A stretch of 64,000 nucleotides of DNA from assembly GCF_030160115.1 (NCBI RefSeq), contig NZ_BSNS01000011.1, positions 372,001 to 436,000 of the forward strand. Reading direction: 5' to 3'. Numbering within the stretch: position 1 is the stretch's first letter; every line of letters starts with the position of its first letter. The notes below the pieces were generated by a model. That model did no database searches and was not told where the DNA came from. It saw only the letters and a list, made by a program, of their open reading frames with translations. This document shows positions 1 to 64,000 of this stretch, in pieces. Source of the stretch: Devosia nitrariae (GTDB lineage: Bacteria; Pseudomonadota; Alphaproteobacteria; Rhizobiales; Devosiaceae). The position numbers and the translations under genes are program-made.

Positions 1-183
1 GTCCATGCCGGCGATAACGCCCGGCTCGCGCGCCGAGATCGTGGCGCTGGCTGACGCGCTCGGTGAAAGCACCGCCTGGCTGGTCAGGTCCCCCGCCAGT
101 CCCAGGTCCTCGGCAAGCGCGGCCGTCACCGCGGCCTCGATAAGGTGGCGTGGCAGCTGGGCAGGGTAGGGCGAAGCGATCAT
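1..183 (-). CDS. nadC: Nicotinate-nucleotide pyrophosphorylase (quinolinate phosphoribosyltransferase), 5' part only
   Basis: Only the first 61 codons lie in the window; the gene continues left of base 1. The N-terminus reads AALAEDLGLAGDLTSQAV and then ISAREPGVIAGMD, which matches the conserved start of NadC (ALxEDxGxGDxT ... GVxAG). The family makes nicotinate mononucleotide from quinolinate and PRPP in de novo NAD synthesis, in the cytoplasm. The start is the ATG at 183. The catalytic barrel lies outside the window, so intactness cannot be judged. Identification rests on the N-terminal signature alone. Confidence 0.8.
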   Translation of the reverse strand, partial: MIASPYPAQLPRHLIEAAVTAALAEDLGLAGDLTSQAVLSPSASASATISAREPGVIAGMD

Positions 184-295
184 GGGCAAGTCCTGGCGCG
201 TCCGGCGGGTTTACGCGCCCGAGCCTCCCGATGCAATGGCCCGCTCTGGGCGCATCTCATGGTGTTGCTGACCCAGGGACGCTTTCGACGATGTG

Positions 296-400
296 CTAGG
301 TGCACTTGACGGTGTCGTTTGGCGTCACGACGCACTTCGGCGCCGTCTGGCACCCGGCGAGGACGACCAAGATGAAGATCGCGAGGAGATGTTTCAGCAT
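296..400 (-). CDS. Small lipoprotein, 34 residues, function unknown
   Basis: A 34-codon reading frame starts MLKHLLAIFILVVLAGC: one positive charge, a hydrophobic stretch and a lipobox LAGC with the lipidated Cys at about residue 17. The mature part is only about 18 residues, QTAPKCVVTPNDTVKCT, with two further Cys. A purine-rich GGGGGTG lies a few bases upstream of the ATG. It is too short for usual gene-calling cut-offs. It sits between nadC and the AAC(3)-like gene, all on the same strand. Export and lipidation are inferred from the signal; I do not recognise a family, although its size recalls entericidin-like peptides. Confidence 0.6.
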   Translation of the reverse strand: MLKHLLAIFILVVLAGCQTAPKCVVTPNDTVKCT

Positions 401-583
401 AATCACCCCCACCAACTGCGCACGACCTAGCCATCTAAGTGTCTCTTAGCGCGCCGCACCTCAAAGACAGGTCGTCACCTGGCTCGAGCAGGTGTCGACA
501 GTCCAGCCAAGGATGCGCTCGCCGATTCCACACAGATACCCGCCGATGCGATAAGCAGACAGAGAGAGTAGGAGACGAGGCGT

Positions 584-1423
584 CTATGACGGCGCATGAT
601 ACTCTGTCTCGGGCAGCCCGCCCTCTCGCCATTCGCTCACGGCATGATCGACCAGAACCCTTGAGGAGAGCAGCACGCAGTCGGCCGCGCCGACTCTGCC
701 GGTTGCCGCCTTGCCCGAGGCCGCGAGCTGCGATCCGATGGGTACGAAGAGATCGGAATCCCCGACCGGCGGCGCACTGTACGGTACCCACCGCCGAACG
801 CCGTCCACGAGTACCGGCGCCCCTCCGGCCTCGAGCGGGCGCTCGGGCCAGGCGCGATGCTCGGAGAGATGGAGAATCGTGCATCTGTCGAAGCCAACGC
901 CGAGCAGCAGCACCTTGGCGTCAAGATCGTAAAGCCGCGCGAGTGGCGAGCGCTCGTCGAGGGGACTGTCGAGCGCGTGATCGCAGAGTATTCGCGAAGC
1001 CTCAGGCCCAAGCGCGGCGAATGAGCAATTCGGATGTTGGCTGCGCTCGACCTCTGGCCATGTGCGGAAGAGTTCGGCGATCTGTCCCATGCCATTGGTC
1101 GGCGTCTTCCTCGGATCGAAGGCCGGCATATTGGCGCGGATGATATCGACCCAGTCGGCCGGAACGGGCGGCGCACGCCAATTCGCCGGATCGGTAAGAC
1201 CGGCTGAATGTGCCGGCATCACCAGTGTGCCCTCGGGCCCAAGGACATCGAGAAGCGCCTGGATGACTGCAACCGGCCCACCGGCAATCCATCCGAGCGC
1301 GCTGAGCGAAGAATGGACGATGACCGTTTCGCCCGTTTTCAGGCCGAGACTGGCGAGATCGGCCGCAAGGCTCTCGCGAGTTCCCGGCTTATCCGTTCTG
1401 GCGATGAGATCGGCTTCCGACAT
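584..1423 (-). CDS. Aminoglycoside N(3)-acetyltransferase (AAC(3)) family protein
   Basis: The 279-residue protein carries the hallmarks of the AAC(3)/YokD fold: VIVHSSLSALGWIAGG near residue 34, GTLVMPAHS near 65, AFDPRKTPTNGMG near 100 and RSQHPNCSFAALG near 130, the last holding the expected catalytic His, then SPLARLYDLDAKVLLLGVG. Known members transfer acetyl from acetyl-CoA to the 3-amino group of 2-deoxystreptamine antibiotics, but many chromosomal members act on other amino sugars. It starts 9 bases after the AGE isomerase stop on the same strand, so the two are probably co-transcribed, which hints at an amino-sugar role. Resistance is possible but not shown. Confidence 0.85.
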   Translation of the reverse strand: MSEADLIARTDKPGTRESLAADLASLGLKTGETVIVHSSLSALGWIAGGPVAVIQALLDVLGPEGTLVMPAHSAGLTDPANWRAPPVPADWVDIIRANMPAFDPRKTPTNGMGQIAELFRTWPEVERSQHPNCSFAALGPEASRILCDHALDSPLDERSPLARLYDLDAKVLLLGVGFDRCTILHLSEHRAWPERPLEAGGAPVLVDGVRRWVPYSAPPVGDSDLFVPIGSQLAASGKAATGRVGAADCVLLSSRVLVDHAVSEWREGGLPETEYHAPS

Positions 1424-1432
1424 CGCCGGCGT

Positions 1433-2692
1433 CTACTTCCGCTTGCCGGTCTCGATGATCGCGTGGGTGATGGAGCCGGTGGTCGGAAAGAGCGGGATGA
1501 GGCAGGCCTGCAGGGCATGGTAGATGTCGGGCTTGCCGCGGAAGAGCCGCTCGGTTGGCGTCAGGTCTTCCTTGAGCTCGGGACGCCAGCCGCTGTTCTC
1601 GTGGTCGATCAAATGGTTGGCGGCGAAGTCCCAGAAGCGCCGGTACCAGATCTCGAAATAGGGATCCCGATCGAAATTGGTCAGGAACGCGGCCGCTCCG
1701 ATCGCCTCGCAGACCGGCCACCACAGCTTCTCGCGCATGACCGGATTGTTGTCCCAGTCGAGCGTATAGAAGAAGCCGCCATGGGTCTTGTCCCAGCCGA
1801 GTTCGATCGCCTGGCGGAAGAGACCGCGGGCGGCGTAGGTGAGCCACGAGTCCGACTTGTGGCCGAGAATCCAGAGCTGATAGAGCAACCGCGCCCATTC
1901 CAGCCAGTGGCCGGGCGTGGTGCCCGAGGGGCGGAACATCTCATTGCCGAGATAGTCGCGGTCGAGCTCCCAGTTCTCGGTGAAGTGCTCGGCGACGCGA
2001 TAATCGAGGTCCGCCGCATGCTTGCCGATGATGAGCTGGGCTATGCGCCCGGCCTTCCTGAGGTAGGCCTGGTTGCCGGTCGCCTCGTAGGCGGCCATCA
2101 GCGCCTCGGTCAGGTGCATGTTCGAGTTCTGCCCGCGATACGGGCTGATCGGCGCCCAGTTACGCGCATATTCCTCGGTGGTTGCGCCTCGGGCCTCGTC
2201 CCAGAACCGGTTCTCGATCACCTCAGTCACGTCCGCAATCATCGCATCGGCCAGCGGGTGACCGGTGAGCTTGGCGCTCGAAGCCGCCAGCAGCACGAAC
2301 GCATGACCATAGGCCTGCTTGGAATCGTCACGCGGGCCGTTGTTGTCGAGCGACCAGAAATAGCCGCGGTTCTGCTGGTCGCGGTGGTGCTCCCAGAGAT
2401 AGCGCATGCCGTGGTCGACCATCTCGTCCGAGCCCGGCCGGCCGAGCAGGCTCCCGATGGCAAAGCAATGCACCATGCGGGTGGTCACATGGATCTGCCG
2501 CAGCGGATTGTCGGCATCGAGCGCATGTCCGAACGTGTCGAGCTCGTAGAACCCACCCTCCGGGTTGATCGAATGGCGCTGGAAGAAATCGAAGAGCCGG
2601 TTGGCCTGCCGCATCAACCACTGCCGGTGAAAGGGGCGAGCATGCCAGGCGCCGGAATTGGCTTCCGGCAGATCATAGGTCTCGTCGGACAT
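1433..2692 (-). CDS. AGE family sugar epimerase/isomerase (mannose isomerase or N-acylglucosamine 2-epimerase type)
   Basis: The 419-residue soluble protein has the expected length and signatures of the (alpha/alpha)6-barrel AGE family: GGFYELD near residue 46, VTTRMVHCFAIG near 70, GYFWSLDNNG near 110, QAYGHAFVLLA near 127 and a distal THGGFFYTLDWDN. The histidines in these segments correspond to the metal-free active site of mannose isomerase, YihS and renin-binding proteins. Members interconvert aldose and ketose or C2 epimers of free sugars. It is the first gene of a two-gene unit with the AAC(3)-like gene. The exact sugar cannot be assigned from sequence. Confidence 0.85.
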   Translation of the reverse strand: MSDETYDLPEANSGAWHARPFHRQWLMRQANRLFDFFQRHSINPEGGFYELDTFGHALDADNPLRQIHVTTRMVHCFAIGSLLGRPGSDEMVDHGMRYLWEHHRDQQNRGYFWSLDNNGPRDDSKQAYGHAFVLLAASSAKLTGHPLADAMIADVTEVIENRFWDEARGATTEEYARNWAPISPYRGQNSNMHLTEALMAAYEATGNQAYLRKAGRIAQLIIGKHAADLDYRVAEHFTENWELDRDYLGNEMFRPSGTTPGHWLEWARLLYQLWILGHKSDSWLTYAARGLFRQAIELGWDKTHGGFFYTLDWDNNPVMREKLWWPVCEAIGAAAFLTNFDRDPYFEIWYRRFWDFAANHLIDHENSGWRPELKEDLTPTERLFRGKPDIYHALQACLIPLFPTTGSITHAIIETGKRK

Positions 2693-2788
2693 TTTGACTC
2701 CTACGCCGGCATCGTCTGCCGATCTCAGGACCGGGAGTTACCATGAGGCCGGCAACGTTGCAATTTCGACCGCCCCGCCCCAGGAACT

Positions 2789-3790
2789 CTACCCCGCCTT
2801 GAGCACCGCGTAGTGCCGCTCGATCCGTTCCACCTCCTCGGCCGAGCCGAGGATGACCGGCACGCGCTGGTGGATATTGGCTGGCATGACCTCGAGAATC
2901 CGCCCCAAGCCCGTGGTCGCCTTGCCGCCTGCCGCCTCGACCAGCAAGGCCATGGGGTTGGCCTCGTAGAGCAGCCGCAGCCGCCCGCCCTTGGCAAGGG
3001 TCTCGCTGTCGAGGGGATAGAGGAAGATGCCGCCGCGCATCAGGATGCGGTGGATGTCAGCCACCATTGAGCCGACCCAGCGCATGTTGTAGCGCTTGCC
3101 CGCTGGACCAGTCTCGCCGGCAACGCTCTCGTCGACATAGGCGAGCGTCGCCGCATCCCAGAACCGCTCACGCGCCGCATTGATGGCGTATTCGGCCGAT
3201 GCCGACGGGATCGTCACATCGTCCTTGGTCAGGATGAACTCGCCGGCTGCATCGAGCGTGAACACCGCGACCGACTTGCCGAAGGTGAGGACGAGGCTCG
3301 TCGAATTGCCATAGGCGGCATAGCCGGCCGCCAACTGCCGCACGCCGGGCTGCAGTAGTTCCACGTCGCGCACGCCCGAAGGTGCCTCGAGCACTGAAAA
3401 GATAGATCCCACAGTCACGTTGACGTCGAGGTTCGAGCTGCCATCGAGCGGATCGCAGGCGACGGCATACCGTCCGGCGCCGGTTTCGCGTTCGAAATGA
3501 AGCGCTTGATTCAATTCTTCAGAGACAAGAATCGAAATATCCGGGTTCTGCTGCAAGTGCTTGATGAATATATCGTTCGAGACCACATCGAGCTGCTTTT
3601 GCGCCTCGCCCTGAACGTTGGTGGCTCCGGCCAGGCCCGAAAGCCCCTCGATCGGCGCGGTGCGCAGGATGGCCGCGATCTCGGCACAGGCCGCCGCGAT
3701 CGTCGCGATGGTCTGGGTGAGGTCGTGCGTGACGTTCTGCCGGGCAGCCGTCGTCTGTAGCCAATCGGAAAGCTTCGTCATTCCGTTCAT
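2789..3790 (-). CDS. fbp: Fructose-1,6-bisphosphatase, class I
   Basis: The 333-residue length matches class I FBPase. The metal and phosphate-binding motif DPLDGSSNLD is at residues 113-122, preceded by LVSEE near 89-92; the substrate region near TGPAGKRYNMRWVGSMVADIH and the C-terminal GRILEVMP follow the family pattern. It hydrolyses fructose 1,6-bisphosphate to fructose 6-phosphate in gluconeogenesis, in the cytoplasm. The start is ATG at 3790; an internal ATG at 3781 (MTKLSDW) is equally usable. It appears monocistronic, 96 bases from the AGE gene on the same strand. Confidence 0.95.
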   Translation of the reverse strand: MNGMTKLSDWLQTTAARQNVTHDLTQTIATIAAACAEIAAILRTAPIEGLSGLAGATNVQGEAQKQLDVVSNDIFIKHLQQNPDISILVSEELNQALHFERETGAGRYAVACDPLDGSSNLDVNVTVGSIFSVLEAPSGVRDVELLQPGVRQLAAGYAAYGNSTSLVLTFGKSVAVFTLDAAGEFILTKDDVTIPSASAEYAINAARERFWDAATLAYVDESVAGETGPAGKRYNMRWVGSMVADIHRILMRGGIFLYPLDSETLAKGGRLRLLYEANPMALLVEAAGGKATTGLGRILEVMPANIHQRVPVILGSAEEVERIERHYAVLKAG

Positions 3791-4027
3791 CCTGCTAATT
3801 GCGCACCTGCGAGTGTGCCGATGCGGACGCGCGAGGCAAGCGCGACTTTCGCTGCAATGTGATGTCGACGCGGTGCGCCTAAATCGGCGTCAAATCCATC
3901 AAAAGTGCCCATTTCTTGGGCAGGCAAGCGCAACAACATCGGGCGTGGTGAGCAACGTCAGTCGTTTATCCTCGTGGCACGCCTGTTGCTTCGTGGGGAC
4001 CGAAAATCACCACGAAAAGGATTCCGC

Positions 4028-4810
4028 ATGCTCCGTCGCACGCTCCTAGCCTTCGCCGCCGCCGGCCTTGTTGCCGGCTTTGCCGTACCGGCCCAGGCCG
4101 ATGCCCTTGCCGATATCAAGGAGCGCGGAACCATCCGTGTCGCCGTTCCACAGGATTTCCCGCCCTTCGGAAGCGTGGGCACCGACATGACTTCGATCGG
4201 CTACGACATCGACATGGCCAAGGCGATCGCCGAGCGGCTTGGCGTTTCCGTTGAACTGGTGCCGGTGACCAGCGCCAACCGCGTTCCTTACCTGCAGACT
4301 GACCGGGTGGATCTCGTCATTTCCAGCCTCGGCAAGAACGCTGAGCGCGAGGCGGTCATCGATTTCACCACGCCTTACGCGCCGTTTTACAATGGCGTTT
4401 TCGGCGAAGCTGACGTCACTCTTGCCGGCCCTGAGGATCTCGCCGGCCTCTCGGTCGGTGTCACCCGCGGCGCCGTCGAAGACCTGACCCTCACCGACCT
4501 CGTGCCGGAAGGGGTCGACATCCGCCGCTACGAGGACAACAACGGCACGATCTCGGCGTTCCTGTCCGGGCAGGTCGATGTGATCGCCACCGGCAACGTG
4601 GTGGCCGCCTCGATCCTCGAGCGCAATCCGCCCCGCCGGCCGGAGCTGAAGTTCCTTGTGCAGAACTCGCCCTGCTATATCGGCCTCAACAAGGATGAGC
4701 CGGAACTCCTCGCTGCCGTCAACGCCATCATTGCCGACATGAAGGCGGACGGCTCGCTTAACGGTATTGCCCAGACCTGGCTGAAGGCCGACCTTCCGGC
4801 GGACCTTTAA
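4028..4810 (+). CDS. Polar amino acid ABC transporter, substrate-binding protein
   Basis: The 260-residue protein begins with an export signal (MLRRTLLAFAAAGLVAGFAV, cleavage expected after AQA) and continues with ADIKERGTIRVAVPQDFPPFG and GYDIDMAKAIAERLGV, the signature of family 3 binding proteins. I chose ATG 4028 because AAAAGG lies 7 bases upstream and a signal peptide follows at once. The family binds polar amino acids in the periplasm. It heads a four-gene importer operon (4028-6918). The gap to the next gene is 80 bases and holds a weak GC-rich hairpin (4840-4860). The ligand is not predictable, though basic or acidic amino acids are typical. Confidence 0.9.
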   Translation: MLRRTLLAFAAAGLVAGFAVPAQADALADIKERGTIRVAVPQDFPPFGSVGTDMTSIGYDIDMAKAIAERLGVSVELVPVTSANRVPYLQTDRVDLVISSLGKNAEREAVIDFTTPYAPFYNGVFGEADVTLAGPEDLAGLSVGVTRGAVEDLTLTDLVPEGVDIRRYEDNNGTISAFLSGQVDVIATGNVVAASILERNPPRRPELKFLVQNSPCYIGLNKDEPELLAAVNAIIADMKADGSLNGIAQTWLKADLPADL

Positions 4811-4890
4811 GATCGAGATCCCGGTCACCTGCCGGATCGCCGCCGCGCCAGCGCCGGTGGTCCGACAGGGCGCGTGGGGAGGGGGACCTT

Positions 4891-5559
4891 ATGGGCTACC
4901 AATGGAACTTTGATTGGCTGGCCGGCTACCTGCCGATCCTTCTCAAGGGCATTTCCATCACTGTCGAGCTTATTGCGGTGGGAGCCGCGCTCGGCGTATC
5001 ACTCGGCATCGCCTGCGCCTGGGTGCGCACGCTGGGTCCGGCCTGGCTCCGGCCGTTCGTTTCCGCTTATGTCGAGCTCATCCGCAACACGCCGTTCCTC
5101 ATCCAGCTCTTCTTCATCTTCTTCGGTCTGCCTTCGCTCGACCTGCAACTGACGGCGCTTGAGGCTGCCAATCTCGCCATGGTCGTCAATCTCGGCGCTT
5201 ATAGCTGCGAGATCATCCGGGCCGGAATCCAGGCCACACCCCGCGGACAGTTCGAGGCGGGTAAGAGCCTCGCCATGACTCCGTTCCAGACGTTCCGCCA
5301 TGTGGTGCTTGTCCCGGCGCTCCAGCGCATCTGGCCGGCACTCGCCTCGCAGATCGTCATCGTCATGCTGGGCTCCTCGGTCGTCTCGCAGATCTCGGTC
5401 GAGGATCTGACCTTTGCGGCCAACTTCGTGCAGTCGCGCAATTTCCGGGCCTTCGAAACCTATGCGGTGGCGACGCTGACCTACCTCGTCCTCGCCATCA
5501 TGCTGCGCAAGGTGCTCGACGGCGTCGGCTGGCTGGTCTTTCCGAGGAGGAAGGCCTGA
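4891..5559 (+). CDS. Amino acid ABC transporter permease (HisM/GlnP family)
   Basis: A 222-residue inner-membrane protein with several hydrophobic segments. It shows the permease EAA-loop region GIQATPRGQFEAGKSLAMTPFQTFRHVVLV, and ELIRNTPFLIQLFFIFFGLP near residues 66-85, both diagnostic for HisM/GlnP-type permeases. A GGGAGGGGG Shine-Dalgarno precedes ATG 4891. The stop overlaps the next permease start (TGATG), so translation is coupled and the two permeases probably form a heterodimer. Confidence 0.93.
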   Translation: MGYQWNFDWLAGYLPILLKGISITVELIAVGAALGVSLGIACAWVRTLGPAWLRPFVSAYVELIRNTPFLIQLFFIFFGLPSLDLQLTALEAANLAMVVNLGAYSCEIIRAGIQATPRGQFEAGKSLAMTPFQTFRHVVLVPALQRIWPALASQIVIVMLGSSVVSQISVEDLTFAANFVQSRNFRAFETYAVATLTYLVLAIMLRKVLDGVGWLVFPRRKA

Positions 5560-6218
5560 TGGGCCAGTTCACCTTTTTCGACATCCTGCGCAACCTGCTG
5601 ATCGCCACGCAGTGGACCGTCATTCTCTCGCTGGTGTCGTTCGTGGGCGGCGGCATCGTCGGCGGTCTGGTGCTCTTTGCCCGCATCAGCCAGTCGGGTT
5701 GGCTGCGCAACCTCGCCAGGGGCTATATCGAGTTGCTGCAGGGCACGCCGCTCCTGATGCAGCTCTTCCTGGCCTTCTTCGGGCTGGCGCTGTTTGGTGT
5801 TGCCGTGCCGGCCTGGCTTGCGGCGGGTCTGGCGCTGATCCTTTGGACGGCCGCGTTCCTCGGCGAAATCTGGCGCGGCTGTGTTGAGGCGGTCCCCCGA
5901 GGTCAATGGGAGGCCTCCAGCAGCCTCGGCATGGGCTATCTCCAGCAGATGCGCTACGTCATCCTGCCCCAGGCCCTGCGCGTCGCCATCCCGCCGACCG
6001 TCGGCTTCTCGGTGCAGGTGGTCAAGGGCACGGCACTGACCTCGATCATCGGCTTCATCGAGCTGACCCGCGCCGGCACGGTCGTCACCAACGCCACCTA
6101 TCAGCCGTTCCTCGTCTACGGCCTCGTCGCCCTTATCTATTTCTGCCTCTGCTGGCCGCTCTCCAAAGCCAGCCAAGTCCTCGAGAGGAAGCTCAATGTC
6201 GCTCATAGCCATCACTGA
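5559..6218 (+). CDS. Amino acid ABC transporter permease, second subunit
   Basis: A 219-residue membrane protein similar in layout to the preceding gene: GYIELLQGTPLLMQLFLAFFGLA near residues 58-80, and CVEAVPRGQWEASSSLGMGYLQQMRYVILPQALR as the EAA loop that docks to the ATPase. Its ATG overlaps the upstream stop by one base, and its last 23 bases overlap the ATPase gene, so the operon is tightly packed. It forms the inner-membrane channel of the importer. Confidence 0.93.
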   Translation: MGQFTFFDILRNLLIATQWTVILSLVSFVGGGIVGGLVLFARISQSGWLRNLARGYIELLQGTPLLMQLFLAFFGLALFGVAVPAWLAAGLALILWTAAFLGEIWRGCVEAVPRGQWEASSSLGMGYLQQMRYVILPQALRVAIPPTVGFSVQVVKGTALTSIIGFIELTRAGTVVTNATYQPFLVYGLVALIYFCLCWPLSKASQVLERKLNVAHSHH

Positions 6219-6918
6219 CGTGAGGAAAAGCTTCGGCCAGAATGAGGTCCTGAAGGGCATCGATATCGACGTCGAGCGCGGCGAAGTGATCGCCATCATT
6301 GGCAAGAGCGGTTCGGGCAAGTCGACGCTGCTGCGCTGTATCAACGGGCTCGAAACTATCGATGCCGGGTCGATCGCCGTCGGGCGCGCGCAATTGCTGC
6401 CGGGCGAGGCCGCCCTGCGTGCGCTGCGGCTCAAGGTCGGGATGATCTTCCAGCAGTTCAATCTCTTCCCGCACCTGACTGCCGGGCGCAACGTCATGCT
6501 CTCGCAGATGGTGGTCAAGAAGACCCCGAAGGTGCAGGCCGAAGCCGTGGCGCGCAAAATGCTCGAGCGCGTCGGGCTTGCCGAAAAGTTCGACGCTTAT
6601 CCCGATGAGCTTTCGGGCGGCCAGCAGCAGCGCGTCGCCATCGCCCGAGCGCTCGCCATGGAGCCGATGGCGCTCCTCTGCGACGAGATCACATCGGCGC
6701 TCGATCCCGAGCTCGTCAGTGAAGTTCTCGCCGTCGTCAAGGAACTGGTTGCCGAGGGCATGACCCTCCTCATGGTCACTCACGAGATGCGCTTTGCCCG
6801 GGACGTCTGCTCGCGCGTCGTCTTCATGCACCAGGGCCGCGTGCATGAGATCGGTCCGCCCGAGCATGTCTTCGCCAATCCCAAGACGCCGGAGCTGCGG
6901 CAGTTTCTCGGGGTGTGA
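6196..6918 (+). CDS. Amino acid ABC transporter ATP-binding protein (GlnQ/HisP type)
   Basis: The 240-residue ATPase has Walker A GKSGSGKST near residues 36-44, the Q-loop at QQFNLFPH, the signature LSGGQQQR and Walker B MALLCDEITSALDPE, followed by the switch His in VTHEM. This completes the polar amino acid importer with the three preceding genes. Note LLCDEITSALDP: family members normally have a D-E-P/V at this point, and here the residue after the catalytic Glu is Ile, a tolerated variation. It converges with the GNAT gene 21 bases downstream. Confidence 0.95.
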   Translation: MSLIAITDVRKSFGQNEVLKGIDIDVERGEVIAIIGKSGSGKSTLLRCINGLETIDAGSIAVGRAQLLPGEAALRALRLKVGMIFQQFNLFPHLTAGRNVMLSQMVVKKTPKVQAEAVARKMLERVGLAEKFDAYPDELSGGQQQRVAIARALAMEPMALLCDEITSALDPELVSEVLAVVKELVAEGMTLLMVTHEMRFARDVCSRVVFMHQGRVHEIGPPEHVFANPKTPELRQFLGV

Positions 6919-6939
6919 ACGGTGTGACCGACCGAATGG

Positions 6940-7443
6940 TCACGCCGATGCGCTGGACCGGGAAGACCGCTTTTTGCTCAAGCCGACCAGAACGATGTCC
7001 TGTTCGACCGTCCGTCGGTGGTGCTCGATGTAACCCAGCTTCGCATACAGGCGCAGATTGCCGGCGCTCAGATGGCCTGTTTCCAGGTGGAAAGCCTGAA
7101 CTGTGGGGAACGCGTCTTCGATAGCGCGCATCAGTAGCTCGCCCAGACCCTGGCGTTGGTATGCTGGGTGCACGGCCAACCGATGGACATGGCAGTTACC
7201 ATTTTCGAGCTGTCCCCGCACCGAGCCGACGACCTGGCTGTCGATCATAGCCACGAGCACGCTCACGCTTGCCAGCGCCAGCTGCAACTCGTCGGGTGTT
7301 TCCGTCATCGGCGGCAGATCTGGGTCGCCATAAAGCCGGGCTTCGCGCATGAAGGCAAGCCGCTGCATCGCGATGATCTCGCGTGCATGAGCCGGGGAGG
7401 CGGGGCTGATGGTGGCAGGCCGCATCATATCACCGGGTTTCAC
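6940..7443 (-). CDS. GNAT family N-acetyltransferase
   Basis: The 167-residue protein holds the acetyl-CoA binding motif VHRLAVHPAYQRQGLGELLMRAIEDA (the Q/RxxGxG/A loop is RQGLGEL), with a preceding beta strand VVGSVRGQLENGNCHVHRLAV. The C-terminal segment TGHLSAGNLRLYAKLGY is also typical of GNAT. The start at 7443 is GTG and overlaps the stop of glutamate dehydrogenase (GTGA), so it is probably translated by coupling; an ATG at 7428 is the alternative. The acceptor substrate is unknown. Confidence 0.85.
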   Translation of the reverse strand: MKPGDMMRPATISPASPAHAREIIAMQRLAFMREARLYGDPDLPPMTETPDELQLALASVSVLVAMIDSQVVGSVRGQLENGNCHVHRLAVHPAYQRQGLGELLMRAIEDAFPTVQAFHLETGHLSAGNLRLYAKLGYIEHHRRTVEQDIVLVGLSKKRSSRSSASA

Positions 7444-10400
7444 GTCTCCCGCGCCAGGTCAGCCAGAAGCCCCGCCGCAACCGACAGCCGCGAGACCGTC
7501 AGCGCGCCTTGCGTCAGGTCCGCGACCGCCGCCACCGCTCGCTCGACGGCCCGCGGCCGGCTGCTGCGCCAGGCGTCGATGCGCTTTTCGATCGGGCCTT
7601 CGCCGGCAGCCAGGATATCGGCGGTCAGGTCCCTCTGGGCGCGGGTGAGGTTGGCGAGCGCGCGGTCGAGCGCCATGCGGTCGAACCGGTCGGCCAGCAC
7701 GATCGCGCGCCCCTGGTCGGCGATCGGCCAGAGGTCGAAGACGCCGAACACGCCGAAAAAGGCACGCGCCGCCTCCTCGATCGTGGCCCCCATCCGTTCA
7801 CTGACCAGCACGACGTCGCTGGCATGCGCGAGGACCGGCAATTTGGCGATGGTGTGGGCGAGGTCCCCCGGCACGCCCTCTGCGATGAACCGTTCGGCGC
7901 TTGCCACGATTGCTCCCGCCATGGCCTCGGGCAAAAGCTCGCCGAGCACGCGGCGCAACTGCCCGACGCCCTCCGTATGGCGCGAAACCAGGTTTGCGAT
8001 ATCGCTTTCCACATGCGCATTGCGCAGGAACCAGAGCGTTTCACGGGCGAGCAGGGCGTTGACCTCGCCATAAAGCGCAAGTTGCGTAGCCCCGGGGATG
8101 CGATTGTCGAGCGCGTCGATCTGGGTATTGAGCCCGGTCAACCCATAGACGTCGCGTGTCGCCGCATAGGCGATGGCGACTTCTCCGACGCCCGCGCTGC
8201 TGGCCGCCATCAGCTCGAAAACGAAAGCCGGGCCGCCGCGATTGATCATGGCGTTGGCCAATACCGTCGCGATCACCTCGCGCTTCAGCCGGTGGCCGGT
8301 TACCGCGCCGGGGTACCGCGCCTTCAGTTTCTCCGGAAAGTAGCGGAAGAGCTCGCCGGCCAGATACGGGTTGTCGAGGGCGGGTGACTCGAGAAGGTCG
8401 GCATAGAGCGTGAGCTTGGCATAGGCGAGCAGCACCGCCAGCTCGGGGCGCGAGAGGCCGTGGCCGGCCTCGGCACGCTCGCTGATGGAAGTTTCCGGCG
8501 GCAGGAATTCGACCGCACGGCTCAACAAGCCCCGCTGCTCGAGGCCAATCATCAGGTCGCGATGCGCCGGCAAGTCCGCCAGCCCCGCACGCTCGGCGAG
8601 CGAAAGTGCCAGCGTCTGCAGGTAGTTGTTCCTGAGGCACAGGTCCGCCACCTCGTCGGTCATCTCGACAAGGAAAGCGTTGCGCGCCGCGCCCGAGAGC
8701 GTCCCGTCAGCGGTCAGTTGCCCCAAGGCAATCTTGATGTTGACCTCCAGGTCCGAGGAGTTGACGCCGGCCGAGTTGTCAATGGCATCGGTGTTGATGC
8801 GCCCGCCCCTGAGCGCGTATTCGATGCGCCCACGCTGGGTGATGCCGAGATTGGCACCTTCCCCGATCACCCTGGCGCGCATTTCGCTGGCGCTGATGCG
8901 GATGGCGTCGTTCGCCCGGTCGCCGGCCTGCGGATCCGTTTCGCTCGAGGCGCGGATATAGGTGCCGATGCCACCGAACCACATGAGATCGACATCGGCC
9001 GCAAGGATTGCGCTCATCACCTCCTGCGGCGTGGCGGTGGCCGCCCTTAGCCGCAGAAGCTCGCGCACTTCAGGGCTAAGGGAAATCGACTTGAGGCTGC
9101 GCGAGAAGACGCCGCCGCCCGTGGAGATCAGCGATTTGTCGTAGTCCTGCCAGGAGGAGCGCGGAAGGTGGAAGAGTCGCTTTCTCTCGGCAAAGCTCGC
9201 TTCCGGATCGGGATCGGGGTCAAGAAAGATATCGCGGTGGTCGAAGGCGGCCATCAGCCGGATCTGCCGAGAAAGCAGCATGCCGTTGCCGAAGACGTCG
9301 CCCGACATGTCGCCGACGCCCGCGACTGTGAAAGGCTCGCTCTGGATGTCGCGATCCATCTCGCGGAAGTGCCGTTTGACCGCTTCCCATGCCCCGCGGG
9401 CGGTGATGCCCATCTTCTTATGGTCGTAGCCGGCCGACCCGCCCGAGGCGAAGGCATCGCCCAGCCAGTATCCGCGGCTGATGGCGATGGCGTTGGCCGT
9501 GTCCGAGAAGCTCGCGGTGCCTTTGTCGGCAGCGACGACGAGATAGGGATCATCGCCGTCGCGCCGTACAACGTTCTCCGGCGGCACCACCGCGCCGGAG
9601 TTGAGATTGTCGGTGAGGTCCAGAAGTGAGCCGACAAAGATCTTGTAGCTCTCTATGCCCTCGGCCTTCCATGCCTCTCGCGGCATTGTGAGCGAGAGGC
9701 GCTTGGGCACGAACCCGCCCTTGGCCCCGACCGGAACGATGACCGCGTTCTTGACCTGCTGCGCCTTGACCAGGCCGAGGACTTCGGTGCGGAAGTCCTC
9801 CGGCCGGTCGGACCAGCGCAGGCCCCCGCGCGCGATCGCTCCGAACCGCAGGTGCACGCCCTCGACCCGCGGCGAATAGACGAAGATCTCCCGGAACGGG
9901 CGGGGCGCCGGCAGGCTGTCGACCTGCGCGCAGTCGAACTTGATGGCGAGCGCCGGGCGCCGGGCGCCGTCCGCGTCACGCTGGAAGAAGTTGGTGCGCA
10001 CCGACGCTTCGACGAGATTGTGGAACCGGGCGAGGATGCGGTCCTCGTCGAGGGAGGTCGCCGCGTCTCGCGCTGCAACGATTGCCGCTCGTGCCGCCTC
10101 TGCGTCCTCCACACTCGCGCCGGCCGGGTCATGCAGGGCACGAAAGAGCCCGACCAGCGCGGCCGCCGCCCTGTGCTGGGTCACGGCGACCTGGGCGAGA
10201 TAGCGCTGCGAATAGGAGATGCCGACCTGCCGCAGATACCGCGAAAGCGCGCGCAGCACCGCCACGTCGTCCCAGGTGAGGCCCGTCCACAGCGTCAGGG
10301 CGTTGAGCCCGTCGCTCTCGGCTTGTGCATGCCAGACCGCCGCGATCGCACGTTCAATGGTCTCGCCTGCGGTCTCGGGCAGCACCTCGAGCCCCTCGGG

Positions 10401-12173
10401 CGCAGCGACCACCATGTCGTGGATATAGCGCAGCGTCCCGTCGCGTGGGCTCACCGTATAGGTGCGCTCGTCGATCACCCGGAAGCCGAAATGCTCGAGC
10501 ATCGGCACACGGTCGCTCAACGGAATGGCGCTGCCGCGATGATAGAACTTGAGGCCGAGCTTACCTTCTCTCCCCACGCGCCGCCGCAGACGTATGGCGA
10601 TGGCGGCTTCATCTGTCAGGGTTTCGAGAACGGCAATGTCGGAGAGGGCGTCGGCGACGCTGTTGCGCGATTCATAGGCCGCCGAGAAGGCATCCCGAAA
10701 ATTGCTGATCGTCGCCGGCTCGGGCGCGGCCGCCGCGATCCGGTCGCCGAACGAGCGGCTGAGATTCTCGACATTGGTCTCGAGCTCGGTGCGCGATGGG
10801 CGCGGCGTCGGCCCGCCATTGCGCCCGATGATGACGTGGAGCCGCACCAGGTCTCCTTCGGGAAAGTGCGGGTAATAGGCCGAGAGGCGCCCGTCGTAGC
10901 ATTCGCCGAGATAGGCGGTGATGCGGGCGCGAACCTCCGAGTCGTAGCGGTCGCGTGGGATGTAGACCAGGATCGAGACGAAATTGTCGAACTGGTCGAT
11001 GCGCGGCAGCACCCTGACGCGCGGCCGGTCGTAGAGCGTGGCCACCGCATGGGCGTATTCGGCAAGTTCGTCTACCGAGATCTGGAAGAGCTCATCGCGC
11101 GGGTAAGTGTCGAGCGCGGCCAGTAGCGCCCGGCTCGCATGGCTATCTGCCTCGAGGCCGGACCGCCGCATGACCTCGACGACCTTGCGCCGGATAAGCG
11201 GCACTTCCGTGTGGGGCGTTGCCAGCGCCTGCGAGGTGAAAAGGCCGATGATCCGCAACTCGCCGGTCACCTCGCCCTCCGGCCCGTAAAGCTTGATGCC
11301 CACATAGTCCATATGCACGCGCCGGTGCACGCGCGCACGGATATTGGCCTTGGTGACGAGGAGCGGCTCGACCGCCCTGACGAAGGCTACGTGCTGCGGG
11401 GTCGTCTCGACATAGTTGGGCCCCGAGCGCAGGAACCGTACCGCCGGATCGTCCAGAATGCCCAACCCGCTGCCGGGTGCCGGCTCGAGCCGCATCTCGT
11501 CGCCCCGGCCCTCGAGCCGATACTCGCGCGCGCCGAGAAACGTGAAGTTGTTCTCGGCGAGCCATCCGAGGAAATAGACTGCCTCGTCGACAAGCGCCGC
11601 CGGCAGGCCGGCCCGGTTGGCGGCAAGCCGCTCGACTTCCGCCCGCAACCGCTCGAGCATGGGCTTCCAGTCGCGCACCGCGCGGGCGACCTCGCTCATG
11701 GCCATGTCGAGCTCGTCTCTCAACGTCTCGGTCTCGCCCATGGGCTCGATTTCCATGTGCAGGACACTGACCGGCACGTGGTCGGGTTCCGGTTTGGCGG
11801 CAAGGCCGCCGGGCGAGAGAAACACCACCGGATGGGCAAGCAGCCGCACTGATCCGCCCGCCGCCCGCACCGCGGCGAGCGCCGTGTCGACGATGAACGG
11901 CATGTCCGGCGAGATGACGTCGACGACCATTGGGCCGTCTCCCACCGCTGCCGAAATATGCACCAGGCTCTTGCGCGGCGGCTCCGCGCCGATCAGGCCG
12001 TAGGAGGCCCGCAACCGCGCTTCAAATGCCTCGGGCATCGTCGCCGAGAGGTCGTCGCTATCCGTGGCGGCCACTGCCGCTTCGATGAAAACGGCAAGGT
12101 CCGGTTCGCTGACGCGAAGCGCCTCTGCGCGCGCCAGCAGGGCGGCGCGTGTGGATGCGATGGTTTCGTTCAC
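7440..12173 (-). CDS. NAD-dependent glutamate dehydrogenase, large (about 1600-residue) type
   Basis: The 1577-residue length is that of the large NAD-GDH class found in proteobacteria. The N-terminal half (roughly residues 1-650) is regulatory, with ACT-like segments. The catalytic part holds RGGLRWSDRPEDFRTEVLGL and VPVGAKGGFVPKR, with the substrate and catalytic lysines, near residue 800. Further on are VAADKGTASFSDTANAIA and GGSAGYDHKKMGITARGAW, then the Rossmann region with VAGVGDMSGDVFGNGM. It deaminates glutamate to 2-oxoglutarate in the catabolic direction. It appears to be the first gene of a pair with the GNAT gene, whose start overlaps its stop. No frameshift is visible over 4.7 kb. 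Confidence 0.96.
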   Translation of the reverse strand: MNETIASTRAALLARAEALRVSEPDLAVFIEAAVAATDSDDLSATMPEAFEARLRASYGLIGAEPPRKSLVHISAAVGDGPMVVDVISPDMPFIVDTALAAVRAAGGSVRLLAHPVVFLSPGGLAAKPEPDHVPVSVLHMEIEPMGETETLRDELDMAMSEVARAVRDWKPMLERLRAEVERLAANRAGLPAALVDEAVYFLGWLAENNFTFLGAREYRLEGRGDEMRLEPAPGSGLGILDDPAVRFLRSGPNYVETTPQHVAFVRAVEPLLVTKANIRARVHRRVHMDYVGIKLYGPEGEVTGELRIIGLFTSQALATPHTEVPLIRRKVVEVMRRSGLEADSHASRALLAALDTYPRDELFQISVDELAEYAHAVATLYDRPRVRVLPRIDQFDNFVSILVYIPRDRYDSEVRARITAYLGECYDGRLSAYYPHFPEGDLVRLHVIIGRNGGPTPRPSRTELETNVENLSRSFGDRIAAAAPEPATISNFRDAFSAAYESRNSVADALSDIAVLETLTDEAAIAIRLRRRVGREGKLGLKFYHRGSAIPLSDRVPMLEHFGFRVIDERTYTVSPRDGTLRYIHDMVVAAPEGLEVLPETAGETIERAIAAVWHAQAESDGLNALTLWTGLTWDDVAVLRALSRYLRQVGISYSQRYLAQVAVTQHRAAAALVGLFRALHDPAGASVEDAEAARAAIVAARDAATSLDEDRILARFHNLVEASVRTNFFQRDADGARRPALAIKFDCAQVDSLPAPRPFREIFVYSPRVEGVHLRFGAIARGGLRWSDRPEDFRTEVLGLVKAQQVKNAVIVPVGAKGGFVPKRLSLTMPREAWKAEGIESYKIFVGSLLDLTDNLNSGAVVPPENVVRRDGDDPYLVVAADKGTASFSDTANAIAISRGYWLGDAFASGGSAGYDHKKMGITARGAWEAVKRHFREMDRDIQSEPFTVAGVGDMSGDVFGNGMLLSRQIRLMAAFDHRDIFLDPDPDPEASFAERKRLFHLPRSSWQDYDKSLISTGGGVFSRSLKSISLSPEVRELLRLRAATATPQEVMSAILAADVDLMWFGGIGTYIRASSETDPQAGDRANDAIRISASEMRARVIGEGANLGITQRGRIEYALRGGRINTDAIDNSAGVNSSDLEVNIKIALGQLTADGTLSGAARNAFLVEMTDEVADLCLRNNYLQTLALSLAERAGLADLPAHRDLMIGLEQRGLLSRAVEFLPPETSISERAEAGHGLSRPELAVLLAYAKLTLYADLLESPALDNPYLAGELFRYFPEKLKARYPGAVTGHRLKREVIATVLANAMINRGGPAFVFELMAASSAGVGEVAIAYAATRDVYGLTGLNTQIDALDNRIPGATQLALYGEVNALLARETLWFLRNAHVESDIANLVSRHTEGVGQLRRVLGELLPEAMAGAIVASAERFIAEGVPGDLAHTIAKLPVLAHASDVVLVSERMGATIEEAARAFFGVFGVFDLWPIADQGRAIVLADRFDRMALDRALANLTRAQRDLTADILAAGEGPIEKRIDAWRSSRPRAVERAVAAVADLTQGALTVSRLSVAAGLLADLARET

Positions 12174-12294
12174 GGCCAGACCTGCCTCCTGCTTCCCGCG
12201 GGCACAGCCTAGCCGGCCCTGCAGGATTTGTCCTCCTCGTCACGGCGGGAGGCTATACGTCATTGGTCGAAACCATGTGACAGGCGCGCGAACT

Positions 12295-12326
12295 ACTCCC
12301 CGATCACGTCACTCCCCGATTACGTC
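12295..12326. repeat. 16-bp tandem duplication at the 3' end of the AraC-type gene
   Basis: Two adjacent 16-base units, ACTCCCCGATCACGTC and ACTCCCCGATTACGTC, differ at one base. The boundary lies at the stop codon (12309-12311) of the AraC-type gene, so the second unit encodes its last residues and the first is its untranslated copy. This looks like a slippage duplication that would add codons only if the stop were lost. Confidence 0.7.
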
Positions 12327-13262
12327 TTGGCGCATCTGTCGCGGCGTGATGCCGTAGGCTTTGCGGAAGTGCTCGTAGAACTGGCTGAGGGAGGTAAAGC
12401 CCGACTGGAAGGCGATATTGGCGATCGACAGGTTCCCTTCAAAGAGCAGCGAACGGGCGCGGATCAGCCGCATGCGCGTGACGAACTTCTGCATCGAGAT
12501 GTGCATCACCTTGGTGAAGAGGTTGAGCGCATAGTTGGGGTGGAGGCCTACCACCCCGGCCACGTCGGCGGCGGTCAGCGGCTCGGAGAGGTTCTCTACG
12601 ATGTGCCGGACCATGGCCACGACATAGCGCACGGGCGAGGCGGTGCGGGTGCGCGTGCCGTGATGCTCGATCCAGGCCGGCAGCAGCACCTCATAGCCGG
12701 TGAGCGCTGCGCGGCGGAACATGGTGCCGATCTCGACCTTGACGATATCGGTGCGAAGGGCATCGCCCGAGCGATAGTCAGCATGCCAGCGGTCGAGCGT
12801 GTCGACCGCGACGGCATCGGGGTTGAGGCAGACGATGCCACCGCCCATCATGGTCTCAGTCAGCCGGCCGAGCTGGGGCATGTGGAGGAAGGAGTCGAGC
12901 GGCAGATAGACATTGATCTGCCGACCTGCCAGAGCCGCCTCGCTGAGGGCCACCGTCTGATGGGGAACGCCCGCCCAGAAGGCAACGAGCCGATTGGAAG
13001 GCACGGTCACCGGCCGCGTGTCATGGACATAGTCCATGTCCCCGCCGGTCAGCCAATTGATCTCGATATGGCCGTGGACATGCGCAGACGGCATCAGTTG
13101 CGGGGTGAACGAGCGGATGCCGAACCGCCCGAAGGCGCGGCTCGAGGCGTAGAAACTCCGGTCCGGCCGCGGTGTGGCGCGGCAATAGCCCTTGTCGACC
13201 CGTTGGCGCGGGGCAGGAGCTGGGGCTTTGGAGGTCGTTCTGGGGCGTTCGAGCACTTCCAT
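12309..13262 (-). CDS. AraC family transcriptional regulator, MelR-like, probable regulator of the alpha-galactoside operon
   Basis: The 317-residue protein has an N-terminal cupin-type effector domain with HVHGHIEINWLTGGDMDYV near residues 62-80, and a C-terminal double HTH from about residue 215: LTAADVAGVVGLHPNYALNLFTKVM and the AraC signature ANIAFQSGFTSLSQFYEHFRKAYGITPRQMR. The arrangement resembles MelR. It is divergent from the binding-protein gene at 13420 with 157 bases between. That gap contains an inverted pair GGAAGC (near 13283) and GCTTCC (near 13314) that could be a binding site. Regulation of the neighbouring GH4/ABC operon is inferred from position. Confidence 0.88.
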   Translation of the reverse strand: MEVLERPRTTSKAPAPAPRQRVDKGYCRATPRPDRSFYASSRAFGRFGIRSFTPQLMPSAHVHGHIEINWLTGGDMDYVHDTRPVTVPSNRLVAFWAGVPHQTVALSEAALAGRQINVYLPLDSFLHMPQLGRLTETMMGGGIVCLNPDAVAVDTLDRWHADYRSGDALRTDIVKVEIGTMFRRAALTGYEVLLPAWIEHHGTRTRTASPVRYVVAMVRHIVENLSEPLTAADVAGVVGLHPNYALNLFTKVMHISMQKFVTRMRLIRARSLLFEGNLSIANIAFQSGFTSLSQFYEHFRKAYGITPRQMRQDVIGE

Positions 13263-13419
13263 ACGTCATCACCAAATCTTAGGAAGCCGGAAGAGGTCTT
13301 TAACTAATCGGATTGCTTCCCGTGTTGCAAGGCGTACGATTTTTATGGCGGAGAGAATGCCGGGTGACGTCGCCCGGCAAATCGGCAGGCATTGTCGCTC
13401 CGCCGTTATGGGAGGAACC

Positions 13420-15507
13420 ATGAGAAAGCACGCATTTGCCCTTGGCGGGGCAAGTCTTCTGCTAAGCGTGTCGTTCATCGCTACTCAGGCGCAGACGATC
13501 GAGACGACGACGCCCCCGGATCCGCCGGAATTCGCGGCCCAGACCGAGCCGGTCTTTGTTGGTGTCACCGACATCATGGAGTATCGCGCGCTCGACAGCT
13601 ACAACGAGCCGGAATGGATCAAGACCAATTTCGTCGACACCGGCAAGCTGCCGCCGGTCGAAGAGCGCCTGCCTGAGGAACCCCTGGTCTTCAAGACCGG
13701 CAACATGCCGGACGGCGTCGGCGTCTACGGCGACGTGATGCGCCACGTCATCGGCGGACGTCCCGAGGGCTGGAACTACATCGGCGGCCAATCCCAGGGT
13801 TGGGGAGGCATCGACATCGGCCTGTCCGAGTGCCTCACCCGTACCGGTCCTCTCTTCATGATCCGGGCCGAGGAACTGGAGCCCATGCCCAACCTCGCCA
13901 AGAGCTGGGAATGGTCCGAGGACGGCCATGAGCTGACCATGCACCTCATCGAAGGCGCCAAGTGGTCCGACGGCGACCCGTTCGACACCGAAGACATCAT
14001 GTTCTACTGGGAGGACAACGTCCTCGATCCCAACGTCTTCCCCCTCAACGGCGCGACGCCCGAGACCTTTGGGCAGGGCACCAAGCTCGAGGCGATCGAC
14101 GAATACACCATCAAATGGACGTTCGAGGAAGCATTCCCGAACCAGTATCTCTATGCCATGGCCTACGGCACCTTCTGTCCGGGCCCGAGCCATATCCTCA
14201 AACCCGAGCACCCCAACTACTCGGACAACACCTACGACCAATACAAGAACGCCTTCCCGCCCGAATACCTCAACATTCCGGTCATGGGTGCGTGGGTGCC
14301 GGTTGAATACAGGCCCGACGACATCATCGTCATGCGCCGCAACCCTTACTACTGGAAGGTCGACGAGGAGGGTAACCAGCTCCCCTATCTCGACGAGATG
14401 CATTATCGCCTTTCGACGTGGGCTGACCGCGACGTGCAGGCGGTGGCAGGCTCGGGCGATTTCTCCAACCTCGAGCAGGCCGAGAGCTATGTCGAGGCCT
14501 TGCGCCGCTCGGCCGACGACAACGCCCCCGCCCGCCTGCAGTTCGGCGCCCGCACTATCGGCTATGCGCTGCGCATGAACTTCTCGGGCAATGGCTGGGG
14601 TGAACCAGACGCGCGTGAGCAGGCGATCCGCGAGCTGAATCGCACGCTCGAGTTCCGACAGGCCATAACATTGGCTGTCGACCGGCAAAGGTTGGGTGAA
14701 TCGCTCGTGCGCGGACCATTCACCGCCATCTATCCGGGCGGCCTCTATGCCGGCACGACCTACTATGACAAGGAGTCGACGGTCTACTACCCATTCAATC
14801 TCGAGCAGGCCAATGCCATGCTCGACGAACTGGGGCTTACCGACACCGACGGCAACGGCGTGCGCAACTTCCCTGAAGGCACGGCCGGTGGGCAGGACGT
14901 GGAGATCACGCTTCTTGCCAACACCGACTATTCGACCGACACCAACCTGGCTGAAGGCGTCATCGCCATGATGGAGCCGTTGGGGCTGCGCGTCATTGCC
15001 AACTTCCAGCAGGGAACGGCGCGCGACGACATGGCGCAGGCCGGTCAGTTCGATTGGTCGGTGGAACGGCAGGGCGCTGAGGTGGTCTCGGTCGTCCAGG
15101 GCACATCCGCGCTCGCTCCCACTGGTCCGCGCACCCATCCGTTCCATCGCGCGGGCGAGAACGATGAGCTCGATCTCCTGCCTTTCGAGGAAGAACTCGT
15201 ACAGATCGTGCGGGACTTCATCGCCACCAGCGACAACGCGGAGCGGGCTGAGCTGATGAAGCAGTACCAGCAGGTCTTCACCGAGAACGTCTATTCGGTG
15301 GGGCTGACCCAGTATCCTGGGGCGCTCATCATCAACAAGCGCTTCAGGAACATCCCGGAAGGTGCCCCGATCTTCATGTTCAACTGGGCCGAGGACAACA
15401 TCATCCGCGAGCGCGTCTATGTGCCGACGGATGACCAGCCCGGCCACGAACTGCACCCTCAGACCCTGCCGGACGTGCCCGGCGGTGGTGGGCCGGTCGA
15501 AGGCTGA
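13420..15507 (+). CDS. ABC transporter substrate-binding protein, family 5 (AgpA-like, probable alpha-galactoside binding)
   Basis: A 695-residue periplasmic protein. It has a signal peptide (about residues 1-25, ending TQAQ), then PNLAKSWEWSEDGHELTMHLIEGAKWSDGDPFDTEDIMFYWED, the classic family 5 (oligopeptide/oligosaccharide) segment. ATG 13420 was chosen because GGAGGA lies just upstream and the signal peptide begins there; upstream in-frame codons lack a signal. At about 77 kDa it is in the size range of AgpA of Sinorhizobium, which binds alpha-galactosides. Context (GH4 alpha-galactosidase at the operon end) supports the same ligand class. A strong hairpin follows the stop. Confidence 0.88.
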   Translation: MRKHAFALGGASLLLSVSFIATQAQTIETTTPPDPPEFAAQTEPVFVGVTDIMEYRALDSYNEPEWIKTNFVDTGKLPPVEERLPEEPLVFKTGNMPDGVGVYGDVMRHVIGGRPEGWNYIGGQSQGWGGIDIGLSECLTRTGPLFMIRAEELEPMPNLAKSWEWSEDGHELTMHLIEGAKWSDGDPFDTEDIMFYWEDNVLDPNVFPLNGATPETFGQGTKLEAIDEYTIKWTFEEAFPNQYLYAMAYGTFCPGPSHILKPEHPNYSDNTYDQYKNAFPPEYLNIPVMGAWVPVEYRPDDIIVMRRNPYYWKVDEEGNQLPYLDEMHYRLSTWADRDVQAVAGSGDFSNLEQAESYVEALRRSADDNAPARLQFGARTIGYALRMNFSGNGWGEPDAREQAIRELNRTLEFRQAITLAVDRQRLGESLVRGPFTAIYPGGLYAGTTYYDKESTVYYPFNLEQANAMLDELGLTDTDGNGVRNFPEGTAGGQDVEITLLANTDYSTDTNLAEGVIAMMEPLGLRVIANFQQGTARDDMAQAGQFDWSVERQGAEVVSVVQGTSALAPTGPRTHPFHRAGENDELDLLPFEEELVQIVRDFIATSDNAERAELMKQYQQVFTENVYSVGLTQYPGALIINKRFRNIPEGAPIFMFNWAEDNIIRERVYVPTDDQPGHELHPQTLPDVPGGGGPVEG

Positions 15508-15516
15508 CCTGAATAC

Positions 15517-15544
15517 GCCGGACGGGGGCAGCCCTCCGTCCGGC
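15517..15544 (+). other. Intercistronic hairpin after the binding-protein gene
   Basis: GCCGGACGG at 15517-15525 pairs perfectly with CCGTCCGGC at 15536-15544 around a 10-base loop. It has no T tract. It sits 9 bases after the binding-protein stop and 90 bases before the permease start, the usual place for a stabilising or attenuating stem that lets the binding protein be made in excess. Confidence 0.6.
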
Positions 15545-15633
15545 CCAATGGTGCCACGAGCACGATGTACATCCCTTCCCATCGGGGGAGGGTTGCACGG
15601 GCGGACATCGCTAAGAGAAGATAAAGGCCGCAA

Positions 15634-16644
15634 ATGTTCCGATTCATCGCTATGCGGGTACTGGGAGCGATCCCGCTCCTGCTCCTTTTGAGCGTCGTTA
15701 CCTTCGCCATCATCCAGGCCCCCCCCGGTGACTATGGCGACTACATCCGCTCCATGCTCATGAACCAGGGCGGCGTGCCCGCAGAGTTGGCCGAAATCCA
15801 GGCTGAAGCCTATCGCGAGGCCAACGGGCTCAACGATCCGCTGGTCGTCCAGTACTTCCGCTGGATCACCGGCATCGTCACCCGCTTCGATTTCGGACAC
15901 AGCCTCTACTACAACAAACCCGTGGGCAACGTGGTGGCCGAGCGCCTGCCGGCGACCATCATGCTGGCGTTGACCTGTCACATCCTGGCGTCGGTACTGG
16001 GTATCTCGCTCGGCATAATCGCCGCCACCCGCCAATATAGCTGGACCGACACCTTTCTCGGCGTCGTCTCTTTCCTTGGCATGACCATCCCGAGATTCCT
16101 CCTCGCCATCATCATCCTCTACATTCTCGTTTTCCGGCTGAACGTCGGCGAGGTCGGCATGTTCTTTTCGGCCCGCTATGGCGGCGCACCGTGGAGCTGG
16201 GACAAGTTCGTCAACCTTGTCCAGCACATCTGGCCCGTGGTGTTCATCGCCACCTTTGGCGGGCTCGCCTACAACATGCGCGTGATGCGCGCGAACCTCC
16301 TCGACGTCCTCAATTCGCAATATGTCGAAACGGCGCGGGCCAAGGGCCTGCCGGAGGGCGCTGTGATCATGAAGCATGCCGTGCCCAACGCGCTGCACCC
16401 GCTCGTTGCCTATCAGGGCGTGGTGCTGCCCTATATGCTGACCGGGGAGATCGAGGTGGCGATTGTCTTCGGCCTCGCGACGGTCGGACCGGCCATCGTC
16501 GGCTCCATGGGTGTTGGCGACGTCTTCGTCACTGCCACCTTCATGCTGGTGCTTGCGGCGACCCTCATCGTCGGCAACATCATCGCCGATATCCTGCTCG
16601 CCGTCCTCGACCCGCGCATCCGCCTGGGAGGGAATGCGGAATGA
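15634..16644 (+). CDS. ABC transporter permease (DppB family)
   Basis: A 336-residue inner-membrane protein starting MFRFIAMRVLGAIPLLLLLSV, as in DppB/OppB. It carries the permease signature ETARAKGLPEGAVIMKHAVPNALHPLVAY near residue 232 and about six hydrophobic segments. An AGATAAAGG precedes the ATG. The stop overlaps the next gene by ATGA. It pairs with the DppC-type permease to form the channel of the presumed alpha-galactoside importer. Confidence 0.93.
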   Translation: MFRFIAMRVLGAIPLLLLLSVVTFAIIQAPPGDYGDYIRSMLMNQGGVPAELAEIQAEAYREANGLNDPLVVQYFRWITGIVTRFDFGHSLYYNKPVGNVVAERLPATIMLALTCHILASVLGISLGIIAATRQYSWTDTFLGVVSFLGMTIPRFLLAIIILYILVFRLNVGEVGMFFSARYGGAPWSWDKFVNLVQHIWPVVFIATFGGLAYNMRVMRANLLDVLNSQYVETARAKGLPEGAVIMKHAVPNALHPLVAYQGVVLPYMLTGEIEVAIVFGLATVGPAIVGSMGVGDVFVTATFMLVLAATLIVGNIIADILLAVLDPRIRLGGNAE

Positions 16645-17840
16645 CCGACACCAAGACCCACCCGACACCGCCTCTGCCATCCGATACCGGCATCGGCGCC
16701 GCGCCCGGTCCGGAAGTCGCCGACGGCGTCGACGTGCCCGAAAGCGCGATCCAGGCGCGCTTCGCCCATGGCAACGAAGGCTATGCGACGCTCGTCTGGC
16801 GCCGGTTCAAGCGTTCCACCATGGGCATGATCGGGCTGGTGCTCGTCACGCTGCTCTTCGTCACAGCCATTTTCGCCGATTTCTTCGCACCGATGGACCC
16901 GAAGCGTCCTGAACTCCCGTTTGCGCCACCAGATATGATCGCCTTTCAGGATCCGCAGGGCAGTTTCAGCCTCATCCCCTATGTCTATCCCATCGGGGAG
17001 ACGGGCGAGTTCGATCCCATCACCTTCCAGCCGCTGACCGGTGCGGTGCTCGACGACCCGACCCCGACCGGCTTCTTCGTCGAGGGCTATTCCTATCGTC
17101 TCTTCTGGGTGATCCCATCCAACATCCACTTCTTTGGCGCCACCGACGGGCGACCCATCCATATACTTGGCACCGACAAGTTCGGCCGCGACATTCTCTC
17201 GCGCGGTATCGTCGGCTCGCGGATCTCGCTGATGATCGCGCTGGCCGTGGTGACGCTGACCACGGTTATCGGCACGTTGGTCGGCATCACCTCGGGCTAT
17301 ATCGGCGGTGCGTTCGACACCTGGCTGCAAAAGTTCGTCGAGTTCGTGCTCGCCTTTCCGCAACTGCCGCTATACCTGGCACTGACCTCGCTCATACCGG
17401 TTACGGCGCCCTCCAACGTCTTCATCGCCTTTGTTATCGGCGTCATGGCCGTGCTCGGCTGGGCGCAGCTTTCGCGCGAGGTGCGCTCCAAGACGCTTTC
17501 CCTCGCGCGTATCGAATATGTGCGGGCGGCGATCGCCGTAGGTTCGAGCGACATGCGCATCATCACCCGGCACATCCTGCCCAACGTCACCAGCCACGTG
17601 ATCGTGGCGGTAACGCTCGCCATCCCTACGGTGGTGTTGCTTGAGAGCTTCCTCGGGTTCCTCGGCTTTGCGGTCAAGCCTCCGCTGATATCCTGGGGGC
17701 TGATGCTGCAGGACACCGGCACGTTCTCGGTCATCGGGTCTTATCCCTGGATCCTGTCACCGGTGATCTTCGTGCTGATCACCGTCTTTGCCTTCAACGC
17801 GCTGGGCGATGGCCTGCGCGATGCAGTCGATCCTTATTGA
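16641..17840 (+). CDS. ABC transporter permease (DppC family)
   Basis: The 399-residue protein is longer than many DppC homologues (about 300) because of an unstructured N-terminus (about 45 residues, Pro and Gly rich) and an insert of about 100 residues between the first membrane segment and HILGTDKFGRDILSRGIVGSRISL, which begins the conserved core. The ATPase-contact loop is ARIEYVRAAIAVGSSDMRIITRHILPN. Start ATG 16641 overlaps the upstream stop (ATGA). The insert is typical of the AgpC-like subgroup rather than peptide transporters, in my judgement. Confidence 0.92.
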   Translation: MTDTKTHPTPPLPSDTGIGAAPGPEVADGVDVPESAIQARFAHGNEGYATLVWRRFKRSTMGMIGLVLVTLLFVTAIFADFFAPMDPKRPELPFAPPDMIAFQDPQGSFSLIPYVYPIGETGEFDPITFQPLTGAVLDDPTPTGFFVEGYSYRLFWVIPSNIHFFGATDGRPIHILGTDKFGRDILSRGIVGSRISLMIALAVVTLTTVIGTLVGITSGYIGGAFDTWLQKFVEFVLAFPQLPLYLALTSLIPVTAPSNVFIAFVIGVMAVLGWAQLSREVRSKTLSLARIEYVRAAIAVGSSDMRIITRHILPNVTSHVIVAVTLAIPTVVLLESFLGFLGFAVKPPLISWGLMLQDTGTFSVIGSYPWILSPVIFVLITVFAFNALGDGLRDAVDPY

Positions 17841-17853
17841 GTGGAGCGGACAA

Positions 17854-19521
17854 GTGACTGATACCAGCCAGAACCTCGCTCCCTCCGAACGGCACGACCT
17901 CGGCCAGCACGGTCGCGAGCTGATCCTCGACGCGCGCAACCTCGCCGTCGACTTCAAGGTCGAGGGCGGCGTTGTGCATGCGGTGCGCGACGTTTCCTTC
18001 CAGCTCCATAAGGGCGAGACCATCGCCCTCGTCGGCGAAAGCGGCTCGGGTAAGTCGGTGACCGCCCGCACCGTCATGAAGCTGTTGACCAAGCGCGCCA
18101 CCATCCTGCCGGGCACCGAGATCACCCTGAAGGGCCAGGACGTCGTCGCCATGAGCGACCGCGACATGCGCAAGCTTCGCGGCAACGATCTTGCCATGAT
18201 CTTCCAGGAGCCGATGTCGTCCCTCAATCCGGTCTACACCGTCGGCCAGCAGATCTGCGAAATCCTGCACCTCCACAACAGGATGAGCAGACGCGAAGCG
18301 ATGGACCGCGCCCGTGAGCTTCTCGAGGAGGTGCATATTCCCGAGCCCGAGGCGCGCCTGAAGCAGTATCCGCACCAGCTTTCCGGGGGCCAGCGCCAGC
18401 GCGTGATGATCGCCATGGCCCTCGCCAACCGACCGGACGTTCTGATTGCCGACGAGCCGACCACCGCCCTCGACGTCACCGTCCAGGCCCAGATCCTCAA
18501 CCTTATCAAGGAGCTGAAGGACAAATACGGCATGGCCGTGATCCTCATCACCCATGATCTGACGATCGTGCGCCAGTTCTCCGAATACGTCTATGTGATG
18601 CAGAACGGGGTGGTGCACGAGCACAACGAGACCGAGGAGCTCTTCTCCAACCCGCAGCACCCCTATACCAGGCACCTTCTCGCCTCCGAGCCCAAAGGCG
18701 TCGCCAATCCGCTCTCGGGCGAGCACGACACAATGCTCGAGGGCAGGGGAGTCAAGGTCGCTTTCACCTTGAAGCGCGGGGGCTTCTTCCGGCCTGATTA
18801 CTTCGAGCTGGTCGCGGTCGATAAACTCAGCCTTGAGCTGAAGCGCCACGAGACGCTGGGGCTGGTGGGCGAGAGCGGCTCGGGCAAGACCACCTTCGGC
18901 CAGGCACTCATTCGCCTGATCGGCAACCAGGGCGGGGAGATCTTCTTCGACGGCGAGCCGATCCATGGCAAGGATCGCGGGCAGATGCGCCCCTTGCGCA
19001 GCCGCATGCAGATCGTCTTCCAGGATCCGTTCGCCAGCCTCAACCCGCGCATGTCGATCCGCCAGATCATCGAGGAAGGGCTGATCGTCAACAGCATCGG
19101 CGCCAACTCGGGCGAGCGGGGCGACCGGGTGCGCCAGGCGTTGCGCGATGCCGGTATGCCCGACACCATCCTCAACCGCTTTCCGCACGAGTTCTCCGGC
19201 GGCCAGCGCCAACGCATCGCCATCGCCCGCGCCATTGCGCTCGAGCCCGAGTTCATCCTTCTCGATGAGCCGACTTCGGCCCTCGACCTTTCCGTGCAGG
19301 CCCAGATCATCGACCTGTTGCGTAAGCTCCAGGACGAGAAGGGCCTCTCTTACCTGTTCATTTCGCACGACCTCAAGGTCGTGCGCGCGCTCTGTCATCG
19401 CGTCATGGTCATGCAGTTCGGCAAGATCGTGGAAGAGGGGCCGGTCGCCGAGGTGCTGACCAATCCCAAGACAGATTACACGGCCCGGCTCGTCCGCGCC
19501 GCCTTCGAAATTGCCGCCTAA
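17854..19521 (+). CDS. ABC transporter ATP-binding protein, fused DppD-DppF type (two ATPase domains)
   Basis: A 555-residue protein with two complete ATPase domains. Domain 1 has Walker A GESGSGKS near residue 60, LSGGQRQRVMIAMAL and DEPTTALDVT. Domain 2 has GESGSGKTTFGQ near 335, FSGGQRQRIAIARAI and DEPTSALDLS. Both have switch His (ITHDL, ISHDL). GTG 17854 is preferred because GGAG lies 7 bases upstream and just after the permease stop; ATG 17821 is an in-frame alternative that would overlap the permease gene. The fusion gives the importer both nucleotide-binding subunits in one chain. Confidence 0.93.
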   Translation: MTDTSQNLAPSERHDLGQHGRELILDARNLAVDFKVEGGVVHAVRDVSFQLHKGETIALVGESGSGKSVTARTVMKLLTKRATILPGTEITLKGQDVVAMSDRDMRKLRGNDLAMIFQEPMSSLNPVYTVGQQICEILHLHNRMSRREAMDRARELLEEVHIPEPEARLKQYPHQLSGGQRQRVMIAMALANRPDVLIADEPTTALDVTVQAQILNLIKELKDKYGMAVILITHDLTIVRQFSEYVYVMQNGVVHEHNETEELFSNPQHPYTRHLLASEPKGVANPLSGEHDTMLEGRGVKVAFTLKRGGFFRPDYFELVAVDKLSLELKRHETLGLVGESGSGKTTFGQALIRLIGNQGGEIFFDGEPIHGKDRGQMRPLRSRMQIVFQDPFASLNPRMSIRQIIEEGLIVNSIGANSGERGDRVRQALRDAGMPDTILNRFPHEFSGGQRQRIAIARAIALEPEFILLDEPTSALDLSVQAQIIDLLRKLQDEKGLSYLFISHDLKVVRALCHRVMVMQFGKIVEEGPVAEVLTNPKTDYTARLVRAAFEIAA

Positions 19522-19540
19522 CCCTCGGAGCATTTTTCCA

Positions 19541-20911
19541 ATGGCAAACCCCAGGATCACGTTCATCGGCGCCGGTTCGACGGTGTTCATGAAGAACATC
19601 ATCGGCGACGTGCTGCAGCGTCCGGCGCTTTCCGGCGCCACCATCGCCCTCATGGACATCAACCCGCAGCGCCTCGAAGAGAGCGCCATCGTTGCCGGCA
19701 AGCTCGCCTCGACCCTCGGCGTGCCAGCCAAGGTCGAGACCTATACCGACCAGAAGAAGGCGCTGACCGGCGCCGATTTTGTCGTCGTCGCCTTCCAGAT
19801 CGGCGGCTATGAGCCGGCAACCGTCACCGACTTCGAGGTGCCCAAGAAATTTGGCCTGCGCCAGACCATCGCCGACACGCTGGGCGTCGGCGGCATCATG
19901 CGGGGCCTGCGCACCGTGCCGCACCTCTGGAAGATCTGCGAGGACATGCTCGAGGTCTGCCCCGAGGCCATCATGCTGCAATACGTGAACCCCATGGCCA
20001 TCAACACCTGGGCCATCGCCGAGAAATATCCGACGATCAAGCAGGTCGGCCTCTGCCATTCGGTGCAGGGCACCGCTTCCGAGCTCGCCCGCGACCTCGA
20101 CATTCCATATTCAGAGATCCGCTACCGCGCCGCCGGCATCAACCACATGGCGTTCTATCTGAAGTTCGAGCATCGGCAGCCCGACGGCTCCTACCGTGAT
20201 CTCTATCCGGACCTGGTGCGCGCCTACCGCGAGGGCCGTGCGCCCAAGCCCAGTAGCTGGAATCCGCGCTGCCCCAACAAGGTGCGCTACGAGATGCTCA
20301 CCCGCCTCGGCTACTTTGTCACCGAAAGCTCCGAGCACTTCGCCGAATATACGCCCTACTTCATCAAGGAGGGCCGCGAGGATCTCATCGAGAAGTTCGG
20401 CGTGCCGCTGGACGAGTACCCCAAGCGCTGCGTCGAGCAGATCGCCCGCTGGAAGAGCCAGGCCGAGGAGTATCGCAACGCCGACACGATCGAGGTGAAG
20501 GAGAGCCACGAATACGCCTCCTCGATCATGAACTCGGTCTGGACCGGTGAGCCGTCGGTGATCTACGGCAACGTGCGCAACAATGGCTGCATCACCTCGC
20601 TGCCCGACAACTGCGCCGCCGAAGTGCCGTGCCTCGTCGATGCCTCGGGCATCCAGCCGACCTATATCGGCGACCTGCCGCCACAGCTGACCGCACTCAT
20701 CCGCACCAACGTCAACGTGCAGGAACTGACGGTCGCCGCTCTGATGACCGAGAACCGCGAGCACATCTATCACGCTGCGATGATGGACCCGCATACGGCC
20801 GCCGAGCTCGATCTCGACCAGATCTGGAACCTGGTCGACGATCTGATCGAAGCCCATGGCGATTGGCTGCCCGAATGGGCCCGTGGCTCGCGTAGGCAGC
20901 GCGTCGCCTGA
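19541..20911 (+). CDS. melA: Alpha-galactosidase, glycoside hydrolase family 4 (MelA-like)
   Basis: The 456-residue enzyme has the NAD-binding N-terminus ITFIGAGSTVFMKNIIGD (residues 6-23), VNPMAI at 149-154, the specificity motif CHSV at 172-175 and metal-ligand region GINHMAFYL with His202. In GH4, CHSV is the alpha-galactosidase signature, as opposed to CHE (alpha-glucosidase) or CHG (alpha-glucuronidase). The enzyme uses NAD and a divalent metal in an oxidation-elimination mechanism in the cytoplasm. ATG 19541 has GGAG upstream and lies 19 bases after the ATPase gene, so it is the last gene of the import operon. It would hydrolyse imported melibiose or raffinose-type sugars. Confidence 0.92.
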   Translation: MANPRITFIGAGSTVFMKNIIGDVLQRPALSGATIALMDINPQRLEESAIVAGKLASTLGVPAKVETYTDQKKALTGADFVVVAFQIGGYEPATVTDFEVPKKFGLRQTIADTLGVGGIMRGLRTVPHLWKICEDMLEVCPEAIMLQYVNPMAINTWAIAEKYPTIKQVGLCHSVQGTASELARDLDIPYSEIRYRAAGINHMAFYLKFEHRQPDGSYRDLYPDLVRAYREGRAPKPSSWNPRCPNKVRYEMLTRLGYFVTESSEHFAEYTPYFIKEGREDLIEKFGVPLDEYPKRCVEQIARWKSQAEEYRNADTIEVKESHEYASSIMNSVWTGEPSVIYGNVRNNGCITSLPDNCAAEVPCLVDASGIQPTYIGDLPPQLTALIRTNVNVQELTVAALMTENREHIYHAAMMDPHTAAELDLDQIWNLVDDLIEAHGDWLPEWARGSRRQRVA

Positions 20912-20944
20912 GTTCCCGCAGCGTCCCTCCCAAACTGCGGCAAG

Positions 20945-20974
20945 GCCCCGGTGCGAAAGCGCCGGGGCTGCTTT
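20945..20974 (+). terminator. Terminator-like hairpin after the GH4 alpha-galactosidase gene
   Basis: A 10-bp stem (20945-20954 with 20959-20968, one G-T pair) closes on a GAAA tetraloop and is followed by TGCTTTC. The T tract is weak. It lies 34 bases after the GH4 stop and reaches the stop codon of the converging vapC gene. Confidence 0.6.
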
Positions 20975-21381
20975 CATTCCGTGCCGGGAGCGATCAGCTC
21001 AAGAGTGGGGTAGTAGGTTTTGTAGCGGCGCACGTCTCGAGTCAGCAACGGTGCTCCAGCTACGGCGGCGTGAGCGCCAATGAAGAAGTCGGGCAGGATG
21101 CTCTCGCGTTTTCCTCCAGCCGATCGATAGCGCCCGAAAACCCGCCCCGCCAGAAACAGTGCTGGTTTGGGGATATTGGAGAAACGCAGGCCAATCCCCT
21201 CAAGCACGGACTCCAGCTCTTCGATTTGGCTGTAGCGCACTGAAAGTTCGGCAAACGCAATTTCGTTGATAGCCGCTGGCCCGGCGGCAAGCACATCCTC
21301 AAGCGCTGCCAGCGACCATTCCGCCCAAACAGGATCGCGCGTGACCAGATCGAGGACGACATTGCTGTCGACAAGAATCAT
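20974..21381 (-). CDS. vapC: VapC-type PIN-domain ribonuclease toxin
   Basis: The 135-residue protein begins MILVDSNVVLDLVTRDP with the first PIN acid at Asp5. It continues with NEIAFAELSVRY (second acid) and LPDFFIGAHAAVAGAPLLTRDVRRYKTYYPTLELI with the remaining acids. PIN toxins cleave RNA, often tRNA or rRNA, when their antitoxin is degraded. Its ATG overlaps the antitoxin stop (ATGA), the usual vapBC order. All key residues are present, so it looks functional. Confidence 0.9.
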   Translation of the reverse strand: MILVDSNVVLDLVTRDPVWAEWSLAALEDVLAAGPAAINEIAFAELSVRYSQIEELESVLEGIGLRFSNIPKPALFLAGRVFGRYRSAGGKRESILPDFFIGAHAAVAGAPLLTRDVRRYKTYYPTLELIAPGTE

Positions 21382-21608
21382 TCGTCGCCGCGCGTGAGAG
21401 CCATGATTTCATCCGTGGAAAGGCCAGGACCGGCGTGGCCAAGATATTTGCGCAGCCTGCTCTCCAGCCTCTTTCCGTCAGCCGGCACCACCAGAATGCC
21501 TGCCGCCGTGCTTTTGAACTCCACCATGTTACCTGGTCGCATGCCATAGCGGTCACGCATGCTTTTGGGGATCGTCACCTGTCCTTTGACCGTCATTCTC
21601 GTGCCCAT
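21378..21608 (-). CDS. vapB: AbrB/SpoVT-type antitoxin (VapB)
   Basis: A 76-residue protein with the swapped-hairpin DNA-binding domain MTVKGQVTIPKSMRDRYGMRPGNMVEFK at residues 5-32, and an acidic C-terminal tail (LSTDEIMALTRGDE) that would wrap around the toxin. GGAGCG precedes ATG 21608. It neutralises the downstream VapC and represses the operon; a perfect inverted repeat lies directly upstream. Confidence 0.9.
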   Translation of the reverse strand: MGTRMTVKGQVTIPKSMRDRYGMRPGNMVEFKSTAAGILVVPADGKRLESRLRKYLGHAGPGLSTDEIMALTRGDE

Positions 21609-21620
21609 TGACGCGCTCCG

Positions 21621-21647
21621 GTAATACCACTCCCACGAAGGTATTAC
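21621..21647. promoter_or_regulatory. Probable VapB operator
   Basis: GTAATACC at 21621-21628 and GGTATTAC at 21640-21647 form a perfect 8-bp inverted repeat with an 11-base spacer, 13 bases upstream of the vapB start. This is where an AbrB-type antitoxin with or without its toxin would bind for autorepression. The pairing is seen; the binding is inferred. Confidence 0.65.
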
Positions 21648-21669
21648 TTATGTCCTCCGATTTCAACGC

Positions 21670-23211
21670 TCACCCCATTTCTCGTACGATTCTGAGGAAT
21701 TCGGCGTGGCCAAGCGCTTGGTTCGCGGCCGAACGGTATTCGCGCACGAGCCCGTCGACCGTTTCCTGCGCGAAGCGCTTGAGCTTCGGGTCGCGTGCCA
21801 TCTCGGCCCGCGCCGTTTCCCGGTCGAGCAGGCCCAGCCCGTTGAGCACGGGATAGTAGAGCTGCGTCTCGATATGCGGCAGGCCTTCGAGATAGTCCGG
21901 AAAATGCTCGCGCCGCGGCATCTCCTTTTGCCAGCGGGCGAGCCGTTCCTTGGTTTCCGGGTGTATGCGGTGCGCCCGCACCTCACGCCAGAACGGCGTG
22001 TCGTCGCGTTCGGTCATGTAGTGCGTGTTGACGAAGGTGCGGAAATCGTCGACCTGCCGGCCAACGCGCCGGTTGTAGTCGGCCCGGTCGGCCTCCGTCA
22101 TCTCCCCCGGGGCCTTGAGGAAGCGGCGGGCGAACAGCATCATCTGCACGATGGTACCGTGGATGGAGGTCGATTCCAGCGGCTCGAGGAAGCTCGAGCT
22201 GAGGCCTACCGCCAGGCAGTTGTGCATCCAGGGCGTCTCCAGCCGGCCGATCGAGAAACGAATGTCGCTCCGCACCTCGATCTCGCGGCCCAGCACGCCC
22301 TCGATCTCGCGTTTGGCGTCCTCGGGCGTGCGGAACTCGTCCGAATAGACATAGCCGCAGCCATAGCGGGTCTGCGTCGGGATCATCCACATCCAGCCCG
22401 CCTCCTGCGCCCAGGCGCGGGTATAGTTGGCGATCTCCTCGCCCTCCTCGATCGGCAGCCAAAAGGGCAGGGCTCTATTGACCGGCAGCTCATGCGCATA
22501 GGAGATCCACGGCGCCGCCAGCTCCTTGACGATGATCTGCTTGCGAAAGCCGGTCGCATCAATAAAGAAATCCGCCTCGAGCTTCTGCCCATCGTCGAGC
22601 ACCAGCGCAGTGATGTCACCGTTGACCCGGTCGCGCTCGACGCCCGAAACCAGCGCATCGACGATCTCGACGTCCTTCGATTTGCTGGCAAAGAACTTGC
22701 CGACCAGCGCCTGGTCGAAATGGAAAGCATGGTGGAAAGGCCCGAGCGCGATCAGCGAACCATCGGCCTTGCGGGCATAGGGCGCCTTGTGCTGCTCGAG
22801 CAGCGGCTGGAAGAGGTGCATCTCCTGCACCGGCCGGCCGGCGGCAACGCAGTAGACATTGAGATAGTCCGAAGGCGCGCCCGGCGGCGGCGCGACCACC
22901 TGGTGCGGATCATCGATCGGTCCATAGTAGGTGTAGCCCTTCCTCCGCCAGTCCTGGTGGCGGATGCCGAGCTTGAAGCTCGCCTCGGTCTTGCGGAAGA
23001 ATTCGAACTCGTCGATGCCGAAATATTTGAGCAGCACCCGGAACGCCGCCGTGGTCGCCTCTCCGACGCCGACCGTCGGCACCTTGGAAGATTCGACGAC
23101 GGTCACCTTGGCGTCGAGCTTCTTGCGCCGCGCGCTGTCCTGAATGATGAAGGCGGCGATCCACCCCGCCGTTCCACCGCCGACGATGACGAAATGTGCC
23201 GGTTTTCCCAT
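21670..23211 (-). CDS. Flavin-dependent halogenase, tryptophan-halogenase family
   Basis: The 513-residue protein has the FAD-binding motif VGGGTAGW at residues 10-17, Lys80 in FKLGIRHQDW (equivalent to the catalytic Lys79 of PrnA), the family motif GWMWMIP at 272-278 (W.W.IP, which shields the active site) and FLEPLEST with Glu346. All hallmarks of active halogenases are thus present. The family chlorinates or brominates aromatic or other substrates using FADH2 from a partner reductase; no reductase gene is adjacent. The neighbours are toxin-antitoxin genes, not a biosynthetic cluster. A loose inverted repeat ACAAG/CTTGT (23233-23256) lies in its promoter region. Substrate unknown. Confidence 0.88.
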   Translation of the reverse strand: MGKPAHFVIVGGGTAGWIAAFIIQDSARRKKLDAKVTVVESSKVPTVGVGEATTAAFRVLLKYFGIDEFEFFRKTEASFKLGIRHQDWRRKGYTYYGPIDDPHQVVAPPPGAPSDYLNVYCVAAGRPVQEMHLFQPLLEQHKAPYARKADGSLIALGPFHHAFHFDQALVGKFFASKSKDVEIVDALVSGVERDRVNGDITALVLDDGQKLEADFFIDATGFRKQIIVKELAAPWISYAHELPVNRALPFWLPIEEGEEIANYTRAWAQEAGWMWMIPTQTRYGCGYVYSDEFRTPEDAKREIEGVLGREIEVRSDIRFSIGRLETPWMHNCLAVGLSSSFLEPLESTSIHGTIVQMMLFARRFLKAPGEMTEADRADYNRRVGRQVDDFRTFVNTHYMTERDDTPFWREVRAHRIHPETKERLARWQKEMPRREHFPDYLEGLPHIETQLYYPVLNGLGLLDRETARAEMARDPKLKRFAQETVDGLVREYRSAANQALGHAEFLRIVREMG

Positions 23212-23304
23212 GGCTTATCCTCTTCCCTGAGAACAAGCTACCACTTTGCAACTTGTCGGCAAGAAGCGCCCCGGGCGAACGCGGACATTCTTCAGAACCC
23301 GGAA

Positions 23305-23589
23305 TCAAGCCGCACGAGGCCGAACCGTCTCGGCGATTCCAGGACCGATGGTGTCGCGCGCCATCTCCAGGTCATAAGTCGCTTGCATCCCCATCCAGAA
23401 TTCGGCGCTGGTGCCGAAATATCGTGCCAGGCGCAGCGCTGTATCGGGGGTGATCGCCCGCTTTCCGTGGACGATCTCGCTGATACGGATCTGAGGCACC
23501 CGCAGGGCGTTGGCCAGTGCGGCTGACGCACCATCCTGAGATGCATCGCCAGCCGCAAGGTGTGTGAACGGAGTGGGAAAAGCATGCAA
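23305..23589 (-). CDS. higA: HigA-type antitoxin, lone copy with damaged N-terminus (possible pseudogene)
   Basis: From about residue 25 the frame reads ALANALRVPQIRISEIVHGKRAIT and then DTALRLARYFGTSAEFW, a textbook HigA/VapA HTH. The N-terminus does not match: the usual HPGExLxEE segment is about five residues short. A neighbouring frame encodes GEHLR at the corresponding place, which suggests a frameshift plus small deletion. The frame starts only at a TTG (23589). There are just 101 bases to the next upstream gene, too few for a HigB toxin. I read it as an orphan, probably decaying antitoxin; the C-terminal 70 residues could still bind DNA. Confidence 0.65.
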   Translation of the reverse strand: MHAFPTPFTHLAAGDASQDGASAALANALRVPQIRISEIVHGKRAITPDTALRLARYFGTSAEFWMGMQATYDLEMARDTIGPGIAETVRPRAA

Positions 23590-23690
23590 ACCGCGCTTCC
23601 GTGCTTGGCCGTTGCGTGCACGGCTAGCAGCACCTCCCCTTGCTCGATCCCGGATGGGAGGAGAAAGGAAAAGGTACGGCGACTGAATGA

Positions 23691-25151
23691 CTACGAGGCC
23701 TTCCGCGCTGCGGCCACCTCACGCAACTCCTCGACACTACGCACGCGCTTCCTGGCCGCACCTTCCCAATCGCGGGTCTTGACCGTCGACCTGGCGATCC
23801 GCTCCTTTGCGGCGGGGATGGCATCGGCATACTGCGGCAACCATTTGGCCTGGGCAACGACCATCTCGTCGACCATCGCCCACACTTCCTCGGGCGTGCA
23901 GATAGCCCCGACCAGCGGGTCGTGCAGCACGGCGAGCTTCAGCATGTCGATGTCACCGGTAACCGCCGCTTCGACGCTCATGCGCTGCACCGAGACCGAA
24001 GCCGAGCAGGTCGCAGCGCACGCGATGGGCAACTCGATGCCTTCCACCATATTGATGCCGAAGCGGTCAACGAACCCGGGACTCTCGATGATCGCGTCGT
24101 CCGGCAGGTTGCGGATGATGCCGTTGTTGGGCACGTTGAAATGCCCGCGATAGACCCGGCCGGTCTCGATGGCCTCGATGATCCAAGAGGCGTGCTCGCT
24201 GGTGCGTTTGTGCTCGGCAAGCGACTTGCCCGCATCGTCGAGGAATTTCGGGAAGTCAGTCTCGAACCAATTGCGCTGCTCGGTAGTGTGGCGCAGATAT
24301 CCGCCGGTCTCGCCATGGATCCAGTCGCTGAGGTCGATCCAGCGGTCGAGTTCTTCCGGACGTTTGCGGTACCAGGGCAGGTACTCGGAGAGGTGCCCAT
24401 TGGACTCGGTCGAGTAGTAGCCGAAGCGCTTCAGCACATCGATGCGCACCTTCTCCTGGCGCGAATAGACAGGGTGCGCTTCGAAGCCGGCAATGAGCTC
24501 GTCCTTGCCGACCTCGCGACCCTTGGCCTTGATGTCGATGTACCATGTCTGGTGGTTGATGCCGCTGCAGACGTAGTCGAGCTCGGAAAGCTCGATGCCC
24601 AGCACCTTGGCGATCTGCTCGGCCCCGTGCTGCACCCCGTGGCAAAGGCCAATGGTCTCGACGCCGCCAAACTTGTTGGCGGCCCAGGTGTTCATGGCCA
24701 TGGGGTTTGCGTAGTTGAGGAAGCGGGCCCCGGGCTCGGCGACTTCGCGGATGTCCTTGCAGAAGTCGAGGATCACCGGGATGTTGCGCTGTCCATAGAG
24801 GATGCCGCCGGCACAAATGGTGTCGCCCACGCACTGATCGACGCCATATTTGAGCGGAATGTTGATATCGGTGGCGAAGGCCTCGACGCCGCCGACCCGT
24901 ACGCAGCTCATGATGTAGCGCGCGCCCGAGATCGCGGCGCGCCGGTCGGTGGTGGCGCTGACCTTGGCCGGCAGGTTGTTGACCGAAACGATCTTCTCGA
25001 TGATCTGGCGGATCATGTCGAGGTTGTGCTGGTTGATGTCGGTGAGCGCGACCTCGATGTCGGCGAACTCGGGCACTTTCAACAGGTCCGACACCAACCT
25101 TTTGGTGAAGCCGACCGATCCGGCCCCGATGATGGCGATCTTGAACGACAT
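23691..25151 (-). CDS. Glycoside hydrolase family 4 enzyme, CHG type (alpha-glucuronidase/galacturonidase-like)
   Basis: A 486-residue GH4 enzyme: NAD-binding IAIIGAGSVGFTKRLVSDLL at residues 5-24, NYANPMAMNTWA at 146-157, specificity motif CHGV at 170-173 and metal-ligand SGINHQTWYI with His200. CHG is the motif reported for GH4 alpha-glucuronidases, in contrast to CHSV in the other GH4 of this window. GAGGAGG lies 10 bases before ATG 25151. It is divergent from an AraC-type regulator, with an inverted repeat between them. It has no dedicated transporter nearby, so the substrate must enter by another system. Uronide substrate is inferred. Confidence 0.85.
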   Translation of the reverse strand: MSFKIAIIGAGSVGFTKRLVSDLLKVPEFADIEVALTDINQHNLDMIRQIIEKIVSVNNLPAKVSATTDRRAAISGARYIMSCVRVGGVEAFATDINIPLKYGVDQCVGDTICAGGILYGQRNIPVILDFCKDIREVAEPGARFLNYANPMAMNTWAANKFGGVETIGLCHGVQHGAEQIAKVLGIELSELDYVCSGINHQTWYIDIKAKGREVGKDELIAGFEAHPVYSRQEKVRIDVLKRFGYYSTESNGHLSEYLPWYRKRPEELDRWIDLSDWIHGETGGYLRHTTEQRNWFETDFPKFLDDAGKSLAEHKRTSEHASWIIEAIETGRVYRGHFNVPNNGIIRNLPDDAIIESPGFVDRFGINMVEGIELPIACAATCSASVSVQRMSVEAAVTGDIDMLKLAVLHDPLVGAICTPEEVWAMVDEMVVAQAKWLPQYADAIPAAKERIARSTVKTRDWEGAARKRVRSVEELREVAAARKAS

Positions 25152-25203
25152 GGGGTGATATCCTCCTCGAGAGATCCTTGCCGCTCCTGTCTCCTACTCA
25201 CCG

Positions 25204-25289
25204 GGTCATTCCGGCGAAAAGCGGGAACCTTTGTTTTAGCTGACCCGGACCACCCGGAAACGGAGGTCCCCGCTTTCGCGGGGATGACC
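25204..25289. repeat. Dispersed-type inverted repeat element between divergent GH4 and AraC genes
   Basis: The arm at 25204-25229 (GGTCATTCCGGCGAAA and on to GGGAACC) is an imperfect reverse complement of the arm at 25265-25289 (GGTCCCCGCTTTCGCGGGGA then TGACC). Read in one frame the arms give the VIPAKAGT / PAFRRND type peptides often seen as false genes in many proteobacteria. It can form a long stem and fills most of the 153-base gap, leaving little room for promoters on either side. Confidence 0.75.
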
Positions 25290-25304
25290 TTTTGTAGGTG
25301 ACGC

Positions 25305-26258
25305 ATGGAGCGGACTCGTTGCGATTTTTCTATCCTTGGCACCCCACGACGTGTAGAGAAACCTTATGCCAAGACGGGTAATTTTGTGCTCAAGGATCTG
25401 ATCGCCTACGGCCACAGGGTGCGCGTATTCAGTCTGCCCCGCGCGCCGGTGCCACTCCACGCCATGGCCATCAGCGCCGGCTACGAGCAGCGCGTCAACG
25501 AGGTCTATTCCTGGGATGGGCTGCAGCGGGGAGATGCGCCCTTCCTCGTCGTACAGCACACGCTCGCCGGACGCGGACGGCTCGACTTCGCCGGCACCGC
25601 CCACGTTCTGACCCCCGGCAAGACCATGCTCCTCAGCCTGCCGCACGCCCACCGCTACTGGCTCGAGCGGGGACAGAGCTGGGAATATTTCTGGATGGTG
25701 CTCAACGGCCGCGAGGCGCTGCGCCTCGCCCGCGAGGCAATCGACGTCGCCGGTCCCGTGCTGACGCCCTCCGGGGCGGTCGTCGACAGGCTGGCGGCCG
25801 CCTGCCTCACGCTCATCAAGCGACCCGATATCGAGCCGGGCGAAGTCTCGACGGCCGCCTATGCCGCGCTGGCGGCGCTCTATGATGCGACCTTTTCGGG
25901 TCCGCGCGTTCCCCGCGCGGAGCTGCCAGCGCCCATCGGGCGCGCCATGGCTTACATCGAGGAGAACCTCGCCCGCTCGATCAACGTCGAACGCATAGCG
26001 GGCGTGGCGCAAATGAGCCGGGCTCATTTCGTGCGCCAGTTCACAGCCGTCGCGGGTACAGCGCCATCGACCTTTCTCTTTGAACGTCGCATCGAGCGCG
26101 TCGAGCGCCTGCTGTTGGCAACCGACATGAGCGTGACCGCGATCGCTGCCGCCACCGGCTTTGCCAACGCCAACTACCTCGCCAAGGCCTTCCGTCGCGT
26201 CCACGGCCTCGCGCCGCTCGAATACCGCATAGAGGCCCGGAACGCCGTCGGCGCCTGA
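25305..26258 (+). CDS. AraC family transcriptional regulator
   Basis: The 317-residue protein has an N-terminal cupin-like domain (YSWDGLQRGDAPFLVVQHTLAGRGRLDF, TMLLSLPHAHRYW) and C-terminal HTH units: INVERIAGVAQMSRAHFVRQFTAVAGTAPSTFLFERRIE and MSVTAIAAATGFANANYLAKAFRRVHGLAPLEYR. The start at 25305 has AGGTG just upstream, but the first 30 residues look unlike the family, so a later start near GTG 25386 is possible. By position it may control the divergent GH4 gene and the downstream aldo/keto reductase. Confidence 0.85.
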   Translation: MERTRCDFSILGTPRRVEKPYAKTGNFVLKDLIAYGHRVRVFSLPRAPVPLHAMAISAGYEQRVNEVYSWDGLQRGDAPFLVVQHTLAGRGRLDFAGTAHVLTPGKTMLLSLPHAHRYWLERGQSWEYFWMVLNGREALRLAREAIDVAGPVLTPSGAVVDRLAAACLTLIKRPDIEPGEVSTAAYAALAALYDATFSGPRVPRAELPAPIGRAMAYIEENLARSINVERIAGVAQMSRAHFVRQFTAVAGTAPSTFLFERRIERVERLLLATDMSVTAIAAATGFANANYLAKAFRRVHGLAPLEYRIEARNAVGA

Positions 26259-26422
26259 ACGATGCTTGCCCGTCACCCTCGTTTGTGCTTGTATGGTAGC
26301 GCGCTTTTTCGCGCCCCGTCTTCCACCAGCGCAACCCGATAAATCATCATGTTCCAAGCTGTGCCGAGCCCTTCGGCAACGGTTTTTGGGGTATGCGCTC
26401 GTCAATCGCAGGGAGAAAATCC

Positions 26423-27454
26423 ATGGAATACCGCAGACTTGGCAACAGCGGCGCGGTCGTTACCGCCTACTGCCTCGGCACCATGACATTCGGCAACGAA
26501 GCCGACGAGGAGACCTCCTTCCAGATCATGGACGACTACGCCGCCGCCGGCGGCAATTTCCTCGATACCGCCAATGTCTACTCGGCCGGCATCTCCGAGG
26601 AGATCGTTGGGCGCTGGCTCAAGGCCCGGCCGACCGAGGTCAGTCAGATGATCGTTGCCACCAAAGGCCGCTTTCCGATGGGAGAGGGGCCCAACGATCT
26701 CGGCCTTTCCCGCCGCAACCTCACTCATGCGCTCGACGCCTCCCTGAAGCGCCTGGGGATCGAGCAGATCGATCTCTACCAGATGCATGGCTACGACGCG
26801 CTGACCCCGCTCGAGGAGACCATGCGTTTTCTCGACGACAGCGTCGCCAACGGCAAGATCGCCTATTACGGCTTTTCCAATTTCCTCGGCTGGCACGTGA
26901 CCAAGGCTGCCTGGATCGCCAGGAGCCAGGGCTATTGCCTGCCCGTCACCCTGCAGCCGCAATACAACCTCCTCGTGCGCGACATCGAGCATGAGGTCGT
27001 GCCTGCCTGCCAGGACGTCGGCATGGGGCTACTGCCGTGGTCGCCGCTCGCCGGTGGATGGCTCTCGGGCAAGTACCAGCGCGACGTCATGCCGACCGGT
27101 GCCACCCGCCTCGGCGAGAACCCCGAGCGCGGCATGGAGGCCTGGAAGGCGCGAAACGCCAACGAGCGCACCTGGGCCGTCATTGACGCCGTGCGCGAGA
27201 TCGCGACGGCGCGTAGCGCCTCTATGGCGCAGGTGGCTCTCGCCTGGGTCGCCTCGCAGCCGGCGGTGACCTCAGTCATCCTCGGCGCCCGCACCCGCGA
27301 GCAGCTCGCCGACAACATGGCCACCGATGCCTTGAAGCTGACGCCCGAGGAACTGACGAGGCTGAGCGACGTCAGCAAACCGCAGGTGGATGACTACCCG
27401 TACGGTACCGGCGGTATCAACCAGCGGCACAGGAAGATCGAGGGCGGACGGTAG
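26423..27454 (+). CDS. Aldo/keto reductase
   Basis: A 343-residue TIM-barrel oxidoreductase. The catalytic tetrad is visible: Asp and Tyr in DTANVYSAG near residues 49-54, Lys in MIVATKGRF near 83 and His in YQMHGYD near 120. The C-terminal ILGARTREQLADNM binds NADPH. The length and the MEYRRLGNSG start match AKR proteins of the YajO/YghZ group. ATG 26423 has GGGAGAAAA upstream. It may act on sugar aldehydes or uronates given the adjacent GH4 and regulator, which is inference. Confidence 0.9.
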   Translation: MEYRRLGNSGAVVTAYCLGTMTFGNEADEETSFQIMDDYAAAGGNFLDTANVYSAGISEEIVGRWLKARPTEVSQMIVATKGRFPMGEGPNDLGLSRRNLTHALDASLKRLGIEQIDLYQMHGYDALTPLEETMRFLDDSVANGKIAYYGFSNFLGWHVTKAAWIARSQGYCLPVTLQPQYNLLVRDIEHEVVPACQDVGMGLLPWSPLAGGWLSGKYQRDVMPTGATRLGENPERGMEAWKARNANERTWAVIDAVREIATARSASMAQVALAWVASQPAVTSVILGARTREQLADNMATDALKLTPEELTRLSDVSKPQVDDYPYGTGGINQRHRKIEGGR

Positions 27455-27482
27455 GGCAGAAAACACCGTTCGCCTTGCGTAA

Positions 27483-27523
27483 ATATCTCTTTTGAGATAT
27501 GCTGATATCCAGCAGGAGATATC
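27483..27523. promoter_or_regulatory. Probable operator of the second vapBC pair
   Basis: ATATCTC (27483-27489) and GAGATAT (27494-27500) form a perfect 7-bp inverted repeat around TTTT. Two further GATATC palindromes follow at 27504-27509 and 27518-27523, the latter overlapping the ribosome binding site AGGAG. Several related half-sites just before an antitoxin gene are typical for cooperative autorepression. Confidence 0.6.
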
Positions 27524-27524
27524 A

Positions 27525-27770
27525 GTGCCGCTGTTCATTCGTGATGACGAGGTCGCTACAATGGCCGAGGAGTTGGCCAAGCTGACCAAAGCACGCAGCA
27601 AGACCGAGGCCGTGCGTGACGCGCTCCGGCATGAACTGGAGCGCGCTCGCGCCACTGTGCCACTACGTGAACGTCTCGTCAGGATCCACGAGAAGGCGGC
27701 AAAGCTCGGTCTTCCGAACCGGGACTTCAATATGAAGGCTTACACCGACGAGATGTGGGGCGACTCTTGA
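27525..27770 (+). CDS. vapB: VapB-type antitoxin (Rv0623/PSK transcription-factor family)
   Basis: An 81-residue protein starting with GTG at 27525: PLFIRDDEVATMAEELAKLTKARSKTEAVRDALRHELER is the ribbon-helix-helix start typical of this family (xLxIRDxEVxxLAxxLA...TEAVRxAL). AGGAG lies 8 bases upstream of the GTG, which is why I prefer it to the ATG at 27492. The C-terminus (MKAYTDEMWGDS) is the toxin-binding tail. The stop overlaps the toxin start (TGATG). Confidence 0.88.
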   Translation: MPLFIRDDEVATMAEELAKLTKARSKTEAVRDALRHELERARATVPLRERLVRIHEKAAKLGLPNRDFNMKAYTDEMWGDS

Positions 27771-28198
27771 TGTTTCTCGATGCATCGGCCCTTGTCGCCG
27801 TCATCAATCGGGAACCCGGCTGGCAGGAACTCCTAAAGCATCTGTCGGATGTGCAGAAAGCATGTTTCGTGTCTCCGCTCGTGCGGTTCGAGGCCACCTT
27901 GGCTGTCGCCCGCGCCATTGCGACGTCTGGCGGTTCGGCGATCAAGCCCACGGCGGATACGCTGGCGAGCGCACGCGAACTCGTCGATGACCTGCTTGAA
28001 GAACTCGAAGCTGAAGAAGTTCCCATTTCCCCGGAAGCGGGGGACATCGCCCTTGATGCGGCGATGACCTACGGCAAGGCTGTCGGCCATCCGGCCGACC
28101 TGAACTTTGGCGATTGCTTCGCCTATGCCTGCGCGAAAGTTCACGGCGTCGGGTTGATCTACAAAGGAGACGATTTCGCGCAAACCGACCTAGGGTGA
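27770..28198 (+). CDS. vapC: VapC-type PIN-domain ribonuclease toxin
   Basis: A 142-residue PIN protein starting MFLDASALVAVINREPGW with Asp4, then SPLVRFEATLAVARA (Glu), and ADLNFGDCFAYACAKVHGVGLIYKGDDFAQTDL with the remaining acids. All PIN acids are present. ATG 27770 overlaps the antitoxin stop by one base. It converges with the ABC ATPase gene 14 bases downstream. The target RNA is unknown. Confidence 0.92.
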   Translation: MFLDASALVAVINREPGWQELLKHLSDVQKACFVSPLVRFEATLAVARAIATSGGSAIKPTADTLASARELVDDLLEELEAEEVPISPEAGDIALDAAMTYGKAVGHPADLNFGDCFAYACAKVHGVGLIYKGDDFAQTDLG

Positions 28199-28212
28199 GA
28201 CGTCAGCCCAAA

Positions 28213-29136
28213 TCATGCTCCCTCGTAGACCCGCACCAGCCGTCCATCCGGCCGCTCGGCGAGGTGGCTGCTCGGCGCCGCGGCGAGCTCGCCGGCGACC
28301 CTGACCATCTCGGGATCTGTGGCAAGCTTTCCCGCACCCGCGTCTTCAGTCGAGAGCACCGAAGCCTTCAACAATCGCGAATAGGGATGTTCGGGTGCCT
28401 CGAGCACGGTGCGCGCATCGCCCATCTCCACGATCCGCCCCTTCTGCATAATGATGATGCGGTTGGAGATGTAGTAGGCCGTCGCCAGGTCGTGGGTGAT
28501 GTAGATCACCGAGACCCCGAAATCATCGCGCAGCGCCTTCAACAGGTTGACGATCGACATGCGCAGCGACGCGTCGACCATCGAGACCGGCTCGTCGGCG
28601 ATCAACAGCGGCGGGTTGGGAATGAGCGCCCGCGCGATGGCGCAGCGCTGCAATTGCCCTCCCGACAGTTCATGCGGATACCGCCCGTGCACTTCCGCAA
28701 GGCTGAGACCCACCTTGTGCAATGCCTCGTCCATGACCTTGTCGATCGCACTCTCATCCGAAAGATCGAGGAAACGACGGGCCGTCGAAGCGAGATAGCG
28801 GTCGATGCGCTTCAGCGGATTGAAGGCCTCGAACGGGTTCTGGAACACCGGCTGCACGTGGCTCATGAAGGCGAGCCGCTCTGCCCGGGGAGCCTTATGG
28901 CTGACCGTTTGTCCGCGGAACCTGATCTCGCCTTCGCTCGGCAGCTCTAGGCCAAGGATCATGCGGGCGAGCGTCGTCTTGCCCGAGCCGCTCTCGCCGA
29001 TGATGGTGAAGATTTCGGGCCTGTCGGTCTCGAGCGTGAAGCTCGCATCCTGCACCGCTTGCACGTGTTGGCGGGACAGCAGGCCGCCCATCGAGAACGT
29101 CTTGGACACGTGGCTGACTTCGAGAAGCGTACTCAT
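28213..29136 (-). CDS. ABC transporter ATP-binding protein (DppF/OppF type)
   Basis: The 307-residue ATPase has Walker A GESGSGKTTLARM near residues 48-60, QPVFQNPFEAFNPLKRID, signature LSGGQLQRCAIARAL and Walker B LLIADEPVSMVDAS with switch His ITHDL. The last 25 residues form the oligopeptide-type C-terminal region. It overlaps the upstream DppD-type gene by ATGA and ends the five-gene importer operon that starts at 34115. DEPVSMVDAS instead of DEPTSALDVS is a common variant in oligosaccharide importers. Confidence 0.93.
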   Translation of the reverse strand: MSTLLEVSHVSKTFSMGGLLSRQHVQAVQDASFTLETDRPEIFTIIGESGSGKTTLARMILGLELPSEGEIRFRGQTVSHKAPRAERLAFMSHVQPVFQNPFEAFNPLKRIDRYLASTARRFLDLSDESAIDKVMDEALHKVGLSLAEVHGRYPHELSGGQLQRCAIARALIPNPPLLIADEPVSMVDASLRMSIVNLLKALRDDFGVSVIYITHDLATAYYISNRIIIMQKGRIVEMGDARTVLEAPEHPYSRLLKASVLSTEDAGAGKLATDPEMVRVAGELAAAPSSHLAERPDGRLVRVYEGA

Positions 29137-30167
29137 GCCATCGCCTCGCGGCTATGGGCCTGGTGGACGTGATCGAGCGGCTCGACATCCTCCCATCGCC
29201 AGCAGGCGGTGCGGTGGTCCTTGCCGACTGTCTCGAGTGGAGGCACCTCGCGCCGGCACTTGTCGACCGCGAGCGGGCAGCGCGGATGGAACCGGCACCC
29301 CTGCGGAGGATCGGCAAGGTTAGGCGGCCGCCCCTCCAGTGCCGGGCGCTGGCTGGTGTCGCCAATGCGCGGCAGGCTCGCGACGAGATGCGCTGTATAG
29401 GGATGCTTGGGCGCAAAGAACATCTCGCGCGTCGGCCCTTCTTCGACGAGCCGGCCGGCGTAGATGATGCCGACGCGGTCCGCGACGTTGGCATGGACGC
29501 TCATGTCATGGGTGACGAAGATCACCGCTGCGCCCATCTCGCGCTGGATGTCGCGGATGAGCGAGAGCACCTCCTTCTGCACCACCACGTCGAGTGCCGT
29601 CGTCGGTTCGTCGGCGATGATGAATTCCGGGTGACAGACCGTGGCGAGCCCGATGGTCACGCGCTGGCGCATGCCGCCCGAAAGCTCGTGCGGATAGGCG
29701 TTGAGCACGTTCGGCGGAAGCTTCAGCTTGGCGAGGTGTCCAACGACACGCTCGCGGAAGGCCCGGCCCGAAAGCCCGAGCGGACGCGCAGCAAAGTCCT
29801 CGAAGGTCTTGCCGATGCGCCGCACCGGATTGAGCACGCTCATCGAGCCCTGCATGATGTAGGAAAGATGCTTCCAGCGGATCGCCTCTACTTCTTCTTC
29901 GCTCGCGGTGGTGACGTCGATGGTCCTGCCGCTGAAGTCATATTCGACCGAGCCGTCGACCACGCGGAAAGGCGGCCGGATCGCGGCCGCCAACACCTTG
30001 ATGAAGCTCGTCTTGCCCGATGAGCTTTCGCCCGCGATGCCGTAAACCTCGTTGCGGCGCACGGTCATGGTGATGTCGTCGACGGCGCGGACTTCCCGCT
30101 CCACGCCGAAATAGTTCATCTGGTAGTAGGCCTTAAGGCCATTGACCTTGAGAATGTCCTGGGTCAT
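29133..30167 (-). CDS. ABC transporter ATP-binding protein (DppD/OppD type)
   Basis: A 344-residue ATPase: Walker A GESSSGKTSFIKVL near residues 45-58 (Ser replaces the usual second Gly), signature LSGGMRQRVTIGLA, Walker B FIIADEPTTALDVV and VTHDM. The C-terminal oligopeptide domain has the cysteine motif CRFHPRCPLAVDKCRREVPP, plus one more Cys later, typical of DppD proteins that carry an iron-sulphur cluster. It is co-transcribed with the permeases; a small stem-loop separates it from the DppC-type gene upstream. Confidence 0.93.
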   Translation of the reverse strand: MTQDILKVNGLKAYYQMNYFGVEREVRAVDDITMTVRRNEVYGIAGESSSGKTSFIKVLAAAIRPPFRVVDGSVEYDFSGRTIDVTTASEEEVEAIRWKHLSYIMQGSMSVLNPVRRIGKTFEDFAARPLGLSGRAFRERVVGHLAKLKLPPNVLNAYPHELSGGMRQRVTIGLATVCHPEFIIADEPTTALDVVVQKEVLSLIRDIQREMGAAVIFVTHDMSVHANVADRVGIIYAGRLVEEGPTREMFFAPKHPYTAHLVASLPRIGDTSQRPALEGRPPNLADPPQGCRFHPRCPLAVDKCRREVPPLETVGKDHRTACWRWEDVEPLDHVHQAHSREAMA

Positions 30168-30206
30168 GGCGCCAGCCTCATATGCTTCGGTTCCTTCGCC
30201 TCCTTG

Positions 30207-30229
30207 CCCCTTCCCTCAAGGGTAAGGGG
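30207..30229. repeat. Short stem-loop of the dispersed-repeat type between permease and ATPase genes
   Basis: CCCCTTCCCT followed by CAAGGGTAAGGGG folds into an imperfect stem with a small loop. It occupies the 88-base gap between the DppC-type gene (ends 30256) and the DppD-type gene (starts 30167). Its core resembles the CTCCCC/GGGGAG arms found at 57067-57177, so it may be a degenerate member of the same repeat family. Confidence 0.45.
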
Positions 30230-30255
30230 AGCAACGGCATTGAGCACAACCACCA

Positions 30256-31113
30256 TCATGCGCCCATCCTCCGCAGCCGGCTGCGCGGATCGATGTATTC
30301 GTTCATCGAAACCGCGAGGAGGAACAGGCCGAGGAAGGTCAGGACGATCAGGATCACCGGAATGATGATCCACCACCAGACCCCGACCACCATCGCCGAA
30401 TGGTTGTTGGCCCAATACAGCGCCGTGCCGACCGTCGGGATGTTGAGATTGGTAAAGCCCAGCACCGCCAGCGTGACTTGCAGTCCGATCGACCAGATCA
30501 TGTTGGCCATGGCGGTCGAGAAGACGATGGGCATCACGTAGGGCAGGTGCTCTTCGAACATGATGCGGACAGGCGGCATGCCGGCGAAGACCGCGTGCCG
30601 GGTGAATTCTCGGTGCTTGAGGCCGAGCGCGACCGAACGGATGAGCCGCGCGTCGAACGGCCAGCCGAAACAGGCCATGATGAGGGCCAAGGTGAAGGTG
30701 TCCAGCCCGCTGCGCAGCACGAAATAGAAGAGGATGAGGATCGGAAATATCGGGATCGCGACGAAAATGTCGTTGACGAACATCAGTACCCTGTCGACCC
30801 AGCCACCGAGATATCCGGCGGTCAGCCCCACCGTGATCGATATGATGCGCGAAAGGATGGCGACGGTGACGCCGAAGCTCAGCGTGTTGCGAAAGGCGAA
30901 AGTGAGGTGCCAGAAGAGGTCCTGGCCGCGCGAATTCGTGCCGAACCAGTACTGCGCCGAGGGAGGCTGGTCGGGAATGGCGGTATAGATAGCCACCGGA
31001 TCGACCGGCGAGATGAAGCTGAGCAGGGAGAAGATGGTGATGGCGCCCACGAGAACGACGCCAATGGCAAACTCGATATTGTAACGCAGCAGGTCGCGGA
31101 AAACGCTGAACAT
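30256..31113 (-). CDS. ABC transporter permease (DppC family)
   Basis: The 285-residue membrane protein starts MFSVFRDLLRYNIEFAIGVVLVG. It has QYWFGTNSRGQDLFWHLTFAFRNTLSFGV near residues 52-80, the conserved entry to the permease core, and GLKHREFTRHAVFAGMPPVRIMFEEHLPY as the ATPase-contact loop. It has six predicted membrane spans. It lies 6 bases after the DppB-type gene. Together they form the channel of the presumed arabino-oligosaccharide importer. Confidence 0.92.
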   Translation of the reverse strand: MFSVFRDLLRYNIEFAIGVVLVGAITIFSLLSFISPVDPVAIYTAIPDQPPSAQYWFGTNSRGQDLFWHLTFAFRNTLSFGVTVAILSRIISITVGLTAGYLGGWVDRVLMFVNDIFVAIPIFPILILFYFVLRSGLDTFTLALIMACFGWPFDARLIRSVALGLKHREFTRHAVFAGMPPVRIMFEEHLPYVMPIVFSTAMANMIWSIGLQVTLAVLGFTNLNIPTVGTALYWANNHSAMVVGVWWWIIIPVILIVLTFLGLFLLAVSMNEYIDPRSRLRRMGA

Positions 31114-31119
31114 GTCGGG

Positions 31120-32124
31120 CTATTCCGCCTTTATTCTCGGGTCGAGGAGTGGGTGGATCATGTCGATGAGAAAGATGGCTGAAGCCACCGCGACAACCGC
31201 AATACAGGACACCGCCAGCACCACGGCGGAATCGCCGCCATTGACCGCGCGCACCAGCAGCGAGCCGAGCCCGGGATAGGCAAAGACCTGCTCGGTGATG
31301 ACGGTGCCCGAAAAGATGCCGCCCAGAGCCATGGCAAGAGCCGTGAGCTGCGGCACCAGTGCGTTGCGGATGACGTAGGAACCTACGATCCTGTCGCGTT
31401 TGACGCCGGCAAGCTCGGCGTAGGTCACATAGTCCTCGGTGACGATGTTCGAAACGAGCGCCCGCATGCCGAGGAACCATGTCCCGAGCCCGACGATGAC
31501 GAGCGAGGTCGCCGGGAGAATGGCGTGCCGCAGCACGGAAAGCACGAACTCAGGCGACCAGGACGGTCGCACGTTCATCGCAAACCCGCCCGAGATCGGC
31601 AGCACCGGCCAAAGGAAGCCGAAGATGATGACCATGAGGAAGGCGACGATGTAGTAGGGAATGGGTTGAACGCCGATGGCCACGACGCCGAACGCCTTGA
31701 GCAGGCGGGAGTTCTGGTAGTACCCGGCAAGGCCGCCCAGAATGTTGCCGACAAGCCAGGTAAAGATGGTCGAGAGCGTCAGCAGCCCCACGGTCCAGGG
31801 CAGAGCCAGCATCACCAGTTGCATCGCCGGCGTTGGAAAGGCGATCAACGACGGTCCGAGGTCGCCGACGACGAACCGGCCCAGGAAATTGAAGTACTGT
31901 TCATGAAGAGGAACGTTGAGCCCGAAGATCTCCGTCAGGGTCTCTCGGAGCGAATTGATGGCGCCGGGACTGTAGGTCGATTGTCCGGCGACGCGCCCGA
32001 TGATGGTCTCGACGGGGCTGATGGGGCTGAGGTGCGAGACCAAGAACGCCGCGGAAATGCCCGCGAACACCACCGCTAGAAGTTGCAGGAACCGCTTCAG
32101 GGCGAAGATCAGATAGTCGTACAT
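31120..32124 (-). CDS. ABC transporter permease (DppB family)
   Basis: A 334-residue membrane protein starting MYDYLIFALKRFLQLLAVVFAGISAAFLVSHL, typical for DppB. The signature loop is TYAELAGVKRDRIVGSYVIRNALVPQLTALA near residue 218, and it ends with a last span and PLLDPRIKAE. It is preceded by a strong hairpin and the binding-protein gene. Same operon as 28213-31113. Confidence 0.92.
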   Translation of the reverse strand: MYDYLIFALKRFLQLLAVVFAGISAAFLVSHLSPISPVETIIGRVAGQSTYSPGAINSLRETLTEIFGLNVPLHEQYFNFLGRFVVGDLGPSLIAFPTPAMQLVMLALPWTVGLLTLSTIFTWLVGNILGGLAGYYQNSRLLKAFGVVAIGVQPIPYYIVAFLMVIIFGFLWPVLPISGGFAMNVRPSWSPEFVLSVLRHAILPATSLVIVGLGTWFLGMRALVSNIVTEDYVTYAELAGVKRDRIVGSYVIRNALVPQLTALAMALGGIFSGTVITEQVFAYPGLGSLLVRAVNGGDSAVVLAVSCIAVVAVASAIFLIDMIHPLLDPRIKAE

Positions 32125-32158
32125 GAGCTGTTGTCGTCCTGCACCGGCTTTCGATAAA

Positions 32159-32184
32159 GGGGCGCCCGTTCACCCGGGCGCCCC
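32159..32184 (-). other. Intercistronic hairpin after the family 5 binding-protein gene
   Basis: GGGGCGCCCG at 32159-32168 pairs perfectly with CGGGCGCCCC at 32175-32184 around six bases. Read in the transcribed (minus) direction it is followed by TTTATC. It lies 14 bases after the binding-protein stop and 34 bases before the permease start. It probably limits read-through or protects the upstream mRNA. Confidence 0.65.
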
Positions 32185-32198
32185 TCCGGTTGGTCCGC

Positions 32199-34115
32199 CT
32201 ATTGTTGTTGCGTCGGCTTGAGCTGGGTCAGGATGTATTTCGAGTTGGCCCAGTTGGTGACGATGTTGGCATAGGGGTTCTCTTCGGCGGTCGGGAACCC
32301 GGTCCAATAGCGGGTGTCGTACGCCGAGAAGACGTTGAACGACATCACCGGAATGATCGGCATTTCGTCGACCATCAGCTTCACGAATTCATGGCCGAGC
32401 TCCAGGTTGCGGGGGTCGGTGAACTCGGTCTGGCGCACCTCTTCGATGATCTCGTCCAGGCGCGGATCCTGCCAGCGCTGCCAGTTGCGCGCCGTCTGGC
32501 GCTCACCGGGTTCGGCCAGATAATCCGAGTGCCAGCTGTCGAGGAAGAAGCTGAGGTCCGGGTCGCCGCCCCAGGTCTCGATCGACCAGGCCGTCGCGGC
32601 CGCATAGTTGCCGAGCGGCAGGGACGATGCGTAGATCTGCGGGTCGGCTTCCGCCGTTACCTGGATACCCTGCTGGCTCCACTGCTGAGCAATGATTGTG
32701 CCCATGCGGTTGATCACGCCCTCGGTAAAGGTATTGAGCGTGAAGGCGAAGGGCTGCCCATCCGGGGTCATCCACTGGTTGCCTTGCTTGGTGAAGCCGG
32801 CAGCCTCCAGCAGTTCATTGGCCGCCTCGATGTCCTGCTTCCACCAGCCGTAGCCGAACGCGGTGCGGATTGCCTCTTCGTCAGTCGGCACCTCGTCGCC
32901 GAACTGCGGCCTCACCATGTCGGCAACCTGCAGACCGATGGTCGGGTCATATGGCTTGATGGTCCGCGAGCCGGTGTCGAGCTCGTAGTCGATGAGCCAG
33001 TCCTGCAGAGGGCCGTGATAGTCCCGCGGATGCGTGCCGGTCGGCGGGATGGCGATGGCCGAAAGCGTTGCCGCTCCGCGATACGATGCCATCGAGATCG
33101 CCCGTGCATCAAGCATCAGCGCGAGCGCCCAGCGGACCCTCTTGTCCTGGAACATCTCGTTCTGATGATTGAAGATGACCATCGGCAGCGTGGGATCCGG
33201 ATGGGCGTACGGGAAGCCCGGGAACCAGCCACGCGACGTTTCCGACTGCTGCACGAGGCTGAACATGCCCTCGGGGGTCAGGTCGTGGATCATGTCGAGA
33301 TTGCCGTTCACCATTTCGATGAGCCGGTTGTCGGTCGAGGGAATGGACCGGTAGATCACATATTGCGGTCCCGGCTCGCCCCACTGGGCAATGGCCGTCT
33401 TGTCCCAGTCCTCGCGCTTCTCCCAGATATACCAGTACCCGTTCGGATCGAACGAGTGCAGGGTGTAGGGGCCAAGGCTGACGGGCGGATTGAAGTCGAA
33501 CGCCGTGACATCCTCGACCTCGGAGAAGATATGCTCCGGCATGATCCAGGCGGCGTTCCAGCGCACCGAGAACAGCGCGTGGAACCGCGAATTGGGCTGC
33601 TTGAGCGTGAAATGGACTGTGTAGTCGTCGACCGCTTCGACGCTTTCGACGTTTTCAGAGAAGGGCGCGCTCCAGACCATTCCGGGCGTCGCCATCTGCG
33701 TTTCGACGGTGAACACAACGTCGTCGGCGGTGAACTCCTCACCGTCGCTCCACAGGATGCCCTCACGCAGGCGCACCGTCATCTCTGTGAAGTCTTCATT
33801 GTATTCCCAAGGTCCGGCGGCGAGCTGATTGTAGAGCGCTCCGTCGAGACCCGCATCGGGATCGATGAACCATAGCGTGTCCAGCGCCAGCTGGTGCAGA
33901 CCGTTGGACCAGGCCGCGCCGTTGCCGGCCACCCACATATTGAACATCGGCGGATTGGTCGCCGGCTGTTCCGGGTTGTTAATGATGAGCGTCTGCTCGC
34001 GCGGAAATTCAGTAATCGGCGGCGCGGCGGCTTCACCTTCCTGACCTGTGGCGATACCGCCGACGGCCATGGAAGCGAGGACTGCCGACGCCAGAAGCGC
34101 CTTCAACTTTCGCAT
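32199..34115 (-). CDS. ABC transporter substrate-binding protein, family 5 (probable arabino- or xylo-oligosaccharide)
   Basis: A 638-residue exported protein: signal peptide MRKLKALLASAVLASMAVGG, then YNEDFTEMTVRLREGILWSDGEEFTADDVVFTVE, the family 5 hallmark. Downstream ALALMLDARAISMASYRGAA and ANELLEAAGF are typical of the ligand-embracing lobe. GGGAGGAAACA precedes ATG 34115. It is the first gene of its import operon and is followed by a hairpin. The upstream GH51 arabinofuranosidase on the same strand suggests arabinose-containing oligosaccharides as ligand; that is contextual, not proven. Confidence 0.88.
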   Translation of the reverse strand: MRKLKALLASAVLASMAVGGIATGQEGEAAAPPITEFPREQTLIINNPEQPATNPPMFNMWVAGNGAAWSNGLHQLALDTLWFIDPDAGLDGALYNQLAAGPWEYNEDFTEMTVRLREGILWSDGEEFTADDVVFTVETQMATPGMVWSAPFSENVESVEAVDDYTVHFTLKQPNSRFHALFSVRWNAAWIMPEHIFSEVEDVTAFDFNPPVSLGPYTLHSFDPNGYWYIWEKREDWDKTAIAQWGEPGPQYVIYRSIPSTDNRLIEMVNGNLDMIHDLTPEGMFSLVQQSETSRGWFPGFPYAHPDPTLPMVIFNHQNEMFQDKRVRWALALMLDARAISMASYRGAATLSAIAIPPTGTHPRDYHGPLQDWLIDYELDTGSRTIKPYDPTIGLQVADMVRPQFGDEVPTDEEAIRTAFGYGWWKQDIEAANELLEAAGFTKQGNQWMTPDGQPFAFTLNTFTEGVINRMGTIIAQQWSQQGIQVTAEADPQIYASSLPLGNYAAATAWSIETWGGDPDLSFFLDSWHSDYLAEPGERQTARNWQRWQDPRLDEIIEEVRQTEFTDPRNLELGHEFVKLMVDEMPIIPVMSFNVFSAYDTRYWTGFPTAEENPYANIVTNWANSKYILTQLKPTQQQ

Positions 34116-34180
34116 TGTTTCCTCCCTGATCGAAATGCCTGGGACACTCCGTTCGGAGCGCCCTCCAGCACTCTGCGGAC

Positions 34181-34224
34181 ATGCTATCTATCGATGTAAG
34201 CTTGTCAACGCATATTATGATGCG
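34181..34224 (-). promoter_or_regulatory. Candidate promoter and operator of the oligosaccharide importer operon
   Basis: On the minus strand TTGACA (34208-34203) and TAGCAT (34186-34181) are separated by 16 bases, a good sigma-70 match placed about 65 bases before the binding-protein ATG. Directly upstream of the -35 is the inverted repeat CGCAT/ATGCG (34209-34213 and 34220-34224) with a 6-base spacer, a likely regulator site. The region is distinctly AT-rich for this genome. Confidence 0.5.
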
Positions 34225-34251
34225 AACCCGAAAACATGATATATAAACTGC

Positions 34252-34282
34252 ACGGGCGCGCTCCATTTCGAAGCGCGCCCGT
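34252..34282 (-). terminator. Terminator-like hairpin after the GH51 gene
   Basis: ACGGGCGCGCT at 34252-34262 pairs perfectly over 11 bp with AGCGCGCCCGT at 34272-34282, loop of nine bases. In the minus direction it lies about 37 bases after the GH51 stop and is followed by GCAGTTTATATAT. It would separate GH51 transcription from the importer operon. Confidence 0.55.
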
Positions 34283-34319
34283 CGATCGTGCATCTCGAGA
34301 ACACCCTCCGCGGGCGCCT

Positions 34320-35831
34320 TTACAGTTTGATGCGCACCATCTGATAAGAATAGGGGGGTAGCGAAACGGTGAGCTTGCCGCCCGCGAGTTTGGCCCCGTC
34401 GCCCTTGCGCGGCGCGACCTCCTGCTGGTTCGTGGCCGTGTTGACCGCCTTCAGGTCCGGGTGGGTCATCACCTGGTGGTCGACGACCGAGCCGTCGCCA
34501 AAGCCCTCAAGGGTCACTTCCGTATCGATGCTCGCGCTGGCGTGCCGGTTGACGAGGAAGAAGGTCAGCATGCCTTCCTCTTCGTTGTGCACGCCCGAAA
34601 CGTCGACATACGGCGTCTCCGCAGCATGCGTCGTCTCGTAGCCCGGCGAACTGGTGAGGAGCTGCATTGCGGTGCCGCGGCCGTAGACCGAGGCGAAATA
34701 GTAGGGATAGTAGATGGTCTGCGCCCAGGCCGGCCCGCCCTTTTCGGTCATGATCGGCGCAATCACATTCACCAGCTGCGCGATGCAGGCGATCTTCACC
34801 ACGTCCGAGCGGCGGATGAAGGTGTTGAGGATCAGCCCCACCATCAGCACGTCTTCGAAGTTGTAGATATCTTCCAGCAAACCGGGCGCGTGCGGCCAGC
34901 CATCGTTGCCGTCGAGGATTTTGCGGTCCTGCTTGTTGGAGTGGTACCAGACATTCCACTCATCGAACGAAATATAAACGTCGCGCCGCGACTTCTTCTT
35001 GGCCTTCACCTGCTTGATGGTGGCGGCCACCGTCTCGATGTAGCGGTCGAGCTTGTGGCTGAGCCCGAGATAGTTTGGCGTATCGTCTTCGCGGTTGGCG
35101 AAATACATGTGCAGGCTGATATGATCGACGTGATCATAGGTATGTTCCAGCACGATACGCTCCCAGTCGGGATAGCTGGGCATATCCGAGTTGGATGACC
35201 CGCAAACGATCAACTCGAGCGACTTGTCGAACATGCGCATGGCGCGAGCCGTGTTGGCCGCGAGCTTGCCGTATTCGTTGGCGTCTTTGTGGCCGACCTG
35301 CCAGGGACCGTCCATCTCATTGCCCAGACACCACATCTTGACGTTCCACGGCTCCTTGCGCCCGTTCTTGATGCGCAGGTCGCTCCAGTAGGAGCCGCCG
35401 GGGTGGTTCACATATTCGAGGAAGTTGCGGGCCTCGTCGACGCCGCGCGAACCGAGGTTTACCGCCAGCATCATCTCGGTACCGACGGTTGCGCACCAGT
35501 CGGCGAATTCGTGGACACCCACGGCGTTGCTCTCGGAGGTGTGCCAGGCGAGGTCGAGCCGCACCGGGCGCTCCTCGCGCGGGCCGATACCGTCTTCCCA
35601 GTTGTAGGCTGAAACGAAGTTGCCGCCCGGATAGCGCACGACCGGCACGTTCAGCGCCTGCACCAGCTCGGTCACATCCCCGCGCATCCCGTCGGCATCA
35701 GCGGTCGGGTGGTCCGGTTCATAGATGCCGGTATAGACGGCGCGGCCGAGGTGCTCGAGAAATGCCCCATAGACTCGGTCGTCGATCCTTGAGATCGTAT
35801 AGTCCTTGTGGGCCTTTACGGTGGCCTTCAT
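34320..35831 (-). CDS. abfA: Alpha-L-arabinofuranosidase, glycoside hydrolase family 51
   Basis: The 503-residue length is standard for GH51. The N-terminus has DRVYGAFLEHLGRAVYTGIYEPD; RYPGGNF is at residues 67-73; the acid/base Glu172 is in WCLGNEMDGPW (167-177); the nucleophile Glu291 is in SFDEWNVWY (288-296). It removes terminal arabinofuranosyl units from arabinan or arabinoxylan fragments. There is no signal peptide, so it acts in the cytoplasm on imported oligosaccharides. Two ATGs are close (35837 and 35831); GGGAGG abuts the first and is 6 bases from the second, so 35831 is chosen. A palindrome shared with the regulator promoter lies upstream. Confidence 0.94.
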   Translation of the reverse strand: MKATVKAHKDYTISRIDDRVYGAFLEHLGRAVYTGIYEPDHPTADADGMRGDVTELVQALNVPVVRYPGGNFVSAYNWEDGIGPREERPVRLDLAWHTSESNAVGVHEFADWCATVGTEMMLAVNLGSRGVDEARNFLEYVNHPGGSYWSDLRIKNGRKEPWNVKMWCLGNEMDGPWQVGHKDANEYGKLAANTARAMRMFDKSLELIVCGSSNSDMPSYPDWERIVLEHTYDHVDHISLHMYFANREDDTPNYLGLSHKLDRYIETVAATIKQVKAKKKSRRDVYISFDEWNVWYHSNKQDRKILDGNDGWPHAPGLLEDIYNFEDVLMVGLILNTFIRRSDVVKIACIAQLVNVIAPIMTEKGGPAWAQTIYYPYYFASVYGRGTAMQLLTSSPGYETTHAAETPYVDVSGVHNEEEGMLTFFLVNRHASASIDTEVTLEGFGDGSVVDHQVMTHPDLKAVNTATNQQEVAPRKGDGAKLAGGKLTVSLPPYSYQMVRIKL

Positions 35832-35858
35832 GCCCATCCTCCCTGTGAACCCGATATT

Positions 35859-35872
35859 CTGATTTGTATCAG
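35859..35872. promoter_or_regulatory. Candidate operator of the GH51 gene
   Basis: CTGAT-TTGT-ATCAG is a perfect inverted repeat 28 bases upstream of the GH51 start. Its half TGTATCAG is also present in the palindrome upstream of the adjacent ArsR-like regulator gene (36922-36929), which suggests the same protein binds both. Confidence 0.55.
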
Positions 35873-35950
35873 TCTTCGCGGTTGTACATGAGGGATGCCG
35901 CCACACGCAAGAGGCCAGCGGAAAAAACGGGAGGGTGCGGGCTACCTGCG

Positions 35951-36880
35951 CTAGCGCGCCGTCTGCAGGCGCAGCACGATGTCCTGATCGTAATTGCCGA
36001 AGCCGCGGCCGAAAATGTTGAGGCCGCCCGGATGCTTGGCCTCGTCCTTGACCGCGATGCGCAGACGGATCGAGTGATGGTTCTCGAGATCGAGATCCTT
36101 GAGCGACACAGGCGAGATCTTGAGGCCGTCGACATAAGTGCCGTTCTCGGTCACCCGCCAGCTCTTCAGCTTGCCATACTGGCTGCCCTTGAGCTTCCAC
36201 CAGGACGGGGTGTAGACGCCGCGCTTGTCGCCGAAATCGCCCGGCGAGGTCCAGGTGCCGACCTCGGTGCCGTTGACCGAGAGCGTGATGTCGGACGGCC
36301 AGTCGGCCGAGGTGCCGGGGACTTCCGAGGAGAGCTCGAGCGCCACCTCCATCGAGTCGATCCGGTTATGCGAGAGCTTGGCGTTGTTGGGAAACTGGTA
36401 TTCCACATAGCCGCGGGTGAACCAGATGAGCCCCGCCTTCATGCGGTCCGGATCAAGGAACGTGTCGGGCACGTCGAGGAGGCCGATGATGCCCTCGCTC
36501 GAGCAGAGCCCGCAGGGGGCCGACACCTGGCAGCTCGTATAGAGGCCGAGGGGCATGGCCACTTCCACGCTGTTGGAATGAAGAGGCGAGATGTCCTCCT
36601 TGAACATCACCAGCACCTCGTCGAACGTCGAGTGGCAGATCTTCTGGTTGCCCTTGCGCGCCTTCTGCGTCTCGGTGCGGATGAGCCCGGCGCTTTCCAG
36701 GATCTGCAAATTGGTCGAGACCGTCGACTGCGGCAGGCCGAGCTTCTCGGCGATCTCGTTGCCGTTCATTGGCCCCTCGACATGGAGGAGCTTGAGGATC
36801 TTGATGCGGATGGCAGAGGCCAACCCCTTGAGGACCTCGATGTCCTCCTCGGGGTCGACGACCAGGAAATTGCGGCTCAT
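35951..36880 (-). CDS. ArsR-type winged-helix regulator with a large C-terminal domain (COG4189-like)
   Basis: A 309-residue protein. Residues about 10-95 form an ArsR-like winged helix: DIEVLKGLASAIRIKILKLLHVEGPMNGNEIAEKLGLPQSTVSTNLQILESAGLIRT. The remaining 200 residues are far longer than in ordinary ArsR proteins. They contain a cysteine cluster (SCQVSAPCGLCSSEG) and a beta-rich part with LSVNGTEVGTWTSPGDFGDK, which resembles a jelly-roll carbohydrate-binding fold. ATG 36880 is chosen over an upstream TTG. The gene precedes GH51 on the same strand and is probably its sugar-responsive regulator, an inference backed by a shared palindrome. Confidence 0.8.
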   Translation of the reverse strand: MSRNFLVVDPEEDIEVLKGLASAIRIKILKLLHVEGPMNGNEIAEKLGLPQSTVSTNLQILESAGLIRTETQKARKGNQKICHSTFDEVLVMFKEDISPLHSNSVEVAMPLGLYTSCQVSAPCGLCSSEGIIGLLDVPDTFLDPDRMKAGLIWFTRGYVEYQFPNNAKLSHNRIDSMEVALELSSEVPGTSADWPSDITLSVNGTEVGTWTSPGDFGDKRGVYTPSWWKLKGSQYGKLKSWRVTENGTYVDGLKISPVSLKDLDLENHHSIRLRIAVKDEAKHPGGLNIFGRGFGNYDQDIVLRLQTAR

Positions 36881-36917
36881 GGGCGGGTAATTCTTCAGAT
36901 GTGACCGATGCGGGCAC

Positions 36918-36946
36918 AATCTGTATCAGATTTCCTGATTGAATCA
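36918..36946. promoter_or_regulatory. Two palindromes in the regulator promoter region
   Basis: AATCTG-TAT-CAGATT (36918-36932) is a perfect 15-base palindrome, and TGATT-G-AATCA (36936-36946) is a second one four bases on. Both share the TGAT/ATCA core with the GH51 upstream site (35859-35872). They lie 38-66 bases before the regulator start, in the gap divergent to the LacI gene, and fit autoregulation. Confidence 0.6.
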
Positions 36947-37069
36947 ACGCCGAGAGCTGGTGCCCTCAGGGACACGTTCCGCATAACGCTCTCTTGCCTC
37001 CAGCGACCTGACGCTTACCGCAAAAGCCTGCCCCGCTTCACAATCCTCCGAGCTGCAGTTGACATCGTC

Positions 37070-37127
37070 GCAAACGCGTGCAACGAATTTAAAGCGTTTG
37101 CAAAATGAAAAACCACGATTGCAAACG
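37070..37127. promoter_or_regulatory. Probable LacI-family operator half-sites around the lacI-type start
   Basis: GCAAACG (37070-37076), its reverse complement CGTTTGC (37095-37101) and GCAAACG again (37121-37127) are spaced 25-26 bases centre to centre. The middle one is part of the palindrome TTTGCAAA that runs up to the start codon at 37105; the third lies inside the coding region. Such a set at the start of the first gene of an operon points to autorepression. Confidence 0.5.
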
Positions 37128-38199
37128 TTCCAAAACGCCGTGGGAGGCGGAGCTGGTTTCACATCGGGCCAAGACGCTCAAGGAGCTTGCCGAGCGGTTG
37201 GACGTGTCGATCACGACCGTTTCGCGCGCGCTCGCCGGCCATCAGCAGATCGCCCTGAAGACCCGCATGCGCGTTGCCGAGGCGGCAAGGGAACTGGGCT
37301 ACGTGCCCAACCAGGCCGCGCGACAGCTCGTCTCCGGCCGCAGCGGGTTCGCCGGCTTCGTTATGCCCATTCGCGGGCTGAATTTCGCCGACTCCTATCT
37401 CGGAGAGTTCATCACCGGGCTCGGTGAAGGGCTTGTCGCCAACAACCTGGACCTTTTCCTTGCGACTGTTCCCCAGGGGCGCTCGGAGCTCACCGTCCTG
37501 CGGCACGTGGTGGAATCGGGGCGCGCGGACGGCATCGTCGTGCCGCGCATTGCAGAATCTGACGCACGCATCGACTACCTCACCCAGCGCGACTTTCCCT
37601 TTGTTGCTCACGGCAGGCTGCTCGATCCACGCGCCCGGCACCACTGGCTCGACAGCGACGGTGAAACCGCCTTTGCCGAGGCCTTCGAGTTGCTTTACGA
37701 GCTCGGCCACCGCCACATCGGCCTCATCACCATTTCCGACGCCATGACCTTTCGCCACCACCGCGAAACCGGTCTGCACCGAGCCATCGCCGCACGCGGC
37801 GATCCGGCCGTGCGCCTCGATGTCGAGGCTTTTCTCCGTTTCGACCGCGGGGCGAGCGTGGCGGCCATCAACCGCATGCTGCACGCGGACAAGCGCCCGA
37901 CGGCCATCATCGGGCTCTTCGACGAGATCGCGCTGACGATCCTCGAGGAGGCGGCCCACGCCGGTCTCTCCATTCCGCGTGATCTCTCTGTGGTCGGTTT
38001 CGACAACATTACCGCCAGCGCCTACGCGCCGCCGGGCCTGACCACCTTCGATTCCGACAACCGGGCCTGCGCACGAGAGATCGCGCAGATGCTTGTGGAC
38101 GTCATCGAAACCCGGCCGGACCAGCCGATGACCCGGTTGATCCGACCCAAACTGATCCTGCGCGCCAGCCATGGGCCCGCGCCGGATCGCGTCAACTGA
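37105..38199 (+). CDS. LacI family transcriptional repressor
   Basis: The 364-residue protein has a LacI HTH at about residues 23-70 (KTLKELAERLDVSITTVSRALAGHQQIALKTRMRVAEAARELGYVPN), shifted by a 22-residue N-terminal extension. The hinge and periplasmic-binding-like sensor follow (FAGFVMPIRGLNF; ELLYELGHRHIGLIT; LSVVGFDNITASAYAPPGLTT). A start at an internal codon would remove the extension. It sits 29 bases before the binding-protein gene, so it is the first gene of the sugar operon and probably represses itself along with it. Effector unknown. Confidence 0.92.
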   Translation: MKNHDCKRSKTPWEAELVSHRAKTLKELAERLDVSITTVSRALAGHQQIALKTRMRVAEAARELGYVPNQAARQLVSGRSGFAGFVMPIRGLNFADSYLGEFITGLGEGLVANNLDLFLATVPQGRSELTVLRHVVESGRADGIVVPRIAESDARIDYLTQRDFPFVAHGRLLDPRARHHWLDSDGETAFAEAFELLYELGHRHIGLITISDAMTFRHHRETGLHRAIAARGDPAVRLDVEAFLRFDRGASVAAINRMLHADKRPTAIIGLFDEIALTILEEAAHAGLSIPRDLSVVGFDNITASAYAPPGLTTFDSDNRACAREIAQMLVDVIETRPDQPMTRLIRPKLILRASHGPAPDRVN

Positions 38200-38228
38200 A
38201 CGCACGATTTTAAAAGGGAGGTAGAAAC

Positions 38229-39506
38229 ATGAAAATCCAATCAAGGCTGATGCTGGCGGGTGCGCTGGCGGCGGTGATGACAGCGGCCGGCACGGTCGGC
38301 GCGTCGGCGCAGGTGCTGTTCTGGTCGACCCAGGCCGCCCCCATTGAGGAGACCCAGGCCATGCGTGAGCAGGTGCTGGCAGGTTTTGAGGGCGGGGTGG
38401 ACTTTCAGCCCCAGGAGGTCGGTCCGTTCGTGACCCGCCTCGAGGCTGAGCTCGAGGCCGGTTCGGGCTCCATCGGCGTCGTCGGCGCTTTGCACGGCGA
38501 GCTCTCGACCTATGCCGACAGCTGGGCCGACCTCTCCGATGTTGACCTCGGCGGCATCCAGGTGAGCGAGGCCTTCCTCGAACTCGGCAAGCTCGGCACC
38601 GACCAGCAGCTCTATATGCCCTGGATGCAGGCAAACTACGTGATGGCTGCCAGTAACGAGGCGCTCGAATACCTGCCCGAAGGCGCCGACATCAACGCGC
38701 TGACCTATGACCAGTTCGTTGAGTGGATGGGGGTGCTGGCGAGCGAAACCGGTTCGCCCAAGTTCGGCTTCCCGGCCGGTCCCCAGGGCTTGAAGCACCG
38801 GTTCTTCCAGGGCTTCCTGCTGCCCTCCTATACCGGGTCGACCGTGACCAAGTTCCGCTCGGCCGAAGCCGAGACCGCCTGGAACAAGTTCAAGGAGCTC
38901 TGGCAGTATACCAACCCCGCCTCGACCAACTACGCGTTCATGCAGGAGCAGCTGCTCAACGGCGACGTCTGGGTAGCCTTCGACCATGTCGCGCGGCTGG
39001 CCGATGCCTTCAACCAGCGCCCCGACGATTTCGTCGCCTTCCCGGCGCCCTCGGGTCCGGTCGGACGCGGCTTCATGCCGGTGCTGGCCGGCATTGCCGT
39101 TCCCCAGGGCGCTCCGGACATCGAGCAGTCGAAGGCTTTGGTCGCCTATATGATGCAGCCCGAGACGCAGGTCGCAACGCTCAAGGCCACCAATTTCTTC
39201 CCGGTGACCGACGCGCCGCTGCCGGAGGACCTGCCGCCTTCCGCCCGTGCCCTGGGTGAGGCGATCACCACCATGACCAGCGGCGAGGACGCCCTGCCGG
39301 CGCTCCTGCCGATCGGCCTTGGCGATCTCGGCGGGCAGTTCAACCAGGTCTATACCGACACCTTCGAGCGCGTCGTGCTGGGCAACCAGGACGTGCGGCA
39401 GGTGCTCGACGAGCAGGCCAACACGCTGCGCAGCCTGATGGAGCAGGCCGGCGCCCCCTGCTGGGCGCCCGACGAGCCTTCCGAAGGACCTTGCCCGGTC
39501 GAGTAA
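38229..39506 (+). CDS. Sugar ABC transporter substrate-binding protein, family 1
   Basis: The 425-residue protein has a signal peptide (about residues 1-28, ending GASAQ) and a family 1 solute-binding fold: ALTYDQFVEWMGVLASETGSPKFGFPAGPQG, LLNGDVWVAFDHVARLADAF and VPQGAPDIEQSKALVAYMMQPETQ. GGGAGG lies just before ATG 38229. The C-terminal CWAPDEPSEGPCPVE has two Cys that may form a disulphide in the periplasm. It binds the sugar handled by the downstream GH63-like enzymes; the sugar is unknown. A strong UUCG hairpin follows. Confidence 0.9.
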   Translation: MKIQSRLMLAGALAAVMTAAGTVGASAQVLFWSTQAAPIEETQAMREQVLAGFEGGVDFQPQEVGPFVTRLEAELEAGSGSIGVVGALHGELSTYADSWADLSDVDLGGIQVSEAFLELGKLGTDQQLYMPWMQANYVMAASNEALEYLPEGADINALTYDQFVEWMGVLASETGSPKFGFPAGPQGLKHRFFQGFLLPSYTGSTVTKFRSAEAETAWNKFKELWQYTNPASTNYAFMQEQLLNGDVWVAFDHVARLADAFNQRPDDFVAFPAPSGPVGRGFMPVLAGIAVPQGAPDIEQSKALVAYMMQPETQVATLKATNFFPVTDAPLPEDLPPSARALGEAITTMTSGEDALPALLPIGLGDLGGQFNQVYTDTFERVVLGNQDVRQVLDEQANTLRSLMEQAGAPCWAPDEPSEGPCPVE

Positions 39507-39518
39507 CGCTTCCTCCCC

Positions 39519-39546
39519 GCCGCCCGACGCTTCGGCGCCGGGCGGC
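39519..39546 (+). other. Intercistronic UUCG hairpin after the sugar-binding-protein gene
   Basis: A 12-bp stem with one A-C mismatch, GCCGCCCGACGC (39519-39530) against GCGCCGGGCGGC (39535-39546), closes on a TTCG tetraloop. It lies 12 bases after the stop and 33 before the permease start. No T tract follows, so stabilisation of the upstream mRNA is the likelier role. Confidence 0.65.
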
Positions 39547-39579
39547 ACCACGAACTGAACCCGAAAGGATAGGCAGGCC

Positions 39580-40425
39580 ATGACGCCGCGTTTCCTGCCC
39601 TATGCGCTGCTCTTGCCGGCAACGCTCTTTCTGCTGGTCTTTTTCCTCTATCCGTTCGTCCAGATTGCCGTGCTCGCCTTTTCCGGGCCCGACGGGTTCA
39701 CGCTCCAACACGTGCAGACGATGACCTCGCACTGGAAATTCGGCACCGCGCTGACCAACACTATCGTGCTCGCGCTGATCGTCGTGCCGATCCAGCTGGT
39801 CATGGCGCTCTCGATGGCCACCATCGTCACCAAGCTCAGGACCGGACGCAGCGCCATCCTCTATATCTTCACCATTCCGCTCGGCCTTTCTGACCTGGCC
39901 GCCGGCATCATCTGGCTCGCCATCTTCGAGCAGTCGGGCTTCCTCAATTCGCTGCTTTATGGCCTCGGCATCATCGAGCGGCCGATCCTTTTCCTCGGTT
40001 ACCAGAACATCTGGGTGATCTTCATTGCCGTCGTCCTGGCCGAGGTCTGGCGCGCCACCGCCATCGTCATGGTGATCCTGGTTTCCGGCATGGGGCTCAT
40101 TCCGAAGGAATACTACGAGGCGGCCGAGGTATTCGGCGCCAGCCCCTGGAAGCGCTTCGTCAAGATCACCCTGCCGATGCTGCGTCCGAGCCTGCAATCG
40201 GCGCTGATCCTGCGCACTCTCGCCGCCTTCGAGGTCTTCGCCGTCGTCATAGCGCTGGGTGGCACCACCCTGCCGGTGCTGATGGGCGAGACCTTCCAGT
40301 GGCAGTTCGCCCTGCAGGACCGCAATGTCGCCTCGGCCTATGCCCTGGTCATACTCGCCATATCGGTGGTTTCGACGCTGTTCTTCCTGCGTGTCCTGCG
40401 CGTTCCCAAGGAGGCACGGATATGA
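39580..40425 (+). CDS. Sugar ABC transporter permease (MalF type)
   Basis: The 281-residue protein has six membrane spans starting at about residue 9 (LLLPATLFLLVFFLYPFVQIAVLAF). The EAA loop EYYEAAEVFGASPWKRFVKITLPMLRPSL is near residues 183-211, the signature of carbohydrate permeases. GAAAGGATAGG lies before ATG 39580. The stop overlaps the next permease (ATGA). It forms the inner-membrane channel with its partner. Confidence 0.93.
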   Translation: MTPRFLPYALLLPATLFLLVFFLYPFVQIAVLAFSGPDGFTLQHVQTMTSHWKFGTALTNTIVLALIVVPIQLVMALSMATIVTKLRTGRSAILYIFTIPLGLSDLAAGIIWLAIFEQSGFLNSLLYGLGIIERPILFLGYQNIWVIFIAVVLAEVWRATAIVMVILVSGMGLIPKEYYEAAEVFGASPWKRFVKITLPMLRPSLQSALILRTLAAFEVFAVVIALGGTTLPVLMGETFQWQFALQDRNVASAYALVILAISVVSTLFFLRVLRVPKEARI

Positions 40426-41270
40426 CCGACGCAATCCTGACCGATACACCGCGTTCGGTAAGCGATGCCCAGGCAGCCGGCCGCTTTCTCATCATCGCCT
40501 CGACCGTGCTGCTCTGCGTCTGGGTGCTGGTGCCGATCTACCTGCTGGCCGTCAACACGCTCTCGTCGCCCCAGGAGGTATCTGGCTTTCCCAAGAGCGG
40601 CGTACCATCCTTCGATTTCGGGTCGGTCCAGTTCTTCGTGTCGTTCGCTGGCGTTGCGCGGGCGCTGTGGAACTCGGTGGTCGTGGCCGTGCTCACCATG
40701 GTGCTCTCCATCGGACTCGGCGCGCCGGCCGGCTATGCGCTCACCCGCTTCGACTTTCCCGGCAAGGAGGCGTTCCGCATGCTGGTGGTGATGACGCGGG
40801 CTTTCCCGCTCCCGCTGCTGGCGCTGCCTCTGGCGGTGATGTTCATCCGCGTCGGGCTCGACGACACGGCCCTCGGCCTTGCGCTGGTACACACGGTCCT
40901 CGCCATCCCCTTTGCCGTGCTCATCACCTTCTCGATCTTTTCCGGCATTCCCATAGAGCTCGAGGAAGCGGCCTGGACGCTCGGTTGCAATCGCTGGCAA
41001 GCCTTCCAGAAGGTGGTGCTGCCGCTAGTGCTGCCCGGCATCACCGCCTCGGCGGTCTTCGCCTTCACCATCTCCTGGAACGAGGTGTTCGCGGCCGCGG
41101 TCCTGACTATCGAGAACCGCACGCTGACGGCCTTTCTCGTTCAGAATCTCAACGTCTCGCCGCTGCACCTGAAATTCGCCGGCGGCGCGGCGCTCGTCAT
41201 TCCGGCGCTGATCTTCATCTTCGCGGTGCGCAAGTACCTGTTTTCGATGTGGGGCATCGCCAACCGTTAG
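40422..41270 (+). CDS. Sugar ABC transporter permease (MalG type)
   Basis: A 282-residue membrane protein with a cytoplasmic N-tail, first span FLIIASTVLLCVWVLVPIYLLAV, YALTRFDFPGKEAFRMLVVMT, and EAA loop PIELEEAAWTLGCNRWQAFQKVVLPLVLPGI. The C-terminus KYLFSMWGIANR is like other MalG-type proteins. ATG 40422 overlaps the upstream stop and GGAGG lies 6 bases before it, which fixes the start. Confidence 0.93.
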   Translation: MTDAILTDTPRSVSDAQAAGRFLIIASTVLLCVWVLVPIYLLAVNTLSSPQEVSGFPKSGVPSFDFGSVQFFVSFAGVARALWNSVVVAVLTMVLSIGLGAPAGYALTRFDFPGKEAFRMLVVMTRAFPLPLLALPLAVMFIRVGLDDTALGLALVHTVLAIPFAVLITFSIFSGIPIELEEAAWTLGCNRWQAFQKVVLPLVLPGITASAVFAFTISWNEVFAAAVLTIENRTLTAFLVQNLNVSPLHLKFAGGAALVIPALIFIFAVRKYLFSMWGIANR

Positions 41271-41281
41271 GAGGCAAGCTG

Positions 41282-42322
41282 ATGGCTGAAATTCTCATCA
41301 AGAACGTCGCCAAGAGCTTCGGCAGCTTCAAGGCGCTGCACTCGATTGACCTCGAGATCGCCGACCAGGAATTCATGGTGCTGCTCGGCGCCTCGGGCTG
41401 CGGCAAGACCACGCTCTTACGCATCGTTGCCGGCCTCGAGACGCCGACGCAGGGCGAGGTCTGGATCGGCGGGCGGCGGGTCGACCATCTGCCGCCGCGC
41501 GAGCGCGGGATCGCCATGGTATTCCAGAACTACGCGGTCTTCCCGCATCTGACGGTCTTTGAGAACATCGCCTTTGGCCTCCGCATGAAGAAGCTACCAC
41601 AGGCCGACATTGACAGGCGCGTCACCCGCACGGCCGAGCTGATGCACATCGAGCAGCTCTTGAAGCGCTATTCCGGCCAGCTCTCGGGCGGCCAGCGCCA
41701 GCGCGTTGCGGTTGCCCGTGCGCTCGCAATGGAACCGGACGTGATCCTGATGGACGAGCCGCTCTCCAACCTCGACGCGCTTCTGCGCCTCGAGATGCGC
41801 GCCGAACTCAAGGGCGTACTTGCCGCGAGCAAGACGACGACCATCTACGTGACTCACGATCAGGTCGAGGCGATGAGCCTTGCCGACCGCATTTCGGTGA
41901 TGAACCAGGGCCGCATCGTACAGGCGGCGACGCCCGTCGAGGTCTATCGCAATCCGGCGGCCCGGTTCGTCGGCAGCTTCATCGGCAACCCGCCGATGAA
42001 CTTCATTCCCGCAATGAAGGCGGGCGAGGGCAAATGGACCGTCGCCGGCATCACCATCGACGGGCCGCGGGCCGGTCGCGACCGGCTTGATTTCGCCATC
42101 CGTCCCGAGGATGTCGACGTCGCGCCCGGCGGGCTGAAGGCGACCGCACGGGTCGTCGAGCCACTCGGTGCCCACACCCTGGTGACGACCGATATCGAGG
42201 GGGCGATGTTCCGCGCCGTCCTCGATTCCGACATCCGCGTTTCGCCAGGAGACGAATTGAGCCTCGTGCCTAAGCCCGACCGGGTACGCTGGTTCGATCC
42301 CGAGACGACGGCCGCGGTGTGA
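41282..42322 (+). CDS. Sugar ABC transporter ATP-binding protein (UgpC/MalK type)
   Basis: The 346-residue ATPase has Walker A GASGCGKTTLLR near residues 37-48, QNYAVFPHLTV, signature LSGGQRQRVAVARAL, Walker B VILMDEPLSNLDA and VTHDQVEAMSLADR. The C-terminal 110 residues form a TOBE-type regulatory domain (FAIRPEDVDV). It energises the upstream permeases. GGAGG lies upstream of ATG 41282. Its last bases overlap a possible GTG start of the next gene. Confidence 0.95.
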   Translation: MAEILIKNVAKSFGSFKALHSIDLEIADQEFMVLLGASGCGKTTLLRIVAGLETPTQGEVWIGGRRVDHLPPRERGIAMVFQNYAVFPHLTVFENIAFGLRMKKLPQADIDRRVTRTAELMHIEQLLKRYSGQLSGGQRQRVAVARALAMEPDVILMDEPLSNLDALLRLEMRAELKGVLAASKTTTIYVTHDQVEAMSLADRISVMNQGRIVQAATPVEVYRNPAARFVGSFIGNPPMNFIPAMKAGEGKWTVAGITIDGPRAGRDRLDFAIRPEDVDVAPGGLKATARVVEPLGAHTLVTTDIEGAMFRAVLDSDIRVSPGDELSLVPKPDRVRWFDPETTAAV

Positions 42323-42339
42323 GAACGGGAAGGTCGCAA

Positions 42340-43611
42340 GTGATCGTCGAGGATACCGACAGCGTCCGGCGGCGGGCCATCGACGTGCTGCGCGAGAACG
42401 ACCGCGGCAGCTATACCGTGCCGACCAAAGGCCTCTATCCCTTCCAGTGGAACTGGGATTCCTGCTTTACCGCCCTCGGCCAGTCCCACTACGACCTCGA
42501 CCGCGCCTGGACCGAGATCGAGACGCTCTTTGCCCACCAGTGGGACGACGGCATGGTGCCGCACATGGTGTTCCACGAAGCAGCGCCCGGTTATTTTCCG
42601 GGACCAGACGTCTGGGGCACAGAGCGGCCGACACCGACTTCCGGCATCACCCAGCTGCCGATCGCGGGTTTTGCCGTGAACCAGCTCCGACTACGCAGTG
42701 CCGGCAGCCATGAGAGCCGGGCCCGCGAACTGCTCGGCAAGGTGGATGCCTGGCACGACTGGTTCTACCGCACCCGCGATCCGCAAGGGGAGGGGCTGGT
42801 CGCCATCATCCATCCGTGGGAATCGCGCGATAACGCGATCGATTGGGACGAGGCGTTCGAGCGCGTGCCGACAGAAGGCGTAATGGCTTACGAGCGCAAC
42901 GACCTCAAGCATGCCGACCCAGCCACACGGCCGACCAAGGCGCAGTACGACCGTTACCTCTGGCTGGTTCAGCACTTCCGCGGCCTCGGCTGGGATTCCG
43001 TGCGGCTTCACGACGCATCGCCTTTCCAGATCATCGATCCGGGCTTCAATGCCATCCTCATTCGCTCCTGCCTCGAAGCGGCGGAGCTTGCCGAGGCGCT
43101 AGGCGAAAGCGAAACCGCCACGCGCAATCGCACGCGCGCTCAGCACGGTCTGGCGGCGCTCGAGCGCCTGTGGAGCGAGCGGCATGGGCAATATCTCTGC
43201 CTCGACCGCGTCGCCCGCACTCTTGTCGATAGCCCCTCGATCGGCGGCCTGATCCCGCTCTTTGCCCCCATCCCGGCGGAGCGGGTCGACGCGTTGGAAA
43301 AAACGCTCGAGGAGATGGGCGAAGACGTGCGCTACCTCGTTGCCAGCCACAGCCCGCGCGACCCCCGCTTCGATCTCAAGCGCTACTGGCGCGGCCCCGT
43401 CTGGCTCGTCTGCAACTATATGCTCGCCGACGGCTTGAAGCGGGCAGGCAGGGTGAATCTCTCTCAGAGCATCGTTGCCGACAGCCTTGAACTGATCCGG
43501 CAGAGCGGCTTTGCCGAATACTATGATCCGCGCGATGGCGCGCCGCTTGGCGGCGGACGGTTCAGCTGGACGGCGGCGATGGTGCTCGAATTCCTGGAGC
43601 CGGTGTCATGA
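42340..43611 (+). CDS. GH63-like (MGH1) glycoside hydrolase, first paralogue
   Basis: A 423-residue (alpha/alpha)6-barrel enzyme of the mannosylglycerate-hydrolase-like group: GLYPFQWNWDSCF (31-43), NAIDWDEAFERVP (165-177) with the probable acid, KRYWRGPVWLVCNYM (347-361) and FAEYYDPRDGAPLGG (391-405) with the probable base Glu393, then FSWTAAMVLEFL. GTG 42340 has GGAAGG 6 bases upstream and is chosen over GTG 42319. No signal peptide, so it acts on imported glycosides. Relatives hydrolyse mannosylglycerate or glucosylglycerate; the substrate here is unproven. A second copy lies at 45057. Confidence 0.87.
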   Translation: MIVEDTDSVRRRAIDVLRENDRGSYTVPTKGLYPFQWNWDSCFTALGQSHYDLDRAWTEIETLFAHQWDDGMVPHMVFHEAAPGYFPGPDVWGTERPTPTSGITQLPIAGFAVNQLRLRSAGSHESRARELLGKVDAWHDWFYRTRDPQGEGLVAIIHPWESRDNAIDWDEAFERVPTEGVMAYERNDLKHADPATRPTKAQYDRYLWLVQHFRGLGWDSVRLHDASPFQIIDPGFNAILIRSCLEAAELAEALGESETATRNRTRAQHGLAALERLWSERHGQYLCLDRVARTLVDSPSIGGLIPLFAPIPAERVDALEKTLEEMGEDVRYLVASHSPRDPRFDLKRYWRGPVWLVCNYMLADGLKRAGRVNLSQSIVADSLELIRQSGFAEYYDPRDGAPLGGGRFSWTAAMVLEFLEPVS

Positions 43612-44285
43612 CGGGTTTTGCGTCCTTCGCACGTTCGAGTGGCGCCCAGTCGCTGGCCACCTTCGGCGACAGCATCACCTTCGGCATGTCCGCGAGTACG
43701 CCCGAGCGCGCCTGGCCGAGCTTGCTGGCTGGTGAAATCGGCATCGCGCTGGTCAACAAGGGGATATCGGGCACGGTGCTGCAGAACTCCCCGGCGATCG
43801 GCGGAGAGCCGCGCCCCGACAATGGCTGGTCGCGTCACAAGGCGGACCTGCTGGGACCTGACCGCGCCGACTGCATCGCCATCCTCTACGGCTTCAACGA
43901 CGCCCGCTTTGTCGGCGCGCCCGAGACCTTCAATATCGAAGGCTTCATCCGCGACTATCGCGATGTCGTCGGCAATTTGGTGAACTCCGGCTACCGGCCC
44001 GAGGCGATCTGCCTCGGCAGCCCACCGCACATCCCCGACGACGGCTTTGCAGTGGGCTCGGAAGGTTTCACCGGCCAGACCCGCGAGGGGTTCCAGACGC
44101 ATGTCGAGGCGGTCAGGGAAATCGCCCGCCAGTACGGCACCTACTATGCGCCGGTCAACGAACGCATGGCCGCCGAGGGTGGGGATGAGCTTGTCAGTGA
44201 CGACAAGGTCCATCCCAACGATGCAGGTCACGCCAAGATCGCGCAGATCTTTGCCGAAGCGGAAAGGCTGGCCGATGAGTTCTGA
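43608..44285 (+). CDS. SGNH/GDSL-type hydrolase (esterase or deacylase)
   Basis: The 225-residue protein has the SGNH blocks: block I FGDSITFG (nucleophile Ser) near residues 19-26, block II NKGISGTV near 50 (Gly), block III YGFNDARF near 95 (Asn), block V VHPNDAGH near 207 with the Asp and His. It lacks a signal peptide. Its ATG overlaps the GH63-like stop and its end overlaps the SDR start, so it is part of the same pathway. A likely role is removal of acyl groups from the imported glycoside. Confidence 0.87.
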   Translation: MTGFASFARSSGAQSLATFGDSITFGMSASTPERAWPSLLAGEIGIALVNKGISGTVLQNSPAIGGEPRPDNGWSRHKADLLGPDRADCIAILYGFNDARFVGAPETFNIEGFIRDYRDVVGNLVNSGYRPEAICLGSPPHIPDDGFAVGSEGFTGQTREGFQTHVEAVREIARQYGTYYAPVNERMAAEGGDELVSDDKVHPNDAGHAKIAQIFAEAERLADEF

Positions 44286-45045
44286 GAGCGCCGCCGTCGT
44301 CATCACCGGTGCGGCCATGGGCATCGGCCGGGCCGTGGCCGAGGCGTATGCGGCGCAGGGCCGATCTATGGTGCTCTTCGACCGTGACGCCGAAATGCTG
44401 ACACAGGTGGCCGAGGCGCTTGGCCCCAGCGCTCATGCCGTTGCCGGTTCGGTGACCTCCCCAACCGACTGCGAGCATGCCGTGCTCGAGGCGATCACCC
44501 GCTTCGGCGGTGTCTCGGCAGTTTCGCATAATGCCGGAATCCAGCGCTACGGCGATGTGCTGACAACAAGCCGCGACCTCTGGGACGAGGTTATCGACGT
44601 CAACCTGACCGGCGGTTTCAATATCGCCAAGGCGGCAATGCCGGAACTGCGCCGGCATCACGGCGCCATCTGCTTTACCGCCTCGGTGCAGGGCATGGCG
44701 GCTCAGAAGGGGGCGCTCGCCTATGTGGTGGCCAAGCATGGGCTGGTCGGTCTGGTGACCGCCATGGCCATGGACGAGGCCGAACACGGCGTGCGTGTCC
44801 TTGGCGTCGCACCGGGATCGGTCGATACGCCCATGCTGCGCTGGGCGATCGAGCGCGACCCCGATCCGGCCGCGCTCTCGGCCGAGATCGACGCCATGCA
44901 TCCCATCGGCCGCCGCGCGAGACCCGACGAAGTCGCCACGGTGATCGCCTTCCTCCTTTCGGAGGTCAACAGTTTCATGACCGGGGAGACGGTGCGGGTC
45001 GATGGCGGCCTTTTAGCGCGTATTCCCGGCGCCCCAAAAAAGTAG
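44275..45045 (+). CDS. Short-chain dehydrogenase/reductase
   Basis: A 256-residue classical SDR: cofactor motif TGAAMGIGRA near residues 11-20, NAG in SHNAGIQRYG, catalytic Ser in CFTASVQG, and YVVAK with Tyr and Lys near 152-156, then APGSVDTPM. The C-terminus FMTGETVRVDGGLLARI is typical. Asp at the end of beta2 (LFDRD) suggests NAD(H) preference. It overlaps the GDSL gene by 11 bases. It probably oxidises a product of the adjacent hydrolases. Confidence 0.92.
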   Translation: MSSESAAVVITGAAMGIGRAVAEAYAAQGRSMVLFDRDAEMLTQVAEALGPSAHAVAGSVTSPTDCEHAVLEAITRFGGVSAVSHNAGIQRYGDVLTTSRDLWDEVIDVNLTGGFNIAKAAMPELRRHHGAICFTASVQGMAAQKGALAYVVAKHGLVGLVTAMAMDEAEHGVRVLGVAPGSVDTPMLRWAIERDPDPAALSAEIDAMHPIGRRARPDEVATVIAFLLSEVNSFMTGETVRVDGGLLARIPGAPKK

Positions 45046-45056
45046 AGTGCCTTGCA

Positions 45057-46334
45057 ATGACCACCCTCGATAAGTCCCGGACGTTCGATCTTGCCGTTGA
45101 CGTTCTCAAGGAAAACGATCGCGGCAGCTACACCGTGCCGACCAAGGGGCTCTATCCCTTCCAGTGGAACTGGGACTCGTGCTTTACCGCCCTCGGGCAG
45201 AACTACTATGACGAGGATCGGGCCTGGACCGAGATCGAGACTCTCTTCGATCACCAGTGGCCGGACGGCATGGTGCCGCATATCGTCTTCCACGTCCGCG
45301 ACGACGGCTATTTCCCCGGTCCCGACGTCTGGGCGACCGGGCGGCCGACGCCGACCTCCGGCATCACGCAGCCGCCGATCGCCGGGTTTGCCCTGCGCCA
45401 GATGTTTGAGCGTGCCGGGGACAAGGCGGCGGCCGAGCGGCGAGCCCGCGCGCTTCTCCCCAAGATCGACAAGTGGTTCGCTTGGTTCTACGCTAATCGC
45501 GATCCACACGGAGAAGGGCTGGTGGCGATCCTCCATCCCTGGGAGGCCGGGCGGGACAACTCTATCGATTGGGACGAGGCATTCGAGCGTGTGCCGACGC
45601 AAGGCATCACCCCTTATACCCGCCGCGATACCCAGCACGCCGATCCTTCGCACCGCCCGACCAAGGCGCAGTACGACCGCTATCTCTGGCTGGTCGAGCA
45701 TTTTCGCGGGCTCGGGTGGGACAACAGCAAGCTGCACGACGCCTCGCCGTTCCAGATCGTTGACCCGGGCTTCAATGCCATCCTCATCCGCGGTTGCGCG
45801 GATCTGGCGGCGGTCGCCGAAGCGCTGGGCGAGCCGGGGATCGCCGCGGCCAACCGCGCCCGTGCCGATAGGGGACTGGTCGCACTCGAGCGCCTGTGGA
45901 GCGAGTGGCATGGGCAATATCTCTGCCTCGACCGCACGACCGGCAGACTCGTCGACAGCGCCTCGATCGGTGGGCTGCTTCCGGTCTTTGCCGCCATCCC
46001 TGCCGAGCGGGCGCGAACCATCGCCCGAACCATTGAGACGATTGCGGGCCGGGCAAAGTACCTTGTGCCGAGCCATGATCCCGCGGACACCCGGTTCGAC
46101 GCCAAGCGCTATTGGCGTGGGCCGGTCTGGCTGGTGTGCAACTATCTCATCGTCGACGGCCTTTCGGCGGCCGGCGAAAAGCCCGTCGCCGACCGGATCA
46201 TCGCATCGAGCCTCGAGCTGATCGAAAAGAGCGGCTTTGCCGAATACTACGACCCGATGACCGGCGAGCCTCTCGGGGGTGGGCGCTTCACCTGGACCGC
46301 AGCGATGGTGCTTGAGTTCCTTGACTGGGCATAA
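45057..46334 (+). CDS. GH63-like (MGH1) glycoside hydrolase, second paralogue
   Basis: The 425-residue protein is closely similar to the gene at 42340 throughout: ENDRGSYTVPTKGLYPFQWN, NSIDWDEAFERVPTQG, RYWRGPVWLVCNY and GFAEYYDPMTGEPLGGG, with identical presumed catalytic residues. Differences cluster between about residues 110-140 and 245-330. It starts 11 bases after the SDR gene and ends the operon. The pair probably arose by duplication, with GDSL and SDR genes now between the copies. Different linkage or chain-length preference is likely but not readable. Confidence 0.87.
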   Translation: MTTLDKSRTFDLAVDVLKENDRGSYTVPTKGLYPFQWNWDSCFTALGQNYYDEDRAWTEIETLFDHQWPDGMVPHIVFHVRDDGYFPGPDVWATGRPTPTSGITQPPIAGFALRQMFERAGDKAAAERRARALLPKIDKWFAWFYANRDPHGEGLVAILHPWEAGRDNSIDWDEAFERVPTQGITPYTRRDTQHADPSHRPTKAQYDRYLWLVEHFRGLGWDNSKLHDASPFQIVDPGFNAILIRGCADLAAVAEALGEPGIAAANRARADRGLVALERLWSEWHGQYLCLDRTTGRLVDSASIGGLLPVFAAIPAERARTIARTIETIAGRAKYLVPSHDPADTRFDAKRYWRGPVWLVCNYLIVDGLSAAGEKPVADRIIASSLELIEKSGFAEYYDPMTGEPLGGGRFTWTAAMVLEFLDWA

Positions 46335-46420
46335 AAGCGATTCTATGGCAACGGGTTAGACCGGTGGACGGAATCTCTGGCTGAGGGTGAAGGACCTGAA
46401 TCAGTGTGTGAGGAAGGCCG

Positions 46421-47395
46421 CTAAAGCGATACCTCCCGCCCTTCCTCTGCCGATTGCCGCGCCGCGAGCACGATGCGCAGCGAATCTGCGCCGTCCGAGA
46501 GTGGCACCTTGGGTCTGCGTCCGTCCGTGATCGCGCCGATCACGTCGCCGAGCTGGGCGACGAACACGTCCTTGTCGCTCCGAACCGTCTCGCTTTTCAC
46601 CTCACCGGCAGTGGTGACGACTTGCCCGGTATTGAAATCGGAAAAGCTGCCGGTCGCCCGTTCGGCGATGATCTTCCAGCCCTTCTCCGACTTGCCCGGC
46701 GCCGCCGCGTTCGACGCATTGACGAGGCCGATGCGGCCGTCCTCATAGCCGAGGATCATGGCGCTGACATCCTCGGTGTCGTAGCGCTCCACGTTGCGAT
46801 GGAAGAGGTTGGCGGCCTTGGCATAGACGGTCCTGGGCATGCCGAGCGTATGGCGGGCAAGGTCGACGATGTGGATGAGCTGCTCGACCGTCTGCCCGCC
46901 CGAGAGCGCCCGCTCGCGCCACCACGGCGAGTGCAGCGAGTTGGTATGGTAGAAGCCGGTGAACATGCCTGGCCGTCCGACATCGGCCGCGTCCCAGCGT
47001 TCCACCGCCTCACCGAACCGGTACATGAAGCCGCACGCGGCAACGATTCCCGCCTCGTCCGCTGCCGCAACCATCGCGTTTGCCCGCTCCATGTCGAGGG
47101 CGATGGGCTTTTCGACGAGAAGGTGCACGCCCTTGGCGGCCGCAGCTTCGACCTGTCCGGTATGCGCGAAAGGCGGCAGGGCGACGATGAGAAGATCGAG
47201 CTTCTCGCGCTCGAGCATCGCTTCGAAGTCGGTATAGACTGCGCCGCCGTGCTCGGACGCGAAGGCTGCGGTCCGATCGGCGTCGCGCCCGCAGCAGGCG
47301 ACGAACTTGGCCTTGTCGGGCAGTTGCGCGAGCGCCTTGACATGGCGTGCACCGATGCCGCCTGGGCCGAGGAGGCCGACGCGAACGAGGCTCAT
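46421..47395 (-). CDS. Gfo/Idh/MocA family NAD(P)-dependent oxidoreductase
   Basis: A 324-residue protein with N-terminal Rossmann motif VGLLGPGGIGARHVKAL at residues 6-22, the family motif VEKPIALDMERANAMV near 93-108 with the catalytic Lys, and a C-terminal beta-sheet domain (GWKIIAERATGSFSDF). It oxidises sugars, inositols or related polyols. Its ATG overlaps the upstream MDR dehydrogenase stop (ATGA). It converges with the GH63 operon. Substrate unknown. Confidence 0.9.
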   Translation of the reverse strand: MSLVRVGLLGPGGIGARHVKALAQLPDKAKFVACCGRDADRTAAFASEHGGAVYTDFEAMLEREKLDLLIVALPPFAHTGQVEAAAAKGVHLLVEKPIALDMERANAMVAAADEAGIVAACGFMYRFGEAVERWDAADVGRPGMFTGFYHTNSLHSPWWRERALSGGQTVEQLIHIVDLARHTLGMPRTVYAKAANLFHRNVERYDTEDVSAMILGYEDGRIGLVNASNAAAPGKSEKGWKIIAERATGSFSDFNTGQVVTTAGEVKSETVRSDKDVFVAQLGDVIGAITDGRRPKVPLSDGADSLRIVLAARQSAEEGREVSL

Positions 47396-48441
47396 GAGAG
47401 ATCTCCAAATATCAGGACGGATTGCATGATCGCGGGGTCCCCGGCATCGAGCCGGGCAAAGAGGGCGGGCGCTTCTGAAAAGGGGACGGCATCGGTAATG
47501 AGCGGTAGCAGGTTCAGCCGCCCCTCATGCTGTAGCCGCACCGCCGTCTGCCAGAGCCGCAGCTTGCTCCAGCGGTGACTGGCGGCCGGCGCGACGCCGG
47601 AGATCTGGCTGGAAACGACTTCGATGCGGTTGTGGTGGAATTCCTCGCCCAGCATCAGCCCGCGCGCCTCGCCCTGAAAGAAGCCGAGCGCCACCACCCG
47701 CGACGCATAGGCGACGGTCCGCATGGCCTCGGCGAGGGCAGGAGCGGCACCCGAGACTTCGATGCAGACATCGGCTCCACGCCCGCCGGTTTCGGCCTTT
47801 ATGGTGTCGGAGACCGAGACCGCGCTCGGATCGAGCACTTTGTCGGCGCCGAGCGAGAGCGCGAGCTCCCGCCGCGAAGCCACGGGGTCGACGCCGACGA
47901 CGGTCGCGCCCGACGCACGCGCCGCCTGGGCGACGATCTGGCCGGGCACGCCGAGCCCGAAGACCACCACCAGATCGCCCATGCGGATCTGCGCGTCGTG
48001 CACGCCGTTGAGCGCTACCGCGCCGATATGGGAAAAAATGCCGATGCGCGCGTCGGCTCCGTCCGGCATCAGTCGGTCGAGCGCGTCTGCCTCACTCATC
48101 ATATGGCCGGTGCGGTGGCCCCAGGTGCCGAAGACGTGCTGCCCGACCCGGAGGCCGGTGACGGCGTTGCCGACAGCTATGATCTCACCGACCTCCTCGT
48201 AGCCGAGATTGCGCACCGGATAGGTCCAGCTCGGCCCGCCGTCGCGGAAGACACGGGCTGTCGCGTCCCACCGCTTGTGCATGTACGGGCTGGTGCCGCG
48301 ATATTGGGAAAGCTCGGTGCCGGCGCTGATACCGGAAAGAAGTGTGCGGATGCGGACGCCGTCGGGCGGCAGCTCGACAGGCGCGTATTCCTCGAAAGCG
48401 AGCTCGCGAGGTCCGGCCACAACCAGAACGTGTTCGGTCAA
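47392..48441 (-). CDS. Medium-chain dehydrogenase/reductase (zinc-type ADH superfamily, BchC-like)
   Basis: The 349-residue MDR protein begins with TTG at 48441, chosen because GGGAGG lies 6 bases upstream. It has a GroES-like N-domain with LLSGISAGTELSQYRG, where classical ADHs carry the catalytic zinc Cys, NLGYEEVGEIIAVG in place of GHE, and the Rossmann part VVVFGLGVPGQIVAQAARASGATVVGVDP near residue 150. Loss of the catalytic zinc ligands places it with SAGTE-type MDRs. It is translated with the Gfo/Idh enzyme, a frequent pairing in sugar catabolic loci. A palindrome CAAGCGCTTG lies just upstream. Confidence 0.85.
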   Translation of the reverse strand: MTEHVLVVAGPRELAFEEYAPVELPPDGVRIRTLLSGISAGTELSQYRGTSPYMHKRWDATARVFRDGGPSWTYPVRNLGYEEVGEIIAVGNAVTGLRVGQHVFGTWGHRTGHMMSEADALDRLMPDGADARIGIFSHIGAVALNGVHDAQIRMGDLVVVFGLGVPGQIVAQAARASGATVVGVDPVASRRELALSLGADKVLDPSAVSVSDTIKAETGGRGADVCIEVSGAAPALAEAMRTVAYASRVVALGFFQGEARGLMLGEEFHHNRIEVVSSQISGVAPAASHRWSKLRLWQTAVRLQHEGRLNLLPLITDAVPFSEAPALFARLDAGDPAIMQSVLIFGDLS

Positions 48442-48458
48442 TTGATCCTCCCTCGGCC

Positions 48459-48468
48459 CAAGCGCTTG
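48459..48468. promoter_or_regulatory. Palindrome upstream of the MDR dehydrogenase gene
   Basis: CAAGCGCTTG is a perfect 10-base palindrome 18 bases upstream of the TTG start, in the 172-base gap shared with the divergent lactonase gene. Its CG centre is like LacI-family operators. It differs from the GCAAACG half-sites near the lacI-type gene, so another regulator may be involved. Confidence 0.35.
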
Positions 48469-48613
48469 AAATCCTAACCGAATTTGATCGAGGGCCAAAC
48501 ACTTCGACGAACGATCTTCGGAATCCGGACGAGATATTTACAGAATCGGGGACTTGAACTGAAAACAGGAAAGGGCGAAGCCTTGCCGGCCTCTCACATA
48601 TCGGATTTCACCC

Positions 48614-49702
48614 ATGTCCTCCTCCCTCGTCCACGTCTTCGTCGGCCAAGTCAATCGCAAGGCAGATACCGTAGTGTCCGGCCAAGGGCTGACGGTGCTG
48701 ACGTTCGACGAGGACACCTTGGAGTTCTCCTCGGTTTGCATGGCCGACGATATCGACAATCCCACATTCCTTGATGTCGATGTTGCCAATTCAACGGTTT
48801 ATGCGGTGTCGGAAGTCGTCAGCTGGCTAGAGGGAACGGTCAGCGCCTATGCCTTCAACGAGCGCGCGGGAACGCTGACCTATCTCAACAAGCAGCCGAC
48901 GCTCGGGCGCACCACCTGCCACGTGACGGTGACGGGTGACGGACACCTGGCGGTCGCCAACTACAGCCAGGGGACGGGCGGGCCGGACCAGGCCGTGGCC
49001 ATCTATTCCATTGGTGCCGATGGCCATATCGGCGCGCCGCTGGCGAGCACTGCACATTTCAGCACCGTCGGTCCCCGCGCCGATCGGCAGGAGCGCAGCC
49101 ACGCCCACAGCGTGCAGCAGACGCCGGACGGACATTATTTCCTTGTCGCCGACCTCGGCACGGACGAGTTGGTCGCTTACCGGCTGCAGGACGGCGGGCT
49201 GATCCGCGCCTTCGCCTACGCCGCAACGCCAGGCGCCGGGCCTCGGCATTTCACCTTCCACCCCGACGGCAAGCTCGTTTACGTCGTCAATGAGATCGCG
49301 GCGACCGTCAGCGCGCTGTCCTATGCCGGGGAAAGCCTCTCTCTCATCGAGGAGCTCTCGATGCTGCCCGAGGGTGTTACCGAGCAGACCTGGGCGGCCG
49401 ACATCCACCTGTCGCCGGACGGGCGCTTCCTTTACGCCTCCAACCGGGTCTTCGACTCGATTGCGACGTTCGCCGTCGAGCCCGACGGGCGGTTGAGGTT
49501 CCTTGGAACGACGCCAAGCGAGGGGAGCTGGCCGCGCAGCTTTGCCATCACGCCGTCCGGGCGGCACCTGCTGGTCGCCAACCACAACTCAGACTCCATC
49601 GTTGTATTGGCGCGCGATGGCGAGAGCGGATCGTTGACGCAAACGGGCAAGGCGCTGTCGATCAACGCACCGTTCCGGGTGCAGGCCGTTGCTTTCACTT
49701 GA
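48614..49702 (+). CDS. Lactonase family beta-propeller protein (6-phosphogluconolactonase YbhE-like)
   Basis: A 362-residue protein with repeated beta-propeller blades ending in motifs such as GRTTCHVTVTGDGHLAVANYS, RSHAHSVQQTPDGHYFLVADLG, GPRHFTFHPDGKLVYVVNE and HLSPDGRFLYASNR. This is the seven-bladed lactonase family. The conserved His, Arg and Glu of the active site lie in the second to fifth blades. No signal peptide. It is divergent from the MDR/Gfo pair, so a lactone made by one of those dehydrogenases is a plausible substrate. Confidence 0.88.
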   Translation: MSSSLVHVFVGQVNRKADTVVSGQGLTVLTFDEDTLEFSSVCMADDIDNPTFLDVDVANSTVYAVSEVVSWLEGTVSAYAFNERAGTLTYLNKQPTLGRTTCHVTVTGDGHLAVANYSQGTGGPDQAVAIYSIGADGHIGAPLASTAHFSTVGPRADRQERSHAHSVQQTPDGHYFLVADLGTDELVAYRLQDGGLIRAFAYAATPGAGPRHFTFHPDGKLVYVVNEIAATVSALSYAGESLSLIEELSMLPEGVTEQTWAADIHLSPDGRFLYASNRVFDSIATFAVEPDGRLRFLGTTPSEGSWPRSFAITPSGRHLLVANHNSDSIVVLARDGESGSLTQTGKALSINAPFRVQAVAFT

Positions 49703-49726
49703 GCCGGCCCGAGGACTGCGCCGGCT
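49702..49726. terminator. Weak hairpin between converging lactonase and Lrp genes
   Basis: AGCCGGC (49702-49708) pairs with GCCGGCT (49720-49726) across an 11-base loop and overlaps the lactonase stop. There is no T tract on either side, so termination is only possible, not likely strong. Confidence 0.3.
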
Positions 49727-49766
49727 GACGCTCCAAAGATAGACCGCACACTCATCTGGTCGGCCG

Positions 49767-50201
49767 CTATGGCCGGCGGGCTGCGCGCTTGGTGGTCAGA
49801 TAAAGGTTGGTCTCGCTCGAGAGAACCCCGTCGATGAGCCGGATGCGCCGCAGCACGTCGTCGAGACCGGCGAGGGTCCCGGTGCCGAGCTCGACGATAA
49901 GGTCCCACGATCCATTGGTGGTGTGGATGGCCGAGACCTCCGGCATGCCGTTGAGCGTGCGGATGATCTTGTCGCTGCCGGTGCCGGCGATCTTGATGAG
50001 CATGATGCCGCGCACCGGCAGTGCATACTCGTCGTTGCGCAACACCACCGTATAGCCGAGGATTTCTCCGCTCGCCTCCAGCCGCTCCATGCGCGAGCGC
50101 ACGGTGGTGCGCGTGACGCCGAACCGGCTCGCCAGATCGGAGACCGAGGCCCGCCCGTCACGACGCAGTGCATCGATGATCTGCTGATCGAGATTGTCCA
50201 T
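49767..50201 (-). CDS. Lrp/AsnC family transcriptional regulator
   Basis: The 144-residue protein has an N-terminal HTH (LDQQIIDALRRDGRASVSDLASRFGVTRTTVRSRMERLEASGEI) and a C-terminal RAM/ligand domain (RGIMLIKIAGTGSDKIIRTL; SGSWDLIVELGT-like segment near residue 98). It is divergent from arginase with 106 bases between them. That gap has GATCAG (50217-50222) and CTGATC (50268-50273) as an inverted pair, possible Lrp contact points. It is probably the activator of the arginine-degradation genes, as in other alphaproteobacteria. Confidence 0.92.
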   Translation of the reverse strand: MDNLDQQIIDALRRDGRASVSDLASRFGVTRTTVRSRMERLEASGEILGYTVVLRNDEYALPVRGIMLIKIAGTGSDKIIRTLNGMPEVSAIHTTNGSWDLIVELGTGTLAGLDDVLRRIRLIDGVLSSETNLYLTTKRAARRP

Positions 50202-50307
50202 AACGGCACTATCTTAGATCAGAACGAGCAGCCCGCAACAAAAATCGATCACCATCGCCCGTTCCGGCTGATCAATTCTTCTGGCTAACTCTTCAAATGA
50301 GGCAAAT

Positions 50308-51243
50308 ATGAACGACGGCAAGCGCGTAGTCCTGATCGGCGTCCCAACCCAGGCCGGCACCCACCAGAAGGGTTGCCTGATGGGCCCCGATGCCCTGCGC
50401 ACCGCCGGGATCGCCGAGGCGATCCGGGAGCTCGGGCATTGTGTTGAGGACTGGGGAAACCTTGCCCCGGCCAGCCAAGGCGATCTGCAGCACGCCAACC
50501 GCGCCATCCACGACCTCGGGGAAACCGTCGGCTGGATCGAAGCGGCGGCCGAGGCGGGCACGAGGGCGGTCGGCGATGGGCTGTTCCCGGTGTTCCTCGG
50601 CGGCGACCATTCCATGTCGGCGGGAACCGTGGCCGGTGTTGCCCGCGCGGCCAAGGCGAGCGGGCGGCCGCAATTCGTCCTCTGGCTCGACGCCCATTCC
50701 GACTTCCACACTCCCGACACGACGACGAGCGGCAATTTGCACGGCACTCCGCTCGCCTATGTCACCGGCATGCCGGGTTTTGCCGGCGTCTTTCCCGATC
50801 TCGAGGCGAGGGTCGATCCGGCCAACGTCGCCATGATCGGCATCCGCTCGGTCGATCCGGCCGAGCGCGCCGCGCTCCGTCAGCACAGGGTCGAGGTGCA
50901 CGACATGCGCCGCGTCGATCAGCACGGCATGTCGAGTCTCCTGCTGGGCTTCATCGAGCGGGTAAAGGCGGCCAACGGCCTGCTGCATGTCAGCCTCGAT
51001 GTGGATTTTCTCGACCCCGTCGTCGCCCCGGCCGTCGGCACCACCGTGCCGGGCGGCGCCACCTTCCGCGAGGCGCACCTCGTCATGGAACTGATTAGTG
51101 ACAGCGGGCTGATGGCCTCACTCGATGTTGCCGAACTCAACCCCTTCCTTGACGAACGCGGCAAGACCGCGCGGCTGATGGTCGACCTCGTCGCCTCGCT
51201 CTTCGGCCGCAGCGTCATGGACAGGCCAACGATTTCCTACTGA
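50308..51243 (+). CDS. rocF: Arginase
   Basis: A 311-residue ureohydrolase with all manganese ligands: His101 in GGDHSMS, Asp128, His130 and Asp132 in LDAHSDF, Asp231 and Asp233 in SLDVDFLDP. HGTPLAYVTG and VGTTVPGGATFREAHLVME follow the arginase pattern. It splits arginine to ornithine and urea in the cytoplasm. The next gene, ornithine cyclodeaminase, begins 15 bases later. An Lrp regulator is divergent. Confidence 0.94.
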   Translation: MNDGKRVVLIGVPTQAGTHQKGCLMGPDALRTAGIAEAIRELGHCVEDWGNLAPASQGDLQHANRAIHDLGETVGWIEAAAEAGTRAVGDGLFPVFLGGDHSMSAGTVAGVARAAKASGRPQFVLWLDAHSDFHTPDTTTSGNLHGTPLAYVTGMPGFAGVFPDLEARVDPANVAMIGIRSVDPAERAALRQHRVEVHDMRRVDQHGMSSLLLGFIERVKAANGLLHVSLDVDFLDPVVAPAVGTTVPGGATFREAHLVMELISDSGLMASLDVAELNPFLDERGKTARLMVDLVASLFGRSVMDRPTISY

Positions 51244-51258
51244 AAGAGGAGCCTAAGG

Positions 51259-52329
51259 ATGGTTCAGTTCGTCAGTGTCGCAAATATCCTCAAATTCCTT
51301 GCGCGCTCGGGGGTTGAACCTCACCTCGTCGGGCTCGCGCGCTACCTGGAAGAGGATTTTTCCCGCTGGGAAGCCTTCGAAAAGGCGCCCCGCATCCCCA
51401 GCCACTCGCCTGGCGGGGTGATCGAGCTTATGCCGACGAGCGATGGCGAGACCTACAGCTTCAAATACGTCAACGGACATCCGGGGAACACGCGTAAGGG
51501 CCTGCAGACGGTGACCGCCTTCGGTGTCCTCGCGGATGTTACGACCGGCTATCCGCGGTTTGTTGCAGAAATGACGGTGCTGACGGCAGTGCGCACTGCC
51601 GCCGTCTCGGCGATGGCGGCAAAACACCTGGCGCGGCCCGAGAGCCGGGTGATGGCGATGATCGGCAATGGTGCGCAGTCGGAATTCCAGGCACTGGCTT
51701 TCAAGGCCGTCAATGAGATCGAGGAGGTCCGGCTCTATGATATCGATCCGGCCGCGACCGATAAATGTGCACGCAACCTTGCCGGATCGGGTCTCAGGAT
51801 CGTGCGGTGCGGCTCGGCGCCCGAAGCGGTGGCCGGGGCCGACATCGTGACCACGGTCACCGCCGACAAGCGCCGCTCGACGATCCTCACCGACAACATG
51901 GTGGGCGCTGGGGTGCACATCAACGCCATCGGTGGCGACTCTCCTGGAAAGACAGAGCTGCATCCGGATATCCTCAAGCGCGCTGGCATCTTCGTCGAGC
52001 TGACGGCGCAATCGCGCGTCGAGGGCGAAATCCAGCAACTGCCGCAGGATTATCCCGTCACTGAACTGTGGGAGGTCGTGACAGGGAGGAGACCGGGTCG
52101 AACGGACGGGGCGCAGATCACGCTGTTCGACTCGGTCGGCTTTGCCGTCGAGGACTTCTCGGCACTCCGCTACCTGCGCGACCGGGTGCGGGGCACGCAG
52201 TTCGTCGAGGAGCTCGACCTCATCGCCGAGCCCGACGACTCGCGCGACCTCTTCGGCCTGATCGACCGCGCAGGGCGGCAGTCTGGCGGAGTTGTCGGGC
52301 GAAGGGGCGCGGTGCCGGCGGTGGCGTAG
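51259..52329 (+). CDS. Ornithine cyclodeaminase
   Basis: The 356-residue protein belongs to the OCD/mu-crystallin family: LMPTSDGETYSFKYVNGHPGNTRKGLQTVTAFGVLAD near residue 55, MIGNGAQSEFQALAF (NAD-binding) near 134, and GGDSPGKTELHPDIL with the catalytic Asp near 226. It converts ornithine to proline with loss of ammonia, using NAD. GAGGAG lies upstream of the ATG. With arginase it forms an arginine to proline route. The C-terminus runs to the edge of a repeat element. Confidence 0.93.
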   Translation: MVQFVSVANILKFLARSGVEPHLVGLARYLEEDFSRWEAFEKAPRIPSHSPGGVIELMPTSDGETYSFKYVNGHPGNTRKGLQTVTAFGVLADVTTGYPRFVAEMTVLTAVRTAAVSAMAAKHLARPESRVMAMIGNGAQSEFQALAFKAVNEIEEVRLYDIDPAATDKCARNLAGSGLRIVRCGSAPEAVAGADIVTTVTADKRRSTILTDNMVGAGVHINAIGGDSPGKTELHPDILKRAGIFVELTAQSRVEGEIQQLPQDYPVTELWEVVTGRRPGRTDGAQITLFDSVGFAVEDFSALRYLRDRVRGTQFVEELDLIAEPDDSRDLFGLIDRAGRQSGGVVGRRGAVPAVA

Positions 52330-52330
52330 C

Positions 52331-52509
52331 CCCCCTCATCCGTCTCGGCCTGCGGCCGATCCACCTTCTCCCACGAGGGGAGAAGGGGTGGTGCCCAGCT
52401 CGAATCTCCAGCCAGAACGAGTTTCTAGCAAGTATTGGTGCTGAGCCACCCTCCCTTCTCCCCTCGTGGGAGAAGGTGGCTCGCGCGAAGCGCGAGACGG
52501 ATGAGGGGG
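52331..52509. repeat. Large inverted repeat element (dispersed Rhizobiales type)
   Basis: The left arm (52331-52388) begins CCCCCTCATCCGTCTCGG and ends GGGGAGAAGGGG; the right arm (52451-52509) is its imperfect reverse complement and ends GAGACGGATGAGGGGG. The centre is about 60 bases of unrelated sequence. Each arm also folds on itself at CTCCCACGAGGGGAG. Copies of such elements are widespread in Rhizobiales genomes and often produce false short genes. It starts one base after the ornithine cyclodeaminase stop. Confidence 0.8.
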
Positions 52510-52512
52510 TGC

Positions 52513-52536
52513 ACACTTAGCCCTTGCGCTAAGTGT
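52513..52536. promoter_or_regulatory. Probable ArsR-type operator
   Basis: ACACTTAGC (52513-52521) and GCTAAGTGT (52528-52536) form a perfect 9-bp inverted repeat with a 6-base spacer. A third half ACTTAGC follows at 52549-52555. TTGCGC (52524) and GATACT (52545) could be the -35 and -10 of the promoter, so a bound repressor would cover it. Confidence 0.65.
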
Positions 52537-52558
52537 CATGCCCATGATACTTAGCCTT

Positions 52559-52897
52559 ATGGGTCAGCATTCGCAAAGCCTCGACGGCATCTTCCAGGCA
52601 CTGGCCGACCCCACGCGGCGGGCGGTGCTGAAGCGGCTAGGCGAGGGGTCCGCAAGCATCACCGATCTCGCGAGGCCCTTCGACATGGCCTTGCCCTCCT
52701 TCATGAAGCACATCCGGTTCCTGGAGGGCAGCGGATTGATCCGAACGCGGAAGGAGGGGCGCGTGCGCACCTGCTCCATCAACCGGCAGCAGTTCCGGGC
52801 GATCGAGGCGTGGCTCACCGAGCAGCACGCCATCTGGGAGGGCCGCACCGATAGGCTGGAGCGCTTCGTGACCGCCCAAGCAAAGGAAAAGTCGTAA
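52559..52897 (+). CDS. ArsR/SmtB-type transcriptional regulator
   Basis: A 112-residue winged-helix protein: SLDGIFQALADPTRRAVLKRLGEGSASITDLARPFDMALPSFMKHIRFLEGSGLIRTRKEGRVRT. No metal-binding Cys cluster is present; this is the non-metal subgroup usually linked to SRPBCC genes. An upstream in-frame ATG at 52538 exists, but it falls inside the operator/promoter region, so ATG 52559 is preferred; transcription may then be nearly leaderless. The stop overlaps the next start (TAATGA context). It likely represses its own operon. Confidence 0.9.
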   Translation: MGQHSQSLDGIFQALADPTRRAVLKRLGEGSASITDLARPFDMALPSFMKHIRFLEGSGLIRTRKEGRVRTCSINRQQFRAIEAWLTEQHAIWEGRTDRLERFVTAQAKEKS

Positions 52898-53385
52898 TGA
52901 CCAAGTCTTTCGACCCCGCCCTCGACCTGAAGATCGCGCGGGTGATCAAGGCGCCTCGCTCGGCGGTATGGAAAGCCTGGACCGACCCGGCGAGCTTTGC
53001 GCAATGGTGGATTCCGGCGCCGGCACGCTGCAAGGTCGTCGAGATGGATGTGCGGCCGGGCGGGGGGCTGGTGACGCGGATGAGCGAGGATGGCGGCGAG
53101 TTCGTGCCGCACCTGACCGCCTGCTATCTCGATATCGAGGACGGCCACCGCATCGTCTTCACCACGGCGCTCGGAGGCGGTTGGCGGCCGGCCGAGGCGT
53201 CGTTCCTGACCATCACCGCCGTCATCACTTTGGCGGACAGCCCGGCAGGCACGGATTACACGGCGCATGTGATGCACAAGAGCCCCGCCGACAGCAAAAA
53301 GCACGAGGACCTGGGCTTCTACGACGGCTGGGGTACGGTCGCGGCCCAACTTGCTGCCTTTGTCGAACGACAGGCCCAGGAGTGA
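52897..53385 (+). CDS. SRPBCC (AHSA1-type) domain protein
   Basis: The 162-residue protein has the START-like fold signature of AHSA1-type proteins: RVIKAPRSAVWKAWTDPASFAQWWIPAPARCKVVEMDVRPGG and a C-terminal HEDLGFYDGWGTVAAQLAAF helix. Such proteins bind small hydrophobic ligands, and many sit after an ArsR-type gene as here. Its start overlaps the regulator stop by one base. No enzymatic role can be assigned. Confidence 0.9.
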   Translation: MTKSFDPALDLKIARVIKAPRSAVWKAWTDPASFAQWWIPAPARCKVVEMDVRPGGGLVTRMSEDGGEFVPHLTACYLDIEDGHRIVFTTALGGGWRPAEASFLTITAVITLADSPAGTDYTAHVMHKSPADSKKHEDLGFYDGWGTVAAQLAAFVERQAQE

Positions 53386-53390
53386 TGGCC

Positions 53391-54008
53391 ATGCGCAAGA
53401 TCGTCTTGCAGATGATGACAACCCTCAATGGCCGGCTTGACGATCCGGGCGCCTGGGTCCACCGCGTCAGCGACGACCAGTATCGCAGGATCGATGAGCT
53501 CTATGCCACTTACGACACCGTGCTCGTCGGCCGCACCACCTACGAGGAGATGGCTGCCTATTGGCCGAGCGCGCTCTCGGAAGGGACAGAGACCAACCGC
53601 CGCATGGCGAAGCGGATGAACGACTACAGGAAGCTCGTCTTCTCGAGGTCCGGCGGGGAGGACCTCACCGCCTGGAACAATGTCGAACAGGTCATTGCCG
53701 CCGACGAGACCGCACTGGCCGCGTATCTCACCGATCTCAAATCGCAGCCTGGCGGCGATATCCATCTTTCGGGTGGCGCGAGTTTCGCCCAGACCGCGAT
53801 CGGCCTCGGCCTTGTCGACGCGTTTCACTTCTTCGTCTACCCCACGGTCTCGCAGGGCCTGTCCTGGTTCGCGCAGCTTTCGGAGAAACAGGACCTGGAA
53901 CTGCGCAGTACCGAGAGTTACGAGAACGGCGTCGTCAGGCTTGGCTACGTGCCGCGCGAACCGACGCGGGCGACGCGGCCGGAGAGATTCACCGAGTTGC
54001 TGAGCTAA
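53391..54008 (+). CDS. Dihydrofolate reductase-like (RibD C-terminal domain) protein
   Basis: A 205-residue protein starting MRKIVLQMMTTLNGRLDDPG, with YDTVLVGRTTYEEMAAYWP and DIHLSGGASFAQTAIGLGLVDAFHFFVYPTVSQG, the pattern of the RibD-C/DHFR-like family, which binds NADPH. ATG 53391 is 8 bases from AGGAG; ATG 53385, overlapping the SRPBCC stop, is the alternative. It is the third gene of the ArsR operon and converges with phnM. Substrate unknown; it is unlikely to be the housekeeping DHFR. Confidence 0.88.
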   Translation: MRKIVLQMMTTLNGRLDDPGAWVHRVSDDQYRRIDELYATYDTVLVGRTTYEEMAAYWPSALSEGTETNRRMAKRMNDYRKLVFSRSGGEDLTAWNNVEQVIAADETALAAYLTDLKSQPGGDIHLSGGASFAQTAIGLGLVDAFHFFVYPTVSQGLSWFAQLSEKQDLELRSTESYENGVVRLGYVPREPTRATRPERFTELLS

Positions 54009-54020
54009 CCCCAGCAGTTC

Positions 54021-55160
54021 TCAGCAGATTCTCCGCCCCTCACGCCATACGCCAAGGATCACCGGCTGACCGTCGACGAGCCGCACCCGGCTGAAGTCGG
54101 CGCGCTTGTCCGGAGCGAGTTCGCCACGGTCGGCAAGGCCGACCATCCCGGTGGGATTTGCCGAGATCATGGCGACGGCCTTGGGCAATTCGATGCCCTC
54201 GCTGCCGGAAAGCTGGAACACCGCCTGCATAAGGCTGGCGGGCACGTAGTCCGAGGAGAGACCGTCGAGAAAGCCGCGCTGGGCCAGTTCGACCGCCGAG
54301 ACATTGCCCGAATGCGAGCCTCCGCGCACGATGTTGGGCGCGCCCATTATAACCTTCATGCCACGCTTGGCCGCGTGGCCGGCCGCGCCCAGCGTCGTCG
54401 GGAATTCGGATATGGCGATGCCTTCGGCGACCGCTTCCTCGACATGCTCGCGGGTGGTGTCGTCGTGGCTGGCCATGACCGTGCCGTAGTGGCGGGCGAG
54501 CGCGATAACCGACCGGCGATGGATCTCGGCATGCTTGGCCTGGTCGGCCCGGCGCTTGGTCACCATCGCATCGAACTCGATGTCGGTCCACTTCTTGTCG
54601 CGGTTGAACTGCCGCCACTTCTCGAGGTCCGCCCATTGCCGCTGGCCGGGGGTGTGATCCATCAGTGAGACAAGCTTGACGTGGGGATTGCCCGCGATCG
54701 GCTGGTAGATCTCCATGACGGCGGGATCCGCGAGCTCGCAGCGCAGGTGTATGAGGTGCTCGGCTTTCAAGACCTCGCGGACACGAGGGTTGGAAAGAGT
54801 CTCCACGGTGGTCGCGATCATCTGGCGCCGGTTGCTGGCGGCCGAATATTCGCCAACCGAGACTGCATCGAACACCGTGGTGATGCCGGCGCCGGCGATC
54901 TGCACGTCGTGCGAGAGGACGGCCGCGCTTGCCGACGGCCACATGACGCCCGGACGCGGCTGCAGGTGTCGCTCGAGGTTGTCTGTATGAAGCTCGACGA
55001 ACCCTGGGATGAGGTAATCACCCTCGAAGTCGATGGCCTGTGGCAGGTGGCTCGAGCCTTGGCCGATGTCGGCGATGACCTCGTCACGTATCACCACGCT
55101 GCCGTGGACGACCTCATTCCTGAGAACGACGGCGACATTACTCAAGACATGTTCCGACAT
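54021..55160 (-). CDS. phnM: Alpha-D-ribose 1-methylphosphonate 5-triphosphate diphosphatase, downstream copy
   Basis: The 379-residue length equals E. coli PhnM. As an amidohydrolase it has the metal-binding GFVELHTDNLERH near residues 53-65, AEHLIHLRCEL near 134, ASHDDTTREHVEEA near 234 and LSSDYVPASL near 305. PhnM releases pyrophosphate from the ribose 1-phosphonate 5-triphosphate made by PhnGHIL. It is the last gene of the phn operon, 16 bases after another phnM, and is closest to the canonical form (PRPGVMWPSASAAVLSHDVQIAGAG). Confidence 0.93.
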   Translation of the reverse strand: MSEHVLSNVAVVLRNEVVHGSVVIRDEVIADIGQGSSHLPQAIDFEGDYLIPGFVELHTDNLERHLQPRPGVMWPSASAAVLSHDVQIAGAGITTVFDAVSVGEYSAASNRRQMIATTVETLSNPRVREVLKAEHLIHLRCELADPAVMEIYQPIAGNPHVKLVSLMDHTPGQRQWADLEKWRQFNRDKKWTDIEFDAMVTKRRADQAKHAEIHRRSVIALARHYGTVMASHDDTTREHVEEAVAEGIAISEFPTTLGAAGHAAKRGMKVIMGAPNIVRGGSHSGNVSAVELAQRGFLDGLSSDYVPASLMQAVFQLSGSEGIELPKAVAMISANPTGMVGLADRGELAPDKRADFSRVRLVDGQPVILGVWREGRRIC

Positions 55161-55176
55161 TTCACACTCGCCGCAC

Positions 55177-56325
55177 TCAATTGACGATTCGGCCGTTACG
55201 CCAGGCAGACCGTATCACCGGAAAATCGTCAACCAGATGAACGCGGATGATGTCGGCACGAAGGCCGGGCAGGATCTCGCCGCGGTCCTCGAGTCCGCAA
55301 GCGCGCGCGGGCGCGCTGGTGACCATGCGCACTGCGTCCGGAAGCTCGATGCCGAGCTGCCGTTGCCGCGCGACCATGAAGGCGCAATCGAGCATGGAGC
55401 GCGGCACGTAGTCGGAGGCGAGGATGTCGACGAGGCCTTCGGCCAGGAGCTCGGCGACAGCGACATTGCCCGATTGCGAGCCGCCGCGCAGCATGTTGGG
55501 CGCCCCTGCGACACTCAGCATTCCGTTCTCGCGCGCCGCACGCGCCGCCTCGATGCTCACCGGAAATTCGGCGACGCGGATGCCTTCGGAGAGCGCCATC
55601 TCGATGTGCTCAATCGTCGCGTCGTCATGGCTGAACATGGGCAGGCCGTGTGTCTTGCCGATCGCCACGACCTCGTCGCGCACCTCCACGGCATTGGCCT
55701 CGAGCCGGTCGAGGAGTTCGCGCACCTCGCGCTCGACCACCTCGCGCGCCTTGCCACTCTCGACCATGCGCCGCGCGACGTACTGCTCGACATCGCGGCT
55801 TTGCCGCTTGCCCGGCACGTGCTCCATCACCGAGAGGACCCTGACGATGTCGCGCCCGACATTGGTCCGGGTCAGTTCCGGCGTGATCTCGTCGGTGATC
55901 TCGCAGCGCAGATGCACGAAGTGCTCGGCCCGAAGCATGTTGTTGGCGCCGGCGAACTCCAGCGCGTCGATCATCGGGCCGAGGATCTCGCGCCGCTCCG
56001 GGTTCTTTTCGGTGGCACCGACGCAGAGTGAATCGAAGACCGTGGTGACACCCGCCCCGATTATCTGCGCATCATGCGACATCACCGCGCGCATCATGTT
56101 CCAGCGCACATGGGCACGCGGATAGACGTGCTTTTCGAGATGGTCGGTATGGCAGTCGACAAGGCCGGGCAGAATATAGTCGCCGGCAACATCGATGGCG
56201 CCGGGTACCGAGGTGCCGCCCATGTCGACGCTCCTGATCTCGCCGTCGGCGATATGGAGCGTCCCGGCGATGACCGCGTCGTCGAGGACGATGCGCGCGC
56301 CGGTGATGACGATTTCATTCATCAT
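55177..56325 (-). CDS. phnM: PhnM-family amidohydrolase, upstream copy
   Basis: A 382-residue PhnM homologue with the same metal-binding landmarks as its neighbour: [13 protein letters not shown] near residue 50, [11 protein letters not shown] near 132, [14 protein letters not shown] near 238 and [15 protein letters not shown] near 310. It is nevertheless clearly diverged ([22 protein letters not shown], and an E/R-rich helix near 190-215). The first ATG overlaps the phnL stop; a second ATG follows at once. Tandem phnM genes in one operon are unusual and may reflect two substrates. Confidence 0.92.
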
Positions 56326-57023
56326 GCCGCGCTCTTCTGGAAGGCCGTGACCTCGAACAGGCGGTTGGCAACCGCCTCGCGCACCTCGGCGTCGTGGAAG
56401 ATGCCGACGATGGCAACGCCCCGCGCCTTGGCCTCGAGGATCAGGTCGATGACCACCTGCCGGTTCGCCGCATCGAGCGAGGCCGTCGGCTCGTCGAGCA
56501 AAAGGATCGGATAGTCGCGCACGAACCCACGCGCGATATTGACCCGCTGCTGCTCCCCGCCCGAGAAGGTCGCCGGGGCGATCGTCCACAGCCGCTCGGG
56601 GATGTTGAGCCGGGTGAGCAGCGCCTTGGCGCGCGCCTCGGCTTCTTCGGCCGCGATGCCGACGAGCTTGGCCGGCTCGGCGACGACCTCGAGCGCAGGC
56701 ACGCGCGGGATGACCCGGAGGAATTGGCTGACATAGCCGACCGAGTGGCGGCGGACCTCGACTACCTGCCACGGTTCAGCCTGCGTCAGGTCCACCCACT
56801 CGCCGCGATGGGCGACGCGGATATGGCCGGCCCCGGGCTTGTAGTTGGCATAGAGCGAGCGCAGCAGCGTCGACTTGCCCGACCCCGAGGGACCGTGGAG
56901 GCAGACGCATTCGCCGGCCGCGACCTCGAGGTGGAGGTCGGCGAACACCGGGATGACCGTGCCGCCCTGGGTGTGCAGTACGAAGTCCTTGGTGAGGCCG
57001 GTGACGGAGATCATGGCGGTCAT
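56322..57023 (-). CDS. phnL: Phosphonate C-P lyase system protein PhnL
   Basis: A 233-residue ABC-type ATPase without a permease partner: Walker [19 protein letters not shown] near residues 44-61, [17 protein letters not shown], signature [15 protein letters not shown] and Walker [14 protein letters not shown], then [15 protein letters not shown], all PhnL-specific. PhnL works with PhnG, H and I in attaching phosphonate to ribose. ATG 57023 is chosen since the sequence further upstream runs into a repeat element. GAGGA precedes it by 8 bases. Confidence 0.93.
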
Positions 57024-57066
57024 GAGGATGGTCCTCGTAAACTGTGGATCTGGCGCGTGTTGCCCC

Positions 57067-57177
57067 ACCCCTCCCTGCCCCTCCCCATCAAGGGGAGGGT
57101 GGTTTCGTGGCTGTGGCAGCATAGTGCAATAGCCACCGACGCCTCACCTCCCCCTTGATGGGGGAGGTTGGGAGGGG
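57067..57177. repeat. Inverted repeat element inside the phn operon
   Basis: The arm 57067-57099 (with CCTCCCCATCAAGGGGAGG as its own small stem) is the imperfect reverse complement of the arm 57147-57177 (with CCTCCCCCTTGATGGGGGAGG). The central 47 bases are unrelated. It fills the 188-base gap between phnK and phnL, which elsewhere in the operon are only 0-16 bases, so it looks like an insertion. Confidence 0.8.
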
Positions 57178-57211
57178 ATGATGCGATGTCGGAGTTGGGA
57201 TCGAACATCGC

Positions 57212-58018
57212 CTAAACCTGCAACACCGAGGAAACCAGCAATTGTGTATAGGGGTGGTGTGGGTCGTCCAGGACCTGATCGGTGAGACCCGCCTCGACCA
57301 CCCGCCCGCGGCGCATGACCATCAGCCGGTCGGCCAGCAGCCGCACCACCGCAAGGTCGTGGGTGACGATGATGGCGGCAATGCCGAGCTCACGCACGAG
57401 CCCGCGCAACAGGTCGAGCAGCCGCGCCTGGACCGAGACGTCGAGGCCGCCGGTCGGTTCGTCCATGAAGACGAGGCGGGGGCGGGTGACGAGGTTGCGG
57501 GCAATCTGTAGGCGCTGCTGCATGCCGCCCGAGAAGGTCTTGGGCTTGTCGTCGATGCGTGACGTATCCAGTTCGACCTTGGTCATCCAGTCGAGCCCCT
57601 CGCGGCGCAACTCGCCGTAGTGGCGCGCGCCGATCGCCATCAGCCGCTCGCCGACATTGCCGCCGGCCGAGACGTTCATTCTGAGGCCATCGCGCGGGTT
57701 CTGGTGGACGATGCCCCAGTCCGTGCGCATCAGCTTGCGCCGCTCGGGCTCGGAGAGGGTGAAGATGTCGCGCGGCCCTTGGGCTCTGAGGTCGTAGTCA
57801 ACCGTGCCCGTCGTCGGATGCATCTGCGCCGAGAGCACGTTGAGGAGTGTCGACTTGCCCGAGCCCGACTCCCCGACGATGCCGATGACCTCGCCGGGAT
57901 AGAGGACAAAGGAGACATCCTCGCAGCCCACCTGTTCGCCGTAGTGCTTGGTCAGCCTGTCGACCTTGAGCAGCGGCCGGCGCTCGCCGGCAAGGTCCAT
58001 GGCCATGGCAGCGCTCAT
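57212..58018 (-). CDS. phnK: Phosphonate C-P lyase system protein PhnK
   Basis: A 268-residue ABC-type ATPase: Walker [24 protein letters not shown] near residues 46-68, VHQNPRDGLRMNVSAGGNVGERL (PhnK-specific), FSGGMQQRLQIARNL and LVFMDEPTGGLDVS with VTHDL. PhnK binds the PhnGHIJ core complex at PhnJ. ATG 58018 overlaps the phnJ stop (ATGA). The C-terminus DDPHHPYTQLLVSSVLQV is standard. Confidence 0.95.
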   Translation of the reverse strand: MSAAMAMDLAGERRPLLKVDRLTKHYGEQVGCEDVSFVLYPGEVIGIVGESGSGKSTLLNVLSAQMHPTTGTVDYDLRAQGPRDIFTLSEPERRKLMRTDWGIVHQNPRDGLRMNVSAGGNVGERLMAIGARHYGELRREGLDWMTKVELDTSRIDDKPKTFSGGMQQRLQIARNLVTRPRLVFMDEPTGGLDVSVQARLLDLLRGLVRELGIAAIIVTHDLAVVRLLADRLMVMRRGRVVEAGLTDQVLDDPHHPYTQLLVSSVLQV

Positions 58019-58947
58019 CGATCCGCTCCTTCTTCCTCGGCCGTTCGAGCGAAGGCGAGAGCGGCGGGGTCGCCGCCGAGCTCTCCGCGATGGCCCTCGG
58101 CCCGCCGGTCCGCGCAGAAATGCGTGTCCGAGCAGACGAACATCTTGCCGCCCCGATCGTCGAGGACGACCTCGTCGAGATAGCTGTTCTGCGCCCCGCA
58201 CAGCGCGCAGGCCTCGTCCCAGGTCTGCACTTCAAACGGATGGTCGTCGAAATCGAGGCTCTTGACGCTGGCATAGGGCGGAATGGCGTAGATGCGCTTC
58301 TCGCGGCCCGCACCGAACAGTTGGATGGCCGGATTGTCCTGCATCTTGGGGTTGTCGAATTTCGGGATCGGCGAAGGCGACATCAGATAGCGGCCGTTGA
58401 CCATCACCGGATAGGAATAGGTGGTGGCGATGTGGCCGTAGCGGGCGATGTCCTCGTAGAGCCGCACATGCATCAGACCGTATTCGGCATAGCCGTGCAT
58501 CTTGCGCGTTTCGGTCTCGCGCGGCTCGAGCTGGCGCAGGGGTTCGGGCTGCGGCACCTGGTAGACCAGCACCTGGCCTTCCCTAAGCGGCGCTTCCGGG
58601 ATGCGGTGGCGGGTCTGGATGATATCGGCCTCCTCCGTCGCCTCTGTGGTGTCGACCCCGGCAACCCGCGAAAAGAAGCGGCGGATGGAAACCGCGTTGG
58701 TGGTGTCATCCGCGCCCTGGTCGATGACCTTGAGGGTATCGTCGGGCCCGATAACGCTCGCCGTCACCTGGATGCCCCCGGTGCCCCAGCCATAGGCCAA
58801 AGGCATCTCGCGCCCGCCGAACGGCACCTGATAGCCGGGCACGGCGATGGCCTTGAGCAGCGCGCGGCGGATCATCCGTTTGGTCTGCTCGTCGAGATAG
58901 GCGAAGTTGTAGGCCGCGTCCCAGCGGACCTCCTCTAGCGCGCTCAT
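58015..58947 (-). CDS. phnJ: Alpha-D-ribose 1-methylphosphonate 5-phosphate C-P lyase
   Basis: The 310-residue radical-SAM enzyme cleaves the C-P bond. The glycyl-radical region VPGYQVPFGGREMP has Gly38; the four iron-sulphur Cys are Cys247, Cys250 (CALC), Cys272 and Cys278 (CSDTHFC), with the spacing known from E. coli PhnJ. DQGADDTTNAVSIRRFF is another family block. The C-terminal 30 residues are acidic and low-complexity. Overlaps phnI and phnK by 4 bases each. Confidence 0.97.
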   Translation of the reverse strand: MSALEEVRWDAAYNFAYLDEQTKRMIRRALLKAIAVPGYQVPFGGREMPLAYGWGTGGIQVTASVIGPDDTLKVIDQGADDTTNAVSIRRFFSRVAGVDTTEATEEADIIQTRHRIPEAPLREGQVLVYQVPQPEPLRQLEPRETETRKMHGYAEYGLMHVRLYEDIARYGHIATTYSYPVMVNGRYLMSPSPIPKFDNPKMQDNPAIQLFGAGREKRIYAIPPYASVKSLDFDDHPFEVQTWDEACALCGAQNSYLDEVVLDDRGGKMFVCSDTHFCADRRAEGHRGELGGDPAALAFARTAEEEGADR

Positions 58948-60044
58948 TCTGCAGCGTCCTTCTGCTGGCGTTCCTCGAATTCGCGGCGGAGCTTGCGGAT
59001 GAGGCCGAGCTCGGCCTGGAAGTCGACATAGTGCGGGAGCTTGAGGTGCGAGACGAACCCGGCCGCCTCGACATTGTCGGCATGGTAGAGGACGAACTCC
59101 TCATCCTCAGCCGGATAGCGCGCCTCCTCGCCGAACTCGCGCGCCCGCAGCGCCCGATCGACCAGGGCCATGGCCATGACCTTGCGCTCATTATGGCCGA
59201 AGGAGAGCCCGTAGCCGCGAGTGAACTGCGGCGGGCGTTCGGCCGAACCCTCGAACTGGTTGATCATGTGGCATTCGGAGACGACGACGTCGCCGATATC
59301 GATCGCGAAACCCAGTTCCTCCGGCACGATCTCGATCGAGACCTCGCCCATGCGGATCTCGCCGGCAAAGGGGTGCGTGCCGCCGAAGCCGCGCTGGGTG
59401 GAGTAGCCGAGAGCAAGAACGAACCCCTCGTCGCCGCGCGCCAGGTTCTGCAGGCGCTGGTCGCGATCGGCGGGAAAGGACATCGGCTCCCGGGTGAGAT
59501 CGAACGGCTCGTCCGCATCCTCGGCGGGAACCTCTGGCTCGATCAGCCCCTCATAATCGAGAATGTCGGCTACGTGCGGCATTCCCTCCTCGAGCGGTGT
59601 CTCGCCCACCGGCGCTTCCGGATCACCCACGCCCTCTTCGGCGGCCAGCGCGAAGTCGAGCAGGCGGTGGGTATAGTCGTAGGTCGGGCCCAGCACCTGT
59701 CCGCCCGGAATGTCCTTGTAGGCGGCCGAAACACGTCGGCGCACCAGCATCTCGGCCGTGTCGACCGGGAGGGAGACGGCAAGCCGCGGCAGCGTGGTGC
59801 GATAGGCGCGCAGCAGGAAGATGGCTTCGACGAGGTCGCCCTGGGCCTGCTTGATGGCGAGAGCGGCAAGGTCGCGATCGTAGAGCGAGCCCTCGGCCAT
59901 CACCCGGTCGACGGCAAGGCCCAACTGCTCGGAGATCTGCCAAGTGGAGACTTCCGGGACGCTGGTATCGCCACGCCGGGTCTCGGCAATGAGCTCATGC
60001 GAATTGAGGATGGCGCGCTCGCCGCCCTTGACTGCAACATACAT
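58944..60044 (-). CDS. phnI: Carbon-phosphorus lyase complex subunit PhnI
   Basis: A 366-residue protein beginning MYVAVKGGERAILNSHELIAE. Further blocks typical of PhnI are AEGSLYDRDLAALAIKQAQGDLVEAIFLLRAYRTTLPRL near residues 50-87 and EEFVLYHADNVEAAGFVSHLKLPHYVDFQAEL near the C-terminus. PhnI has nucleosidase activity and, with PhnG, H and L, couples phosphonate to the ribose of ATP. It starts 2 bases after phnH and ends overlapping phnJ. Confidence 0.96.
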   Translation of the reverse strand: MYVAVKGGERAILNSHELIAETRRGDTSVPEVSTWQISEQLGLAVDRVMAEGSLYDRDLAALAIKQAQGDLVEAIFLLRAYRTTLPRLAVSLPVDTAEMLVRRRVSAAYKDIPGGQVLGPTYDYTHRLLDFALAAEEGVGDPEAPVGETPLEEGMPHVADILDYEGLIEPEVPAEDADEPFDLTREPMSFPADRDQRLQNLARGDEGFVLALGYSTQRGFGGTHPFAGEIRMGEVSIEIVPEELGFAIDIGDVVVSECHMINQFEGSAERPPQFTRGYGLSFGHNERKVMAMALVDRALRAREFGEEARYPAEDEEFVLYHADNVEAAGFVSHLKLPHYVDFQAELGLIRKLRREFEERQQKDAAE

Positions 60045-60046
60045 GG

Positions 60047-60652
60047 CTAGACCTCCACCTTGACACCGCGCGGCAGGCCGATGACCTGTCGCCCGCAAAC
60101 GAACAGCACGTCGACGCCCTGCGGATAGAGCGCATGGTTGTCGTCCCATTGTGCCCAGAAGCCTTCCGGCAGGGCGGCAATGGCGACCTCGATCGAGCCG
60201 TTGATGCCCGGGCCCGTCCAGCGCGTCGCAGATCCGCCGGTCAGCGCCGGGACCTGGATGACCAGAGTCGAGGATCGGTCCGGGTGCCGATCCTCGCCGA
60301 TGTCGAAATCGCCGAGACCCGGCAGGTGCCTGGCGTCCGCCACCAGCGCGAATTGGGCGTCGTGTGTCTCGGAGACGATCGGCGAGCCGCAGTGGAAACG
60401 GATCCAGGCGGGAACCGGTCCCGCGGCCGCCGGCGCGTCCAGCCAGACCTTGGTGTCGAAGTCGAAGAGGGTCAGAGCGATGGCGGCCGTTGCCGGATCG
60501 AGCGGCGCCGGAGGGTCGAGCGACACCTCCAGCGTTGTGATCCTGCCGGCATAGGCAAGGGCATCGAGGAGGGCACGGAACCCGGCCTGCGCCTCGAAGA
60601 CGGCATCGGTAAAGCCGGGCTTTAAGAGCGCGGCATCGTGGGAAGTGCTCAT
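60047..60652 (-). CDS. phnH: Phosphonate C-P lyase system protein PhnH
   Basis: The 201-residue protein reads LLKPGFTDAVFEAQAGFRALLDALAYAGRI at residues 9-38 and WIRFHCGSPIVSETHDAQFALVAD near 103, typical for PhnH, a PLP-transferase-like fold without the cofactor. The C-terminal GFWAQWDDNHALYPQGVDVLFVCGRQVIGLPRGVKVEV is highly conserved. It dimerises in the GHIJ core complex. Its start overlaps the phnG stop. Confidence 0.95.
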   Translation of the reverse strand: MSTSHDAALLKPGFTDAVFEAQAGFRALLDALAYAGRITTLEVSLDPPAPLDPATAAIALTLFDFDTKVWLDAPAAAGPVPAWIRFHCGSPIVSETHDAQFALVADARHLPGLGDFDIGEDRHPDRSSTLVIQVPALTGGSATRWTGPGINGSIEVAIAALPEGFWAQWDDNHALYPQGVDVLFVCGRQVIGLPRGVKVEV

Positions 60653-61110
60653 TTCGGATTGTCCCCGCGCACCATGGTGAAGAAGTCGACCTTGGTCGCC
60701 GCCGCCTTGCGGCTCTTCAGGTCTCGGTCGGTTTGCTGCCTGCGGGCTATCGGAGCGATGACGCTACCCTCGATGCGCAGCCGTTCGCCGGTCTGCATGA
60801 GCGCATCGAAGATGGCAGCGAGCTCGGCTTTGCGCTGGTCGCGCCCGGCCGCATAGCTCGTGCCCGCCGTGCCGTCGGCGAGCCGTACCGCGCAACGCGT
60901 GACGGTCACTTCGCCAAGGTTGAACGGATTGCCGGTACCGCCGGCGCGGCCGCGTACCATGGCGAGACCCGTTTCGGGCCGGCGCAGGAACTCGTAAGCG
61001 GGCGGTTCGACGATCGCCTTCCAGGCGGATTCGAGTTCCGCACGGGTGGCGCGGGCAAGGATGCCCATCCAACGTGCCCGCGCTGCCTGCGGCTCCGGAG
61101 AATTGTTCAT
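60649..61110 (-). CDS. phnG: Phosphonate C-P lyase system protein PhnG
   Basis: A 153-residue protein. ARWMGILARATRAELESAW is at residues 12-30, then RRPETGLAMVRGRAGGTGNPFNLGEVTVTRCAVRLADG near 42-79, the PhnG core. GHGYAxGRD appears here as TSYAAGRDQRKAELAAIFDALMQ. It is the first gene of the phn operon and the smallest core subunit. The ATG at 61110 has CCGGAGAA inside the gene only; the leader upstream has no strong Shine-Dalgarno. A regulatory region with phnF lies upstream. Confidence 0.94.
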   Translation of the reverse strand: MNNSPEPQAARARWMGILARATRAELESAWKAIVEPPAYEFLRRPETGLAMVRGRAGGTGNPFNLGEVTVTRCAVRLADGTAGTSYAAGRDQRKAELAAIFDALMQTGERLRIEGSVIAPIARRQQTDRDLKSRKAAATKVDFFTMVRGDNPK

Positions 61111-61126
61111 CTGGCGAACCTATTCA

Positions 61127-61141
61127 TCTAAACGTCTAGAC
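61127..61141. promoter_or_regulatory. Probable PhnF operator
   Basis: TCTAAACGTCTAGA (61127-61140) is a near-perfect palindrome and its right part with the next base forms the perfect palindrome GTCTAGAC (61134-61141). GTxTAGAC-type cores are typical for HutC-subfamily GntR repressors. It lies 17-31 bases before phnG, downstream of the proposed promoter, where a repressor would block the operon. Confidence 0.5.
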
Positions 61142-61182
61142 CTTTTTGAGAGGACATGCTATCCGTCATTTCCGTCGCGCCC

Positions 61183-61216
61183 CTTATGCCCCGACTCCGT
61201 GACGTCACCGTGACAC
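61183..61216 (-). promoter_or_regulatory. PHO-box-like site and -10 of the phn operon
   Basis: GTGACGT (61199-61205) and GTGACAC (61210-61216) are direct repeats with a 4-base spacer, 11-base period. On the minus strand this reads GTGTCAC-N4-ACGTCAC, close to the CTGTCAT-N4-CTGTCAT PHO box. CATAAG (61188-61183, minus) sits 10 bases after it as a possible -10. Phosphate-starvation control of phnGHIJKLM by PhoB is thus likely; the second repeat is the weaker match. Confidence 0.45.
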
Positions 61217-61251
61217 GCTTTTAGTTTTCTTGTGCTTTGGGAGAGAACGCA

Positions 61252-61980
61252 ATGACCACGCGCCGCGCCGGTTTTCCCCTCTGGCAGCAGATCGCCGATG
61301 TGGTCACCCAGGAGATCCGCGACCGTGTCTATGCCCCTGGCGATCGGCTGCCGACCGAGATGGAGCTGGCGCAGCGCTTCGGCGTCAACCGTCATACCGT
61401 GCGCCGCGCCGTCGCTTCGCTTCAGGATTTCGGCCTCCTGCGCATCGAGCAGGGCAGGGGCACGTTCGTCCAGGAGGACATCGTCGACTATCCCTTGAGC
61501 CGGCGCACCCGCTTTTCCGAGATCGTCCGCCGCCAGGCCAAGACCCCTTCGGGCGAGCACCTGCGCTCGGCGACGATCCCGGCGGACGCGACCATCGCCG
61601 AGGCGTTGTCCATCAAACTCGGCGCGCCAGTGGCGCTCATCGAGACCGTCGGCAAGGTCGATGACCAGCCGGTGAGTCTCGCCGCACACCACTTCCCGCT
61701 CGAGCGCTTCCCCGACCTCTTCGACGCCTATGAGGCGACCCGGAAGATTACCCCCATGTTCGAGCGCCTGGGCGTTGCCGACTATGTGCGCAAATCGACC
61801 AAGGTGACGGCGCGCATGCCCGACAGCTACGAGATGCGGCACCTGCGCCTCGCGCGTATGACCCCTGTGCTGGCCGTCGAAGCGGTCAATGTCGACGGTG
61901 AGGGACGGCCGGTCGAATACGGACAGACGCGGTTTTCTTCGAGCCGGGTGCAGATCGTGATCGACACGCTGCCGGAATAG
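61252..61980 (+). CDS. phnF: PhnF, GntR-family (HutC subfamily) regulator of phosphonate genes
   Basis: A 242-residue protein: GntR winged helix at residues 8-75 (PLWQQIADVVTQEIRDRVYAPGDRLPTEMELAQRFGVNRHTVRRAVASLQDFGLLRIEQGRGTFV) and a C-terminal UTRA ligand domain (LSRRTRFSEIVRRQAKTP; VALIETVGKVDDQPVSLAAHHFP). GGGAGAGAACGC precedes ATG 61252. It is divergent from phnG and, as in characterised homologues, probably represses the phn operon, here through the palindrome at 61127. Confidence 0.92.
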   Translation: MTTRRAGFPLWQQIADVVTQEIRDRVYAPGDRLPTEMELAQRFGVNRHTVRRAVASLQDFGLLRIEQGRGTFVQEDIVDYPLSRRTRFSEIVRRQAKTPSGEHLRSATIPADATIAEALSIKLGAPVALIETVGKVDDQPVSLAAHHFPLERFPDLFDAYEATRKITPMFERLGVADYVRKSTKVTARMPDSYEMRHLRLARMTPVLAVEAVNVDGEGRPVEYGQTRFSSSRVQIVIDTLPE

Positions 61981-62093
61981 TCTGGCGAGCTGGCTGCAGC
62001 AGCTAGGTCGCCTCCGGTAGCTCCGGCCCGGCGAGCTTTTCTCCTTGCCTCAATCCGGCGTGAGAAGACGCGGACGCGTCTCCCTGTGCTCAC

Positions 62094-63323
62094 TTATTCA
62101 GAGCGAAGTGCTTCGACCGGTGACTTGCGGGATGCGTGGACTGCCGGATAGATGCCGAAGACAAGGCCAACAAGGGCCGAGAACGTGAAGGCGAGGAGCA
62201 TGGGGTCGGCAGTGACCTCGACGCGCATATCGAGCTGCCGCACAAAGATTGCTCCGACGATCCCGACAACCGCTCCCGCAAGGCCACCGGCCACCGAGAG
62301 GACAGTCGCTTCAGCAAGGAACTGCAGGAGGATGTCGCGGGGAGTGCCGCCGACGGCCATACGAATGCCGATTTCGCGCGTCCGTTCGGTCACCGAAACG
62401 AGCATGATGTTCATGATGCCTATCCCGCCGACGAGAAGCGAAATGGACGCGATGGCTGCAAGCAGACGCGTCATCGCCGCCGAGGATTCCTGCTGAAGGT
62501 TCAGCATCTCGGCGACGTTGTTGATGCGGAAGTCGTCGGCCTGACCGGGGCGCAGCCTGTGCTGGAAACGCAGGATGTCGCGGACCTCCTCGATTCCGGC
62601 ATCGATCCCTTCGCTGTCGGCGATCTTGACGGTGATCATGCCGACCGAATGGGTCTTGACGCTGCTCCGGCCGACAATCTGTTCGCGGGCGGTCGTCAAG
62701 GGCAGGAAGATGACGTCGTCGTCGTCCGTGCCGTCCATCGACTTGCCCTTGGCTGCCAGCAGACCAATCACCTCGACCGGAACCTGGTTGACCCGCACGG
62801 TCTGGCCGATCGGATCGACATCGCCGAACAGCGTTTCTGCGGCCGTTTGGCCGAGCATCGCCACCTTGGCGGATGTTTCGACATCCTCCGCGACGATCGT
62901 GCGACCAGACGCGAGACGCCAGTTGCGCGCCGTGAAGAACTCCTCGGTGATGCCCTGAAGCGCCGTCGACGCGTTGCCACGGGGCGTGACGAGCTGGGCA
63001 ACACCCGGGACACTCGGGGCAGCCGTGACGATGCCATAGCTTTCGTCACGAAGGGAAATGGCGTCCTCGTCGCTGAGAGTTGGACGTATGAGTGCAGACT
63101 GCGTGCCGCTGGCGGACGCCGCTGCGCCTGGCATGACCACGATGATGTTGGTGCCTGTCCGCTCGATCTCTTCGCGGATCAGCGCCTGCGTCCCGGCGCC
63201 GATGGCCACCATGACCACCACGGACGCCACTCCGATGACGATGCCCAGTGTCGTCAGCGCGCTTCGCAGGCCATTTGCGCGCAAGGCCCGCGCCGCCGAG
63301 CGCAATGTGTCCGCGGGGCTCAT
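62094..63323 (-). CDS. MacB-like ABC transporter permease
   Basis: A 409-residue protein with a MacB periplasmic core domain. Membrane span 1 is [23 protein letters not shown] near residues 20-42; the periplasmic part includes [11 protein letters not shown]-like [15 protein letters not shown] and [22 protein letters not shown]; the FtsX domain has [37 protein letters not shown], and two more spans follow to the end. The start overlaps the ATPase stop (ATGA). Such pairs drive mechanotransmission for export of lipoproteins, peptides or drugs. No membrane-fusion gene is visible in the window. Confidence 0.9.
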
Positions 63324-64000
63324 TGCTCCACCAGGGCGAGTTTCGCGCGACGTTCGATGACTTCGGCGGCGGTCGGATGGTCGGAGTCCTTTCCCACACG
63401 CCCGTCCTTGAGCGCGATCCTGCGGCGCAGCCGGTCGGCGACGGAGACATCGTGCGTGACGACGACAAGTGCGGTGCCGCCGGCATTTATGCCCTCGAGC
63501 ACTTCCAGGATCTCGTTGCCGGTTCGCGTGTCGAGCGCGCCGGTCGGCTCGTCGGCCAGAATCAGGTCCGGATCGTTGACCAGCGACCGTGCAATGGCGA
63601 CGCGCTGCTGCTGTCCGCCGGAAAGCTGGTTCGGCAGATGGTTCATACGCTCCGAGAGGCCGAGGCGCTCCAGCGTCGCCGCAGCCTTCTCGCGGCGTTT
63701 GCGCGGTGGCAATCCGGCATAGGCCAGGGGGAGTTCCACATTTTCGATGGCCGTGAGCCGCGGCAGCAGGTTGAACCCCTGGAACACGAAGCCGATCCGG
63801 CGGCAGCGGATGGCCGCCAGTGCCGCTGCCGACATCTTGCCGACCTCGTCGCCACCGAGCCGGTAGCTGCCGATCGTTGGCGGGTCGAGGCAGCCGAGGA
63901 TGGCAAGCAGCGTCGATTTGCCTGAGCCCGAGGGCCCCATGATCGCAACGGCCTCGCCCTCGTCGATGGTCAGGGAGACGTCGCGCAGCGCATCGATTGC
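63320..64000 (-). CDS. MacB/LolD-like ABC transporter ATP-binding protein, N-terminus outside the window
   Basis: At least 227 codons are present; the reading frame is open through base 64000, where it reads [20 protein letters not shown] before Walker [20 protein letters not shown]. The Q-loop [22 protein letters not shown], signature [15 protein letters not shown] and Walker [14 protein letters not shown] with VTHDV all follow. This is the MacB/LolD group (LxxDRPTxGxxR-type spacer seen as [11 protein letters not shown]). It pairs with the permease at 62094. The start codon is to the right of the window. Confidence 0.93.

Follow-up and report, generated by a model that had tools for sequence, protein, structure and literature searches.

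A putative LacI-controlled alpha-hexosyl-glycerate uptake operon of Devosia nitrariae with a second, divergent MGH-family hydrolase linked to an SGNH hydrolase

Results and Discussion

Here we analysed a window of 64,000 nucleotides from the soil bacterium Devosia nitrariae and found an import operon encoding two hydrolases of the mannosylglycerate/glucosylglycerate hydrolase (MGH) family, one of which, MGH1, has an altered active site and is linked to the gene of an esterase-like hydrolase, a combination whose sequences point to an as yet undescribed modified glycosylglycerate. The reading that we favour, and consider reasonably probable, is that of a LacI-repressed operon for scavenging alpha-hexosyl-glycerates to which an MGH1-SGNH module for a decorated form of the compound has been added.

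Organization and regulation of the operon

All the genes named in the initial annotation are present, open and on the plus strand, and the gene calls and domain profiles bear out an import operon that begins with LacI and encodes GH63 enzymes of the MGH family; the count of eight genes has to be corrected to nine (37105-46334). The features are as follows:

37068-37134, no strand: cluster of LacI-type operator-like sites (37088-37103, 37119-37134 and a weaker one at 37068-37083)
37105-38199, plus strand: LacI-family regulator (PF00356 and PF13377)
38229-39506, plus strand: solute-binding protein (SBP) of a CUT1-type importer (PF13416/PF01547)
39580-40425, plus strand: importer permease 1 (PF00528)
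40422-41270, plus strand: importer permease 2 (PF00528; start read from the sequence)
41282-42322, plus strand: importer ATPase, UgpC/MalK type (PF00005 and TOBE_2; start read from the sequence)
42319-43611, plus strand: MGH1, GH63 hydrolase of the MGH family without Gly180 adjoining the catalytic acid (PF22422, 350 bits)
43608-44285, plus strand: SGNH/GDSL hydrolase (PF13472, 76 bits)
44275-45045, plus strand: SDR, aldose/glucose-1-dehydrogenase-like, optional in the operon (PF13561, 185 bits; start read from the sequence)
45057-46334, plus strand: MGH2, GH63 hydrolase of the MGH family with Gly180 and standard contacts (PF22422, 373 bits)
46421-47395, minus strand: Gfo/Idh/MocA oxidoreductase, convergent neighbour of the operon, perhaps accessory
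47392-48498, minus strand: MDR dehydrogenase, convergent neighbour of the operon, perhaps accessory
48614-49702: PF10282 lactonase gene, separate from SGNH

Four of the operon junctions overlap and the remaining gaps measure 11, 11, 29 and 73 bp; no terminator or promoter was found within 46200-46600. The frames used in our searches begin at most two codons before the starts read for permease 2 and the ATPase, and one codon later than that read for the SDR. With an SBP, two permeases and one TOBE-bearing ATPase in a single gene run, the transporter can be assigned from its genes to the CUT1 type; the ATPase scored 404 bits against NF008653, below the cutoff of 432, and the SBP had no solved relatives at E 1e-5. 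All nine genes recur in unchanged order in Devosia geojensis (locus L009), whose regulator is 90% identical, and in Devosia ginsengisoli (L079), and MGH1, SGNH, SDR and MGH2 are under purifying selection (dN/dS of 0.07-0.29 against two relatives).

The stretch ahead of the LacI start codon (37070-37104) carries operator-like sites, that at 37088-37103 reading TTTAAAGCGTTTGCAA. The operator-type pattern matched twice with up to three mismatches, against 0.11 expected, and a palindromic consensus matched four times against 0.07 expected, the fourth match lying inside a permease gene. With two mismatches allowed, TTTAAARCGTTTGCAA matches the 5.54 Mb genome only at 37088-37103 and 37119-37134 (one match for the reversed control pattern), supporting an operator that is unique at that threshold and leading us to reject a wider LacI regulon. 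Across relatives, 39 of 60 loci have a box within three mismatches of a consensus of our own choosing ahead of the codons for the LacI HTH, compared with 2 of 1200 shuffles. The regulator would be expected to repress the operon.

Both hydrolases belong to the MGH family

MGH1 and MGH2 share 70% identity over 411 aligned columns, and both cover the PF22422 profile completely (1-356 of 356) with scores far above its cutoff of 27 bits. The catalytic acid Asp182 and base Glu419, in the numbering of the Mycobacterium hassiacum glucosylglycerate hydrolase (MhGgH), are present in both proteins and in all 99 related copies. Both also keep Tyr36, Trp40, Tyr88, Arg216 and Tyr375, the glycerate-pocket residues named for the MhGgH structure (PMC6608630). 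Profile, acid, base and pocket are likewise common to MhGgH and to the Thermus thermophilus mannosylglycerate hydrolase (TTHA0978, 2z07/4wva), to which MGH2 matches with E 4.5e-115 (2z07); unlike these two enzymes, the window proteins are placed within an importer operon. Mycobacterial hydrolase chains such as 6g3n and 5ohc were assigned to MhGgH by residue numbering. Among 23 compared active-site positions MGH2 deviates from MhGgH at 191, 432, 433 and 435, the first three being changed in MGH1 as well, and the scores against the NCBIfam glucosylglycerate hydrolase equivalog NF047898 (341 and 358 bits) lie below its cutoff of 550. These comparisons support membership of the MGH family for both proteins.

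The importer-MGH core in related bacteria

The core of importer and MGH was found again in 72 of 80 fetched loci, these being the best 80 of at least 557 confirmed relatives. As in the window, the operons of Loktanella/Paracoccus, Deinococcus and Meiothermus run from SBP through two permeases and the ATPase to MGH, with an upstream regulator of the LacI or substrate-binding-domain type; in contrast to the window, they have a single MGH followed by product-processing genes, with neither SGNH nor SDR between. In Rhodobacterales the core is followed by a D-mannose isomerase and a glycerate kinase, and in Deinococcus by a glycerate kinase and a ROK-family protein. In Meiothermus it precedes the gene of a sugar phosphorylase that resembles glucosylglycerate phosphorylase; its motifs are TETN and PYELC, and those described for the latter enzyme are TETN and PYELN (PMC10608839). 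Overall, 11 of 91 loci have a D-lyxose/D-mannose isomerase after the core, four of them with a glycerate kinase too. All these isomerases, kinases and the phosphorylase score under their equivalog cutoffs and are therefore named here by annotation and best profile; we found no experimental description of such operons in the literature searched. Since these downstream genes fit, the core very probably serves the uptake and hydrolysis of alpha-hexosyl-glycerates. Other operons of Rhodobacterales, Pelagibacterium and Chelatococcus have a core like that of the window and, after MGH, a PIG-L deacetylase. This too is a putative deacylase, but of an N-deacetylase family and not SGNH; genes of the two types are found close together in L017, L035 and L116.

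The window operon itself lacks the PF07385 isomerase and glycerate kinase of a mannosylglycerate catabolic operon. A search of its genome for PF07385 gave no match, hence a mannose isomerase route was rejected, and the sole MOFRL glycerate kinase lies on another contig. The suggestion of an undescribed catabolic system therefore stands in part: because the core is widespread and tied to glycosylglycerates by other evidence, most of the operon is a variant rather than a new system, but none of the literature matches listed has an operon of the same composition.

The active site of MGH1 is remodelled

Between Trp177 and Asp182 MGH1 is one residue shorter, Gly180 being absent; this residue binds sugar and adjoins the catalytic acid. 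The glycine is missing in all nine full-length MGH1 proteins (that of the window and 8 of 8 orthologues), whereas it is present in 92 of 92 other aligned copies including MGH2, in five of five more distant relatives and in both references, so that HPWES-RDN in the MGH1 type replaces HPWE[SAT]G-RDN. The alignment comprised 99 copies from loci with matches of at least 900 bases, the two window copies and the two references; shorter pieces (L010 and L018) were kept out and treated separately. The MGH1-type label denotes a best match to the window MGH1, and all eight copies so labelled also lie directly upstream of SGNH. Gly180 is given as strictly conserved in all characterised MgH enzymes (PMC6608630), and since MGH1 departs from them in this residue we call it a divergent relative rather than a mannosylglycerate/glucosylglycerate hydrolase.

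The MGH1 copies form one clade (SH-aLRT 100) on a long branch (0.51) in a quick tree with long reference branches, of which only this clade and its pairs were used. Six of its 13 clade-specific positions fall within two residues of substrate contacts; in eight other clades, which we picked from the MGH tree, the figure is 1 of 69 (Fisher P = 3e-5), with 35 of the 69 sites stemming from a single three-row clade. The contrast persisted without that three-row clade (P = 0.001) and without Ser435 too (P = 0.003), this being one of the six contact-site residues and the reference state as well. When the 13 sites were examined by a hypergeometric test, P was 0.012 relative to all positions and 0.0008 relative to variable ones. 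Taken from the sequences, these results support a remodelled active site in MGH1. The two paralogues had initially been credited with identical presumed catalytic residues, and this holds for the acid and the base; because the active site of MGH1 is altered at Gly180 and at clade-specific contact sites, we rejected their equivalence.

The MGH1 changes are located at the tunnel, the cap and the loop beside the acid, where they could also suit a longer glycoside. MGH1 would then trim the outer hexose of a di-hexosyl-glycerate, of the mannosylglucosylglycerate or diglucosylglycerate type, leaving the inner hexosyl-glycerate to MGH2 and a chain ester to SGNH. Among the nine other SGNH-type loci, a GH36-like gene near six suggests an extra sugar and, together with PIG-L near three, may indicate a larger glycoside. 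However, Arg216, Tyr36, Tyr88 and Tyr375 of the glycerate pocket are all retained in MGH1 and would be superfluous for an exo-enzyme that removes an outer sugar, and a search for GH36, run without a positive control, gave no match in the genome of the window; we regard this alternative as unlikely.

SGNH is closely linked to MGH1

The SGNH catalytic residues S22, N97, D199 and H202 (Ser of GDS, Asn of GxND and Asp-x-x-His) are kept in 20 of 20 compared sequences, while the Gly of block II is retained in 13 and replaced by A in 7. No signal peptide was seen by eye, and solved structures yielded one weak local match alone (4rsh, E 0.0047). Among 136 genomes of the family, the same eight carry the Gly180 deletion signature, two MGH copies and SGNH between them, bearing out the co-inheritance of both MGH copies with SGNH. 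Devosia insulae, like D. geojensis, carries the tandem. Of 200 bootstrap trees, 98% set the SGNH proteins of MGH loci apart by a branch, and the SGNH and MGH1 trees share three genome pairs; as the genomes are related, shared ancestry alone accounts for part of the linkage and of this agreement. L018 retains an N-terminal remnant of the MGH1 type and is devoid of SGNH, as if both had been lost together. In L010, SGNH and MGH2 accompany a C-terminal remnant of MGH1, and therefore SGNH can persist without an intact MGH1. The gene patterns support a close linkage between MGH1 and SGNH.

A sister clade of SGNH from Devosiaceae, Rhizobium and Sinorhizobium, with 46-57% identity to the operon SGNH and the same catalytic residues, adjoins a LacI-FAD_oxidored-ABC operon from which the SGNH gene is divergent; these loci differ from the window in their importer and have no MGH in the fetched stretch. 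SGNH need not, therefore, act on glycosylglycerates.

The conserved neighbourhood that the initial annotation suggested looking for held for the MGH tandem and the GDSL gene and failed for the SDR. Ten loci have SGNH beside MGH, and the SDR occurs in 4 of them (the window, L009 and L079, where it is part of the operon, and L121, where it is divergent from LacI); it was rejected as a core partner. Among solved structures its closest relatives include 3vtz and 2dtd, the best being named glucose 1-dehydrogenase, and it could act on many substrates. Of the 9 other SGNH-type loci, 8 have the Gfo/Idh/MocA and MDR genes as a pair no more than 7 kb from MGH, against 2 of 82 loci without SGNH. With the SDR here and FAD_oxidored in the other operon, an oxidoreductase gene occurs in both SGNH contexts, in some or all loci, and this, with the name of the SDR relative, would agree with SGNH being a lactonase instead of a deacylase, opening an aldonolactone formed by the SDR here and by the FAD oxidoreductase in the sister operons. 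The scarcity of the SDR beside SGNH and the separate PF10282 lactonase gene speak against this proposal, which we find improbable. Least credible is that MGH1 is a redundant or decaying duplicate without a new role and its linkage to SGNH mere hitch-hiking, which would suit its long branch and the remnants in L010 and L018 but not its dN/dS of 0.12-0.18, the catalytic residues intact in all nine full copies, divergence concentrated at the active site, or full-length MGH1 in all eight tandem genomes of the family.

Proposed function

In the scavenging operon that we favour, the CUT1 importer would carry the glycoside into the cytoplasm, where MGH2 would split plain alpha-hexosyl-D-glycerate with inversion, releasing hexose and D-glycerate. 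SGNH would take off a substituent, which is most likely O-acyl; MGH1, its pocket re-cut beside the catalytic acid, would process the decorated or otherwise altered glycoside. The pair would act as an added, co-inherited module that widens the substrate range. Where present, the SDR would most likely convert the freed sugar to a lactone, replacing the mannose isomerase of other lineages. The transported compound and order of steps are proposed here, as are the decoration, which sugar is involved and what SGNH and SDR do. The best GpgS-type synthase match in the genome scored 55 bits against a cutoff of 262; a genome with no such synthase over the cutoff fits scavenging and, as far as the GpgS type is concerned, makes turnover of a self-made solute less likely.

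More tentatively, and with rather less confidence than in the operon as a whole, we suggest that MGH1 and SGNH may form a dedicated two-enzyme module for O-acylated or esterified alpha-glycosyl-glycerates, that the loss of Gly180 may mark a new GH63 specificity and that LacI-ABC-MGH operons may be a modular family.

Conclusions

Mannosylglycerate and glucosylglycerate are compatible solutes in many microbes, and in the literature searched their uptake and use by environmental bacteria is sparsely mapped. Gene context ties a large operon family of Alphaproteobacteria and Deinococcota to these compounds, and HPWES-RDN provides a simple mark by which to recognise the co-inherited enzymes, which should act on a modified glycosylglycerate, turning a natural-product question into an ordinary enzyme assay. 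If the proposal is true, O-acylated or esterified alpha-glycosyl-glycerates would be an undescribed class of environmental solutes, and the modules of these operons (isomerase/kinase, phosphorylase, PIG-L and SGNH) would read out the glycosyl-glycerate chemistry of soil and sea.

A tandem hydrolase operon and its probable local regulator

The operon is a single plus-strand run of nine genes, encoding a LacI regulator, a solute-binding protein, two permeases, an ATPase, MGH1, SGNH, SDR and MGH2, and not of eight as the initial annotation had counted. Its distal part comprises:

42319-43611, plus strand, MGH1, GH63-like hydrolase (PF22422)
43608-44285, plus strand, SGNH/GDSL hydrolase (SGNH)
44275-45045, plus strand, short-chain dehydrogenase (SDR)
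45057-46334, plus strand, MGH2, GH63-like hydrolase (PF22422)

The nearest named locus, that of Devosia geojensis (L009), carries counterparts of all nine genes, 79-96% identical, and dN/dS against two relatives was 0.07-0.29 for MGH1, SGNH, SDR and MGH2. Two LacI-type boxes (37088-37103 and 37119-37134) were the sole matches to TTTAAARCGTTTGCAA at up to 2 mismatches in the 5.54 Mb of genome searched, the reversed pattern giving one match as a control, and with a consensus of our own choosing similar boxes are seen ahead of LacI in 39 of the 60 related loci compared, as against 2 of 1200 shuffles. Because the boxes are confined to the operon in this genome and recur before LacI in relatives, the regulator is probably local to the MGH operon.

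Enzyme family and substrates suggested by relatives

MGH1 and MGH2 match PF22422 along the whole profile length, neither reaching the NCBIfam equivalog cutoff for glucosylglycerate hydrolase, and a PDB search with MGH2 returned Thermus TTHA0978 as the top solved relative. Both copies have the glycerate-binding residues and the catalytic pair named for the M. hassiacum reference enzyme MhGgH in the consulted parts of PMC6608630; Gln434, also named there, was compared at 433, where glutamine falls in the printed sequence of the solved chain. All four importer genes accompany MGH in 72 of 80 loci, these being the best 80 of at least 557 relatives confirmed in a reference genome scan, and 70 of the 72 also have a LacI match.

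Operons of relatives guide the substrate assignment. A D-lyxose/D-mannose isomerase lies behind MGH in 11/91 loci, four of which add a glycerate kinase, and neither SGNH nor PIG-L genes were found within 7 kb in any of the 11; in Deinococcus, MGH is followed by a glycerate kinase and a ROK protein. Taken together, the mannose isomerase, the glycerate kinase and the MGH family itself would fit mannosylglycerate best. In Meiothermus, MGH precedes a sugar phosphorylase bearing TETN and PYELC, which shares TETN with glucosylglycerate phosphorylase and comes close to its PYELN (motifs from the consulted parts of PMC10608839), and by context this gene points to glucosylglycerate. The isomerase, kinases and phosphorylase all score under NCBIfam equivalog cutoffs, and the substrate of the window's operon is assigned by analogy with these relatives. 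PIG-L family genes lie within 7 kb of MGH in 19 of 82 SGNH-less loci, their identity having been checked by Pfam or annotation for a few of the 19.

As a separate observation, a PIG-L deacetylase immediately follows MGH in four importer-MGH operons (L030:11242-11946, L053:9631-10320, L089 and L092), an arrangement that suggests N-acetylated glycosyl-hydroxyacids such as GlcNAc-malate; the nearest NCBIfam model of the L030 protein is BshB1 (68 bits, cutoff 182.5).

Distribution of the tandem

SGNH adjoins MGH in ten distinct loci (window, L009, L010, L017, L035, L079, L116, L119, L121 and L124). In nine of them MGH1 lies upstream and MGH2 downstream of SGNH, the exception being L010, where MGH1 is reduced to a C-terminal remnant. 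SDR is optional, being present in four of the loci (window, L009, L079 and L121, in the last divergent from LacI). An eleventh locus, L018, lacks SGNH and has an N-terminal MGH piece (9992-10444) with MGH1-type Met79, Ala85 and Pro86 before an intact MGH2, a likely collapse of the tandem in which SGNH and most of MGH1 may have gone together.

Among 136 genomes of the family, sampled at one per species, 26 have an MGH match (E 1e-150), eight have two copies, eight have the Gly180 deletion signature of MGH1 and 13 have SGNH. Two copies and the signature occur in an identical set of eight genomes, each of which has SGNH between its copies; in one of these, G090, SGNH also occurs in an FAD-oxidoreductase context, as it does in four of the other five SGNH genomes (G066, G106, G116 and G117), the fifth (G050) being that of L010. 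Across 397 genomes of the order the signature is confined to the window's own genome, and SGNH occurs in five including it. Because related species share ancestry, these linkage counts represent non-independent events.

Remodelling of the MGH1 active site

In all nine full-length MGH1 sequences the stretch from Trp177 to Asp182 (MhGgH numbering) is short by one residue and has no Gly180, which is kept in 92/92 other copies of the same alignment, in five relatives with 43-48% identity to MGH2 and in both references. According to the consulted parts of PMC6608630, the Gly180 carbonyl binds the sugar in MhGgH and the residue is strictly conserved in characterised enzymes. The view that the paralogues share identical catalytic residues is borne out by the alignment for the catalytic pair, but the active sites differ. 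MGH1 forms one clade (SH-aLRT 100, quick tree) set apart at thirteen positions, six of which (79, 86, 116, 180, 215 and 435) are no more than two residues away from a substrate contact, Ser435 being also the reference state, as against 1/69 positions for eight further clades in that tree (Fisher P 3e-5; P = 0.001 after leaving out the largest contributing control clade). That MGH1 may have acquired a changed role is supported most strongly by this concentration at the active site.

In 98% of 200 bootstrap trees a single branch separates the SGNH proteins of MGH loci from the others (support of the branch itself 85/87), and the MGH1 and SGNH trees share three genome pairs (window with L009, L035 with L116, L121 with L124). 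This fits joint inheritance of MGH1 and SGNH, although the paired genomes are also close relatives.

Judged by titles and abstract openings, none of the papers listed in open-access full-text searches describes an operon of this make-up. The earlier claim of an undescribed system is narrowed: enzyme family, importer type and solutes were already known, and what is undescribed, as far as checked, is the tandem whose Gly180-less copy is linked with SGNH.

Possible roles of SGNH and SDR

The SGNH catalytic residues are kept in 20/20 sequences compared. A sister clade (Devosiaceae; Rhizobium and Sinorhizobium plasmids) is encoded divergently to the following operon, with no MGH in the fetched stretches around it:

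L093:1367-9669, also L094, L007, L118, L120, L122, L123, L125 and L127, LacI-FAD_oxidored (PF12831)-SBP-permeases-ATPase with divergent SGNH

In 6/9 loci this operon is followed by a gene for a 230 aa protein that has no Pfam match. Because the sister clade adjoins an FAD-oxidoreductase-importer operon without MGH, SGNH may act as an accessory esterase in glycoside import generally, or else be a lactonase tied to an oxidoreductase.

The closest solved structure to SDR bears the name glucose 1-dehydrogenase, and SDRs of other kinds score almost equally well. The fourth structure in the list, 2dtd, a glucose-1-dehydrogenase-related protein, we take to be the Thermoplasma aldohexose dehydrogenase. 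That enzyme converts mannose to mannonolactone (consulted parts of PMC6901390). Since the isomerase family PF07385 was not found in the window's genome, oxidation of the freed sugar would be a reasonable route.

Neighbouring genes

Other features of the window are:

23691-36919, separate sugar cluster upstream of the MGH operon: GH4, Opp-type importer (28213-34115), arabinofuranosidase (PF06964), ArsR-type regulator; AraC-like and aldo/keto-reductase-like ORFs within it named by eye
46421-48498, minus strand, Gfo/Idh/MocA and MDR dehydrogenase pair, recurring beside SGNH-type MGH loci
48614-49702, plus strand, PF10282 lactonase, in divergent orientation to the MDR dehydrogenase
54021-55160 and 55177-56313, minus strand, amidohydrolase-like pair, 41% identical to each other
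56322-58201, ABC-ATPase-like ORFs beside that pair

Only the second of the amidohydrolase-like pair has a Pfam amidohydrolase match, and both proteins resemble PhnM. The lactonase was matched in L009 alone among 88 loci compared. The Gfo/Idh and MDR pair lies near MGH in 8/9 other SGNH-type loci as against 2/82 SGNH-less loci, joined by a GH36-like gene in 6/9, PIG-L in 3/9 and an EamA-type gene in some; a search without positive control gave no GH36 match in the window's genome. The Gfo/Idh, MDR, GH36, PIG-L and EamA genes may serve one catabolic route together with MGH, in which case the natural substrate would be larger than a simple hexosyl-glycerate.
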